Positions 1 through 64,000 of a DNA stretch of 64,000 bases are shown piece after piece. This DNA is from Polytrichum commune (taxonomy: Eukaryota; Streptophyta; Polytrichopsida; Polytrichales; Polytrichaceae): contig OX485806.1 of NCBI GenBank assembly GCA_950295325.1, forward strand, positions 32,800,001 through 32,864,000. Direction: 5' to 3'. Made by a program: the position numbers and the translations under genes. A model generated the notes under the pieces. The model did not search any database, was not told where the DNA came from, and worked only from the letters and a program-made list of their open reading frames with translations. Within the stretch, counting starts at the first letter, position 1. The number at the start of each line of letters is the position of its first letter.

Positions 1-788
1 GGTTGCATAATTAGCATCTAGGTATGGAGGTGTTATTCAATTCATTTACTTAATCATGCACCTCTATCTGATTGGTGTGTGATTAGGTGAGGATCAAAGA
101 ACACACACCGTAAAGATCCACATAGTTAAAAGAGATTGAACTACATCTTCAAATTTTTATTAACTACTCTACACTCAGTATGATCACAATTGAAAAGACC
201 TAAGTTTTTAGTTAAAGTCAACAAACATGCACTTCCAATAACTATAACTAAATTAGGGGAGGTCCAATGTTACTCCGATTTGTCATGATGCTTCGTTGTA
301 TATTTACTAATGCAACATAAGTTTCGTTGTGTAAATCAAATTGGTAGAAGCTGGAGAGCGAGAAAATGAATTGAATAACACCAACATATACCTTAGCAAA
401 ACTTCTGCATCAAGAAAGTAGCAGCATCACAAAGATCAATATTGCCATCAATGAAACCCTCAACAAAGGAATATGCCACACATAAATCTATATGTACAAG
501 TCTGTCCAGAAGAACTTATTTCAAATCATTCCAAGCATTCTAACTGGAGCTCATGTAATCAGCATCCAGTAACAACACTTCCGCAACCAGAAACTACATT
601 GATTATCCCAATTAGTGAAGGTGCTACTAATTCTTGAAGCAAGCATTATTTAGCCATATTTCAAAGTTACTAAGGTTGAAATTTTATTAAGTGCTATTAA
701 ATTCATGAACACATGTTCTTCTGCCATAGATTTCAAGAGAATTAATGCATGTTCTAAGGTGTTTGTAGAGTGATAATTTCTTTTATAT
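1..788. other. Gene-free AT-rich stretch
   Basis: I see no credible coding region, RNA gene or repeat boundary here. The sequence is AT-rich and open frames are short and without recognisable motifs. Confidence 0.5.
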
Positions 789-792
789 ATGA

Positions 793-1601
793 GGGGGCAT
801 TCACGGTTGGGGTACTACTTTTGGGTGTCTAACGGAAAAAAGACTTTTTTAGATAACTTCACATGCTTGGTATGCTTAGATTTGTATTGTGAAGCATATT
901 TTGGATCATACCTACAATTCATACTCCATATTGAGTACACCGACAAAGTTAATTTAGAAGGAATAGGGTCATCTAAGATATCATTTTGATTCCTTAAAGG
1001 ACATTTAGGAGTGATGTCTTAATTGTTCACCTTAGGATCAAGGAATGAAAAGGACAACAAGAATTAATCGAAACGATCCCAATTTTTTTCCTCACAATCA
1101 TCGTTCAAGTGTGTACCAACAGAACCAAAAATGTATTGAATACCAATTGCCCAACTTTACATGTGGCACCAAACATGGCCAAAAATACATATAATCACGG
1201 CCACACCTAAAAGGAACTTTTAGTATTAGAATTGGACAAAAACAATTATACGAATGGACACATGACACTTATACCAAGGTTCCAAGATGCAAAACAGGAA
1301 ATAATTGACCACCAATGCACACCTAAATAACAAAAAATGCCATTGATGTGGCCCAAACAAGTCATTTGATCCCTTTTCAAGTTTTATGACTTATCTACTT
1401 ATTTCATAGGGAATTCTCTATTATTGGTGATTATTTAATAAGAAATAATATCTTTCTTGATATAGCCTATGAACTATCTACTTATTTATTTAAAATTTAT
1501 TGATCAAATAATAGTAAATTATGATAAACACCGAAATCCACTAGTTCATAAGTTCTTAAGTCCTTTGTCCCAAAGGTAGTACCTCAACCGTGAATGCCCC
1601 C
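793..1601. mobile_element. Non-autonomous TIR element (809 bp) with 4-bp ATGA duplication
   Basis: The ends are inverted repeats of about 33 bp that start GGGGGCATTCACGGTTG on the left and end with its reverse complement on the right, with few mismatches. The element is flanked on both sides by ATGA (789-792 and 1602-1605), a likely target-site duplication. The inside is AT-rich and has no convincing coding capacity; the short frame that starts in the left repeat is probably chance. The superfamily cannot be assigned from a 4-bp duplication alone. Confidence 0.7.
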
Positions 1602-1802
1602 ATGAAAACACATGCTTGTTAGTGAATAATGTCAAGTGGCAATACTTTCAGTGACTAGTGCCAAATGCTAGGTGTGAGGACAAATCCACCACCCTTAAGC
1701 GTCCTAGTCCGGGTGATGACTTTGAGAATCACATTTATCTATTACAACATTGAACCATGTACAAGGTAATTTTCATGTTCAATTGAACATGTGTGGTCTC
1801 GC

Positions 1803-1967
1803 TCATTGTGCTTTATTAATGTTGGCCTCTTGGCTTGTGCTAGAGTTGGCTTTCTCAAGAGTCCAACCCGCGGCTTTAGCCGCGCATGCCCTTACGGACA
1901 TTCCCCTCACTCTTTTGATCTTCACCCCCTCTATCTTGCCATTGCAAGAGTCCTTCACATTCTCCAT
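1803..1967 (-). CDS. Short conserved reading frame inside LTR-like element 1 (54 aa)
   Basis: From the ATG at 1967 this frame encodes a small basic peptide. Its core, about residues 21-40, reads RG-S-RAC-AKAAGWTLEK. The related element at 11745-13589 has the same frame at the same relative place, alignable over 53 codons without a gap and with about 60% identical residues, while the surrounding DNA contains indels. That suggests past selection on a peptide or a gag/leader exon. The function is unknown. The frame could be part of a spliced transcript, because in the other copy it is followed by a donor-like AAGTGAGT. Confidence 0.4.
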   Translation of the reverse strand: MENVKDSCNGKIEGVKIKRVRGMSVRACAAKAAGWTLEKANSSTSQEANINKAQ

Positions 1968-2279
1968 TAATAATGCAAGTAAGTTATTTTGAACGATAGG
2001 TGCAAGTGTTGAAAAACACTTTACTCTATAGTCAATGTTACATTTAGTCATATGAGACTTCCACACTCCTTGCCTATCTTATTGAGCCTAACACTTGCCT
2101 AATAACTATTTTAGTCTACGATTGGTTTAACACCCTATTGGGTAGTTTAGTGGCACCCTCCACACAATCTTAGCCTTAGCTTACTACTTCTACCAACTGT
2201 CCAATTAGCCATGGGTACAACTCCCGCCTAGTTACCGGTAGCCCCTTGGTAGCCTCGGATTCCACCACTTAGTACTCCT

Positions 2280-2745
2280 TATACCCGCAAAGCCACAGTC
2301 TCGGCTGCTCAGCTTATACTAGCAAGCCACAGTCTCGGCTGCCCAGCTTATACCAGCAAAGCCACAGTCTCGGCTGCCCAGCTTAAAGCCAGCAAGGCCA
2401 CAGTCTCGGCTGCCCAGCTTATACCAGCAAAGCCACAGTCTCGGCTGCCCAGCTTAAAGCCAGCAAGGCCACAGTCTCGGCTCCTCAGCTTACACCAGCA
2501 AAGCCACAGTCTCGGTTGCACAGCTTAAAGCCAGCAAGGCCACAGTCTCGGCTCCTCAGCTTATACCAACAAGCCACAGTCTCGGCTGTCCAGCTTAAAG
2601 CCAGCAAGGCCACAGTCTCGGCTCCTTAGCTTATACCAGCAAGCCACAGTCTCGGCTGCCTAGCTTATACCAGCAAAGCCACAGTTTCGGCTCCTCAGCT
2701 TATACCAGCAAGGCCACAGTCTCGGCTGCCACAGCTAATACCAGC
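2280..2745. repeat. Minisatellite of about 33-37 bp units, GCCACAGTCTCGGCT core
   Basis: At least a dozen units share the core GCCACAGTCTCGGCT followed by a CAGCTTA and CCAGCAA segment. Two unit types alternate, one with 'ataccag' and one with 'aaagccag'. The array lies inside LTR-like element 1 and does not encode an obvious repeat protein. Confidence 0.85.
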
Positions 2746-3484
2746 AAAGGTCCTATTGACTATATGTCAATTCTATTGGGCTAGCTACCCTTAATGCAAC
2801 CCTTCTAATTCACTTAATCAAAGGTTTTTTTTTTTTAGTTCTTCTTCCCCTTGCTCCTAAGTCATGAACTAATCTAACACACTACTTTTGCTAACTACCA
2901 CCTAATCACTACATGTAAACTTAAACTCTAGAGCTCCCTCACTTGGGAGGCCTTGAGAAAGAGAGCTTAACTAATTAACTTCACTAAAACTAATGTCACA
3001 CACACGTGGCTCAAGCTCTTAAGAGCTTGCTCCCTTGAGAGCGCTTGATGGAGAGAGTTGCAAATGAGAGAAAGAACACCTTAAGTAGCAAAGAGGGAGA
3101 GAGGGAGAGAGGGAGAGAGGGAGAGAGAGGTGAGGATAGGGTGAGAGGATTAGCACCTCCAATCACAATCCTTTAACCCTCTCCTCCAAAGTAGGGACTA
3201 ATCCCCATCCACCAAGCTTCCTTCTTCCTAAACTACCAAGGTGGATCCAAAAGTGGGCATTTAACCCGCGGAGCTCACCTTGCTTCACCTTACCCACTAC
3301 CCACATAATCAAGGCATCCTCTTATTGAAATCAAACCTTGAAATAACTACACCACACATTCTAATGCCTAAACTTAAATCCACACCACACTTCACTCTTT
3401 TTATGTTTTGTGAATAATCAAAGTCAAACTAAAATTGGTTTCGAAGAGTTAATCACCACATGTGGGCACCATTTTGGGCTCACA

Positions 3485-4215
3485 CCAGGACTTGAGTCAA
3501 TAATGTTTCTATAAATAGTCTTGTCAATGAATAGTGCCGGGATAAACAATGCTTCCTATATCTTTTGGTGGCACGAACTTTGTAGTGTTAAAAAATGTAA
3601 TATCACCGTCACTAATTTCCCACACTCAACACTAGCTCTCCCTCATCAATTGGGAGAATCAATGTAGCAAGCATTTAGAATAGCACCACATAGACCAACA
3701 TTGCTCCCAGTCATAGAGACCTAAACCAAAAAGAAAAACATGACAAACATGACAATTAGATATGTACAACAACCCTGTAATACACAAAGCACACGCCATC
3801 CCATTTCGGCTACAATTATTCCCAACCAACACACACAACATGGAGTTCCATAACCTACATGCCTACATAACAAAGAACACAAAGCACTTGAACTCAATAG
3901 TGCCAAAGCTAAATTCGCATATGTCAACGAATGGATCTCCAATGAACATATAGACCACAAACTCTCAAAGCACTTTTGGAAAACACCTAATATTTATAAC
4001 GCACATATCACACAAACACTCAAATTTTCATATGCACAATACATGGGTAACCACCGCAAACACATATTCTAGCCACTAACCTACCCAAACCAAAACTGCA
4101 CATTATTCTCAAACAACGAAATTGACACATGGCCTCACCTGCTATCAAATTATACCAACCAATACCTTAGGGCCAAACCACACGGCCGGCAGGGAGGCCG
4201 AACCGTGGGTTTGGA
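3485..4215. other. Gene-free stretch
   Basis: I find no recognisable gene. Short frames on both strands lack motifs and overlap each other. Confidence 0.4.
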
Positions 4216-5151
4216 TTGGTGCAGAGATCGTTGAGGTTACCAGATGGATGCCTGCCTCATCGCCGGCATTCTGACGTGGCCTGGAAGTCTGGTTTCCAGG
4301 AGTTCCAGGGGCCGGAGCCTAGAACTCCGACTTCCAAGCGCCGCGGGCCCACCCAACGCAGCCACGTCGACCTCGCCTGCCTGCCTGCCTTCCTCGCCCT
4401 CGGCCCTCCTCGGAGGCTTCCTGGCAGCTGCCGGGGTGGTGCAGAGTGCCACCCGTCTGGTGGCGGGGTCCCACTCCCGGCGACGTGGCCACTGCTTGGT
4501 AGCCCCTAACCCTAGCCAGGAGCCCATCTTCCCCTGCCCCCCGTCTGGGGAGGCCCTTAAAGCCCTCCAAACAGCCCGGCACAACAAAGCAATCCACCTA
4601 ATCACCAATATCTTATAATCAAACAAACACACAAGATTCTTCACATGTGCATATGTAGGATAACATGACGGCATGGCATAGGACTCTACAACACTAGACT
4701 GGCTCCTATCCTACTCATGCAACACCAAGCCCATACACATGCCACGCCAGACTAAGACCAAATATCCTATGTATCACAAGCACCCCTAATGAAAACCAAC
4801 CCCCAAATAGGCCTAACACGTAATAACAATCTACAATTTATAGAATTCACTTACTGTCGTGATAGATTTTTACTCACGACCATTCGCAATAAACGTGTAA
4901 AATACAATCCATTGATAGATTGTCTTAGGAATATAAGTTGGAAAGCAAACCAACTCATCACCATTACAACATGTGTCAGAGGAACAGTTCATAAACAATC
5001 TAGAACAACACTCAAGCATATACAACTCTCAAAATTTGAAACCAAACGCTTAATGAAACAAATCCACAAACTAGCCATTAATTGCCTCATATACCTAGTA
5101 CTCAACAAAACAAAATTAGACAACAAACAAACTCCAATAAACCGATCCTAA
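4216..5151 (+). pseudogene. C-terminal remnant of a non-LTR retrotransposon polyprotein
   Basis: Around 4560-4615 the plus strand reads a TARHNKAIHLI motif. This resembles the segment that follows the RNase H and CCHC region in some plant and algal non-LTR elements. After several stops, 4789-5151 is open for 120 codons and contains FTYCRDR, a VRGTVHK motif and a basic tail ending near NKTKLDN. This looks like the restriction-endonuclease-like C-terminal part of such an element. The reverse-transcriptase part is absent, so this is a 5'-truncated, decayed copy. The same motif family recurs at 30417-30881. Assignment is by motif memory only. Confidence 0.5.
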
Positions 5152-5490
5152 CACCAAACACCCAAGCAACAAACTGACCTAATAACAACTACATATTAAT
5201 ATACATGGTGATCACCTTTCGCAAGAAAAGGAAGTACTCCTACATTGAAACTTGATAAAACATGATCAAAGTAGACAAGAACAATCACCCATTCATGTCA
5301 GCGCACCAAAAGCACCAATGTCCATTTAGTTTTGATTTTATTATACGTAAAGAAGTATAATTGTCCACTCTGGAATATATTGTCTACCTGTATCTCATCA
5401 CAAGTAGCCTTTATGTTGAGCCTGCTCCTGGATTAATGTGTTTGGAAAGTGCAACGGCTACAAGACTCACATTACCATGACACAGTTTGA

Positions 5491-5720
5491 ACCAGGGCTC
5501 GGGGAGAACCTGCGGTTAGTTACAGATGAACCGGTTGAATTTGAGAAATAACCAGTTGAAGTTCGAGACTTCAGGAGAATTACCATTCATTTTACAGGAA
5601 TCTATAGCATAGACCTCAAATGAATGAAGCAAAACCGGAGGATTTCAACATGTAACCGGTTGGATTTAGAATCACTAGGATCTTGACCAACTATGCCCAA
5701 AACATCCCGGGCACTGTTTG
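5491..5720 (+). mobile_element. MITE-like repeat, CCGGTT family, copy 1
   Basis: A short dispersed repeat that begins near CTCGGGGAGAACC and ends near the degenerate CATCCCGGGCACTG. It contains the hallmarks GATGAACCGGTTGA and AACATGTAACCGGTTGGA. Five more copies occur in the window (about 26025, 26541, 27657, 29052 and 32648). Ends are imperfectly inverted (consensus CARTGRTCGGGGAG). Confidence 0.6.
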
Positions 5721-6147
5721 AACATAACAAGGAGGCTTACACAGCCATTGGTATTCATTTCTTCTTTGTGAGGGAGAACCACACACGCCATGGACTCTTC
5801 CCGAAGCGACACACTTGTCTATGAACACTTAGCACTTGCTTCACAAACTATGAAATGATGGTCTATGAACACTTATTACTTGCTTCACAAACTATGAAAT
5901 GATGGTAACAATGTTACAGGTCTGTTTGTGTTGCCCCTCATTATTGGCAGTCACCCTCTACATATTCTCTTCTTATCCTTATTATCCTTGAGATCACATT
6001 CAACAGTAGCCATTAGCCATGGCTAAAACTCTGTTTCTTACTCTCAGGAAATCCTACTTTTACCCTGCTGATTTAGCTAGGCCTTAACACTTTAATCCCT
6101 AGCAAGCTAACTCAAACTTTGTCCACTTTGGGCTGGATAATACCTCA

Positions 6148-6175
6148 AACACTATATTCGTTAATTGGAGACTTT
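6148..6175 (+). repeat. Left terminal inverted repeat of element A
   Basis: Starts AACACTATATTCG and matches the reverse complement of 24279-24306 at 27 of 28 positions. The same start is seen at 61200 (element C) and, in the right-end version, at 41205 (element B). It is followed by a short self-complementary AGACTTTGGAAAGTCT. Confidence 0.9.
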
Positions 6176-6387
6176 GGAAAGTCTCAAAATAAATTGGACC
6201 CGTAGTTTCGGATGCGAATATTGTGAACGTAGCGAACATGGGGAACATGGGGAACAATGGCAACATAATGCTTTAAAGATCCATATGTGATGAATATATA
6301 TGTTTCTAAATATAGTAATTATTCAGTTGATAATCAAAACTATGCCAACACAATATTCCAATGACACGAAATTGCAAATTAGCATCT

Positions 6388-6671
6388 GCAATATAATTAT
6401 ATAGTTTAGGGTCCACATCCGTAAAAACACAGACAAAAAAAACATTTGGATTCCACATCCATAAATCAATGCATCCATGCAATATAATTATATAGTTTAG
6501 GGTCCACATCCGTAATAACACAAACATAAAAAGCATTTGGATTCCACATCCGTAAATCAACGCATCCATGCAATATAATTATATAGTTTAGGGTCCACAT
6601 CCGTGAAAACACAAACATAAAAAACATTTGGATTCCACATCCGTAAATCAATGCATCCATGCAATATAATT
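6388..6671. repeat. Subterminal tandem repeat, three units of 91 bp
   Basis: The phrase GCAATATAATTATATAG recurs at 6388, 6479 and 6570 and starts again at 6661, a fixed 91-bp period. Each unit holds two copies of a CACATCCGTAA-type half-site, the same sequence as one arm of the palindromes found elsewhere in the element. Subterminal repeats often bind the transposase in large plant DNA transposons, so this may be the left-end recognition array. Confidence 0.8.
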
Positions 6672-6786
6672 GTAATCTATAAAATTGCTATAAAATGTGT
6701 CTAATATAGTATTCGACCCCAATGTCATATATTTTATGAAAAACCAATACACATTCAAATATCTTTGGTCCAAACCTACGTCAATA

Positions 6787-9700
6787 TCATTCACCATCTT
6801 CATCTTCAGCTTCATTTCCATTCTCGACATTGTTTTCTGCAGCAGCAATACGTGCCAAGTTGTCTTTGGCAAAATCTATATGTTTTTGGGGGATGGTCAT
6901 TGTTTCAGTTTTGGAACCTTTGCGTGGTTTCCAAGCACAAAGTATGGTATCCGTGTTTATCCATATTGGTTCGTATGCTGAGTCCATTGTCCATTTGAAA
7001 CATTTTTTCGTGTCCCACCCTAAATATGTGCGGAGCACATTTTGATCTTTGGTGCTTGGACGGCAATATTCCACCTCAATTTGACGAAAATTTGGGCTAG
7101 TTGGAACAAAATTTGGTGATGACAATGCTTTCACCAACCAAATCGGTTTAGGATGTTCCTCATCTCCATGACGTACGAGGACCATATAACCTTCGTAGCA
7201 ATCAATAGCCACACGAAATGATGGAGCCGGACGATTACGAGCAGGGCCAACATAATGGTCGTCCGCCGCGAACTCTTCACGGACGTCCCCATTGTTGAAG
7301 AACATGGCCTCAGATTCCACGATTGTCACTCGGCTTAGTGGCCAAAAACCTTGTGTCAAACATGATGGTCTATCGTCTTCGGGTGCTAGCAACGCTGAGC
7401 GGATGCGATCCCAATACGCAATCAATGGTTTGTGGGTATCCCGAACACGTCTTGTGATGTCTTCCTCGCACAAATCTTTCCAGTACTCGATGAATCCAGA
7501 TATACCTTTGATGATTTCTGGTCCATTCTTCATGGGGTTGGGTTTGCAAGGCTTCGGCTCCCTATCAGGTAGCATACATTTGCCATCTTCGTTTTGGCGC
7601 CATACGAGTATCCCTTCCTCTGGACCCCAATTCGGGGAGGTACACAATACTTTGAATTGCATGGCCGGCAGATCATCATCACGCATATAGAATCGGAATT
7701 GTTGAGCCTTGGTATGGCCCACTAAGCGGTCACCTCCCTTAAGAATGAATGGTTTGATAAACGATTTGAAATCGGGCACTTTTTCAATCAAATGCGGGAT
7801 GACTGGCACATTATCCAAATCCATGTACGATTTCATGAGAAGAGGAATTGTGGGAAAATCCTCCTCGTGCAACTTCATACTCCAACGTCCGAATGAAGCG
7901 TCAATGTCATCGTGCGTGTGGCCAACCATCAAAAAGACACAAACACTTCTTTGAAAATGCCCTTGGCTACGAGCAATGACCAAAAACAAAATACGTATCG
8001 ACATTTGTTGTCCTTGGCACAATTATCAAATTGCATGTGTAGAGTTGGAGGCAAAGGTTTAGCAAAAACGGGTTGTTCATGCGGTTCTTACAGTGAAGAT
8101 AGGCAAACCTCCTTCCCCTCTAGCACAGCCTCATAAATCGGTGTTGTTCCACATCCAACAAAAAGAGCACAAGAAGATGATGTTGGCGGACTCTGAAGAT
8201 CTCGTAGAAGTTTTGCAAAAGACCCTACGGTATGATTGGTGTCGCCAGGATAGAAATCCAAGCCATAATGTGCATATTTCACGTCCACATGACCATGTGC
8301 GATCATACCTGCATTTAGCCACACAAATTGTATATATGAATGAAATTCAAAAATTTCCCCAAGCAAGCAAAATAATGTACACTTACGGACGTACATCCGT
8401 AAATCTTAACAATGAGTATGTGGGCGCGCAAAAATAAATGTGAAAACCAACAAACCTGTGACAGATATTGGAAGCTTGAAATATCCATCTGTAGCCTTTA
8501 TTTTCCGCGCATAACAAGGGCACGCCGTCTTTGCATGGTCCATTTTGTTATGAATGATTGTCAAAACCTCATTCGGCCTCATTATCGATAATGCGCGATT
8601 CTTGTAGTAGTCTTGACGGTGTGCCTCCTGGTTGTTGACATGCTCAATGTATTTTAGTTGATGTCGGTTGTGGGACTCAGTCCCAATGGGATGTGCATCT
8701 CGAAGGCCTTTATATTTCTCACAAGCAGAACACTTGGCAAACTTATCCCCAAGTCTCTTCGTAATGTATTCTGCGAATTGTTGATTCTTGATCACACTCA
8801 ATTTTGACAACGAAATCGGCCCACATCCAGTCTTTTCGCCAACTTCATTAACATCCATAAGTATGTTCTTCCATTTTGTCCCTGTAGGCAAAACCATCTG
8901 AACAACCTTTTCCCCCGACGGCAGAGTCCGCGTCTTGTGTGGCATCGCATCTGCCAATGGCATAATGATGGTTGATAGTGTTACAGCCGCTTGGAGTGTT
9001 GCCTCCCTGGGCTTCTTTGTGCCAGAGTTGCCATGGAACCGAGAACGGCGTCCTTGCATCGAGTAGTTCCGGAACCTATAAAAATCTGCCTTTGAAACTG
9101 CATGTATAATGTACCATGCCTTGCAACATATCTCTACATTTTCCAAGGTCACAACCTTACGACGTTCGACATCAAGGTGCATGTTGCGATGGACTTCAAG
9201 TTTCTTTGCAGATCGCATACGAAAGTCCGCGAGCCACATCTCTTATCTCAAAGATTTGATCTTGTCACGGGGAAATAGTTGGCAACATCTCTTTGCACAA
9301 CAATCCTTTGTTGCTACGGACCTAATAGATGCATCTCCCAATGTTTGATCTCGACGACGTTGCGTGGGTTCACGAGGCAAACGAAAGGAATCATATTTAC
9401 GCCGACCTATTCTAAGGCGCGTTGTGGAGAACAAAGCCGATTGCATTTGATCAAAACGGCGGGAATGATTCCACAAGCTGACACCATCATGAAGAACACT
9501 GCGCAACGGCCATCGACGAAGAGAGAATCTCCAACCAGAAGGCACTTCCAACGGATGTAAGGAATTCAAAATGCACACCCCCACATCTTCTTCCCCAAGG
9601 GGATTTGCATCAATACAATCCGTAGGATTCGAGTTCCGACAAACACCATCGGCCACCGGGACGCCACATCCATTGACTAGGACGACATCAAGATCAATCC

Positions 9701-9860
9701 ACTGCTCCCGCGAATAACCCTCACATGGTGGAAGAAATTCATCCTCTACATTGGCGACACCAATTATAGTATCTTATTCCACGACAACTTCAAACTCGCT
9801 ATCATAGCTTGACGCTTCCGAAAAAAATTCAACCCCACTATCACCGACGTTGGAATCCAT
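6787..9860 (-). pseudogene. Transposase-like gene of element A (GHTHDDID / DUF7869-type), inactivated
   Basis: Two exons, 9860-8456 and 8308-6787, separated by a 147-bp GT-AG intron that contains a palindrome. Together they cover about 975 codons. In order they show an acidic N-terminus starting MDSNVGDSG, a basic cysteine cluster (KDCCAKRCC), a CSACEKYKGLRD zinc-binding-like motif, DKMDHAK-type and CPCYARK segments, a DNCAKDNK motif and then VGHTHDDIDASFGRWS. The last block is typical of a eukaryotic family (DUF7869) that I believe to be transposon-encoded with an RNase-H-like core; that is family memory. Compared with the copy at 61605-64000, this copy has a stop TAA at 8088-8090 where the other has CCA (Pro), and a 1-bp deletion near 7931-7936. 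Further in-frame TAA stops lie at 9243-9245 and 9774-9776. It is therefore dead as annotated. Confidence 0.75.
8383..8402. repeat. Palindrome in the transposase-like gene intron
   Basis: TTACGGACGTACATCCGTAA, a near-perfect 20-bp palindrome of the element-wide family. It lies in the only intron seen in the transposase-like gene. Confidence 0.85.
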
Positions 9861-9989
9861 GGCCACTACAAGAAAGCCCAATGAAGAGTATGTCAAAATA
9901 TCCCATTCAATAAATGTCATGGATAGCCCTAACGCTTATTATTGTCAATGAAACACAATCTGAACAATAGTTGATATCATGGCTTGGAA

Positions 9990-10850
9990 ACAAAGACACA
10001 TTGGTATACGAACGTGCGTCCGTATACCTCCATGTAACAACATTAGCAGCGCAAGCACACGCGCATACGGATACATTTATGTGTTCATAGTCAGCGGAAA
10101 GGTGATGACAACCAAAACACCACTGATTTATGGACGCGCATCCGTAAATCGGCTCGTGCACAGAGTGCAGTATCATGCTAAACCACAACATAGGTATACG
10201 GACGCGCGTCCGTAAAAATGCAGTCCTAGACATGGTGGTTCAGGGAAGCGAGAGGTCCTGGCAACACGACCATGTATACGCAGGCCTGACGACACATGAA
10301 ATTTGAAGAGGTTATCATACACGCTTCCTACTATGTTCTATCAATGTCAAATATTATACTATGACACATAGGGTGATGTAGGCTAAGGGATGCGAGCTCC
10401 CAACCCTTCATGACCGTACAGTCTCTGTGCAATCCCCTACATGGCACATGGTCAACATTATGGCAACAAAGGTTTCCAGGTTTACGGACGCGCGTCCGTA
10501 AACCTCTGTAGACCTTTGTACTAGCCTAGATACGATGTACAACGCGACAAGGGGTTCACGTTTTACGGACGCGCGTCCGTAAACTTCCATGGCAATATAT
10601 TCGCATTGTGGTACTCGACACGACACGTGGTGTAGGTGACATACAGACACGACACGACACGTGGTGTAGGTGACATACAGACTCAACACGACACGTGGTG
10701 TAGGTGACATATGGCACCAAAGGTATGGAGGTTTACGGACGCGCGTCCGTAAACCTCAACGTACATGAGTATTGGATCAAACAAATAAAGGTTCAAAGAA
10801 CCAATATGATTAAGGTTTACGGACGCGCGTCCGTAAATCTCCGTGATTTG
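9990..10850. repeat. Palindrome cluster 1 in the spacer upstream of the transposase-like gene
   Basis: Seven copies of the TTTACGGACGC/GCGTCCGTAAA palindrome lie at 10003-10026, 10125-10150, 10195-10216, 10479-10504, 10562-10583, 10728-10757 and 10816-10837. The copies at 10479 and 10728 are perfect over 26 and 30 bp; the first three carry an outer or central base change. They sit just upstream of the leftward gene's first ATG (9860), where promoters would be expected. Function is unknown; see findings. Confidence 0.9.
10618..10715. repeat. Tandem repeat, about 3 units of 34 bp
   Basis: CACGACACGTGGTGTAGGTG recurs three times at roughly 34-bp spacing, between palindromes. ACACGTGG is a G-box-like sequence, so transcription-factor binding is possible but not shown. 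Confidence 0.8.
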
Positions 10851-11744
10851 CGGCGTTAAAATTGGAACATTACACCAGAAAGGATAACTGTCCGAAATAA
10901 AAATCCAGCACACTACAAGGATCCGGAGAGTGCAACCCAAATACAAATTCTCTACCCTAATGGGTTCAGGGCTTGGGGTTTAGTGTATAATAGGTCCATG
11001 CAATAGGATCTTTACCTGCACAAAATCTGTAGCAGGAGCACATTACAAGGGTCCAAGGAGCGCAACCCACAACTGAGATGCAAAAAGAGTCCCGACGGTG
11101 GGGGGGTGTCCCCTTAAGTACTGATCGCTTTCCCTTGGATCCGTTTTCCAACATAGGATACCAGCCACCAACTATGTCTTATAAATACAAACCTAGCATT
11201 ACTACATTCCGTGTTCCAGCCTTACAATGGAATGTGTATTCATGTGGACAACATGCATAGACCATGAGTCCACATAATGACAAAGAAAAAGACATCTATG
11301 TATTTGTGGTATACAATAAAGTAGATTGGCTAATATTATATGAGCAATAAACATTGTTGAGAGGTGGTTTATTGGAGCAATAATATTGGAGTACCTAATA
11401 TGAAGAGTACATTTTAAAAAACGTAGACAAAAAATTATATAATCGTGTGAAAAATCAACCACAACAACAACAATAGTACATGGAGTATAAAAATACATGT
11501 AATCAAAATTAAATTAGCAACTACTTTATTGTTTTGCATACAATGTAATGGTATTGACCATAATATCATGCTATCTCCTCTCATCTTGCATTTAATATTA
11601 TAATTACATTGGCCACCACCTAACCATCCAACATTTATAATTTACCCACCTATACACACCTATACATAATTGTATTCATATCTGATACAGAAACTTTGAT
11701 TACCGTAAGGCCATGATAGTAGCACATCTATTGTCCTAGGTAAC
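10850..11744. other. Spacer of element A without a recognised gene
   Basis: No coding region with motifs was found. A low-complexity CCACAACAACAACAACAATAG stretch lies near 11458-11475. The stretch ends at the duplication GTAAC of the nested LTR-like element. Confidence 0.4.
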
Positions 11745-12389
11745 TGTGAGCCCAAAATGGTGCCCACATGTGGTGATTAACTCTTCGAAACCAATTTTAG
11801 TTTGACTTTGAGGTGTTATGATTATTCACAAAACATAAAAAGAGTGAAGTGTGGTGTGGATTTAAGTTTAGGCATTAGAATGTGTTGTGTAGTTAATTCA
11901 AGGTTTTATTTCAATAAGAGGATGCCTTGACTATGTGAGTAAGGTGAAGCAAGGTGAGCTCCGCGGGTTAAATGCCCACTTTTGGATCCACCTTGGTAGT
12001 TTAGGAAGAAGGAAGCTTGGTGGATGGGGATGAGTCCCTACTTTGAAGGAGAGGGTTAAAGGATTGTGATTGGAGGTGCTAATCCTCTCATCCTATCCTC
12101 ACCTCTCTCACCCTCTCTTCCCTCTCCCTCTTTGCTACTTAAGGTGTTTTTTCTCTCATTTTTTTCTCTCTCCATCAAGCGCTCTCAAGGGAGCAAGCTC
12201 AAAAGAGCTTGAGCCACGTGTGTGTGACATTAGTTTTTAGTGAAGTTAATTAGTTAAGCTCCCTCTCTCAAGTGAGAGAGCTTAAGTTGCATGTAGTGAT
12301 TAGGTTGTAGTTAGCTAGAGTAGTGTGTTAGATTAGCTCTTGACTTAGAAGCAAAAGAAAGAAAAGAAAAGAAGAATTTAGAAGACCTT

Positions 12390-13030
12390 GATTAGCGGAT
12401 GGGAGGGTTTGTATTAGTAGTAACCAAGTACTACAAGGTTAGAGGACTGATTGCTGGGCTTCGAGCTAAACAACTGACTGTAGAAGGAATTGATCGCTGG
12501 GCCTCCAGCCGAGCAGTTGACTGCTGGGAGGTAAATAGCGACTGTTGGTGGCCAAGGCCTAAGGTTAAGGTACCTCGGCTGGGCCTCTAGCCGAGCTGTG
12601 GACTGCTGGAAGGCAAGGAGCGACTACTGGTAGCCAAGACCAAGGTTAAGGGACTGATTGTTGGGCTTCAAGCTAAACAGCTGACTGTAGAAGGTAAGGA
12701 GCGACTGCTGGTAGCCAAGGCTTAAGGTGAAGGAACTGATTGCTGGGTTTCAAGCTGAGCCGTTGACTGCTGGAAGGCAAGGAACGACTACTGGTAGCCA
12801 AGACCAAGGTTAAGGGACTGATTGCTGGGCTTCAAGCTAAACAGCTGACTGTAGAAGGAACTGATTGCTGGGCCTCCAGCCGAGCAGTTGACTGCTGGGA
12901 GGTAAATAACGACTGCTGGTGGCCAAGGCCTAAGGTTAAGGTACCTCGGCTGGGCCTCCAGCCGAGCTGTGGACTGCTGGAAGGCAAGGAGCGACTACGG
13001 GTAGCCAAGACCAAGGTTAAGGAGCTGATT
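12390..13030. repeat. Minisatellite in LTR-like element 2
   Basis: Imperfect units built from GACTGATTGCTGGGC, AGCTGACTGTAGAAGG and CTGGTAGCCAAGACCAAGG recur several times, with a higher-order repeat (about 12480-12660 resembles 12850-13030). Its sequence is unrelated to the minisatellite of LTR-like element 1, although it occupies a similar internal position. Confidence 0.75.
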
Positions 13031-13294
13031 GTTAGAAGGGACCTCGGCTGGGGTTTAAGTTAGTTAGTTAGCCCTAAGAATTTAGGCTACTAGGGGGGTG
13101 TAGTTAGGATAAATCCCTTGGGGGATTTCTAGACCATGCGAAATTCTTGCATGCCATCTTGGTTTTTAGGTAGAGTTGGATTTATTAGAAAATAGAAGTG
13201 TGTGGGACTTTTAAATGTGTTGATGGTTACCCATTGAGGCAAGTGTTTTTAAACACTCGTACTTTTTGGTTGGAATATATTACGTGCACAATTA

Positions 13295-13468
13295 ATGGAG
13301 ACTGTGGAGGATCCTAGCAAGGACACGATAAAGGAAGTAAAAATCAAGAAGTCTAGAGGGATCTCTTTAAGGGCATGTGTGGCCAAGGCCGCGGGTTGGA
13401 CCCTCGAGAAATCAAATGCCGCTATGAGCAAGGATGCTCACAATAATAAAGCAAGTGAGTTAAGATGA
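13295..13468 (+). CDS. Short conserved reading frame in LTR-like element 2 (57 aa)
   Basis: From ATG at 13295 the peptide contains an IKKSRG, LRACVAKAAGWTLEKSN core that matches the minus-strand frame at 1809-1967 over 53 residues without a gap. Both lie about 120-140 bp from the same element end. In this copy the frame runs into GCAAGTGAGT, a possible splice donor, at the point where similarity ends. I do not recognise the peptide. It may be the start of a retroelement gag or a regulatory peptide. Confidence 0.4.
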   Translation: METVEDPSKDTIKEVKIKKSRGISLRACVAKAAGWTLEKSNAAMSKDAHNNKASELR

Positions 13469-13594
13469 AGTTAGGGCCTTGGACATGAGAGCCATATAGC
13501 CATTCAAGTATTGGTATTAGGAACTAAATGTGATTCTCAAAGCCATCACCCGGACTAGGACGCTTAAGGGTGGTGGATTTGGCCTCACAGTAAC

Positions 13595-15900
13595 ATAGGT
13601 TGCATTAAATTCAATATTATCAATTTTCTCTCTAAACCTTAGGGGCCCCTTCCGTACATCAACATTTACTTCAAAAAAACTAATTATACTAGCCTTCTTC
13701 ATGTACTATACGTGAGGAAAAACATATTTTAGTACCTCATGTACATTACCTACATTAATTAATACTCAAACAATACCAATTGTTGCTCCAAGTAACATTA
13801 TTACCCTCAACCCTAAACCCTATAACCACCCAAACCTAAACAAACATGTGGACATAGAGATGCAAGCATGGTTAACGGAACAACTCCTGATACATGTCAA
13901 GGCTTAAGTGGAAAGTAATTCAAAACAAGCAAGCAAACAATTATACCAATTGTTGTTCTACGTAATACTATTAACCCATAAAATATAATGGACAGAATGG
14001 GAGGGTAGGGTATCCAAATAGTAATAAGGCAACCAATATTAAGTCGGTGACACAAGGGGGATACCCTTAACCCTTAACCCTAAACCCTAAACCCTAAACC
14101 CTAAACCGTATAAACGACTCCCGACTCATGTCAAGGCTTAAAATTCTCTAAAACAAAACCATAAAGATTTCAAAAGTCAAGCAAATTTATGTTCACAAAT
14201 TATTCTTGAAGACATGGTAAGTGGCGAAAAAGTAGGTGACATAGAACAAAGATTTATCAAATTGTGAATGGCAATCCGATATGTGGTCTTAATTTGGCTA
14301 AGGAAAAAGGTACTTGGGTTGCGTAACCTTACCTTTCATTTTTTTAATCTTTGTTTGCCTGGGTAAAATCCACCCCTTAGAGGCAAGTACAAGATTTAGC
14401 CGAGACTTCTTTGATGGGATACAATATGAAAACAATTAAGCCTTCAAAACATTTAAGATCATGAAAGTTATGTTCTAAGTCATATTTATCCATTTGCTTT
14501 AAACCTTTACTTTTGAAGATAGGTTTTGAACATCATATATTGGTATTCTATAATCGAATACTTAACACAACCATACATGTCGCCATGGAAACAAAACTCC
14601 AATATAAACAACAATTTGCTACTACTTATAGGCGATAATACAAGCTCATGCCTAGGTTTGGAAGGATTGCATGAATCCTGAAGGTTGTTTAATGGACAAG
14701 AGGGATGTAAATTCAACACCTACCCATTCCTTTTGTTCTAATACAAGCTTAGACCTATGTGCAGAGGGATTGAATTAACCCCTAACGTTGTTTAAGATAT
14801 TATAAGCATTTGATCTTAACCCATATTATCTCGATGTTTGGTTTTGTTAATTGTGTTTCAAACATGCTTAATTTAAATATCATTAATAATGATATTCACA
14901 TCAAAGCATCCCAAGTGTCCAACTTCAATAAAGTCCCCAAGTTGCTATTGATAGTATAATTTAGGTTGAAAATCCCCTTTCACAAATTATTGCGATAATT
15001 TAGGGATTCATAAGGGTGTAGGGGTTTAGGGTTAATTAAATTTTTGGCCAATGGGTATATTATTGTCCCAATTGCATTTGAATCCCACCTTTGTGGAAAA
15101 AATATTATACTTAACTTAATCAAGAAGACATACTTTATATTCAATATTATTACTATTCTCAAAATATAAAGTCCCCTCCATACCTGCTACACTAGAAATG
15201 GTATAATTTAGTTTCACTCATTGTTTGGAGTTACAAAATGCTTTGTCTTTTTTATTATTGATGTTATTTAATTAGAGCATTGAGATTCCTTTATTTTTGG
15301 TCAACAATTGTTTTTGGTATTCGTTTTTGGACTCAAACCACATACAATCCATCCTCTATAAATGTTATGCTCTGGAATATAATTTTCCTTACATTTATTG
15401 TGAGTTAACATTGTAACAACTATAAAGGGAGCTTTTTGAATGCTTAAAAAATTTGATTCATTACAATTATGGAGGGAGAGTTTTGCAAAATTATCAAATA
15501 TAAAATATGTGTATCAATCACAATATAACCCATATTAATAATTTGATCACAAAAGTCAAATTTGGTGGCTTTTGCCACTTTGAAAGGTTGTGACTCAATG
15601 TAATGGATGTCATCTCACAATATTGGATGTAGTTCGTAGGTTAACATTTATAAGTGGCAAATTAACAAAGAGGGGAATAAATTATTCTTAACATGTAACA
15701 AAGTTTACATTCTAGTTAGCAATATGAGAGGAGTACGAATTTGTTAACAAATACAATTATGAGTTAACATGTGGAAGTGTAACATTTATCGAGGGTGGAC
15801 TCTAGCAATCACAAAAAAGACCAATAGACATATGCCACGTAAGGGTTACATGTGGCCTTTGGGCGCGGGGTGATGGAACGTCTAGGTAGGGAGTGGATGT
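13595..15900. other. Element A spacer with telomere-like CCCTAAA run
   Basis: No coding gene recognised. At about 14060-14106 there is a run of four or more CCCTAAA units preceded by degenerate CCCTTAA units, plus a weaker match near 13800-13820. These are interstitial telomere-type repeats, which in plants can also act as telo-box promoter motifs. The rest is AT-rich. Confidence 0.5.
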
Positions 15901-16803
15901 GACGTTTAGGGTTTAGGGTTTCGATACACTCCCTTGCTCTTCGCTCCTTTCGCTCCTTTCGCTCCTTTTTTCTCATTTCGCTCCTTTCGCTTACTCCCTT
16001 TCGCTCCTTTCCTCCTCGCCCACCATCGCTCCTTTGCTCCTCGCCCTTGCTGGTCGCCCTTGTTGCTGCAGAGTATTCTCCTCCTTCTCCCTTGCTACTT
16101 TTGCTGCTCCTCCTTCTCCCTTGCTGTTGCTCCTTTTCCTCCTTCTCCTCCTTCTCCCTTGCTACTATTGCTGGTCCTTCTCCCTTGCTGGTCCTCCTTC
16201 TCCTCCTCCTCCTTCTTGTTGTTTCTCTTCTTTCTCCTCCTCCTTGCTCTTCCTTTGTTGTTTCTCCTCCTCCTTGCTCTTAGTTCCATAAGAGCGCCAG
16301 GAGCTCCAGGCAGGTGTTTTTTTCTTTCCCTCTTTGAAAGATGTGTTGTTCCAGGTGCTAATTAGGTGATTTGAGTTTATGTATTGATGCACAAGAGGAG
16401 GATTGTGAATATTGTGTGAGCATGCAATGTTTTGTTGCACTCACAATTGCAAGTAACATAAAAAATTGAGTAGTTTTTTGCTTGCAGTCTCAGTACGACA
16501 TTAATGGAGTAGTTTCACTTGTTGCAAGGGTTTTAGGGTTGGAGTATTTTCAGTTGTTTCAGAGTGCTCCTCCTTTCAGTTTGTAATTGTCTTCACTTCA
16601 CTTTTTCCTAGTTCTAAGAAATCATGTGTTTTGCTTTGTTCACTTCAATGTGATATCCATGTTCAATCCAGTGCAATCTTTGTAGTAGGGGTTTTTTTGT
16701 GGGTTTGATGCATTTGAGGAGCAACACACAGTTTAGTTGATTCTTGAATGTGCACATTGCATTACCAGAGGTTTCTAACTTCAATTTTATTGTTATTTTG
16801 CAG
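15900..16803 (+). promoter_or_regulatory. Pyrimidine-rich promoter / 5'UTR region of the multi-domain gene
   Basis: A GTTTAGGGTTTAGGG telo-box-like motif (about 15905-15922) is followed by repeated CTCCTTTCG units and a long CT-rich stretch to about 16290. A short transcribed exon with good splice borders follows at 16804-16849. This arrangement resembles a plant core promoter with a Y-patch and a leader. The long CT-rich frames in this stretch are low complexity and are not called as genes. Confidence 0.4.
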
Positions 16804-16849
16804 TCTCTCCTAGCTGGAGCTGTGGTTTAGAAGCAAATATTGTACAAAG
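16804..16849 (+). other. Putative 5'UTR exon of the multi-domain gene
   Basis: The 46-bp segment is preceded by a T-rich tract ending TTTTGCAG and followed by AAAG/GTAAGTG. Both are strong splice borders. Joining it to the acceptor CATTTGCAG at 17776 gives a 927-bp leader intron, and the ATG starts directly after that acceptor. Not proven without transcript data. Confidence 0.45.
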
Positions 16850-17100
16850 GTAAGTGTTTCTAGTACATTGCAAATTGAAATGGAACATTCTTCTTAGTTT
16901 GGAGTGTAGAATCTGCTATTGCAATGCAACACCTGATACATTCTAATTTGGAGTGCAAATCCATGTTGCATTCCAAGTTAAGATGAACATTGCACATGAA
17001 TGGAATGCAACAAAGAAGCTGTTCCGAAAATTTCGGAACAATATCCAGAAAGACATTAATTGAGCAAAGTAATTAAATTCAGAGTAATTAAAAAATGGCT

Positions 17101-17721
17101 TGAAGTTTACGAACGCGCGTCCGTAAACTTCAGGGAACCCTGGGAATATGCATCGCACTAGGTGTGAACAGTTTACGGACGCACGTCCGTAAATTGTAGA
17201 TATATTTAAAAATAACTATTTAAAAACATGAATGAGAAGTTTACGGACGCACGTCCGTAAACTTGAGATATCTAAGTACACTAAATCAAATACATGATAC
17301 ATGTGCAGAGTTTACGGACGCGCGTCCGTAAACTAGGCAGAGAAAACTATGAAAATCTCAGAGTATAATACATGTCATGGGTTTTCAAAATAAGTTCTAC
17401 AAAATATACAAGTTCTACACAACAAAAATGAATTTATTTTCCAAAAATTTACGGACGCACGTCCGTAAATTAGGGCTACATATTAATAATAAACATATTA
17501 TATTCATGGAATATAGAAATAGAGACTTTTGGATGATATATGTGCAGAGTTTACGGACGCGCGTCCGTAAACTCTGCACATATATCATGTATGAGATTTC
17601 TTTTTATAAGATATCTCAAGTTTACGGACGTGCGTCCGTAAACTTGACATGTACTATATCATAATACATAACCACATTCTATAAGAAAGGGTACGCAAAG
17701 ATTTACGACCGCGCGTTCGTA
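17101..17721. repeat. Palindrome cluster 2 in the leader intron, with a 56-bp perfect palindrome
   Basis: Eight palindromes lie at 17101-17132, 17172-17193, 17237-17264, 17309-17334, 17446-17471, 17533-17588, 17617-17646 and 17702-17721. The one at 17533-17588 is perfect over 56 bp. The block is also inverted on a larger scale: 17237-17340 is nearly the reverse complement of 17540-17646, with matching flanks such as CTTGAGATATCT and AGATATCTCAAG. The whole block can fold into one long hairpin of about 400 nt. It lies between the putative leader exon and the ATG at 17777, so it would be intronic. Confidence 0.9.
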
Positions 17722-17776
17722 AGATAGGAATGCATCCCTAGACCTTAATACTGACTTGTATATTTTACATTTGCAG

Positions 17777-20149
17777 ATGGAATTTACAAAAAGACCCGCT
17801 ATTGATATATTCGCAGAGCTTGTCCATCCTCGGCTTCCAAAAGCCATTAAAGACATAAGCCACAATGACCATTACAAGCCACGCGAAGACATCGTAAATA
17901 ACTGGACAGTTATTGTAGAAAAAGACGAAAATGATATATTTGTCCTTAGATTTGCCTATAAAATAAAAGCAGATATACATGAATCCGAGAAATGGATGAA
18001 GGTTAAAAACTGGACAGTAGAGTGTGCGGTAGCCCAAGGTGATTATGTTGTCATTGACCTTGAAAAGAAAAATGATAGGATCACATTCATTTTGCACGAG
18101 TTGTACCATCCGTTCAACAAAAATGAATGTGAAAATGCCAGCCCAGATGCGTCTTGCTTCGATCTACAAAATGAATTCCAAGACTATGCATGCAATGCAC
18201 CCTGGACGGGTAAACGGCTTGGACGTCTCTTGAACAATGTCACCAGAGTAAATGGGGCATTACTGGAAGCCAAGAAAGGAAAGGAGAAAAAACTAGTTCC
18301 TGAACGACCTAAACGTGTTCCTAAACACGTGCCAGAAGCCTCCAGACCCTCACAGAGTGGGGCATCAAGAGGGAGCAAGCAGGCCAGTAAACGCTCCCAC
18401 TCACAGATGGAGTCGTCAGGGCTAACAGAGGGTCCAGATGTGAGCTCTACTCTTACTGTCGCACCACTCTTGAAGAAAGGACAACGCCCTGACGTCGAAC
18501 TTTCCACAAAGATTTTCCAAGAGTTCGACGAGAAGACAAAGGGCTGCTGGCCACTTGGAAGGTATTTCACGTTTGATGTGGATGTCTACAAATGCCACAA
18601 GGGCACGGAGAGTATGAATACTCGTGCCAAAGAAGAGACCGGGGTGTGGTGGAAAATGAATAACATTATGAACAACCCCAAATTTGATAGGCAAACCATA
18701 TGTGTGATACCAAAGGATCTTGTGGTTGAAGTCACAACACAAAACTGGCTAATTCTCAAAGATGGAGAGTTCTACATAGTCGATGGCCAACATAGTGTGA
18801 TGGCTGCAAAAGCTCTTCTAGAGGACGATGAGTGGAAGAGCCCTTTGAAAGAAACAATCCGATACTGGAAGGCATTCGTCGTCCATTCCAAAGACTCGAA
18901 CCAGCTCATCGCAATATCTGCCTTCATGAACCAAGGGAATAAAGTGAGGCAGTTCGAGGCTTCATGGGCTGCCAACATCGTGGCTGGAAGGACCTTGTGG
19001 GTGGAGCACGATTGTCCCCCAAAAGAGAGGGAGAATGCAGTCATCAAAAATTCCAAATGGCAGGTATGTCTCAGTATAATTTTACGGACGCGCGTCCGTA
19101 AACTTCTTCCCATCTCCTTCCAATTCTTTAATTCCTTCAATTTAAACTCTGTTGATTTCTTGTAATACTTGGCATTGCAGACATTCAGCAATACCATCTT
19201 GACAAAGTTCTCCAGCATTGACTTGAAGACAAGCGGTATGAAGATGGTGCAGGAGCTGAAGGGAGAACTTAAGCTCATCACCGCCACACAAGAGACATGG
19301 GCAATTTGGTTGCGTCTATTCGATGCCCACAACAACGGAGACCTTATCAATCCGGATGCAGAAAACACGTACAAGAGCGACTCGAAGGTTAAGGTGCCAC
19401 CTATCCTGAGAGAGTTCTTTCGTTCCCTCCAAGGATTGCTCGACTCCGAACTGTACAGAGCGGCACAACACATCCTATTGGAGACTCTGAGGAGGACACT
19501 GCCCTACCCCAAAATCTTTCTGAAGCGACCTATCGACGAAAGAGAGACGGCGTTGTACGTCCATTTCCTTGACAGAAAAAAAAAAGCAAAATTCGGAGGG
19601 GTCGCAAGATTCTGCACTGTTACAACGGCCTTGAAGTTTGGCACATGGGACACACATACTTTAAGAGCCTCTGTGAGAGATGACCCCCAGGGTTGTCTGT
19701 TTGCACTATTTGATTTCCGTGCATTTCCCGGATCTTGGAGACAAAACGCTAGCGGGACCGCTTTTTATGACAACTTCTTCAAGGCCTTCAAGAGCTATCG
19801 GTCGCCTGCCCTCTTCGAGCCAAATGTGTGGCTCTGGATCGTAGATCAAGAGAGGTCCGCATCGGTCATCCAGCTTTACACATCGACGATGAACCTCCAA
19901 TACGATCTTTACCACAACACATACATCCCCGCGAAGACGGAAGGGATCAGTGTTATTGAAGAGGCAAGAGGGGCGAAGCAGGTCGGGGCTTTGGCACTTT
20001 ATTTCTTGACACACAAGTCTTCACCAAGTGGGCGGATGCCTATCAAAGTGCAGAACGTGTTCAAGAAAGTATACTCGTTGCCACCACCACACCCAAAGGA
20101 GCTTGTCGCGGAGACTAGGTATGCACTCTACCCGGCGTACGAGCTCTGA
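17777..20149 (+). pseudogene. Multi-domain gene, part 1: ParB/sulfiredoxin-like DGQH domain protein
   Basis: ATG at 17777 lies directly behind a splice acceptor (17776). Exon 17777-19063 (429 codons) joins exon 19181 onward in phase 0; the 117-bp intron holds a perfect palindrome at 19081-19102. Residues 1-150 form an unrecognised domain. About 170-250 is a basic Ser/Pro linker. About 330-390 has ILKDGEFYIVDGQHSVMAAK, which resembles the 'DG-HR--A' core of ParB N-terminal / sulfiredoxin-fold domains; the usual Arg after His is Ser here. A later segment (about 560-640) with FPGSWR and NVWLWIVDQ could be a degenerate methyltransferase-like fold, a weak guess. A TGA at 20147-20149 ends the frame, but the same frame stays open for 32 more codons to a donor at 20246. 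The stop is therefore probably a mutation in a longer gene. Confidence 0.55.
19081..19102. repeat. Palindrome in intron of the multi-domain gene
   Basis: A perfect 22-bp copy with core TTACGGACGCGCGTCCGTAA, fully inside the 117-bp intron 19064-19180. Confidence 0.9.
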
Positions 20150-20245
20150 ATGGATTTTTATATTGGAGTCTTGAAGGCTGTGACTGTGATGAGTGAAACA
20201 GTTTACAACGTCTTCGGAAGCACCAAATTTTTTTACGCGGCATTG

Positions 20246-20441
20246 GTAAGTACTTGTATGCACCTCTTTTCATGCTCCATCTGAATTGAAATTTTTGGCC
20301 GCGCGTCCGTATCATTGTCCACCACATATGCAGTGCAAATTTTCGGCCGCGCGTCCGTAAATTGCAGTGCTTCATGATTATATTTGTCCTCATACTTGCT
20401 TGCAACAATGGAATGACTAGAATTTCCTTGTTTTGGTGCAG
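20246..20441 (+). other. Intron with two palindrome copies
   Basis: Donor ATTG/GTAAGT at 20246 and acceptor TTTTGGTGCAG at 20441 join phase 0 to phase 0. The intron holds two degenerate palindromes, 20292-20311 and 20341-20362, where the left arm reads GGCCGCGCGTCC. These have lost symmetry relative to the consensus. Confidence 0.55.
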
Positions 20442-21915
20442 ATGCTTGGGTTGCAGGTAAATTCGTTTGTGGAGGCTCGCGACATGGATGAGGCGAATAC
20501 TCATAGGGTTCTTGCCTCCAAAATGGATATCGAAGACATCATCGATGTCCTTACCCCCCATCCTGTGGTGCCTCTTGCCTCAAGAGAAGAGGGAACTCCT
20601 GCGACGGAGTGGGACAGTGACGGAGACCAAGAGCCCGTCTTCCCAAGAGAGCAGCCAGCCAGACAAGATCACGTGCCCGGCCTTGTTCGTGATCCTGTTC
20701 ATCCTCATCAATTTGTCTTGGGCGAAGACCGCATGGATACAGAGGGGGCGCATGAAGACTTCACTCCAATAAGAGTCCATCCTACCCCTATTTCCTCTCC
20801 CTTTGGGACTCCCACTTCTCGAGTTGGGTTTCCTTCCACTGCGGGTCCATCGCGTGCTGCTGGGCTTATGGCAGAGAAGGATGTGGACGTTGCGACAGAA
20901 GCCGGATGCACAACCTCATCTGGAGGGGGATTTGAACAGGCAGAGCTACCACCTATGGAGGGTAGAGATGTGCTGGAGTTGATTTTGAGTCCGGATATCG
21001 CCTCATACCGTGCTCCTCATATGTCGACAGAGGAAGAAGACTCCTTACAACGAGTACCCTGAAGGCGCCGTCTTGGAACTCTCTGATGAAGACGAGGATG
21101 AGGTTAGGATGTACAATGCCCTCTCTGCGTTGCCTTCTGAACCTGGCAAGGTGAAGAAAGAGCCGATGTTTGTGGCCGAATTGGATGAGAAACTAGAGAA
21201 GAGAATGAAGGAAGAGCTTGACCAACGGCTTCGAGAAGCTAACGAGGAGCACGCCAAAAAGATGGCCGCCATCCAAGCTGAGATGGAGGAGGCTAGGTTG
21301 GAGTCTGCTCGAAGGCACGCCGATCTCATGGCTCAAAATCAACAATTCTTGGCCCAGAGCCAACAATTTATGAGCCTCATGCAGAGCTTGCAAGCAAGAC
21401 CCCCAGTAATGTATGCAGCTCCCGAAGCCGGCATGTCGATGCCTCCCACTCTCATGCGGCCTCCGTCTAGTAGCCATACGGTGTACATACCAGAGCATAC
21501 CTATCCAGCCCCCGCCTTGTATGTCCCGCCCTCTCCCCAGGTTGCCGCCACCCCAGAGCCCTCCTCTCATACCGTACGAGAGGAGGAGAGACCTGCACGT
21601 TATACGGCAGGTGCTTACGAGAAAGGCGCCATTGAAGACATCACAACCATTGGCAGCCAAGAAGATGAAGATATGCGGGGCAGCCAAGAGGATGAACATA
21701 TGCGGGGCAGCTAAGAAGATGAACATATGCGGGGCAGCCAAGACACCACAGATGAAGATCAACCTCATGTCGATACCCAGGGGTCGCAAGCGGCTGGAGG
21801 CGCCTTGGTGGTGGAGGATAGCTTGCACAATTTTGCGGACGCGTGTCCGGAACCTGTGCCCACGATGGGGCCTGGTGAGGGAGGCACTGCTGGCAAGGGC
21901 CTCTCTGCTGAAGAG
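20442..21915 (+). pseudogene. Multi-domain gene, part 2: acidic / coiled-coil middle region
   Basis: The exon starts ATGCTTGGG after an acceptor and ends GAAGAG/GTAATC. The first frame is open to 21062. The region continues one frame over, from about 21030, through an acidic segment (ELSDEDEDE) and a long charged helix (about 21180-21380, KRMKEELDQRLREANEEH). A Pro-rich part follows, then three 27-bp GSQEDE-MR repeats. The exon length is 3n+1, so a single 1-bp insertion near 21040 explains the switch. A TAA at 21712-21714 in the third repeat is CAA in the other repeats. Element B carries the homologous exon end at 47592-47819 (minus), with the same donor position, which supports the exon border. 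Confidence 0.5.
21831..21852. repeat. Palindrome inside a coding exon
   Basis: A diverged palindrome (TTTTGCGGACGCGTGTCCGG) that would be translated as part of HNFADACPEP. Element B has a differently diverged palindrome at the homologous codons (47664-47681). Confidence 0.65.
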
Positions 21916-22255
21916 GTAATCCACCTTTGAGCTTGCCTCCCACGTTACGGACGCGCGTCCGAAACTTCCTTGTCTGCCAACTTCGTGGCGTGTGCATATT
22001 GTCGAGTTCGATGCTCGACTTCGCCCGGCGGGTGGATGCAATTTTGCCAGCATAGATTCAATTAGTTTTAGGGGAGACCCTTTGTGACAATGTAAATTAT
22101 TCGCGAAATGTATTAAACCAATCACATTAATACAAATTTTTTGAACTGCGTATTCGTATTCTTTTTGCCTTATATTCGTTTGTTGAGTTTGTGCATGCTT
22201 GTCAATTGGTTTTCATGGGTAGTACCATTCACCTAGATAATATTTTCCATCACAG
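21916..22255 (+). other. Intron between the middle region and the phosphatase exon
   Basis: Donor GAAGAG/GTAATC at 21916 and acceptor CCATCACAG at 22255 join in phase 0. A palindrome lies near the donor at 21944-21965. Element B has the same donor, a palindrome close behind it and the same acceptor context (AATCACAG then GGCCCCCCGG). This is good evidence for one continuous gene. Confidence 0.6.
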
Positions 22256-23023
22256 GGTCCGTCGGAGATATGTCGCAACCCCGCTGAAAGACCAAGCCGG
22301 CCCATGAGGAAACCGTTCATAATATTTGACCTCAATGGGGTGCTTTGTCATTCCATGCATATCTCCAATAGTGCGTCGAAGGGTCCCTTCCGTAGTCCAC
22401 AAGACATGGATTACGGCGGACAATTCTATACTCTCATTAACAAGAAGGTTGTACGGGCCCGGCCGGGGTTGAGGTGCTTCCTTCGTGATGTCCTTGGCTT
22501 GGCCCATGTCATCATCTGGAGCTCTATGCTCATGGACAACACGAAGGCCATCGTCGGTTTCCTTTTCCGAGAACTTGCAATGCCATGCTTGCTTCTCGGT
22601 CAAGAACACTGCGATGACCTTTATGACCGTAATGGCAACATTGTACCCAAGGTCGGAGGAGGCCGAGGGCCTCAATTCCTAAAGGTACTGAGGAAGAACC
22701 TTTGGGTGGGCGTCCCTATGTTGGAGGGGGTGCCCCACGGTTGTTGGCCCACCCCGGAGAACACGCTCCTCATCGATGACAGCCCGGCAAAGAGTATTCT
22801 CAATCCCCCGGGCAGTTGCATATTCCCGGATCCTTGGGAGAGTGATAGAAATGACAACTTTCTAGAGAATGAACTAGGACCCTACATTAGGAGGCTTGCC
22901 TATCACCCCGGAAGTGTCCCGGATTTTGTCCTCTCCAACCCCATTGGCAATAGGCCTCTAGGCCCAAGAGATGAGGAATTTAGGAGGTTGTACGGCTATG
23001 CCAAACTCAATAAATTAATATGA
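22256..23023 (+). CDS. Multi-domain gene, part 3: FCP1/NIF-type HAD phosphatase domain
   Basis: The exon begins after the acceptor at 22255 and reads GPSEICRNPAERPSRP before the first methionine at 22304. Element B conserves these residues, so translation most likely enters from the upstream exon rather than starting at 22304. The domain shows FDLNGVLC (HAD motif I region), RPGLRCFLRDV, HVIIWSSM (motif II region) and NTLLIDDSPAKS (motif III/IV), then FPDPW. This matches plant NLI-interacting-factor / CTD-phosphatase-like proteins. The second Asp of the usual DxDx(T/V) is Asn here (DLNG), as in a known plant subgroup, so activity is uncertain. The stop after KLNKLI is conserved in element B. 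The family usually dephosphorylates proteins such as RNA polymerase II tails; the substrate here is unknown. Confidence 0.7.
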   Translation, partial: GPSEICRNPAERPSRPMRKPFIIFDLNGVLCHSMHISNSASKGPFRSPQDMDYGGQFYTLINKKVVRARPGLRCFLRDVLGLAHVIIWSSMLMDNTKAIVGFLFRELAMPCLLLGQEHCDDLYDRNGNIVPKVGGGRGPQFLKVLRKNLWVGVPMLEGVPHGCWPTPENTLLIDDSPAKSILNPPGSCIFPDPWESDRNDNFLENELGPYIRRLAYHPGSVPDFVLSNPIGNRPLGPRDEEFRRLYGYAKLNKLI

Positions 23024-23111
23024 GAACTGCTTTTTGGGTTTGTACTTGGACTCTCCATGTTTATATCTAACATTTCTCCCCGTATTTTGTAAATGTATTT
23101 TTGTGTCTTAG

Positions 23112-23996
23112 TTGCCTCACCAAGCATCCCAAAGTTTCGTCCATGGCATGTGTGCATCTAAACCGGGCCCCAGCTCCCCTACCATTGGTGTGACCGACAT
23201 TTCAATGCCTTCACTATTTCAATTTTCAGCCGTCGATGCCGCCTATGCTGTTGATTACTCCAAAGACTCGGGGTTTGAAGACAGAGTTGTCGATAGCCCT
23301 CCTCCAAAGGTTGCAAAACTCAATTACGCTCCATCTCCATCTCCATCTCCCCTCCGCAATGAGAAGCACGTTCCAAACCCGCGGTCGACCAGACGCCTTT
23401 GTATGGATGAACCCCAAATTGATGTCCCGGCGTTTACGAGCGTCCCTGTTGTGCTTGTGGCCCCCCTCGATGTCGCAGAAGCTCAAACCACCGCCCCGCA
23501 GGCCAAGGTGCCCAATTATTGGCATTCTCAAGTTTTTCCTTCATGATTTCCGTGCATTAGTGGATTTCATATTCTTGGGTTTTTCGGACTTCCATCCATA
23601 ACTTATACTAACCCACGTCATTATATGTATTTATGGTCATTGTTTCAGACCCCAATACACATGAATGTGGGCCGTTCATCCTCGACTTCGTCATTGGATA
23701 GGCGAACACTGAAGACTGCTTCATGCGAGTCTGATCGTTGTTTGGCCCTACGGAAGAGTGCAAGACGTTCGGTTTCCCAAACGCATTCGTATTCCACTTA
23801 TTCGGTAGGGGGTCGGCAAATATGGGCAAATGGCACATATTCGGGGTCGACAAATAAACAAGGTTACAGCCGCAGACCTGAGATCTTTAGAGCCATGGAG
23901 GCCATGAAAGCAAAAGAACGTGAAACGACCGTAAATGCTAATAATAGTATTGCAAAAGCAAAAGTAGTGAGTCGTAATCATGATCCGAACGTATAG
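23112..23996 (+). CDS. Small Ser-rich basic protein of element A (two exons)
   Basis: Exon 23112-23507 joins exon 23649-23996 in phase 0 (donor GCCAAG/GTGCCC; acceptor TTGTTTCAG). The first in-frame ATG is at 23148, but the frame is open back to an acceptor-like TGTCTTAG at 23111, so an upstream leader or exon is likely. The N-terminal part has SMPSLFQFSAVDAA and VDSPPPK. The C-terminal part has RSSSTSSLDRRTLKTASCES, SVSQTHSYSTY and a Lys/Ala-rich tail. It has no recognised domain. Element B has the same two exons and the same splice sites (42596-42072 and 41918-41598, minus), so it is a genuine element gene. It could be a DNA-binding or phosphorylated partner of the upstream phosphatase; that is inference. 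Confidence 0.6.
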
Positions 23997-24278
23997 GCTA
24001 TATTAACATACATGTAGTTGTGGAATTATGTTTCTAGGACTTTCGCCTAATATTGGATATTCCACTTGCATTTTGTACTTCAACCCCTATTCAATAAATA
24101 TGATATTGATTTTCCATATGCAAATGTTTTCATATATCCCATTTTCTTATTTTTAATGTGTAGTTCCATGCATTTGAGTCTCTTGTTTGTTTCCAAAATT
24201 GGGAACATAGCATATTTTTAGTGTTTTCCTTCCTACAAATGTGAAAGCCACGTCCTTAAATAGTCTCAAAATCAACAA

Positions 24279-24306
24279 AAAGTCTCCAATTACCGAATAT
24301 AGTGTT
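24279..24306 (-). repeat. Right terminal inverted repeat of element A
   Basis: Ends CGAATATAGTGTT, the inverted copy of the left end. The inner 60 bp (AGTCTCAAAATCAACAAAAA) are shared with the right end of element B at 41205 onward, so the right end is distinguishable from the left end. Confidence 0.9.
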
Positions 24307-24310
24307 CTCA

Positions 24311-25134
24311 CCTCATTCTAACTTAGCAGGCTAAAGCTCGAGCTTGCGTACTCGTATAATTAGCGTCCAGCAAGGGAGAGATGACATTATTCAGCCATGT
24401 GGATCAGTTCCACTGATCCTGGAATATGTCAATAATATTATGTGGGGCCCATGAACACGGTAGGGATCAGTGTGTATGTTTGACAAATTTCGGTTGACGT
24501 TCAAATTCAAATCCAAAGTGTAATGTGATGTTTTCAAAAACAAAAACGAATGTCAATTGACAACTACATTTTCTTCTAAAATGTCACCTCAATGTCACAT
24601 GCCTAGTAGTATGTGTCAATTGACATGTGGTTTTTTCTTCACAAGTCATACTACATGTCAAAATCTAAATTGTGCGTGTCAATCGACGTGCAGTCAATTT
24701 TTGTGCAACTTCTTGCGTGTCAAATGTCAAAAACTTGCAAAAACTTTGTCAAAAATACACACTGGTAGGGATATTTGTTTGGCATTCATACAATCAGGGC
24801 CGACACTTGGAAATTTGGGTGGAGTTATAATCCCAATCTACTCACAGGAATCACTCCACTTCCCGACTCTATTCACCAGACGCAATATTGTTCATCTAGA
24901 TCTAGACGGGCATTATTCACTGACAATACTATTCATATATAGCTACCCTATGCACTGACAATACCAACACTATCCACAACATTCATACTATTCATACCGT
25001 CATCGGTTCGTTCCTGTGAAGAGATAAGATAGTGGAGGCCCACATCAGATGTGGCTAAATATAGAATGAAACACAGCCATGCAGAGCTGAATGATGTTGC
25101 GGGAAACGACGTAAATTTGCGACAACAGATTGAA
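24311..25134. other. Gene-free stretch related to the 60-61 kb repeats
   Basis: 24380-24470 (ACATTATTCAGCCATGTGG, GGGGCCCATGAACA) and 24810-24860 (AAATTTGGGTGGAGTT) resemble segments of 60230-61060, just outside the left end of element C. A dispersed repeat family is likely. No coding region recognised. Confidence 0.45.
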
Positions 25135-27044
25135 TCAGCAAGCGGGGAGAGGAGCGCCGCAGAGACCAGGATTGCTCCCGGTGAAGCCCCCAGCAAAGGA
25201 ATCTGCAGGGAAGCGGCTGAGGCAGCTGGGAATCTGGCCAGTGAACTGGTTGCCGGTGAGGTTCAAGGTTTGGAGCGAGGATTTGCAGAGTTCTTTGGGG
25301 ATGGTGCCATTCATTTGATTGTTAGTGAGGACCAGCCACTGGAGAGGCCACTTCTTCACAATCGCGCCCGGCAGGGGGCCTCCCAGGGAGATCGCCATGG
25401 TGATGTTGCTCAAGTGAACCAGGTTTGCCCAAGTGGAAGGGATGATGGCTCCCCCACAATATGGCATCTCCAGGTTCAGCTTTTGCAAGTACGTGAGGTT
25501 GCCTAGCGACACACCAAACACGCCGGTGGTCGTTCCCACCCACACTGGCAGTGGCCTCACTTCCAATGGGGTTCCCATGGTGAGGGATGTCACCCGCCCC
25601 GCGCTGTTGCACGTGATGACCTTGTACTTCTTGCTTTGCAACCACGTGCAGCAATCCGCGTTGGTGTTCCAGTCTGCATATTCATCGTAAGGGTCCTCCA
25701 GTTCTGCACATGAGCCGATTATAAGAGTTTCGAGACACGGTGTCAAGATTTACAGACGGTCGTCATGATCCACTTGGGATCCTCATACACTGAGTACCTA
25801 GTGCCCGATATTTACAACATTGTTGCGACATACTTGCAACCAGTTTTGCAACGGTTTTTGGGTCTCAGAAACTCCCGCATTTTTGTCAAAATCCTCAAAA
25901 CCGTTGCAGAATCCTTGCAAGGATGTCACAGATACATTATGATGTTGTTTACACACCGTGAGTCAGAGTGGCGGTCATAAATGTCATTGTACCTTAAGGT
26001 ATGTGGGTGTTATTCGGTTTGTTGTTCATGTGCTCCATCGATGAACCGGGTGAACTGGCGGCTGACAGTTACAGATGTAATGATTGAGTTTGAGAAATAA
26101 CTGGTTCAAGTTTGACAAGACTTCCTGAAAATTACTGATCAATTCAGAGGAATTTCTGATGAAACGAACGAATATACCCCAATGTAATAACGAAGAACCG
26201 AAAGATGCCAACACGTAAGCGGTTGGACTTGGGAACACTAGAATATGCCCAAAAATTGCCCGGACACTGTTTCTCCATCTTCTGTTGATCAGATCTATAT
26301 CACAACGAAACTCGTGTTGCATTAGCGTACATGCGAGGAAGCATCGACAAAAAGTCGGATTGAAGAATCGGACCTCCCCTGACTAATTTATGGTTATGTA
26401 TCGGACGTGTATGCTTGTCGATTCCGTAAGTAAATACATTAGCCCTCCTTCCAATTGTGTTCTCTATTGATTGTGGAGTAGTTAATAAGATCTGAATCTG
26501 ACAGAGTCCTCCAACTTGTTTTAAACATTTGCAAGTTCAATGAACGGGGAGAACCAACAGCTAGTTACAGATGAACGAGTTCAGTTTGAGAAATAACCGG
26601 TTCAAATTCAAGACTTCAGGAAAATTACCAACGATCTAGAGGAACTTACAGATTATTCCTCAGTTTAATATAGAAAAATCCGAAAGATGTCAACATGTAA
26701 CCGGTTCATATTGGAAACAACAGGATCTCGACCGATTATGCTTAAAAATCTCCCCGGACAAATAGGCAAGTTAATGGTTTCTCAACTTTTCTTTGATCCT
26801 CATCGAACACACACCCCAATCAAATATCGGTGTCCGATTAAGAAGAGTAACCGAACAACACCCTTATACCTTTACCTACTCCCTGTGGCCGTGGGATTAA
26901 AAATTAATAAGTAGCAATTTGAAAAAAAATACCTGACTTGAATTGCAGCAGAGCAGCTCTGTCTCCTGCAGAGCAAACTGCAGCTCTTGCAGATACTGTG
27001 CAATGCGCAAACAGCACAATCCCAACACAAAGAAGCATCTTCAT
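25135..27044 (-). CDS. Secreted short LRR protein (two exons, 226 aa)
   Basis: Exon 1 (27044-26933) encodes a signal peptide rich in Leu/Val/Ala, then CSAGDRAALLQFKS, the classic start of an LRRNT_2 domain. A 1229-bp intron (donor TCAG/GTATTT, acceptor CATGTGCAG) joins in phase 1 to exon 2 (25703-25135), which continues ELEDPYDEYADWN, the DCCTW cap motif and GRVTSL. About four to five LRRs with N-L-x-G-x-I-P patterns and a C-terminal NPGLCGAPLPAC cap follow. This is the layout of DRT100 / polygalacturonase-inhibitor-like or truncated receptor-like proteins acting in the cell wall. There is no membrane segment or kinase. The array is short compared with about ten repeats in PGIPs. The intron holds two MITE copies. 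Confidence 0.7.
26025..26275 (+). mobile_element. CCGGTT-family MITE, copy 2 (degenerate)
   Basis: Related to the copy at 5491 (ACAGTTACAGATG, GTTTGAGAAATAACTGGTTC, ending GCCCGGACACTG). The left end is poorly preserved. It lies in the intron of the secreted LRR gene. Confidence 0.5.
26541..26765 (+). mobile_element. CCGGTT-family MITE, copy 3
   Basis: Starts near ACGGGGAGAACC and ends AAAATCTCCCCGGACA. It has the internal GATGAACGAGTTCAG and TGTAACCGGTTCAT blocks. It also lies in the intron of the secreted LRR gene. Confidence 0.6.
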
Positions 27045-27129
27045 CTTGAGGCCACATGCCGTAGTCGACATGCCTTGTGTTATAGTAAGATACAGAGTCC
27101 AAAAGAACCAAGAGCTTACTGCAAATTAG

Positions 27130-28365
27130 GTGAAGTTTAACTTTTCTGGACTAATACTTAATTATCCTGGCAGATGATGCCAGAAGGGAAGGTGCGAAAG
27201 CTCGAAGCGGGGTGGCAGGACTTGGAAAAGGTCTAGCAAAGGGCTGGGGAGAACCTGAAATTAAATCAGCCGCACTAAGCTTCGTTATTCTGATTACCCA
27301 ACTTCTAACATAAGCACTCCGTAAAAGGCCTTCCTGAAAGCGTCAACGGAGAAGACAGAGGTAACTATAAACTCCGATGATGATCATGTTGCCACTTGGT
27401 GTCAATTATGGTGTTGGTCCGTAGACTTCGAGTCCGTCTTATACTTTTATATCTAGAAACGGGAATTGCGACGAGCCTGATTAGACTCAAGTTTCCAAGC
27501 TATGAGCCCATGCTTTATGGCTCAAAAGTCAGTGTATCAAAGGCTCGTGCCATCGTCAACGAGACCTCGACTACTGTAGGTACAGTCGACAAGGAGTCAA
27601 CAAGGTCAACAACATGCAGATCTATACCACCTCAAAACCTTCCAGCCAAATCGTCATCAGTGTCAGGGGAGATTTTTGGGCACAAATTGGTCGAAATCCT
27701 AGTGTTTCCAAATCCAACCGGTTCCATATTGACATCTTTCGGTTTTTTCTTTACAAATTTGAGATATGTTCTCTATATTCCTCAAATGATTGGTAATTTT
27801 CCAGAAATCTTGAATCTTAATCGGTTATTACTCCAACTCAACCGGTTCATCTGAAAGTAGCGGTCGATTCTCCATGTCCATCGATTGTCATGTTGAAGAC
27901 TTGTTGACTGGTATCATAGTGGTCATGGCACATGATCACCATTTAACATGGGTGGCAACTCTCCCATTTCAAACAGCTATTTCTGAATCACTTCTACTGT
28001 ATGTGAAGTATGTGGGTGTCATTTGGTTATTTTTTCATGTTCTCCAATTTCTATCAATTAGATTTACACAACAAAACACAGGTTGCATAAGCAAATCTAC
28101 AATGAAGCATATGCAAAATTCGGACCTCCCCTAATTTACTAGTTATGGTTATCATAAGTGCATGTTTGTTGATTTCTTAACTGGATAGATAGGTCCTCCC
28201 AATTGTGTTCAATATTGAGAGTAGAGTAGTTATTGATATTTGAAGATGTAGTGCAATCTCTTTTAAACATGTGTCTTTATGATGTTTGCTCTTTGATTCT
28301 CAACAAAACAAATACCAATCAAATATCAGGGTCCGATTAAGAAAACGAGCCACTTAAGACCCATC
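27130..28365. other. Intergenic stretch with MITE copy 4 (27657-27875)
   Basis: 27657-27875 is an inverted copy of the CCGGTT family (AGGGGAGATTTTTGGGCACA at one end, a degenerate CGATTCTCCATGTCC at the other). The open frame over it is a product of the repeat. No gene recognised otherwise. Confidence 0.5.
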
Positions 28366-28369
28366 TACT

Positions 28370-28617
28370 TCTCGGGGGGTTCACTGGCAAAAATCGTAGA
28401 ACAACGTGTGATAAAAAAATAGGGTCCAATATATTCATTTTAGATAAATTTTGTAAAAAATGTACATGTAAAATAGGGGATTTTAAAATAGTGAAACATG
28501 TTTACATGTAAAATACCATCACGTTATAATCTTTTCTGCAAGGTAAATAACCCCCCCAATAAATAGGTCCCGAACGCACGTGTATGCAAAATATAAGAGG
28601 GAGTGAACCCCCCGAGA
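28370..28617. mobile_element. 248-bp MITE with 16-bp perfect TIR and 6-bp TCTACT duplication
   Basis: The ends are TCTCGGGGGGTTCACT and its exact reverse complement. The flanks are TCTACT on both sides (28364-28369 and 28618-28623). The inside is AT-rich with several ACATGTAAAATA repeats. It is related by its ends to the 1.3-kb element at 56893-58200. Confidence 0.9.
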
Positions 28618-29051
28618 TCTACTTTCATGTTTCTAATGTGCATGTTTTGAAGAATTGGTATTTCACAAAGAGGAGCAATCAGAATTGGTTGGAAAGAGGG
28701 CATGGGGAGCGAAAACCCATTGTGTCTAGAATACAACAAGTTTAAACTTTCAAACAGAATAACTTGTGTTACATTAGCAAATCTATGATGAAGCATTATA
28801 AACAATGAATTTGAAAATCGGACCTCCCTTGATTTACTTATGAATATAAAAAAATGCATGTTTATTGATTCTTTAATTGAATACCTAGTCATGGTTATCA
28901 AATATAAGTGTCCGATCGAGATGAATTACAGAATAAGGCTTGCGCACCTTAATTTGCTGCTGAGAATGTGATTTTCCACTCAAACTAAGTAATAGCCTAT
29001 CACAACATCACCTAGTAGCATGCAATGGCAAGAATGATGTGGACCTTGGGC

Positions 29052-29277
29052 CAGTGGTCGGGGAGATTTTTGGGCATAATCAGTTGAGAACCTAGTATTT
29101 GCAAGTCCAACCGGTTACATGTTGACATCCTTCAGTTTTTCTATATCAATTTAAGATATATTCCATAAATTCCTCTAAAGTGATCAGTAATTCTCCTGAA
29201 GTCTTGAACTTCAACCGGTTATCTCTCAAACTCAACCGGTTCATCTGTAACTAATTGCCAGTTCTCCCCGATCATTG
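29052..29277 (-). mobile_element. CCGGTT-family MITE, copy 5 (best-preserved ends)
   Basis: Runs from CAGTGGTCGGGGAG to CTCCCCGATCATTG; the ends are inverted with two mismatches in 14. The internal CCGGTT blocks are intact. No clear target duplication directly at the ends. Confidence 0.65.
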
Positions 29278-30416
29278 CTTTGGGCAAGTCCTCAAGACAT
29301 GCAAGGGTGAGCTTCTGACTCAAGCAAGGGTTTAAAGTACTAAGTACAATCTAACCTCCATATTACGACACTCAATATTCAAGACCTTGACTACCGTTGA
29401 CGACTCATTTCACATTCTAGTGTTAATTTATCTCCAAACTTGTACGAACTATGACACTCATAGTATGACATTTGAAGGCCCGATTGATGTCCACGTGTGG
29501 TGGGACCCACTTCTAAATTCAAAAGTGCATATTCAATTAGTATTTTGGAGCATGCCAGGAACCCTGGGAAACGTTTTAAACATTGGGGGAAAATGATTTC
29601 TTCAATACAAATGCTCTTTCACACGTACCTATCTTCATCATGTATACAAAATGACGTTTTACATTGACATAGATCAATTTCTTGGAAAATCTTAATAGTA
29701 TGACATTTGAGGTCACAATGCCATGTTACCGAGAATATGACATTTGGATAACACGACACTTTTCTTGTACGATCAAACGTGTCTTGATAAAGAGGGAGAA
29801 TAGTACCATGCCTACTTTAGAACAAGTGTGTTGTTGGAGTATAAACACATTAATGCAGTGTCACCATTGCCACAACATATTAATTGCGGACTTCTTGAAG
29901 CACCTGGATTGTTTCCACCTAGGCAAATTAGTACATGGATCCAATGGCAGAGAGACAACACACATGTTGCAAAGTATATGGATGCTTTTCATTTGTACTT
30001 TGTGCTCATCTGGTTTGGGGTTCGAGAAGCTAAACATCGTGTGCAGGATTCTATGTAGGATGTTTTACGGTTCTCCATCTTCATCAAGACCCCCGTCCAC
30101 ACAATCGTATTCATATGGATGGCTCATTCACACCACCTAATGGTCAAGGAGAAGGAAATAGAGTATGCTTGGGCGTATTTCATATAACATTAGCTATTAA
30201 TATTGTTGCCGAATTCCTTGGTTAGCCGAATATCCTAAGGGTCAAATTCGCCTTACTACTAGCAATAGAACACACCAAAAAGTTGATCATGGACACCTTC
30301 ATCTTCATCAAAAGCCTTAACAATATATATACTACTTACTAAATCACATAAGACACCCCTCTTCTTAATATAACCACCCAGACAAACAACCTACTGTCCT
30401 CATCATAGACGTCATC
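29278..30416. other. Gene-free stretch
   Basis: Overlapping short frames on the plus strand (for example around 29680-30140) have no recognisable motif and are interrupted. Decayed repeat DNA is likely. Confidence 0.4.
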
Positions 30417-30881
30417 ATGACCTCCACTCATAACATCACCATCCAAAAAGTTAGAGCACACTCAAATATAGCTAGAAATGACGAGCACATTCTCAAACAA
30501 GATATCTCGCCACTTTGTAATTTGTGCCCATTCAAACAGAATGATAACTGCCTACATCTCCTCTCATGTTGCACAAATAAACACATAAACAACCTCCACA
30601 TTAGCCGACATAACAAATCAATCCACATACATAGTCAACACACTACTAGCACACTCTACCACAAAATGCTTCACACTCATAAACACGGGAACACTCAACG
30701 AACAAACACCAAAAAAATCACCATGCCATCATGGCTCCTCTCCTGCTCTTGCTACTTGCCACGTTGCAAGTGCCATGCACAACTATGCCCCGATATACTA
30801 TGCATGCATGGAACAACACCTATAGCCAAACCCCCATTCTCACCAAACCCAGACAAGGATGGCAAGTTTTTGGACAATTAG
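30417..30881 (+). pseudogene. RNase H / zinc-knuckle remnant of a non-LTR retrotransposon
   Basis: The 154-codon frame contains QKVRAHSNIARNDE, which matches the last RNase H motif (K-x-H-x-G-x-x-x-N-x-x-A-D type; Gly is Asn here). It continues with CNLCPFKQNDNCLHLLSC, a C-x2-C ... H-x4-C finger, and SRHNKSIHI. The last motif is the same as RHNKAIHLI at about 4590. Upstream domains are missing, so this is a 5'-truncated copy. Confidence 0.6.
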
Positions 30882-32250
30882 TAACTAAAACCTTATGGTT
30901 GACAACCACACTGAATTTTTTAATGCGTTTCTTTTTTCTTGCCATGAGTCGCAATGAACAAGTCGCAACACATGGTTATAATGAACATTTTTTCTTCTAG
31001 CGAAAGCCACTAAAGAGTGGATTCACTAAAGCTAAGGGTCGAGGACTAAAGGCGGAGGGCCATCCACCAATTTGTGGATGCAATGACTTGCCTCACCCCT
31101 TAAATGTCCAAGGGGGATTAGCCTCCATGAAAGGCCAAACCAAACCAAACCATGTCTTATGTAACAACATTTTTGAACCACTTCCTCTGCATTAAGTTCC
31201 CTAAACCCCCCTAAAGAACATAGCCAATTCCAAAACCCCATCCAATTCAAGGCATTTGAATCATACATGAGATCGGGAGAGCCTATCAAAGTCAAAGTCC
31301 TCAAGTTTGGGCAGCATTAAAGAAAATATATATTTTATGCATTGCATGATCCTTTTGGCAAGCGCAAAGAAGAGTTTGCCCGGAACACTTGAAAACAATG
31401 TTGGTGACCAAAGAAATTTCTATTGCAAATTATAAACAACTCTTTGAGTATCTTAAAGTGAGACTTTGTTTGTTGGATTCCACCTTGAATGCTTCTAAGA
31501 TATATCTATCATAAGGGCCGATTCACATGGGGTTCCAAGTCCCACTTATGTTTGCAAGTCCCAACATGGACACAAAATTCCAAATTTTGAGCCTCATGAA
31601 ACCATCAAAATGTGGTTAATTATCTTCAAAGTCGGATCTTGATTATTTTATGCAAAAATATGTAGGACTTGTCATAACATTATTCAACTATTATTTTCCG
31701 TTTCACTGTAATGATATCAATGACACTGCTTCACCTGAGTCTATCAAGTTGAATTTGCTCTCTTGAGAGAATAACATAGTATAAATACTAAATAAAATTT
31801 GGCTTATTCCCAGCCCCACCTAATGTACAGACTTCATTAGATAATGCTATGGTACTAAGAGTTGGGTCTAGTTTTTTGCTCGTCCCAACTTCCATGCTCC
31901 CAATGGCTAGATTGCACATATTGACCTCGAGAGACTTAGGACTTGACACCCGTGTGAGCCCGCCCTTAGTCGAAAGTGATCCCACCCATATGAATAGGAG
32001 GAGGGCTTTTACAAAAGATGGCCTCTTAGCTCCGTCTTGGATCACCTTGGACATTTGAAAGTTAAGACATGGCCCAATACAACCCAAGTGGAGGCATTCC
32101 ACATTGCCAAAAAATATAACACAATCGCTCATCCAAGCAAATCGCACTTCCAACAATTCACATGAGTTTTTTTTACCACATAGAGAGCAATTCATTGATA
32201 ACCTCCAATTTTTATCATAAAAAAATTGATCATATGTAAGATGCAATATG
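30882..32250. other. Stretch with unassigned frames
   Basis: Minus-strand frames at 31032-31304 and 31788-32246 are moderately long. They have Cys-rich pieces such as NCSLCGKKNSC but nothing I can assign. They may be decayed retroelement sequence. Confidence 0.3.
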
Positions 32251-32256
32251 CAGCCT

Positions 32257-32510
32257 TAAATAAATAAATAAATAACCAACGTCGGGTAATCCGACGTGAA
32301 TTTGAGTCCGTTGGCCCTACCTTGCTCAAGAATTCTCTCATTGCAGGGCGAGGTTTATTGCCTACCTTGTGGTGGGTGGGCTCTTGGCTTCCTACCTACA
32401 TAGCTAGTTTTTTCCCCATCAAGTAGAGAGAAGATTTCACATCGGGAATCGAACCACCAACCACTCCATTTGAAAATGGATACCTCTCCACTGTCACCCG
32501 GTAATTTAGG
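32257..32510 (-). mobile_element. tRNA-derived SINE candidate
   Basis: Read on the minus strand, the segment begins with an A-box-like GTGACAGTGG and has a perfect B box GGTTCGATTCC about 40 nt later (32445-32455). It continues with an unrelated body and ends in (TTTA)n at 32257-32276. This is the build of a plant SINE with a pol III promoter. The folded tRNA part is too degenerate to be a functional tRNA. Confidence 0.5.
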
Positions 32511-32647
32511 GTCATCTTGAACCATATGTAGCCCTAGGGTGGGCATTCCCATCTCCACATTCAAGGATCCAATGAGAGATTATTCCACCCAATTAGCAAT
32601 AACATACCACACATATTGTCTTAAATTAAAGATTCGGAATCAAAAGT

Positions 32648-32886
32648 GATATGCAGAGCTATGATCGGGGAAAACCAACAATTAGTTACAGATGAACCGG
32701 TTGAGTTTGAAAAATAACCGGTTGAAGTAGAAGACTGCAAGAAAATTATCGATCATTTTAGAGGAATTTATAGAATATACCCCAATTCAATAAAGGAAAA
32801 CCAAAGGATGTCAACATGTAACTGGTTGGACTTGCAAACTCTAAGATCTCAACCGATTATGCCCAAAAATCTCCCCGACCACTGAT
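32648..32886 (+). mobile_element. CCGGTT-family MITE, copy 6
   Basis: Runs from CTATGATCGGGGAAAACC to AATCTCCCCGACCACTG, with GATGAACCGGTTGAG inside. Together with the copy at 29052 it defines the 14-bp inverted ends of the family. Confidence 0.65.
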
Positions 32887-34884
32887 GCAAAGAGCATCAT
32901 TGAAGGGATCTTTTAATCTTTTATTTTTGTACTCTCTGCCTTAAAGGTACAAGATGCCATTTGGGGCCCCAAGGTGCCACACGGAGGAGTTTAAGACTAC
33001 TTCTTAATCTTTTTAGTGTCAAGAGTGACTCTATCTAGCTCTAGTTTAGTTCCCTAATGCATTGTTCCAATTGGAACGTACGTAGACGTACAATGCATTC
33101 TAGGGATGTTTGAGCTTGTATAAATGTCAACTTGAACGCATCACAACCACACTACAAAGATCACCTTACAACACCACAACTACACTAACCCCACCACTAC
33201 AAAGATCATTCAGTCATTCAGTTCCCATTGTCACTTTGGTCACCCTGGTTATTATAGTGCCCACCTCGAGAGGGGTTAGTAGTCCTGCACCACTGTTATT
33301 ATGTCCAATGAACATAATACCAAGGGTGGGTTGAACGGGCATTTCAATCATGCTGATCTCATTAAGGTCAACGCACGGTCAACGTTTCTTCTCAACTTGA
33401 AGTCAAATACATACCACATAGTTACATCTAATCACCATGATCAAATTTGTTTTTTCTTTCCTTTTTTGATAGGTTGCGCTAAATATGAATTCAATATCAT
33501 AGATTGGTTAAATTATTATTTCAATATTTGTAGGCTGTTTGAACATATTGTCGTGCACTCTATATACACATACTTGGTCCTTTAGGGTTCAAGTGGTCAT
33601 ATAGGCCTTCCAAATTTTGTAAGAGATTGAACCTAGAATGGTTAAAGTATATTTTAAGCCCATGGTCCAATTATATCCTAACATTTGTCTCCTAGATTAA
33701 TTTCAAACTTTGTCATGTACACTCAAATATAGGTGTGAATTACGATGTGGGTCTTATATGGTCACCCTTCTTAATCGATGTGCATGGAATTTGGCAAGGT
33801 TTGCGTTTAAGTATGGACACACATAAAAAATGTTATGATAAGATTGGACTATACCAAAGTATAGACACCATTATAGGTTCAACAACAATGCAATTGGGAG
33901 GTCTTATATGATCATTTAAGCAAAAAGAGAATACGTAGAATGTTGAGGCGAGCATTGGCCATGGTTACCACGGTGGATATTTTGCAGTGGGGAATTAATT
34001 TTGCCATTGGCCGGGCGGGTGGGGATGGGGGGTGAACAAATTCTTTGCATTGTGAATTTCAAGGTTGCCAGGTTGCCCTTGCTTGGTGGGTTATTGTTTG
34101 GAAGGCAGCGCTGGGAGTATGGGTAGCTGGACAAAGGATATATTTTGGAACGCAGCAGGAAGACTTTGCTACTTAATTTTTTATATTTTTTTGTGAGGCT
34201 CTCTACTTATTTTGTGCGAGGTTGTGTGGGAGGCTCTCTTGCAACTGTTAGGCAATTCCTCAAAGTCTACCATTATCCCATGTTACTAATTTTTTCTTCT
34301 TCAGTTTCAGATGAAGTCTTTGCTTTAGTGAGCTGCAGGGTTTTCATTTGCTTGCCTCGTTTGAAAATCCCTAGCGTGCATGCCCTACTAATCAATGCAT
34401 CTCCTAGTAAGGTGTAGAGAATTCATCGTCTCACTATTTTCGCATACCGTGAAAACTCCGAATCCGAAACTTGAAATGACAAACTTTGCACACAAGAGTA
34501 TTGAGATCCAATCCAAAGGTCCATTTTGTATGTAAAGTTGGAACTGCCCACAATAGGGCCACGTCATATCTTCAGGGGTGGAGCGAATGAGGGCCATGCT
34601 AGAATGTGCATGGAATGCTGACCTGGCTAGAACAGGGGCCCCACCGGCACTAGCCTTCTTCTCCTTGTAGAATTGTAGAAGAGGCTGCCAGTAGGAACGT
34701 GGTGATTTGCAGGATTTTGGTTTTGGTGTAGTTTTGGTTTTGGGTTTGGTGGATTCCGCAGGATTTTGGTGTTGGTTTGGGTGTGGGTGCAAATTGCAGG
34801 GTTTAGGTTTTGGTTTTGGTGCGAATTGCAGGAATTTGGTGTTGGTGAACGCAATAGAGATTGGCAGTCTGCATTGTTAGGAAG
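32887..34884. other. Intergenic stretch upstream of the membrane-protein gene
   Basis: No gene with motifs. 34630-34870 has a G/T-rich stretch (TTTTGGTTTTGGGTTTGG) that may belong to the promoter or leader of the gene starting at 34885. Long frames on the opposite strand there are low complexity. Confidence 0.4.
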
Positions 34885-37800
34885 ATGATGCAGCAGCAGA
34901 AGCAGAGGGAGGAGGGGGAGGGTAGGAAGCAACTTCAAGCCCCTTTCACACAGCTCGCCGCTCGCATTTACGACGCTAAGGTGGGTATACTGTTTGCGTT
35001 GTGGTCATACATGTAAATAATTGCAAGGCTGGCAATAGTCAGAGGAGCTGCATTGAGAATGCTTCGCAAGGAAGAGGGTTAAGCTAACTCAACATATAAT
35101 GTTGGCCATTGAATCCTTGGATTGTCTCATCCAGCTACCAATTGTGTATTATGAAGATTGTTATTTCAACTTTCAGAATTGAATTGGAGTTGAGATGCAA
35201 GAGTTGTGATAGTCCAAAGATTGCCTTTCTCTTTTATAGGCCCTGACCATCATAGAGGCCCTTCCGACTTAACCTAAGATGGGCAATGAGTGCGTTGTGG
35301 TTGTGCTCATATATGTGATTGTGCAAGGGTGGTAATGGGTAGAGGAGCTCCCGATAGAAGAGTGGATAGGTATCCGGCCCTATTGTGGGCACTTCCAACT
35401 TCACAAAAAAATTTGGGCATTGGATCAGATTGTGAATCGTCTCCTCCAATTAGCAATTGCGATGAATCGAAAGGATTGTCATTTCAAGATTCGGAATTGG
35501 AGAGGAGATGCAAAAGTTATCAGAGTCCAAAGTGATTGGAAGGGACCTAGACCCTAAATTGTATACCCGTGGACATGTTATGAATAGTCAGATTTTAAGG
35601 TTTTCTTTCAATACCCTTACCCGCTGTTACACGATAAAAAACAATATCCGCACAACATTGCTCTGGACTGTATTTGAAAGAGCGATGGCTTAAATTCAGT
35701 ATCCTTCAAGACAGTCTTGCTACTTTCTTCTTTCTGGTAGAAATAATTATGCGATTACTTTTTACAAAACATGATGGCAAGGAGAATCTCCTGCCTCATG
35801 CCAAGATCTTAATAATGTTGGTAGCACAATATAGTCATGTGGAGGTGTGTAGTTGTTAGGATACCGATCACATCCTGTAGGTTTCTTGTTGAGGGCTTTG
35901 ATTTTGAGGTTGTTGATGCCAATCCTCAGAAGTCAAAAGTATTGAATTAGATGGGAATGCCACAGTGAGGCATTGGTACAAGAATGTTGCATTTCTGCTC
36001 AGAAGTCGGTCGTGTCTTGTTTGCATTTCGTTGATGTCAGGGTACACATCAGAGCGTCTTCCTGGTAGGTTTTGTATATGTGGACAAATTAATGATGCCA
36101 AGGACCATCTCCTGCTGATGCTACAATCCTCAGAAGCTGAATGTGCTGAATGTATTGAATTCCATAGGAATAGCGCAGTGGGGCATGGACGTTTGGTACA
36201 AGTATCTTGCATTCTGCTGAAAAGTTGGTCACGTCTTGTTCACATATTTTTGATGTCCGGGTAGATGTTTGAGCGTCTTGTTGGTAGGGTTTTGGAAATG
36301 AAGAGTTCATAAAATGTGTTTCATGTATGTGCGGTTGCAGTACCAGCTATCACGTGAGGAGATTGAAGCAGCACAGAAATGTAGGAGTGACATATCATAC
36401 TATCTTGCATATCCAGTCCTCTTTGGCGGTGCTGCAGGAATTGGTGTGTACAAATTGGACCTGCCTTGAAATTCATCATTTGTACCTTAAGATTTGAGAT
36501 CCTGAATTCTTGATAAGAATCAGTTTATTCAGATGCAATGTGGTGAGAATGTTGGTTGACTGCATTTCCTTACAGGCCTTTTCTGGGGTTGTAGTCTGTT
36601 GCAAGCAATTTCTAATAATAACGTTGCATAATATGCCAATGGTGCACTTTTAATGTTCTCCTCAATTGGCTTCTGAAATGTTCAAAATTCTCAAACAAGT
36701 CTTGTTTTGGTTCATGTCACTGATCCAGGATCTTATCGGTTGAGTTATTTGATGCGTGGTAGCATTATAGCAGGTACGTTCTATTTCTTTTTGGAATTGG
36801 TCTTGTCAACACTTGGTGTAAATTGACAGAGAATACAATTTCGAAGGTGGATTTCAAGCTTCTGACTAAGCTCTCATTGCTATGGTATATTGAGTGTTCC
36901 AGTTTGTGGAAGTTCTGTTTTGCTAGTTGTAAGGCAGGGTTTCTCCCTTTATCACTGAAATTTTGTTTCTATGTGCGCTGGCTTAATTACATTCTGCTGT
37001 AAGTAGTAGTGAAAGACTTTGATTCTTTTATGCAATTATTATTGGTGATAGTGGCAGCAACAATTGGTCTTAGTTATGGGGCACAAAAGGCAGAAACAGG
37101 ATGCTTGAAGAAATTCCTTGAACTTGATGGAAGTCAAGTGCAGGCAGAACTTGTTGACATGTATGTTTATCCTCCAAATCTCACTTTGGGTATTTAGATG
37201 CTTCAAGCCTCAAAGGAACACTATCTCTTCTGGCAGTAATTTATATGATAGCGGTTGAAATAATTTTGTCATTGACAATTTCTCATTTTTTTATGAATAT
37301 TCTAGAATGTCAGAACATAGAAGATGTGGTATGCACCTATATTGAGGTGGGCTCGACTCAAAATTTGGTAGACCATGGAGCATTATCCATTGCATGCCAT
37401 GGAGGACTCCATGTAGTTTTTCATCCATTCAAACCTCTTTGAATCCTTAGGACCTCAAGCTCTAGTGTAAAGTGAAGTGGGAGGTCTTAGCATTTTCCAC
37501 CAGTGAGAGATTTTAGAATTCAATGGTCACAGACCTCCAAGCTCTAGTGTGGAATTCCCCTGATTTTATCTGATGTGTTTCATGAATTGCTTTGCAGTTT
37601 GCAAAAAGACTACCCTGATCACCCACTCTTGCGACAAGTGTTAGAGAAGAGGTCTTCTCATTTTGAAGGTGATGAGTCGCAAGTGCCTAAGTTGTTGACA
37701 GCCAGAAAGGGTAAGCATATATACATTATCCACTTGAGACTGCTTTCTGCTATCTGTTCTACATGATGTATTACTGTTTTTGGATCAATTCCGCTTTCTT

Positions 37801-40109
37801 AATGAATTATGTAGTGAGTTAGTTGTTAGGCCAATTATCCTACCTGGTACCCTTTTTATGCATGTTGCACTTTAATTCTGGCTGCATCTATCTGTCTTAC
37901 ATTCTCTTTTATTATTTCCTTTCCTGTTCAGGCATTTGAACTATTGATCAATTTGTTGTCATAAATCTTCTAATGTCTCAATGACAATTGATTGACATGG
38001 TATGTCGGGGCAGTTCCGCCAAGCACATCTGTCAATCTAAATAGTCTCAAAATGTGGCTAAACCAGTTAATCATTTATTGAGCTTGAAAGGATTAGAGTG
38101 AACACATGGGATTCTGTGAGAAGCTGTCTCAAACTTCCCTGCCAACTCGGTTTATGGAAGTCAGAAACTGTGTTTCTGTACTCTCCATCATGGACATATG
38201 GATTGAAATTTGTAGGCTGATTAGAGGTAGCTTTCAAGTCAATGGGACTTTTTGTCCGGAGTTGGTTCCCTATGATTTCTTTGCACTTGTGGTGCATGTT
38301 CGAGGTAGTGTTTGAATCCGAATGAAGAACAACCTATTTTGATCTACTGAGGGCCAAACTCATTTTTAGCACCTCTTGGCATGACAAAATGAGTTTGACC
38401 CAAATGAACCAATATAGAATGTTCTCCTTTCAAACCTCCACATCACCTGCAAGCATGCACCGAACTTGGAAGGTGTTGTATGCAAAACAATCAACTCCGG
38501 CCAAAAGTCATGTGGAGTTAGATGATAACTCTATTGTGTCCAGACGGAAGCAATCACAGCTTTGTGATTTATTCTCCACCTTGGTTTCAATATTGCCACA
38601 CACAACATCAGACGGACCTCCTAAACCCTAAACCCTGAAATCTTTTGCAGTTAATGTATTGAACACTGAGTATACATGTCCTTTGTGCAGATGGGGGCTT
38701 TTTGCAAGAAGCAAGAGGTCTGCATAGCTTGAATAATGATCAGGTAGACTCTGACATCAAAGTTACAGAAAATCAGGCTTCTGCGCCCAGGGACATGCCA
38801 AGACAGGCAATGAGGCGATTCCAGTCGGGTGCTCAACGACGACAAACTGGAAATGAAAGGGAATCGGAGGTCAGTTACACTACAAAGGTGGTCGTGTTTG
38901 TTGTTAATCACCAAAAGCAACTACAACTACAGTTTATTTTATTTATACTTGTATTGTGCAAATCCTTGTGGTTGTAGTTGATGGTGGGGTTAGTCTTCCA
39001 AATCACAACCTATCATTGGGTTAGGTTGTGGACTGAAAAAAGAAATTGAAATGATCATTATCCTTGTTGGCCTTGGATGGTAGTGCTAAAGTGGTTGCCT
39101 CCTCAACTTTCTTCTTGGACCTTGGCCTTGAAACTCTCAAGTGGTGCCACTGGAGTATGAACAACCACCCTAAGGGTGGTTAACTACATGGAGTAGTGGG
39201 TTTGATGGGGTAGGGGTTGGTTGTGGTAGTGGTTGGACTTTAGTATGCCTTTGTCACGGAAATTGAATCAAAAAAGTAAAGCACAACCAACCATAGTGTG
39301 AACAATGCTTCAGATGAGAATTTTTTTGAGAGTTTAGGTTAAAATGCTCAAAACCCCAAACCCCAAACACTTCTACCTAGTTTCTATTCATGCCAAAGCT
39401 CATGTATATGCCTAGTTTATTTACACATTAGGTAGACAGGTCTTAAATGGTTACCTTTTCTGATCAGCGCACTTAATAGGATAATAAACATGCAATGCTG
39501 AGCAATTCCAAATTGAGGCCATAGCAATTTTCGGAGCTTGTACGAAGAGCTCTTATTCATTTTCAAAAGTGAAGATTCTCTTCTTAAACGACCATATAGG
39601 CCTTCCCGATGATGTTGACTATCAAACCTAGAATAGCTGGCTAATTTTGAGCACAAAGGTCCAATCTCTTTCAAACACTGGATGTCTTTTTGATGTCCTT
39701 TCTTAGACTCACACCTAACAATGCACCACTCAATTGCAGGTGTATGATAAAGACGAGTAATTAAATTAGGGCCACTTACCCTAGCAACATTATATTCTCA
39801 GAAAGTGATCTGAAATGTGTCAATGACTGCAATGTGGAAGGCCCTGACTGTTTTGTGAAATCTTTAAAATTGGTTTTTAATCTTGTAATTGTGCAGGGGT
39901 TTGGGGATGCTGGGGACATTCTGGTGGACCCCTTCAGTATAAGTGCCTGGACTGAGATAGATGGTACTGCCAGTGAACAACAAAATGGAAATGCTGGAAT
40001 GAAGGAGTTGCGACGTAGCCGCATGACTAGTGAGGAAAGGCGCGAGCATAATAGAAGGTTGCTTGAACGGAGGGACATAGGCCAAGCAATACATTTTACA
40101 AACTCTTAG
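34885..40109 (+). CDS. Seven-exon gene for a small membrane protein (283 aa), possibly OCIA-like
   Basis: Exons 34885-34980, 36341-36443, 36729-36773, 37058-37160, 37598-37710, 38691-38869 and 39897-40109 all have GT-AG borders and agreeing phases, giving 283 codons and TAG. The order is a basic Gln-rich N-terminus, QLSREEIEAAQKCRSDISYY, a Gly/Ala-rich hydrophobic stretch (residues about 52-72), a second one (SIIAATIGLSYGAQ), CLKKFLELDGSQVQAEL, then a long polar tail ending in a basic helix (EERREHNRRLLERRD). The Cys, the two short hydrophobic segments and the C-x3-F-x2-L-x-x-S spacing recall OCIA-domain proteins of mitochondria. That assignment is tentative. No exon contains a stop or shift, so the gene looks active. 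Start choice: ATG-ATG at 34885; the next ATG follows directly. Confidence 0.6.
34985..36310 (+). repeat. Two tandem duplications in intron 1 of the membrane-protein gene
   Basis: 34985-35230 resembles 35285-35540 (GCAAGG-TGG-AAT-G-AGAGGAGC and the following AATTG-GAGATGCAA blocks). 35925-36085 resembles 36120-36300 (CCTCAGAAG, TTGGTACAAG, CGTCTTGT, GAGCGTCTT blocks). Both pairs are diverged, so they are old. Confidence 0.6.
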
Positions 40110-40129
40110 AAATTGTAACTTGTTACTAT

Positions 40130-40639
40130 GATGCCCTCACAGATTTCATGTCAAGTTGCAAGAAGTTCTGCTTCTTTGTAAGATAGGTATGCCGTCTATA
40201 TAGATTTCTCTTGGATGTTTTGTTTTGAGACTCAAGTTCAAAGGCCTCTTACCTCATCACCTGGCTTGAGAGGTCCAACTGAATTGCTGTCCACATCTAC
40301 ATGTGATTGTAACCTTGCATCATCAATTCTGTTTAAACAAAGAACGACAAAGAATTGCGCTTCAGAGTGTTCAACACTTGAAGCCGAAGACATCACTCAA
40401 GTTCACTGATTGTGGTAAATAGTGTAGGCAAATGGATAACTTCATGTAACTTACCTTGGGCAACCTTACAATGGGGTTCACATTATACACCATTATGGAA
40501 GAAAATAGTGTGCTACCCTAGTTACACATGTCATGCCTCCATGATATACCCACCTACAGAAGCCATAAGAAGCATATTGGTACATTGCTCGGAACAATCT
40601 TTGGCAATCTTTATGGCTATGTTTTAGAGAAAATAAGTA
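40130..40639. other. Gene-free stretch downstream of the membrane-protein gene
   Basis: Probably the 3' region of the gene and decayed repeat DNA. No motif recognised. Confidence 0.4.
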
Positions 40640-41030
40640 ATTGATTGTGGAATTGAACAGAGTCAAAGTGAGAGGGCAAGCAGGTTTCAAGGAAGGTAGA
40701 TCCACTTTGGACCACATTCTCACATTATGTATTTTAATCGAGCAATAAGTATTTGTAGGTCGATGCCCCTATTCTTGTTTTGTTTTGTTGACACAATCCC
40801 ACATGACAAGCTTTGGGCACACCTCCAACGATTAGGTGTGCCATCTCATTTACAACATGCTATAAAAGTCATGTACACCGCAATCTACGCAAAAGTTTGA
40901 ATACATGGCGACACACATGGTGAAGTAATGCTCAACATTGGTATTAAACAAAGATGTCCCCTCTCTCCCACACTATTTGGCTTGTACATTGATGAACTTG
41001 AAACATATTTGGACGATAACTCATGAATAC
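40640..41030 (+). pseudogene. Reverse transcriptase remnant of a non-LTR retrotransposon
   Basis: The plus strand reads QAGFKEGRSTLDHIL, then (after a shift) VDTIPHDKLWAHLQRLGVP, a stop, and NIGIKQRCPLSPTLFGLYID. These are the conserved finger/palm motifs of non-LTR reverse transcriptases (QAGFR, FD-V-H--L, G--QG-PLSP-LF). There are at least one stop and one frame change, and the catalytic YADD part is absent. It may be the same family as the C-terminal remnants at 4216 and 30417. Confidence 0.7.
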
Positions 41031-41597
41031 TTTGGAATTGATTTTTATTCACATTGATTCTTTGAGCCATCTAGTTAAAGGCGAAGAATCGCAAGTATGA
41101 AAGCCTTGATGAGCACGTTAAGGAAAGAAGCAGTAATCGGAGTCACATGTGAGGAACTCAAATCCCATCTATTCAAGGCTTTGGTGCTTCTAACTTTCAC
41201 AAGTAACACTATATTCGGTAATTGGAGACTTTTTGTTGATTATGAGACTATTTAAGGACGCACTTTTCAAATTTGGACCAGTGAACACAACCTAAAAATC
41301 CTACATGTACGTATAATTTTGGATACAATTATTAGACATAAAGGCATCAAAGTGAACAAAAATGTGAAGCATACATGAAAATAGTTGCGTATGAAATGAG
41401 AAATCGTTATGAATGAAAGGGAAGATGTGGAGAATGATTGGAAATTGTTTGAATTCAATGGGATTGAAATACAAATATAATGGAAATACCATCAATGTCT
41501 TGAATAACTTGAAATAGAATAGAAAGCAAGCACTAATATTATGTTCTACACCTAATCGCATTTAGGAGTCCGTCCCACTAGTACGTTTCTAGTCCCA

Positions 41598-42596
41598 CTA
41601 GTCTGTCCCACTATTTTTTTTCGCGGCCTTGTCCTTGCTTTTGGCAGCCTCCATGGCTTTGAAAATCTTCGGCCCGCGGATGTAACCATTTTTGTTGACA
41701 GGACTGGAATATGTGTTGTTCTTCCATATTTCCGGAATCGCTCCTGAATTGTACGAAGTGGTATTGTGAGTGGAATAAGAGTGCGTTTGCGAGAGGGAAT
41801 GTCTTCCGCTTCGGCGGAGGGCCAAACAACGATTGGACTCGGATGATGCGGCCTTGAGGGCGTGCCTATCCAAGGAAGACGTGGAGGAGGGCCGGCCACC
41901 AAGTGAGCGGGTAGCCACCTGCGAAACAACGCCATAGGAAGATAAGAATAAGAATGGAGTGGGGAAAATAATGAAGGCGGTTTGGGATGGGCGCTCGTAA
42001 GGTTATTGGCACGCACATGCAAGTCAAGGAAAGCAAATGCGGGAAAGGGGTTTAGGGTTTGAGGAGGGCACCTTGGCTTTGGGGACGTCCATGCCGGGGA
42101 CGGTGGGCACGAGGGGGGCGTCGACGGGAGCATCCAGAGCCGATCGCACTATGGCACTATTGAATAACGGGTCGGAATCAAGGCGCAAAGGGCCGACGAT
42201 CACAGAGGAGGCTGCGGGGGGAGGAACGGAGTCGGCAGGGGAGGCGTGGCACCGGGGGCCTTCCATGCAGAGACGCCGGCTCGGCCCGCGACGAGCGACG
42301 CCGTCGTCCCTCGAGGGCGACAGGTGTCCCAACCGAACGAGCGTTCGTTTCTCCTTGGAGAGGGGGGAGGGCGACGGGGCGTACGCGAGGGCGACAAGTC
42401 TGGGGGGCGGGCTGTTCACGACGCCGTCGGCGATGCCGATGTTCTGGGAGTAATCCACGGCCGAGGCTGCGTCCACCGCCGAGAATTGGTAGAGGGATGG
42501 CATTTGGAAGTCCGTCACGTCGCGGGAAGGGGAGCCAGGGGCCGAGTGGGGACGGGAAGGGCCGTCGAGGACAGGGGCATCACATATGGGGGCGGA
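41598..42596 (-). CDS. Small Ser-rich basic protein, element B copy (two exons)
   Basis: Exons 42596-42072 and 41918-41598, with the same splice sites as in element A (AAAGCCAAG/GTGCCC; TTTCGCAG). Shared blocks are FQMPSLYQFSAVDAASAVDYS, the Ser-rich STSSLDRHALKAASSES and SLSQTHSYSTH, and a Lys-rich end. Both exons are open, so this gene may be intact although the element is truncated. The N-terminal exon is longer and more GC-rich than in element A. A (CAA)n run lies just upstream at about 42604-42629. Confidence 0.55.
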
Positions 42597-42729
42597 CTGT
42601 GGGCAACAACAACAACAACAACAACAACAAAAGACATCCAAAAATGGAGCAAGCATTAGATAGGTGAACCACATGATAACAAGCACATACATGAAGGCAT
42701 TTCAAATCAATTTATTGAATTTTGCGAGC

Positions 42730-43458
42730 CTCATGATGCTCTTAAATACATTATCGCGGGGGCTTAGCCCCACATTGCCGATGGGGTTGGACCTAACAAA
42801 AAAAAAGGATGCTATCGGCGTGGAGCACAAACCTTCTAAGGTAAGGCGCTAGTGTATCCACCAAAAATGTGTCGTTCCTATCGCTAGTCCAAGTGTCGGG
42901 GAAGATGACGTTGCCCCGGGGGTTCAAGACGCTCTTGGTGGGGCTATCGTCGATGAGGACAGTGTTCTCAGGAGTTGACAACCACCCATGGGGTACCCCC
43001 TGCAGCCGGGGGATGCCTCGCCACAGTCTGGACCTGAGGACCTTGAGGAACTATTGTCCTCCGTCTCGACCGCCGAACTTTGGAACCGGCAAACCCTTTT
43101 CGTCGAGCAATTCATCGCATTCCTCTTGGCCGAGGACGAGGCAAGGGCTCGGGAGATCACGGAAGAGGAAGTTGACGATTGGCTCCGTGTTCTACATGAC
43201 CATGGAGCTCCACACAATGACATGAGCGAACTCGAGCACCTCGCGAAGGAAGTCCCGCAAGCCGGGACGGGCGCAGACAGCCTTGCGGTTTATGAGGGTG
43301 TCGAGCTCGCCATCATAGTCCCTTTCGTCACCTTGACGGAAGGGACGCGTGGGGACCTTGGGGATGTGTTGGGTGACACAACACCCCGTTGAGGTCAAAC
43401 ACAACGAACGGTTTGTTTTGGGTCTGAGGTCCACTGGTCGAGAGGTTGCGACCTATCT
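42730..43458 (-). pseudogene. FCP1/NIF-type phosphatase exon of element B, inactivated
   Basis: After an acceptor AATCACAG the minus strand reads GPPEIGRNLSTSG, then KPFVVFDLNGVLCH, a frameshift, ARPGLRDFLREV, HVIVWSSM and a TAG where element A has Asp. A second TAG follows GGRDGGQ. Then come STPENTVLIDDSPTKS and FPDTW. It ends after KFNKLI like element A. It has the same Asn in DLNG, so that change is a family feature and not decay. Several disruptions make it a pseudogene. Confidence 0.75.
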
Positions 43459-43603
43459 CCGGGGGGCCCTGTGATTAACAATTCGACTAGTTTAATGCTA
43501 TGAGCCAGTAAATAAGATTGCATTAAGGGAAATGACGATGCATTATGGGAAAAGACGAGGAAGTGAGGATAAAAGTGCAAGGAGATTTTGCTCAATGGCA
43601 CAC

Positions 43604-43625
43604 TTGCGAACGTGCGTTCGTGAAT
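43604..43625. repeat. Palindrome, GAAC/GTTC type (element B)
   Basis: TTGCGAACGTGCGTTCGTGAA, shown here without claiming perfect symmetry of the outer bases. It is in the intron upstream of the phosphatase exon, matching the position seen in element A. Confidence 0.7.
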
Positions 43626-43644
43626 GAGGGCTACGGAAGCGGTG

Positions 43645-46600
43645 TGTGAGCCCAAATTTGGTGCCCACATGTGTTTTTAATCCTAAAAAATCATTAGAAC
43701 TTAGGCTTGATATTTATTCAATCATTCAAAATTATAAAAATAGTGAAGCTCTTATGTTTAGATTAGAGTTGAGATTAAAGACTTGAATTGGTGTCACTAG
43801 GAGTTTGATCTTGTGGAGGAAAATAAGGATTAGTTGATTGCGGTTAAGGCCTTGAGCGTGACTTGAGTTCAAACAAACGGCTACCTTAAGGTGTGTGGGT
43901 GTTCATTTTAGGCTCGGCGTGGGTTCATTAAGGGGAAAGGTCGTTACCAACGGATTGGGTTGTTGCTTGATTCCCGGATCTGTGAAGGGGGGTCCCCTGT
44001 TCTGTTCGGAGGAGGCTCTCTCTATCTCTCTCGGTTCGGTGTGTGCAGAATGGCCTGGCCGCCCCTAGGGCCGTCCTGACCCTTACACAAAAAACGATGA
44101 TGGCTGAAGTTTGATGTTGTTGGCCACCTGGGTGCGCATATCCTCATGAGAGGAGACAGATGAGGGCAGCAGTGGCGAGAATCGGTGCTAGGAGAGCACA
44201 GATGCAAGCAAGCTAATACTGTGTGAGTGGCCTAAAGTCTCTGGGCAAGGATAGATTGTTGTGGACACTGGGTGCAGGGGAATTTTGAAGCTTGAGAGTG
44301 GCTTCGCAAGGAAACTGAGTTGAACATTGTGCGAGGGACCTGGCCGTGCATCTTGCACATTGTGTGGAGGAGTGGATTGACAGGGGCAGCCGCGCTGGGA
44401 AGGGGGAGTTCGGAGCCAGCTGCCGAATTCTTAGCTGGGTTGTGGGTCTGGAAGTTGGCAGCCTTCTCTCTTGAATGGCGAGGAAAACACACATCATGAA
44501 TACCTGATTGCTCTCACACTGGAAATGTGTTGCCGGGTCAATTTTTGTGTGTATTCCATTTTCTTTTGGACCATCAGCTCATGCCGAGAGCCTTGAGGGG
44601 ATTGAAAGGCACAGGGCTCGGCGAGCTTCTTGGGCATGCACTACATGATCCCTCGGAAGCTGAATTGCCAGCTAGGGAGGTGACTACCAGAGAATGCAAA
44701 AAATGCTACAGGTTGCGGCACTCTACCAATGCGGCAACGCCTGTCAACTTTAAACCCCCACCCTTGTGCGTTCGTAGTCCGGGTGGGGATCCATAACTCA
44801 CATGCACTTTGCACTCCATTTCTTCCCCAACCACTTGTCACCCAGAATTACCATTGTTTATGGGACACCCAACTTTATTACATAAATCAAGATTTAAGCA
44901 TTTAGAAATGCTTTCATCCTATGGCTACCTGCCACTAGCTAATCTCCCACTCGCACCGCATTCCCTTCAAACTACTAAAACACTCACCACATCACTACAT
45001 CTAACTCACCCTCGTATACGGGAGTCACCCTTGTACCGGGTGGCAAGCACTCATCCTCTCTCTTCCCCTAATCTCCCCCTTATAACCACCAACCAATATT
45101 TAATGCCACCTTGTTGAGGCACTTCCCTCTCTCCCCTTAATCAACCCTTTTAGCCTAAGATCCCTAACCCCTGGATGTTGCCCACAACCCCTTAACATTA
45201 CCAGCAGTCCAGCTACTTGCAACTAAATTCAACGCTGTTCCCTCCAGCCGGTCGCCCGTCAAAGCCCATCAGTACCGGACCTCGACCGTTCTCCTACCCA
45301 ACGGCTTCTGTGACCCACTCGGCTGTCTACAGGCCCGCACCTGTTGAGGTGGCTCGTAGCCTCAACCTCCTTCCGCTTTCCGCCAGCTGGCTTGATATTT
45401 TGCTTAAGTTCTGATGTCGCCGCTCGCTCTCGGCATCATAGTGAATCCTCTCACCCATAACATTCGGTCATCAGGCAATGTTGGCCCTAAAGATTCCACT
45501 GCCGCCTCGCACCCATTGTCAATCACCCTGGTTCCCCCTCTAGTCCTCTGACTTAGAACTTTGCGATCCCAATTGGTGAGAGAACCTTCCTGTTGGCACT
45601 CAATCAGAAATTGTTGCGGCGTTCATCCTCTTTCCAATCATCCAACCATTGCTAAATTGCTCAGGTGCTCTCGCATTCCCAGGTGACCAGATGTTCTGTG
45701 GCCGGATTGAGCCCGATTCTACCAAAATGCGGCCAGGACCAGTCGCCTCTACCTTGAGCGCCCCTCGGATCTTCATCTTTCCTTCCCCGCCTGCATCCAT
45801 CTCAGTCCAGCCGCATCCAGTCACCCTCCAATCCCCTGCAGCTCCCCGCATTCTTTTTCCTCCCCCTCGCTCATCCTCACATCCCCTGTGTGTCGTCTTT
45901 GAATTAGGAGCCCCGCTCCTTCCACCGCCGCTTCATTCCCAAGGCCCCTGAAATTGCTAGGGCACAGTGAACCCCTTCTAATGCTAACCACCCGGGTCCT
46001 TAATTCGGACAATTAACTCCCAACCCCCAATTGACTAGTGGCCAAGCCTTAAACAAACACTAAAGAGCCTTACTCGGCCAATAAGCCCAGCTAGTAGCCT
46101 AAGTTCAAACCCCCGAACCCACTAACTACGTCCAATTAATCCCAACCGATTCCCAACCATAAGGCAATACCCTTTGAGCTTCAAACTTAATTCTAACACA
46201 AGCTCAAAGTTTACACTCTGTTTATGTTTTATAATAATTGATGAAAAATCAAAGTCTAGATTCTAACGACTTTTAAAGGTCAACAACCCATGTGGGCACT
46301 GTTTTGGGCTCACAGCGCCGAAGGGAAGGCATGAATCTTCGAGGATACCTGGAGATCAGGCCTGTAAAGCCTCTCTCCTGGCAAGTACAATCAGAGGCAG
46401 GGGGAAGAAGTGTAGCTCACTGTCAGTTTACCGGTGAGTGATTTCACCGAGTTAAGTGCAGATTCGGACGGCATTGTGGCTCCACACGAAGTAGTTTGTT
46501 CAGCGGCCTTGCTAAAGGGTGTTTGGGACTCTATGGCCGATGCTATTGGGATTCTTCCGCCAGATCTTGTGTGTGGCATTGGTTCACTGATGGAACTTGA

Positions 46601-47152
46601 ATGCAGAAGACCAATAGCTGCCTCAACCGGTTTCCAAACCTACTAGTGTTGGGTGGTTGTGGCCTTGCTCCTGGGCATTGAGGTTAGTTAGGTAGTATAC
46701 CAGTGAATGAGGTGATCACTTTGGAAGCTAATTAGAAGTGGATTGATAGGCACTAGTTAGGTTGGAGTCCACTAAGGACTGAGGGGAGGAAGGTCTTTGA
46801 TTGTGTGGTGTGAATGGAATTGGGGTTAGTAGTGGCAAGGGTGACCAAATCCGGTTCTTTAACTCGGTGTTGGATTGACCTATGCTTTGTGTGGCTTATG
46901 TTAGTAAATTAAGGGTTTAAGGGTAGCTTGTGACACTAAAGGGATGATGGTGTTTCTCAACACTTGTAAGGTGGTGAACATTGGCGAATGTCTACCAACT
47001 TCTTTCCTTTCAAATAAATTGGTGTAATTGATGTTTATGTTTTGGAATCATTGGGCATTGAAGCCCAAAGTGAAGTGAGACATTCAATTTCATGTAGGCC
47101 ATGGGCCTCCACCCGGACTACGACGCATAAGGGTGGAGGTTTAGGGCTCACA
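43645..47152 (+). mobile_element. LTR-like element 3, inserted in element B, exact CGGTG duplication
   Basis: Starts TGTGAGCCCAAATTTGG and ends TTTAGGGCTCACA, flanked by CGGTG on both sides (43640-43644 and 47153-47157). It is related by its ends to the elements at 1673 and 11745. It is 3.5 kb because another member (44742-46314) is nested in it in opposite orientation; without that it is about 1.9 kb. No retroviral-type protein domain seen. Confidence 0.8.
44742..46314 (-). mobile_element. LTR-like element 4, nested inside LTR-like element 3
   Basis: Inverted relative to its host element. It starts TGTCAACTTTAAACCCCCACC and ends TGTTTTGGGCTCACA. The flanks acgcc / gcgcc match at four of five positions. 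It is 1573 bp. The insertion order here is element B, then LTR-like 3, then LTR-like 4. Confidence 0.75.
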
Positions 47153-47159
47153 CGGTGCG

Positions 47160-47690
47160 CATCATTTACGAACGCTCGTTCGTGGGCGCGGATACACGCA
47201 CATATACAAACGCGCGTTCCTGAAGGAGGTGGACACGGGGTCATACCCTTTTACGAACGAGCGTTCGTCAATGAGGTGGGTATGCAAGTGTAATGATGTG
47301 CATGAACAAACACAATACAAGATGCGAGACGTTACAAGAAGTTGGGGGGATGCGATGCAGAGATCATCTGCACATATATTAATTCGATGAATATTTACAA
47401 TTGTCTCACGTGATAATCTATCACAATTTCCTAAGGCAACATGATGTCGTGTCCTTCAAAATTAATCGGCCTAAGGAATCAGGTAGAAAAGGGCTTTCGA
47501 GGGCCTCGTGATGCCGATGGAGAGGGATCGCCAAGAACACAACGCGGGGGTTAGTGGTCACGAACGCGCGTTCGTAAAATGAGTGGTATTCTCATAGGAG
47601 AGTTACCTCGTCATCGGGGGGAGGGGCAGCGGCGCTGGACCGAGAAGTTCCCTCATCTTCGATTAACGAATGCGCATTCGAAATCTCCAT
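47160..47690. repeat. Palindromes of the GAAC/GTTC type (element B)
   Basis: Sites at 47164-47184, 47205-47222, 47249-47271 and 47558-47578, plus one in the coding exon at 47664-47681. The core is ACGAACGCGCGTTCGT in place of ACGGACGCGCGTCCGT. Most keep two-fold symmetry. The first four lie in what corresponds to the intron before the phosphatase exon. Confidence 0.8.
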
Positions 47691-47819
47691 TGGGCCAGCC
47701 ACCTCTATCTCCATGGCATCTGCTGCACGCTCCGCCTGAGACGCCTGGGTCTGTTGTATGAGCTCCATGTCGTCGTCTTCTCCGCCCAGGTCGAGAGTCT
47801 CCATGCGGACATCCTTCAT
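47592..47819 (-). pseudogene. End of the acidic middle exon, element B copy
   Basis: Acidic Glu/Gln/Ala-rich frame ending PPPDDE/GTAACT at the donor position that matches element A (SAEE/GTAATC). It contains a palindrome over SNAHSLI. It is broken off toward its N-terminus by the end of element B near 47860. Confidence 0.5.
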
Positions 47820-48023
47820 ACGCGCAGAGGGATGTCGATCCGACTCAGGTGTCGTAACCCTTGCTAGCCCCCCTTAATAATCTTACCAATTTTCATTTCT
47901 AGCAAAGGTTACGAGCGCTAACCCTTCGCATTCCGCCATGCTAATGGTTAGCTCCTCCTACCCTATACCTTATAGTTCATAGGAGGGAACCAACCCTCCT
48001 ACTTTGCTTTCGGGACTCACCCC

Positions 48024-51000
48024 TTAATTGGTAATCCATTTCTTCGATGTGGACTTCAAGTTTCCCAATCCCTCCGGTATCGTTGTCAAGCTCGTACATC
48101 CACCCAAATCTAGGGTTGTCAAAGAACTCAAGTTCCCCAATCCCTCCGGTATCGTTGTCAAGCCCGTACATCCACCCAAATCTAGGGTTGTCAAAGAACT
48201 CAAGTTCCCCAATCCCTCCGGTATCGTTGTCAAGCTCGTACAAAAGCTCAAATATAATTTGGTCAAAGAACTCAAGTTCCCCAATCCCTCTGGTATCGTT
48301 GTCAAGCTTATACAACCGCTCAAATGTAGGGTTGTCAAAGAACTCAAGTTCCCCAATCCCTCTGGTATCGTTGTCAAGCTTCTACAACCGCTCAAACGAA
48401 GGGTTGTCAAAGAACTCAAGTTCCCCAATCCCTCTGGTATCGTTGTCAAGCTTCTACAACCGCTCAAATGAAGGGTTGTCAAAGAACTCAAGTTCCCCAA
48501 TCCCTCCGGTATCGTTGTCAAGCTCGTACAAAAGCTCAAATATAATTTGGTCAAAGAACTCAAGTTCCCCAATCCCACCGGTATCGTTGTCAAGCTTCTA
48601 CAACCGCTCAAATGAAGGGTTGTCAAAGAAGTCAAGTTCCCCAATCCCTCCGGTATTGTTGTCAAGCTCCTACACCAACCCAAATATAGGGTTCTCAAAG
48701 AACTCAAGTTCCCCACTCCCTCCGGTATCGTTGTCAAGTTTGCACACCAAATCAAAACTAGGGTTGTCAAAGAACTCAAGTTCCCCAATCCCTCCGGTAT
48801 CGTTCTCAAGCTCGTACAAAAGCTCAAATTTAGGCTAGTCAAAGAACTCAAGTTCCACAATCTATCCAGTATCGTTTTCAAGCTCCTACAGTCGCTCAAA
48901 TTTAGGCTAGTCAAAGAACTCAAGTTCCACAATCCCTCCGGTATCGTTTTCAAGCTCCTACAGTCGCTCAAATTTAGGCTAGTCAAAGAACTCAAGTTCC
49001 CCAATCCCTCCGGTATCGTTGTCAAGCTCGTACATCCACCCAAATATAGGGTTGTCAAAGAACTCAACTTCCCCAATCCCTCCGGTATCGTTTTCAAGCT
49101 CCTACAGTCGCTCAAATTTAGGCTAGTCAAAGAACTCAAGTTCCCCAATCCCTCCGGTATCGTTGTCAAGCTCGTACATCCACCCAAATATAGGGTTGTC
49201 AAAGAACTCAACTTCCCCAATCCCTCCGGTATCGTTTTCAAGCTCCTACAGTCGCTCAAATTTAGGCTAGTCAAAGAACTCAAGTTCCCCAATCCCTCCG
49301 GTATCGTTGTCAAGCTCGTACATCCACCCAAATATAGGGTTGTCAAAGAACTCAACCTCCCCAATCCCTCCGGTATCGTTTTCAAGCTCCTACAGTCGCT
49401 CAAATTTAGGCTAGTCAAAGAACTCAAGTTCCCCAATCCCTCCGGTATCGTTGTCAAGCTAGTACAACCTTCCAAATCTAATTCCATTAAAGTGGTTATT
49501 GAAAAGATTTCTTTCGGTATTTGATTAAAGAATGAACATCCTCGCAATTGCAATACTTGTAATTTTAGTAAAGATTTCCAAAGATTTGCAGTTGTTAATA
49601 GATTTCCACAAGTCTCCAAGCGCATGTCATCCCAAGTTTCGAATCGAATCTCACCCCGACTAAATTGTTTCAAGTCTATCATAAAACATTTCAAGCTCAA
49701 AGCGTGTGCAGCAAGTGAACAAATGCACTCTATGTTGTTGATGACATGTGAAATCTCTTTGTCTTCGCTATGAAAACTCAATAAGCGAAGATTGCTCAGA
49801 CCACCATCTTGGATTTGTTGAACCTGAGATAGGTTGTGGTTTATTCCATTGCCAAAGTAAAAACAACCTTGAAGTTTTCCCACATCCTGTTTTTCAGAAT
49901 ACATGGAAGTATTAGCAACTTATACTTGTGTAAATTTTTATAAAAGTACTAGTACTTGACATGAGTTTGTGCTAAACATCTATGACATGCTAAAAATTTG
50001 CCAAATATCCACCCAAAATTTCATTCTAAATTGAAGGTTTTCCATCAAGCCGAAAGTTTTAAAGAATCATTTGCAATTATAATACATAAGGGAATGTCTT
50101 AATGTAGAAGATGTTAGTAAAATACCGAGCAGCTTGTAAGTCCGTTTGCGTTCCAAATTCGAGTACCCGCATACTCCTTCTCAGCAATCATTTGTCCCAT
50201 GGCACGCAGTTGGTCGTGCATTTGCAAAATTTCATCACCGTCACCATCAAGTTCTATGGTTACCAATGCTCGATGGACCAAATTCTCCAATGCGGAAATT
50301 GGAGGGATGTTGTTATTTGTCCATATGCGTAGGGCTCTTTCTTTTGACATGCCACTAGGATGCACATCTCTACCGAAGAAGCAAGCTATGTCCAAAAACA
50401 TATTCTTTTCTTCTTGAGTTAAACCATCATCGAAGCTTACTCTCAAGGTATTCCATATCTCATCATCCTCCCCGTCCAAATTTCTTCCCCTTTCCATCCT
50501 TTGCAATGCACGTTCCCAACTTCGCAATTTTCCCTTTCCACGTAAGTATGCCCCCATGACTTTCAAACTCAAAGGCAAGCCCTTGCAAGCTTCCACAATT
50601 ATGTCGTGTATATCATTAAATTGTGGTGATAATTGAGATGCTTTCCAAGAAGAATGAATGTTGAAGAGAGTTTTTGCTGCAACACCATCTAACTTGCTCA
50701 CATCAAACCTTGTACCACCCGCCCTCACACGATTACTAATTGCACCCCAATCACGAGTTGTTATAATAAGTGTGCTACCCTTGCTCCGGTCTAAGATGAC
50801 CGTTGGTATAATGTCATCCACTTGAGCTTCATCCTTAATATCGTCCAAGATCAAAAGGACTTTCTTTTTGTCCAACAATTCTTCCATCAATTTGTGCGCA
50901 TGTACTAAATCCTTGGCTTCTTTGTCCATGCCAAATTTTGATAAAATTTCACGTAGAATATCAAGCAAACTCCTACTTTTCAATTGCCCCACAAAACATG

Positions 51001-52983
51001 ATGCATCGTATGTGGACTTCACATCATCAAATATGGCCTTTGCCAATGTGGTCTTCCCTATTCCACCCATACCCACAATACCCAAGGTATTCACTTCTTT
51101 GAGGTGATCTTTCACCCTTGCAAGGTTGTTCTCGAGACTAACCACCGTTGGATCATTTAGTAATGTTCCATCAAACACCTATATGTACAACACATAAATA
51201 TATCAATAAACTCTATTATATCTTACCACCAAAAAAATATGTTCAACTTCAAACATCCACAATAATAAATCAAAGCAATTAATAAATTGAGAACAACTTA
51301 AATAGTGAGCTCACTATAATGGAAGTGGTATTTACCTTCCGACTATTGTGATTCGTTTCTTCTTTGCAACCTTTCAACGTTGTTGACAACTTTGGAAAAG
51401 GATTCCTAACTCCATCAAATTGCGGAACCATATCACTCAAATATGTTCCCTTCATGAACATTTTCTTCAAGCCCATAAGTCTCTTGCAAATATCCGAAAA
51501 TGTCGGCCTTTGTAAGGGATCCTCTCTCCAACATTCCTCGATCAATTCGGTAAGCTCCCCACAATTGATAGGTAGCTCCGGCCTTTCACCCTTCTTTATT
51601 TTTGGAAGAATTTCTCTCATATCATGTGTGTGATGAAATGGTACCTTCCGGGAAAGGATCTCTGAACATGTCATAGCAAAAGACCATACATCCGCTTGGA
51701 AAGGACATGCCATATGAGTGAGGTTTATTTCCCTTTGCTCAGGTGCCATATACCTTGGTGTACCAACAATACAATCATGTTTTTGTTTTTGCGGTTTGCG
51801 GTTTGCTTTGAACTTCCATTTTAGAAGTGCCATAATCAATCAATTTGACATTATAATGAGAAGGCCTTGTACCCTTTGCTCCATCAATGGTCATGGAGCT
51901 TAAAAGCACATTGTCTGGCTTTAAGTCAAGATGGGCAACATGCATGTCGTGAAGATACCACATGCCACTTCCAATTTGAAGCATAACATCAATGGCAATA
52001 ACATATGGTAGGAGTGTCTTATTGAGCTTCACCAACATTTTTGTCAAACTCATGTCCATCAACTCCATCACCAAATACAACTCCTTACATTCTTCGTCTA
52101 TTCCACAACAAAAGTATTTGATGAGGTTTGGGTGGCTCAAGCCTGCCAAGATCCCAACTTCTTTGCGAAAACCAGACAAATCCTCTGGAACAATCAACTT
52201 TTTTGTTGCACTTGGCAATCCCAACCATTTTGATTCGTACACTGATCCAAATGCACCCGTACCCATTAGTTCCCCAAGTCTAGGTTTTGGAAAATCTTTA
52301 GGTATTTCCAAAGCATCCAATTCTGCGCCTTTCACTTGTTGCAAGTCACATTTCAATCTCTTCCACAAATGCTTTGCTAATTTGTGTTCTTTGGAGTCCT
52401 CGAGCACATTTTCAAGTTTGTTCAACAAGTCTTGTTCATCGCCTTCAACTTCCTTCAAAGTAGCCACATTCAAATCTGTACACATTGTGTAGTTTTGTGG
52501 ATTTGGATGGTTTGTCGAGTATATCTCGTGCACTGCCTCCCAACAACACTCCAAATCATACACGAGTTCCCGAAAGGCCTCTTTGTTGTTTATTTGGAAA
52601 AGAGCTGCACAACACCAATCTCCACTCCCACATTCATTCACCAATACTCCCCCTTTTTGTATAATACGATGTAACTCCATCATGACCATCTTAACTTCGA
52701 AGGATTGCTTGATGAATGTGATCATCTCAATAATACTATGCATGGTTGTAGAAAGTTTGGCGACAAACTTTGTGCATTGTTGCTTATTCAATACATCATC
52801 TTGTCGAAGAATAGTTTGCATTTTGATCATTTCTTCCTCTTTCCATTGCAAAAATTCCAAAAACTCGCATGCATGCGGTGCCTCTTTCTGAACAAATGTC
52901 AAGAAGTATATGAAGCAAATGCTGATGAACTGCCAAAGTATTGACAGTTGCTTCGCCAATACTCGCCGAAGCTCGACGGCCAT
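48024..52983 (-). CDS. Kinase-NB-ARC-LRR immune receptor-like gene (moss PNL type)
   Basis: Exons 52983-51336, 51178-50126 and 49886-48024 join in phase 0; predicted about 1520 aa. Residues 1-200: helical N-terminus. About 230-500: protein kinase with GTGAFGSVYES, an ATKK lysine, HLDLKPDNVLL (non-RD), DYGTS in place of DFG, and GTPRYMAPEQ. NB-ARC: GMGGIGKTTLA P-loop, KKVLLILDD (kinase 2), STLIITTRD, CKGLPLSLKVMG and MHDQL. Then about 20 LRRs of exactly 24 aa. NB-ARC proteins sense pathogens in the cytosol and switch on nucleotide exchange; that is family knowledge. The frame breaks once, at 51780-51790 between DYG and APE, within a run of A5-C-A5 on the coding strand. The exon is 3n+1 long, so one extra base explains it. 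It may be a sequencing error or a real lesion. Confidence 0.8.
48040..49480 (-). repeat. 72-bp coding tandem repeat (24-aa LRR units)
   Basis: About 20 units of consensus LSSLTTL-L-GCTSLTTIPEGLGN. Many are nearly identical in DNA. In the N-terminal part a 144-bp pair (SDCRSLK then GGCTSLT) is repeated three times. Because 72 is a multiple of three, other frames are open too; these are shadows. Homogeneity indicates recent expansion or gene conversion. Confidence 0.95.
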
Positions 52984-55900
52984 GACGGAATAAAACCTAC
53001 ATTTTACATCAATTTTGCCAACATTTCATATTCTATGACTTTTGAAAACATACACAAATCCGACACTCCCAATTTCACTTAGTACAAAAGAATTATTTTA
53101 ATCACCTCTACAAATCACAGTCGTAAAATTCATTCTAATTGAGATTTTCTTGACCTAGGTAAAGCCCTAAAATTCTCAAAAAAAGATGGACGGTACGCCA
53201 ATAGACAATAAGCCTTCAAAAGAGCACGTTTCATTTGTTCTCCTCGTCTAATTGTGCTCATAATCAAATCTCCCTTCCTTCTAATTCTCCCAACATAAAT
53301 AACATGGCCACATGTTTTTGTGTGAGCTCATTTATACTGCTTGGGAAAATGTTTTTGTGGGAGTTCCCATGCAATTCAAAAACTCATTGCATGCATCACT
53401 AATCATTAACAATGATTGGCATAGGAAATCTAATGAGTAGAATAGGCATCCTCCGCATACAAGCGACAGAACATGGTATTAAGAACAAGAAACTTAGATC
53501 GTACTCTCATCTACCATGGCAAAGTCACAAGACTCAAGTATTTTGCAAACACATAATGCAAAGATTTCCTATAACAATTCAAATAATGAGCCATATATGT
53601 TGATTTCAATACTCATTGCATTATTGATTCTTATCATAAAGGATGCAGAATAGAGTTCCATTGGAGCTATAAGTTAACAAGATGCTTTACATGCCGCTTA
53701 GCCTAATGAGTTTGGTTGCTTTTGCATTTAATTTTTTGTACAATAATATTTCAAGTAAAATAGAAATGGAAAAGAAAAGTTCATGTCTTAGGGACTTCAA
53801 AGAACATTAATCCAAACATTCAATTTAAGGACAAGGTTATGGACAGAAATTCATTGGCATTGATGGGTTTTCACTGCGGAGGAGCCTAAAAACATCCAAA
53901 ATAGTGGGTGTATAAACATTATCCATAAGGATTATTGATTGAACCTCACACAATTCATCAATCAATACTAATGCATCCCAATCATCAAGCATCCTATATC
54001 CATGTAACATATTTAAAGTCCTTTGCCCCTTATAATCATAACCCTATGTTACTATAAAACCTATGAACTTACTTATTTTTGTTGTATACATCACTATATT
54101 ATGCCATTAAATAATATAAGGCACCCTATTACTTTTATCGGACATAGCTTTTAAAAATGAGAAAATGATTGAAGTCAACATAAATTGAATATTTGTGAGT
54201 TTAACCCCAACTTCCTCACATTGAGGATGTAAGAAATGATTATTGAAGAGTAAAGTAAGACACATGTGATTTGTGGATCACAAAACTTGATGCATGGATG
54301 ACTCCCGTTGTCCACAATACAAGGTTTAAAACGTGACCATACTTTGCGACATTTTGTCCCTGAGCAAATAGAAATCTCACTGTGACTTTGTTCAAGTAAT
54401 ATAATAAATAACTTAGCTCACATACTCCCATATGACAAAACACAAATGCAATGTTCATGAAAGTGGTCATAGGCTCACCTTGAAGTACTCTTGAATATTC
54501 TCCTCAACAAAAATTAGTGTTGGCGCCACGTTAGCTATGCTCAATGTGGGCCTAAACACAGAGCCACTGAAAAGATCACAATGAGCACACGTGGCCACTA
54601 GTATATTTGACATATTGTAATAAAAGTAAAAGAGTTTCATAAATTTGAATAATCTCATATTTTGTTTCTCTATTCATAATTCGTTGTTTAGCCGTTGTTT
54701 AGCTTCTTATCATACTGTAGGTAGTCACTCCAACCCCATGTTCCTCCTAACTTGAAAAAAAGATTGATTGTCTAGAACCTCATCAACTTAATTGAGAGAC
54801 TTATGTTGAATGCAAGCGTAAAAACTGCAACATTTTCATAATGATGTCATTTTTCAAATCCTCGTAGCAGAGTATGATGTTCTTTACCCTCAACAATACA
54901 AATTGTTGTTTTTGAATATACTCACTGCTAAACGTCACAGATACCATAAGCTACCCACTCATCGCAATGTTGTTGCTCATTCAAAGGTTGTTGGAATTTC
55001 ATGTTGTAGATTTCTCAAAAACATCAATCGAAAGTGTTTTGGTCTAGCAAAATGCAAGACGGGATTGTTATTCTAAGGTATTGCTAAGCAACAGTGCAAA
55101 ATCAAGTGTACAAGTTTTACACTATCTATTCATCTGCAGAAAATACATGCAAGTAACATTGACTCCCAAATTTAAAGCGTTGAAAATCCTTGCATTCTAG
55201 GCTAAATGTTACTCTAATAACATAGGTGATGAGCAAGGTAGGCACTTTGGTGTTAAAAACCTAAGTCTACAAGGTGACTCATGACCATCTATGGAGGTTG
55301 GACGCTTGATGTGGGGATGAGAATATAGATCTAGCACCAAAGTTGCAAATGGTAAGTGATGAAACATCTGAAAGGAAAAGTCAGGCAAGAAAGCAAAAGA
55401 CAAGAAGCTCCACAAATATGACCAAAGCATATTCGTCAAGACACCACCTCAAGATTTCCGGAGGTTGTGTCGTATTTTTGATAGGAGATCCACATGTCTA
55501 TGAGACGGAGCTACTTTCTAATCCTACAAAGAAGAACTATTATAACTTAATTATCTTGTTGCAGATCGACCAATTAGTTGCATTTAGGCAACATTCCTAA
55601 AGAATTGCATCCTCTTGATGCTCTACATTCTCTTAAGCAAATGTTTATAAATTCCTTCAAGTTTCAAACTGAAGAATATACATGAACTTCCCATGTGAGG
55701 GATTAATCGCTCAACAATGACAGGCACCACTCACATCAATATCCAAATGCTAAGATTTTAACCATTTAAAGATCCTTAATAACTCATGTGAGATTGAACT
55801 AGTTGGCAACATGGTACTACGACACCTACTTGTACTCTCATGGATATATGTCATTGATTCCATTCAGCATAAGAGCATGTAAATGCGACCCCTTTAAGCA

Positions 55901-56892
55901 TCAAATCTCTAAAAATCTCATGAACTCACGATATAGGAACACCTCAGAAATTAAGTTTTTGGGCACGGTCTGAAACCACGGATACAGACTACAAACTTTT
56001 GGTTGGAAACCACACCAAAAAACAAAATGAAAGTTGGCCTTTTGCAAAACTACATGCCGCTGGAAAAAAAAGAACATATCCTTTAAACATAGCGGGATAG
56101 AAAAGACTAAAGTATGTGTGAAGGTAAAGGATGAGAGCGTCAATGAAACCCTCGTCACTCCAAAAACATCGATTGTCCAAAGGATCACAATGGAATAAAA
56201 GACAGTGACACAATACATATAGTCCTTCTTGACTTTCACCTATGTTGTTATACAACATTCAACCTTGTACATAATGCCAGAATAATGCGAAAGGAAGGAG
56301 GAATTTAAATGAATCATAAGGCTAATGAAATTGGACACGTCTAGCGCTGGATCGCCATAAGCGGATCTGTAACTTGATGCCACATAAAGCTCTCAATAGA
56401 CTTGTGGTTCTCACACTCCCTACCTCTCCAAATCCGCCATGTCTAGATCCTCACGCTTTTCAGAATGAATCATAAATGTCCGCCTTTACCAAGGCAAGAG
56501 TTGAAGCCCATTGCAAAGTAAAACTCAAAGTGCAATGCAGTCGGTCAATGTATGATTAGTCGAAGACGGCGGGGAGGAGGTCACTTTGAAGCAACCAAAA
56601 TACGAAGGCGCAGGTATGGGCCAAACCTCACACATTAGGTTCAACCTGCCGCCTTTGGAGGCTCGGCAATCTTGGATAGAGAGATAATTGTGACTAAACT
56701 AATGATGTTGGCGTGTCACTTGAGTTTAGTTCAAACTTGGTAAGTGGGGCCACCACATATATGAACCTTCATTATCCACATGTGCCCCTCATTTCTCCTC
56801 CTCACAGACCCTAAAGTTTATCACGTCTATTCCCACAACCAAGATGTACCAATTCCACCTTCTAGGTACTTCAAAACATCAGCAACAATCGG
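52984..56892. other. Gene-free stretch upstream of the NLR gene
   Basis: AT-rich, with only short frames lacking motifs. The first few hundred bases should hold the promoter of the minus-strand NLR gene, but no specific element can be pointed to. No RNA gene noticed. Confidence 0.45.
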
Positions 56893-58200
56893 GCTCGGGG
56901 GGGGCACTCCCTTGTATATTTTGCATACACCTGCGATAATGACCTATTAAAATGGGGGCTATTTACCTATGAGAAAGGATTATAAGGGATGCTAATTTTT
57001 GAAATAATGGTAAATTGTTGTAATTATATGCACCCTATTGGTAATTATAAATTCTTGGATGGTTGATTTTATGGTACCCTATATTACTTATATGTATTTT
57101 TTACCCCTGATTGCCCCCATTCCTTAAAGTGTATGATACAGTAGAATTCTTGTTAGAAGCACATGTACAGAGTAAGAGAAACAAACATTTACTAGGGTTT
57201 AGGGTTCAGGGTCACACTGAAGTCCGGGCAAAGCAAAACACTAAACAATAACAACAAAATATTGCAATTACATGTCATAAAGCAACACGAGCCAACGAAT
57301 AAAAGTTGTGTTGGATAACACAGTTAGAAACCTTGAGGTCTTAGGGAACAGGCCAGCCACATGTGTCTCAAAGTCACATTTACAAGGTTTGCAGAATCCC
57401 TACAATTGATGCCTTGATATTCCAATCCTACACATTGGAGGAAAATCCCACGCCATGCAAGCAAAATCCACCTAAACTAGCTAGGCTACCATTTACACAT
57501 GTGGGAGATATGAGGGTACTCGAACTGAAATGACTACTACAGATTTCAAGGTATACTAATGATCATTCAGCCCTTTTCCAAATTATATCTCCACATGTGT
57601 GAGATAGTACAAATTTAGCAAGTTTTATTTTTTATTTGAAATGAACTCACTCAATGAGTTTGCATCTACCTCATCTAAGGTGTAGATTTTGCTAGTTGAT
57701 TCATACAGTAGAGACACATTTGAGATAATAGCATCCATATCAACCCACACACAGCCACTCTCAACATACTTATATTTGTTGAGACCCGGTTGTTTTGTGA
57801 ACCAATGGAGGTAAGCCATAGCAGTTGGGAAGAGCGTTTCTCTATTTCCGTTCTGGACTACACGTTTCATCAAGTCAATGGGTTGTCAACAATTGCCCCA
57901 CTTAGTACCAACCTTCACCCTTATCTTTTGAACCCTTCCTATATAGAACATGCCATATTTTGGTAGCAAAGTATTTAATTTTTGAAACTATCACTTTTTC
58001 TCCATGCTATTTTATATGTACCACTTAGGTAATTTAATCATGTTTTGTCAAATGCTATATTACATATAATCATGTTTCACAATCCCAAAGCACCCTATAC
58101 TACATCTAATAATTTACAAATTTTACGCCAAATTTTTATACAAGACCCTATATTTTATCGCACGTAGTTCCTACGTTTTTCGCCAGTGCCCCCCCCGAGC
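56893..58200. mobile_element. 1.3-kb TIR element with 6-bp AATCGG duplication
   Basis: The ends are GCTCGGGGGGGGCACT and its exact reverse complement, flanked by AATCGG (56887-56892 and 58201-58206). The family resemblance to the 248-bp MITE at 28370-28617 extends inward (GTAAATA, ATTATAA and AGGTC blocks near one end; TATCGCACG and TTTTTCGCCAGT near the other). It contains a fragment of unknown coding sequence at 57625-57873. No transposase is visible. Confidence 0.85.
57625..57873 (-). CDS. Unassigned frame inside the 1.3-kb TIR element
   Basis: 82 codons with normal composition (TAMAYLHWFTKQPGLNKYKY, DMDAIISNVSLLYES, TLDEVDANSLSEF). It reads like an exon fragment rather than random DNA. 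I do not recognise it. It could be a captured host exon or a transposase remnant. Confidence 0.3.
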   Translation of the reverse strand: MMKRVVQNGNRETLFPTAMAYLHWFTKQPGLNKYKYVESGCVWVDMDAIISNVSLLYESTSKIYTLDEVDANSLSEFISNKK

Positions 58201-58206
58201 AATCGG

Positions 58207-59600
58207 GATCAAATTCAACCCAACCCGCATCCCTTACACCATCTTGAACCTTATCTAACCACCTTAACCGAACCGCCCACTCCAATGCTCTTAATGGTAG
58301 GAATCAAACTTCAAAAGATTGCACGTTTAACTCGAAATGATACAACATCACCATGTACGATAACTAAGTGTTTTGAAACCTTCAAGTACGTCCCAACTTA
58401 ACCACCATAGGCTCCACCAATACTCAAGTTGCACTCATAACTTATGAAATCATCGATGTTGGCTGCATAGTCACAACCTTGAATCAATACAACAAACCTC
58501 ACGTTTCCTCAAACGTTGTCAAATGTCCAAGTATTAAAATAGTTGTTACATACAGTGGATCGTGTGCCTGCTAAACAATGAGCAACATGGATGCATGTTC
58601 TCGTGCTCAAGATCCCACGAGACACATTTCCAATGAATTAGATCGTACTCGATACCCACAAAATTCAAAGGCCTGATAAATTTCCTACTACTTCTGAGAC
58701 TACAACAAATATCCTAACTTGCTTGATGTTCCTCCATGTGGAGTACAAAAACTGCTTGGTTCACTGACTTGCACAACAAACATACACGAACACTCAATCA
58801 CAAAACCCAATGACCTTATCTCCAAACCCACCACCAGACTTCTAATGAAATCCACATACATTATGACATAAAATATCGCACATGTCTGACTCTCAACAAA
58901 TGATAGTTAGACCACCAACGACCAAAGCGTTCAACTTCTAAGGCTCTGCTCGTTGAGATCCCACACCTGATTTTCACGACTGTCATTAACATTCAAGTTG
59001 AACTCATAAACATCATATTATTCGAAATAGGGAAACTAAATGGACAGCGATTCACTACGTCCCCTCCAGCATATCTACAGTAGAGGAGCATGGCTATGGT
59101 GCTATGCCACCTTTGAAGGTACTCTATTTGTCGTTGCCCGATCTCAGAGGTCGACTCGTTCCTCAACAAACCCATATTAAGTAGTCCACAACTGTAACTG
59201 CAACATCAAGTTTCTGAGAATGCTCTATACCTCTACAATGGACTTTCTGGATTGCACAAGTAGTTGAACCACAACATATCTCGTCTACCATTTCGCACAA
59301 CAGATCAACAAGCTAGTCTCACAAACAAGACTCTCCGCCCACGAGCACAAAGATAGATCCAGGGAAGAAGACAGAATCTGCGTTCTCTATGAAGCTTCAG
59401 TTGTACGTGCTCACTTAAGATGCAAAAGATGGATCCAGCAACGCGGACAGCAGGCACTAGGAAGTTGGAAGTTGAGATGATTAATACTTTCGACATCACT
59501 CGGGAACGAGAGCGCACTCCATCACATGCAGTGTCTGGAAAATGATTTGCAAGCCATGAGCGAAGAGTTCTAACTTAAGCACAGTAGCAAAGCTAACTTC
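58207..59600. other. Gene-free stretch
   Basis: Short frames on both strands without motifs. Probably decayed repeats. Confidence 0.4.
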
Positions 59601-59607
59601 CGGACAC

Positions 59608-60062
59608 AACTACACTACCAAATATGATATTTAGTAGCATATGGTGTTTAATGTCACTGTGGTAACTTCTCAGATGACGCTTCTCATGAATAAGCGAAAA
59701 ACGAATAGGTGACGTGGCCGCAGGAGAGGCCAGCATTTCGGAAGGCGGCTCTAGGCCTCCTCCTCGACAAATACTGTCATGGACGATGGATGAGTTCATC
59801 CATGGGCCATAACCCTACCGTCTCTTGTTAGCAACTTGTGATGAAATATTGTCACGGATGATTGAAATTTGGATGAACAATCACTTAGTAGGTGACAGTA
59901 ACTGCATCACTATAAATCTATAATACCCAAACAATTTACAAGGAATGACAAATAATATTGGGTTAACATTTAGTGTCGTGACACTATACTGCAGTTTACA
60001 ATCAGTATTGAGCAAGACAATTAGAATTTATGATACTAAATATCATATTTAGTGTGGTAGTC
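59608..60062. mobile_element. 455-bp MITE with about 30-bp TIR
   Basis: Left end ACTACACTACCAAATATG-ATATTTAGTA and right end TACTAAATATCATATTTAGTGTGGTAGT are inverted with a few mismatches. No clear target duplication. The inside is non-coding and has a short related pair (CTGTCATGGACGATGG / TTGTCACGGATGATTG). Confidence 0.6.
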
Positions 60063-60151
60063 GGAGGAAGGCGAATGCAACTAGGCATACAGACAATTGT
60101 TCCCCCACTCTGTGCCAGGGGGACATGATCAGTAAACTCCAATTTCTAAGA

Positions 60152-60985
60152 GCTTGTGGCGGCCCTCCTTGCACGGCAACCACGAATGTGGCATTGACGT
60201 GATCAAATATACGTAAATTATTCAATCACGTAGTACAAAACATTATTCGGCCATGTGGGTCGGTTCCATGACTCTATACTATGTCAATTGAAATCCATGG
60301 GTCCCCGAACAAAGTGGGAATAAACATTCATCAAAGCTTGTGGCGGCCCTTCTTGCACGGCAACCACAATTACGGCATTGATCTTATCAAACATGTATAA
60401 GTTACTCAATCATGTACTTCACAACATCATTCGGCCATGTGGGTCGGTTCCGTGACCCTGGACTATGTCAATTGAATTCCATGGGGCCCCGAAACAAAGT
60501 GGGAATTGTCATTTATTATTCGTACATTTAGGACGAACTTCAAAACATTTAAGAGCTTGTGGCAGCCAGCCTTGCACGGCAATCACAATTGCGGCATTAA
60601 CCTAATCAAAGATGTATAAGTTACTCAATCACTTAGTTCACAACATTATTCAGGCATGTGGGTCGGTTTCATGACCCTGGACTATGTCCATTGAATTTCA
60701 TGGGCGCTCAAAAAAAGTGGGATTATTCATTTATTATTCATACATTCATGATGAACTTCAAAACATTTATGAGCTTGTGGCAGCCCGCCTTGCACGGCAA
60801 TCACAATTGCAGCATTGCCCTAATCAAATATGTATAAGTTACTCAATCACGTAGTTCATAACATTATTCAGGCGTGTGGGTCAGTTTCATGACATTGGAC
60901 TATGTCAATTGAATTCCATGGGCGCTCAAAAAAAGTGGGATTATTCATTTATTATTCATACATTCATGATGAACTTCAAAATTTG
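60152..60985. repeat. Tandem repeat, four units of about 184-218 bp
   Basis: Units start AGCTTGTGGCGGCCC or AGCTTGTGGCAGCC at about 60152, 60336, 60554 and 60771. Each contains TTGCACGGCAA-CAC, CATGTGGGTCGGTT and CTATGTCAATTGAA. A diverged partial copy lies at about 24380-24470 next to element A. Confidence 0.85.
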
Positions 60986-61199
60986 GGTGGAGTTGTACTA
61001 CTGGCACTATGCACAAGAATCACTGTTCAGCCCAGTAAAATTCTCAAGAGCCATTGTTCATCTTAGCATCATTCCTTGAAATTGTTATTCATAGTAGAAT
61101 TATCAATGAAAATGCTGACATTATTCATAATATTCTTATTATTCGTATTGGCATTATTCATGTTGACAGTGTTCATTATTCATTCCAGTGTTAGTTCTT

Positions 61200-64000
61200 A
61201 ACACTATATTCGTTAATCGGAGACTTTTGAAAGTCTCAAAATAAAATATGCCCATAGTTTGGGATGCCAATATTGTGGGCATATGGAATGTTGGGAACAT
61301 CAAGAACATGACAATTTAAAAATTCGCACGTAAAGAATATTCCTAATACTAAAAATAGAAAATTGCAATTATAATGAAAACGTGAACTCCATGTGGAAAA
61401 TAACAAGCGAATATAAAAAACAAATGGTTTATGTCATTATAGAGTTTGGGGTGCGCATCCCATAAGTAAGGTTCTTATGGTTTTGGATGGCACATCCCAA
61501 ACGTATACCACAATGGAGTGTGACAAATCTACTAAGTCTATTAAAAACCAAGACTACTAAGTACTAATGTTTTTTCCCGCCGTTAACTTTCACCTATGTT
61601 ATGTTTACCCATCTCCATCTTCCGCTTCATATCCATTCTCGGCGTCATTTTCCGCAGCTGCAATACGTGCCAAGTTGTCTTTGGCAAAATGTATATGTTT
61701 TTGGGGGATGGTCATTGCTTCTGTGTTGGAACCTTTGCGCGGCTTCCAAGCACAAAGTATAGTATCCGTGTTTATCCAAACCGGTGTGTACGCTGAGTCC
61801 ACTGTCCACTTAAAATTCTTTTTGGTGTCCCAACCTAAATAAGTGCGGAGCACGTTGTGGTCTTTAGTGCTTGGACGACAATATTCCACCTCAATTTGAC
61901 GAAAGTTGGGGCTAGTTCGAACAAAATTGGGTGAAGACAATGCTTTTACCAACCAAATTGGCTTGGGATGCTCCTCATCCCCAGCTCGTACAAGGACCAA
62001 ATACCCTTCATGGCAATCAACACCTACACGAAACGACGGTGCCGGTCGATTGCGGGCAGGGCCAACGTAATGCTCGTCCATTGCGAACTCTTCACGAACG
62101 TCTCCATTGCTGAAAAACATAGTATCGGACTCGACAACCGTCAAACGACTTTGTGGCCAAAATCCTTGTGTCAAAGTCGTACGGGTGTCGCCACCAAGTG
62201 TCATCAAGGCTGAGCGAATGCGATCCCAATACGCGATCAACGGTTCATGGGTATCTCTAACACATCTTGTGATGTCCTCCTCGCACAACTCTTTCCAATA
62301 TTCAATGAATCCGGATATGCCTTTGATGATTTCCGGCCCATTCCTCATGGGTTCGGGTTTGCAAGGCTTTGGTTCCCCATCCGGGACCAAACATTTCCCA
62401 TCATTGTCTTGACGCCATACGAGTATACCATCATCCGGGCCCCAATTAGGAGATGTGCACAAAAGCTTGAATTGCATGGCCGGGAGACCATCGTCCCTCA
62501 TATAAAATCGGAATTGTTGTGCTTTGGTATGCCCCACCAAACGGTCCCCTCCCTTCAACATGTATGGCTTGATGAAGGCCTTGAAATTTGGTACTTCCTC
62601 AATCAAGTGCGGAATTACTGGCATATGGTCCAAATCCATATACGATTTCATAAGAAGAGGTATGGTTGGAAAATCTTCTTCATGCAACTTCATGCTCCAC
62701 CGTCCGAATGATGCATCAATGTCGTCGTGTGTATGTCCCACCATCAAGAAAGACACAAACACCTCCTTGAAGATTCCTTTCGCCACGAGCAATGACCAAA
62801 AACAAAATACGTATCGACATTTGTTGTCCTTCGCACAATTATCAAGTTGAACGTGGAGAGTTGGAGGCAATGGTTTTGCACAAATGGGCTCTCCGGGTGG
62901 TTCTGGCAATGACGACATACAAACCTCCTTCCCCAAAAGCACTGCCTCATAAAGGGATGTGGTTCCACAACCATCAAAAAGTGCACGGGAAGAATGTACC
63001 GGTGGCTTCTCAAGATCGCGCAACAGTTTTACAAATGAACCCACCGTGTGGTTAGCATCCCCAGGGTAAAAATCCAAACCATAATGGGCATACTTTACGT
63101 CCCCATGGCCGTGGGCAATCATACCTGGAAAAAACAAACGATGCGTGACCAAAATAATCAAATAACCACTAAACGGATGTATGGAGTTGGACATTTGCCA
63201 AACACACCCAAGAAAATTGGATAGACTTTAAACACGTAGTTGTGATTTCATACAAACCTGTGACAGCTACGGGCAACTTGAAAAGACCATCCGTGGCCTT
63301 TATTTTGCGTGCATAACAAGGGCATGCGGTTTTGGCGTGGTCCATTTTATCATGGATGACTGTTAGAACCTCTGTGGGCCTCATTATGGATAGAGCACGA
63401 TTCTTATAGTAATCTTGACGGTGTGCCTCTTGATTGTTGACATGTTCAATATATTTTTTCTGGTGTCTGGAATGAGATTCAGTGCCTATGGGGTGGGCGT
63501 CTCGAAGACCTTTGTATTTTTCACACGTCGTACATCTAGCGAACTTGTCCCCGGGTCTTTTCAGAATGTATTCCGCAAACTGCTGGTTTTTAATCACACT
63601 CAACTTGGACAAAGAAATGGGCCCACATCCCGCTATGCGACCCACTTCATTGATGTCCGTTAAGATGTTCTTCCATTTTGTGCCCGTGGGCAACACCATT
63701 TGAACAACCTTCTCCCCTGACGACAATGTCCTCGTCTTGTGGGGCATTGCATCAGCCAATGGCACTATGATGGTGGATAGTGTCGCGGACGCTTGCAGTG
63801 TAGCCTCCCTAGGTTTCTTTGTGCCCGAGTTGCCATGAAATCGAGAGCGGCGACCCAACGATGAATATTTTCGAAACCTATAAAAGTCAGCCTTGGAGAC
63901 GGCGTGGATGGTATACCACGCTGTACAACACACATCAACATTCTCAAGTGTCACCACCTTATGCCCATGGGTATCAAGGTGCAAATTTCTGTGGACCTCG
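61200..64000. mobile_element. Element C: left end of a third copy, running off the window
   Basis: Starts AACACTATATTCGTTAATCG, the left-end repeat including the self-complementary AGACTTTTGAAAGTCT. As in element A the leftward transposase-like gene follows. The other end lies beyond 64000. The subterminal 91-bp repeat of element A is not present in the same form. Confidence 0.8.
61605..64000 (-). CDS. Transposase-like gene of element C (GHTHDDID / DUF7869-type), open but partial
   Basis: Exon 63124-61605 and an upstream exon from 63258 to the window edge are joined in phase 1 by a 133-bp intron at the same place as in element A. The visible part, about 754 codons, has no stop or shift. It shows CTTCEKYKGLRD with nearby His residues, DKMDHAKTACPCY, LDNCAKDNKCRYVF, FLMVGHTHDDIDASFGRWS and a C-terminal acidic tail (YEAEDGDG). 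Asp in LDN and in HDDID could be catalytic in an RNase-H-like fold; that is inference. The N-terminus is beyond the window. It is the best candidate for an active transposase of this family here. Confidence 0.8.

Follow-up and report, generated by a model that had tools for sequence, protein, structure and literature searches.

Structure of the element

The stretch of DNA analysed, hereafter the window, is 64,000 nucleotides long, comes from Polytrichum commune, and contains one complete transposon (element A) with two divergently transcribed genes, an arrangement conserved between families, together with parts of two related copies (Table 1). The sequence-only reading made earlier had proposed matching 28-bp inverted ends with CTCA on either side, and these were recovered exactly; in the whole window, the 28-bp ends have four matches at three or fewer mismatches, with 0 expected from 100 shuffles. 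The extent of 18.2 kb was also correct, but approximately 1.8 kb of this length is a nested insert, and the family-A copies without it (E1, E2, and E3) are 16385, 16435, and 16398 bp long. Intact members are generally approximately 16.1–16.6 kb, with one family of approximately 25 kb. The same ends had been reported at 41205 and 61200, and both are present: the latter belongs to a complete element (C; 16116 bp, target-site duplication TCTT/TCTT) that runs past the window to 77315, while the former is the right end only of a broken copy (B), whose other end was not found by a search of the whole window for terminal inverted repeats. The AACACTA ends are confined to families A, B, C, and D502; another family, built on the same gene plan, ends in ATGGGGATATTAAC (ATGGGG).

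Table 1. Positions of features in the window, numbered from its first nucleotide (TIR, terminal inverted repeat; TSD, target-site duplication).
Feature	Position	Strand	Remarks
Left TSD, CTCA	6144..6147	.	
Element A, complete transposon (family A)	6148..24306	.	TIRs, TSD, homologous copies E1–E3
Left TIR, AACACTATATTCGTTAATTGGAGACTTT	6148..6175	+	28 bp
Three 91-bp tandem repeats with half-site-like CATCCGTAAA	6387..6674	+	Near left end
Transposase gene, DUF7869 (PF25273)	6787..9773	-	Four open frames here; two exons and a 1000-codon frame in E1 and E3
Palindrome in transposase intron	8383..8409	.	
Palindrome cluster 1, TTTACGGACG-NN-CGTCCGTAAA type	10006..10843	.	Upstream of transposase gene; same cluster in E1
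Nested insertion, another repeat	~11744..13590	.	No counterpart in E1–E3; inverted relative at 1673–3484
Palindrome cluster 2	17107..17648	.	Upstream of second gene; same cluster in E1
Second gene: DGQH exon, middle exon, disordered/coiled-coil exon, NIF/FCP1-like HAD exon	17777..23023	+	
Palindromes in second-gene introns of A	19082, 20293, 20341, 21945		
C-terminal NIF/FCP1-like phosphatase exon, FDLNGVL	22256..23023	+	
Small Ser-rich reading frames	23112..23996	+	Partial matches in copies B and C; candidate gene only
Right TIR	24279..24306	-	28 bp; differs from left at one base
Right TSD, CTCA	24307..24310	.	
Copy B (third, broken): right end and NIF exon remains	41205..43475	-	Rest of second gene partly at 47649–47828
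Element C (family C), left part	61200..64000	-	TIR at 61200, transposase exons

Probable transposase gene

The GHTHDDID protein belongs to the DUF7869 family (E=2e-40 in copy C, Pfam), and its frame is broken in the element A copy. Three Asp-containing motifs, I(H/I)D(K/G)MD, QxDNC, and GHTH(D/E)D(I/V)D, are invariant in six representatives, and the protein is probably a DDD transposase; no Mutator model in Pfam matched it. The proteins of A and C share 84% identity (dN 0.100, dS 1.486), and those of some families are only 44% identical. An IMG/VR scan with the transposase protein returned no relatives, and a literature search on DUF7869, alone or together with transposon, found nothing.

Second gene

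The second gene encodes approximately 1600 amino acids and is conserved in four families. Its splice sites and frames were set in E1, C, and D502 and transferred to A by homology. What the sequence-only reading had taken for a multi-gene cargo does not hold, since in three families the DGQH, coiled-coil, and phosphatase segments belong to a single gene as its exons, and the fourth family has the same segments; the gene kept in this form is thus regarded as core rather than cargo. Between A and C, the four exons share 51, 53, 34, and 62% identity, and the NIF exon has dN of 0.302 and dS of 1.398, so that the second protein, judged by its coding sequence, evolves faster than the transposase.

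The C-terminal exon matches NIF (PF03031) with E=2.4e-12 in A and 4.5e-11 in F692. NIF/FCP1-like HAD phosphatases have DxDx(T/V) as their catalytic motif, which is absent here, the position being occupied by DLNGV in E1, C, and D502 and by DVNGI in F692. The DGQH part may be ParB-like, a tentative assignment that draws on the DGQH motif and on weak profile matches, namely, the PHROG "ParB-like partition protein" (E=0.023, in one of three members) and Pfam DUF6551 (E=0.08, below the cut-off). Copy C gave no ParB-like profile match, and NCBIfam gave none. The known DGQHR motif ends in arginine, in place of which the second gene has serine. A viral link was rejected after scans with the DGQH protein gave no relatives in IMG/VR and one meaningless match among phages. 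Searches of solved structures gave no credible match, and two AlphaFold models (pLDDT 35 and 32) were unusable. The middle exon, with NVFGGSKFxYAAMMLGL, resembles by eye the end of a permuted DNA methyltransferase, an assignment that was dropped because no profile supported it.

Copies in the genome

The 17-bp terminal pattern AACACTATATTCGNTAA occurs exactly 1346 times in the genome (667 + 679), while the reversed control occurs twice (1 + 1). Among 100 sites listed from contig C1, 21 of 30 neighbouring pairs less than 20 kb apart face inward, and 15 of those 21 span 14–20 kb. The checks that had been suggested earlier bear out a real, high-copy family of giant DNA transposons rather than a chance array. 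Similarity stops at the proposed ends: with 40 places scored per end, matches to window positions 6100–6400 mostly start at query base 48–49 (6147–6148; few at 39–47), and those to 24020–24350 mostly end at 287 (24306; few at 288–302). Across four families (A, 17/18; C, 1/1; D502, 2/2; F692, 11/11), 31 of 32 independent insertions have matching 4-bp duplications at their flanks, the family-A insertion C3:56.3 being the only one of 18 without, and empty paralogous sites were found for five of the 18 insertions tested.

"Longer elements" of 27–61 kb with matching duplications are also present. In the 61-kb case, of which 18 kb was sampled, a family-A element encloses D502-type sequence and an insertion of approximately 2.8 kb; nested insertion is the suggested origin. 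The 16–25 kb DNA transposons form a group that is present hundreds of times in a single plant genome, with dozens of nearly identical copies, and this clan is recently active.

Family-specific palindromic sites

The most surprising part of these elements, for which the earlier reading had no feature entry, is a set of family-specific palindromic sites, which are CpG-rich, two-fold symmetric, and 18–22 bp long. At four or fewer mismatches, there are 22 sites in E1, 29 in C, 42 in D502, and 26 in F692, against means of 0, 0, 2.7, and 1.95 for permuted half-sites, two of these controls reaching 36 (D502) and 23 (F692) hits. The four families have different site sequences at similar positions, in clusters upstream of each gene and within introns. 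Only 1/22 (E1), 2/29 (C), and 2/42 (D502) sites are wholly exonic, with exons making up 43–47% of the element by approximate limits. All nine second-gene introns of E1, C, and D502 contain at least one site, the first of which lies approximately 6–47 nt from the 5′ splice site. The transposase intron common to these three elements has a site in E1 only, and in F692 a site falls in a presumed transposase intron at another position. The 700 bp next to either end contain six sites in F692, two in D502, and none in E1 and C.

Exact sites of the four types exceed 11,000 genome-wide, with 1174 of the A/C type (a lower bound, as the centre was fixed as CG), 9731 of the D502 type, and 953 of the F692 type, and none for the reversed controls. 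For 11 of 50 A/C-type sites listed, no exact terminal repeat within 20 kb has the site on its element side. In a distant DUF7869 family (L050 type), no repeated palindrome was seen in the approximately 8 kb examined. The NN at the centre is free and the neighbouring bases are 86–100% conserved, while within families only 7/27, 7/26, 3/15, and 6/17 of the changed pairs are still able to pair, G-U included. The conserved neighbours of the centre and the loss of pairing in most changed pairs point to a constraint on DNA rather than RNA.

Proposed function and alternative explanations

We lean, if only slightly, toward the explanation that these are Sola-like transposons whose DUF7869 transposase is accompanied by a second protein acting as a family-specific reader of its own palindromes and countering silencing. 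The second protein, with its DGQH/ParB-like, middle, coiled-coil, and FCP1-like parts, would be a family-specific regulator that binds, as a dimer, the palindromes ahead of the two genes and those within its own introns. This predicted binding would maintain transcription of the protein's own family, probably through an effect against CpG methylation and silencing like that of VANC on VANDAL elements; as families split, sites and reader would change together and leave each family with an address of its own. A bolder proposal, which we regard as possible although doubtful, is a self-addressing code, in which palindromes in promoters and just 3′ of 5′ splice sites are met by a co-evolving protein that brings its FCP1-like domain (RNA polymerase II tail phosphatase-like) and overrides the silencing of its own family only.

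The palindromes might instead be ordinary transcriptional operators, with the second protein merely tuning its own and the transposase promoter and silencing uninvolved, as in the self-tuning regulators TnpA of Spm and phage-type repressors. The clusters directly upstream of both genes and the symmetric, dimer-type sites fit such a self-regulating circuit, which requires nothing further; a plain operator is, however, not needed in the introns of the second gene, all nine of which have sites, and VANC motifs are reported to be distributed much alike, over introns and upstream regions (PMC5735166). This explanation is considered rather unlikely. It is less probable still that a host protein reads the palindromes, or that they are chromatin or methylation features or sites of the transposition complex, and that the second gene does something else. 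The CpG-rich composition, the indirect link to an element protein, and the sites near the ends of F692 and D502 are consistent with this, and the last of these may serve transposition itself; a host reader, however, would favour one shared sequence over four that differ at similar positions, and the lack of terminal sites in E1 and C argues against a transposition complex.

If the palindromes acted as RNA hairpins, in leader RNAs or close to 5′ splice sites, the short distance from the splice site in all nine introns would be accounted for, but the bases of the would-be loop are conserved to approximately the same degree as those of the stem, the majority of changed pairs within families have lost the ability to pair, G-U included, and many sites sit in clusters upstream of genes, so that hairpins appear very improbable. 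Hardly credible is the suggestion that the second gene was acquired from the host and is a passive passenger. NIF domains are common in eukaryotes, including plants, but the order of the parts is the same across families with transposases that differ in more than half of their residues, and dN is well below dS where measurable.

With these elements, the unnamed DUF7869 family gains a likely identity as transposase. A general idea also becomes testable, namely, that transposons time and again acquire private DNA addresses together with readers to match and so escape silencing without waking other elements. The exact sites of four types offer a substrate for learning how reader specificity changes and are possible parts for targeted epigenome editing. 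If true, the self-addressing code would mean that the VANC strategy was invented twice, independently, here with another protein, a symmetric site, and transcription-coupled action.

Relation to known systems

In a literature search of titles and abstract openings, no account of such elements and none of the Polytrichum commune genome was found. CACTA/EnSpm elements resemble those described here in the CACTA inside the ends, and TnpA of Spm is a regulator of its own element that binds to repeated sites; these elements have a 3-bp TSD and end exactly at CACTA. This superfamily was rejected, as the TSD is 4 bp and the boundaries lie 2 bp outside CACTA; further differences are the ATGGGG ends of another family of the same group and the absence of sites from the terminal 700 bp of E1 and C. 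Kolobok and Sola3 target TTAA, and the piggyBac/Kolobok/Sola3 assignment was likewise rejected, because the TSD sequences vary and TTAA was found in 2/18 family-A insertions. ParB/DGQHR-domain proteins act with parS sites, and the DGQH motif and clustered palindromic sites are alike, whereas the second protein has no significant profile match, has serine for the usual arginine, and is fused to a NIF-like phosphatase.

The 4-bp duplication had been recognized earlier, with no superfamily that could be named with confidence; together with the DDD-like transposase motifs, it points to Sola. The elements are most likely autonomous cut-and-paste DNA transposons of this superfamily, as compared by its described features. 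Sola elements have a 4-bp TSD, a DDD transposase, and variable TIRs, are mostly 2–9 kb with some over 15 kb, and are reported from the moss Physcomitrella and apparently uncommon in flowering plants, according to the portion of the source used (PMC10741241). The same portion makes no mention of an approximately 1600-amino acid second gene or family-specific palindromes (PMC10741241). The likeness to Sola lies in the TSD and the TIRs and, putatively, in the DDD-type motifs.

VANDAL elements are Mutator-like, and they differ from the present elements in transposase and TSD. The second protein here has DGQH and NIF-like parts. As far as the portion of the source used describes it, VANC21 binds a 9-base motif that is concentrated, within its own family, in introns, intergenic stretches, and terminal non-coding sequence, in contrast to the symmetric sites of 18–22 bp found here; alike are the short family-specific motifs, often arrayed, in introns and upstream regions, and the variable second, non-transposase protein (PMC5735166). 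The concentration of family-specific motifs in non-coding parts that marks VANDAL/VANC is found in the palindromes as well.

Element boundaries and insertion sites

The sequence-only reading gave element A, a complete giant DNA transposon of family A, 28-bp inverted ends and a CTCA duplication, and located the same ends again at 41205 and 61200; all of these positions were confirmed exactly. The host genome comprises 408 Mb in 64 contigs, with the window at C4:32.80-32.86 Mb. Queries of 300-400 bp spanning the ends returned 853-958 first-look candidates each, and among the best 40 scored, matches mostly start or stop within a few bases of the boundary, as had been expected of a true end. AACACTATATTCGNTAA has 1346 exact genome occurrences, compared with 2 for its backward-read control. 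Among 100 listed sites, all on contig C1, neighbouring ends less than 20 kb apart give 21 inward-facing pairs, 3 outward-facing pairs, and 6 with both ends pointing the same way, and 15 of the 21 inward-facing pairs are 14-20 kb long.

The family-A sample for target-site duplications (TSDs) consists of 18 pairs with both ends among the scored rows, together with element A; rows without pairing, including four partnerless left ends, were left out. Identical 4-bp flanks were found in 18 of these 19 elements, the sole exception being at C3:56.3 Mb. Two of the matching elements, in opposite orientation on contig C5, have identical flanks and TSD and therefore represent one insertion duplicated in inverted orientation, so that the duplication foreseen in copy flanks holds for 17/18 independent insertions. 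Element C, of a second family, is flanked by TCTT/TCTT. In two further families with the same gene plan, 4-bp flanks match in two copies (D502) and in 11/11 copies (F692, ends taken as ATGGGG...CCCCAT, a boundary chosen after flank inspection). The duplicated bases have no fixed sequence across insertions.

For empty sites, the flanks of 18 insertions were joined with one 4-bp copy (1795 bases) and searched against the genome. All of the best 40 of 3677 candidates span a junction at 96-100% identity (C7:26.04, 25; C2:66.93, 11; C7:19.4, 2; C5:15.89, 1; one D502 copy, 1). Paralogous empty sites, likewise anticipated, thus exist for at least 5 of the 18 insertions within these 40 hits. Several of the 25 C7:26.04 hits fall at F692 places (e.g., C2:3680949, within an F692 copy); hence, that family-A element is inserted in an F692 element.

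Three other family-A copies, E1, E2, and E3, measure 16385, 16435, and 16398 bp; E1 is identical to E2 at 98.6% and to E3 at about 94% throughout. The extra length of element A is due to a nested insert of another repeat, which has an inverted relative. The alignment of element A to E1 has a 5-bp overlap; this may reflect a duplication of 5 bp, such as an LTR-type insertion would leave. The transposase of element A is four open frames, while E1 and E3 have two exons with a 1000-codon frame; in element C, the frames of both modelled genes are uninterrupted.

Reading frames in the window include NB-ARC, Roq1-type winged-helix, and LRR, which point to a land-plant host; together with the seven large contigs (C1-C7), a kinase adjoining the NB-ARC frame may hint at a moss. 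One row of frames adjoins the broken end (~47.8 kb) of B, a broken third copy, and its LRR part consists of near-identical 72-bp units.

Coordinates of elements, gene features, and exonic palindromes
Feature	Position	Strand	Remark
Kinase, NB-ARC, LRR frames in row	window 48024-53025	-	disease-resistance type
Element C	window 61200-77315		partly beyond window
Nested insert of element A	near 11744-13590
Inverted relative of nested insert	1673-3484
Inverted family-A pair	C5:52095201-52111628; C5:52143440-52159867
F692 copy	C2:3656112-3681274		25163 bp
Gene 2 in-frame stop, E1	10133-10135		element coordinates
Gene 2 in-frame stop, D502	9644-9646		element coordinates
Exonic palindrome, E1	13912		element coordinates
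Exonic palindromes, C	12769; 13145		element coordinates
Exonic palindromes, D502	13417; 13486		element coordinates

Genes of the elements

The GHTHDDID protein noticed earlier matches Pfam DUF7869 (E=8.8e-16 in element A, 2e-40 in C). Its gene (gene 1) is transcribed leftward, and in E1, C, and D502 it is interrupted by one intron, 133-148 bp long. DUF7869 is high-copy in the host genome (1491 candidates, 150 scored), and no signal was found in the 14 control genomes (0/14). Six representatives, with identities down to 21-24%, have I(H/I)D(K/G)MD, QxDNC, and GHTH(D/E)D(I/V)D in common; 39 residues separate D513 of the second motif from D553, the invariant Asp of the third (E1 numbering), a spacing that suits a putative DDD catalytic core. 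Between families A and C, dN is 0.100 and dS 1.486, by which measure gene 1 is under strong purifying selection.

A distant DUF7869 family at three loci (L050, L051, and L052; C6:41.94, C7:2.08, and C3:1.63 Mb) has GHTHEDIDQRFS, long upstream arrays with a period of about 59 bp, and a right end ...TTAACGAAACCGGTGTT that is AACAC + TTCGTTAA, as in family A; its left end was not found at these loci.

The DGQH and phosphatase parts of the sequence-only reading are both present, but as predicted exons of one rightward gene (gene 2) that also has middle and disordered/coiled-coil exons. Three predicted phase-0 GT..AG introns sit at equivalent positions in the gene 2 models of E1, C, and D502, each of which closes its NIF exon with K(L/F)NKLI. 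The C model, with a provisional 5' end, runs to 1675 codons, and the partial models of E1 and D502 to 1437 and 1486. F692 carries the same divergent gene pair; its gene 2 aligns by tblastn along the DGQH and middle regions at 21-24% identity, and its match to NIF is significant. By motif only, the DGQH part is ParB/DGQHR-like, and HAD motif I reads DxN in each of the four families; with this altered catalytic motif, the FCP1-like part is a putative enzyme that may or may not be active.

Between A and C, the NIF exon (dN 0.302, dS 1.398) is, on these values, under purifying selection; dS has reached saturation in exons 1-3, where the comparison is limited to pN<pS. Amino acid identities of 51, 53, 34, and 62% for exons 1-4, set against 84% for gene 1, indicate a higher rate of evolution in gene 2. 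Two diverged copies, E1 and D502, have a similarly placed in-frame stop between the N-terminal and DGQH parts, which would reflect either chance or a small unrecognised intron.

Palindromic sites

The right half-sites, read outward from the centre, are CGTCCGTAAA in A, CGTTCGTAAA in C, CGACCCAAAC in D502, and CACCCGTG in F692; bases one and five are common and the remainder differs. With as many as 4 mismatches allowed, site counts are 22 in E1, 29 in C, 42 in D502, and 26 in F692, compared with means of 0, 0, 2.7, and 1.95 for permuted half-site controls (up to 40 per element), the highest single control reaching 36 in D502 and 23 in F692. The sites cluster upstream of gene 1 and of gene 2, and at least one occurs in every gene-2 intron of E1, C, and D502 (nine of nine). 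The gene-1 intron has one in E1 and none in C or D502; F692 has one, at a different place from that of E1, between its two transposase frames, a gap that is presumably an intron. Sites entirely inside exons number 1/22 in E1, 2/29 in C, and 2/42 in D502, in elements of which exons (approximate limits) occupy 43-47%; all five lie in the disordered part, exon 3 of gene 2. Within 700 bp of an element end, there are none in E1 or C, two in D502, and six in F692, and therefore the palindromes may have a role near the ends in the latter two families.

Exact genome sites number 1174 for the A/C pattern with the centre fixed as CG (a centre present in 13/22 E1 and 4/29 C sites) and, with a free centre, 9731 for D502 and 953 for F692, the D502-type sites being about ten times as many; the reversed patterns of all three gave 0 matches. 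The search pattern permitted asymmetry, yet 49 of 50 distinct A/C sites listed are symmetric. Of these 50, 39 are found on the element side of an exact TIR at a distance of no more than 20 kb, a placement shared by 9 of their 13 clusters and by 3.9% of random positions. Some D502-type sites (C1:438280-478027) have no listed exact TIR within 100 kb, and thus the D502 code may extend to non-autonomous elements or to other families.

The palindrome centre has two variable bases, and the adjacent bases are 86-100% conserved. Within families, changed pairs still able to pair, G-U included, amount to 7/27, 7/26, 3/15, and 6/17. This substitution pattern is as expected of a DNA site bound by a dimer and not of an RNA stem.

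Proposed mechanism and known systems

The elements insert with a 4-bp duplication and have two conserved genes and family-specific sites in similar positions. The DUF7869 protein would carry out cut-and-paste, the gene 2 protein would read its palindromic sites, and this reading would keep the element expressed; we place this joint reading barely on the probable side of even, the sites near the ends of F692 and D502 lowering it slightly. Known Pol II tail phosphatases offer an analogy by which the FCP1-like domain would suit a role at promoters and near 5' splice sites.

Sola elements are described as having a DDD transposase, a 4-bp TSD, and very variable termini, with sizes mostly of 2-9 kb and some >15 kb; they are reported from the moss Physcomitrella and seem to be uncommon among flowering plants (PMC10741241). 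Set beside Sola by this description only, the present elements agree in TSD length and inverted ends, and their putative DDD motif would fit.

For the palindromes and the gene 2 protein, the closest worked example is VANC21 of Arabidopsis VANDAL21, which is reported to bind YAGTATTAY, to be enriched in its own family's introns and intergenic and terminal non-coding regions, and to cause loss of methylation there; the motifs and targets of VANC6 are different ones (PMC5735166). By this analogy, the moss element system would be a convergent solution to that of VANC, built from different parts.
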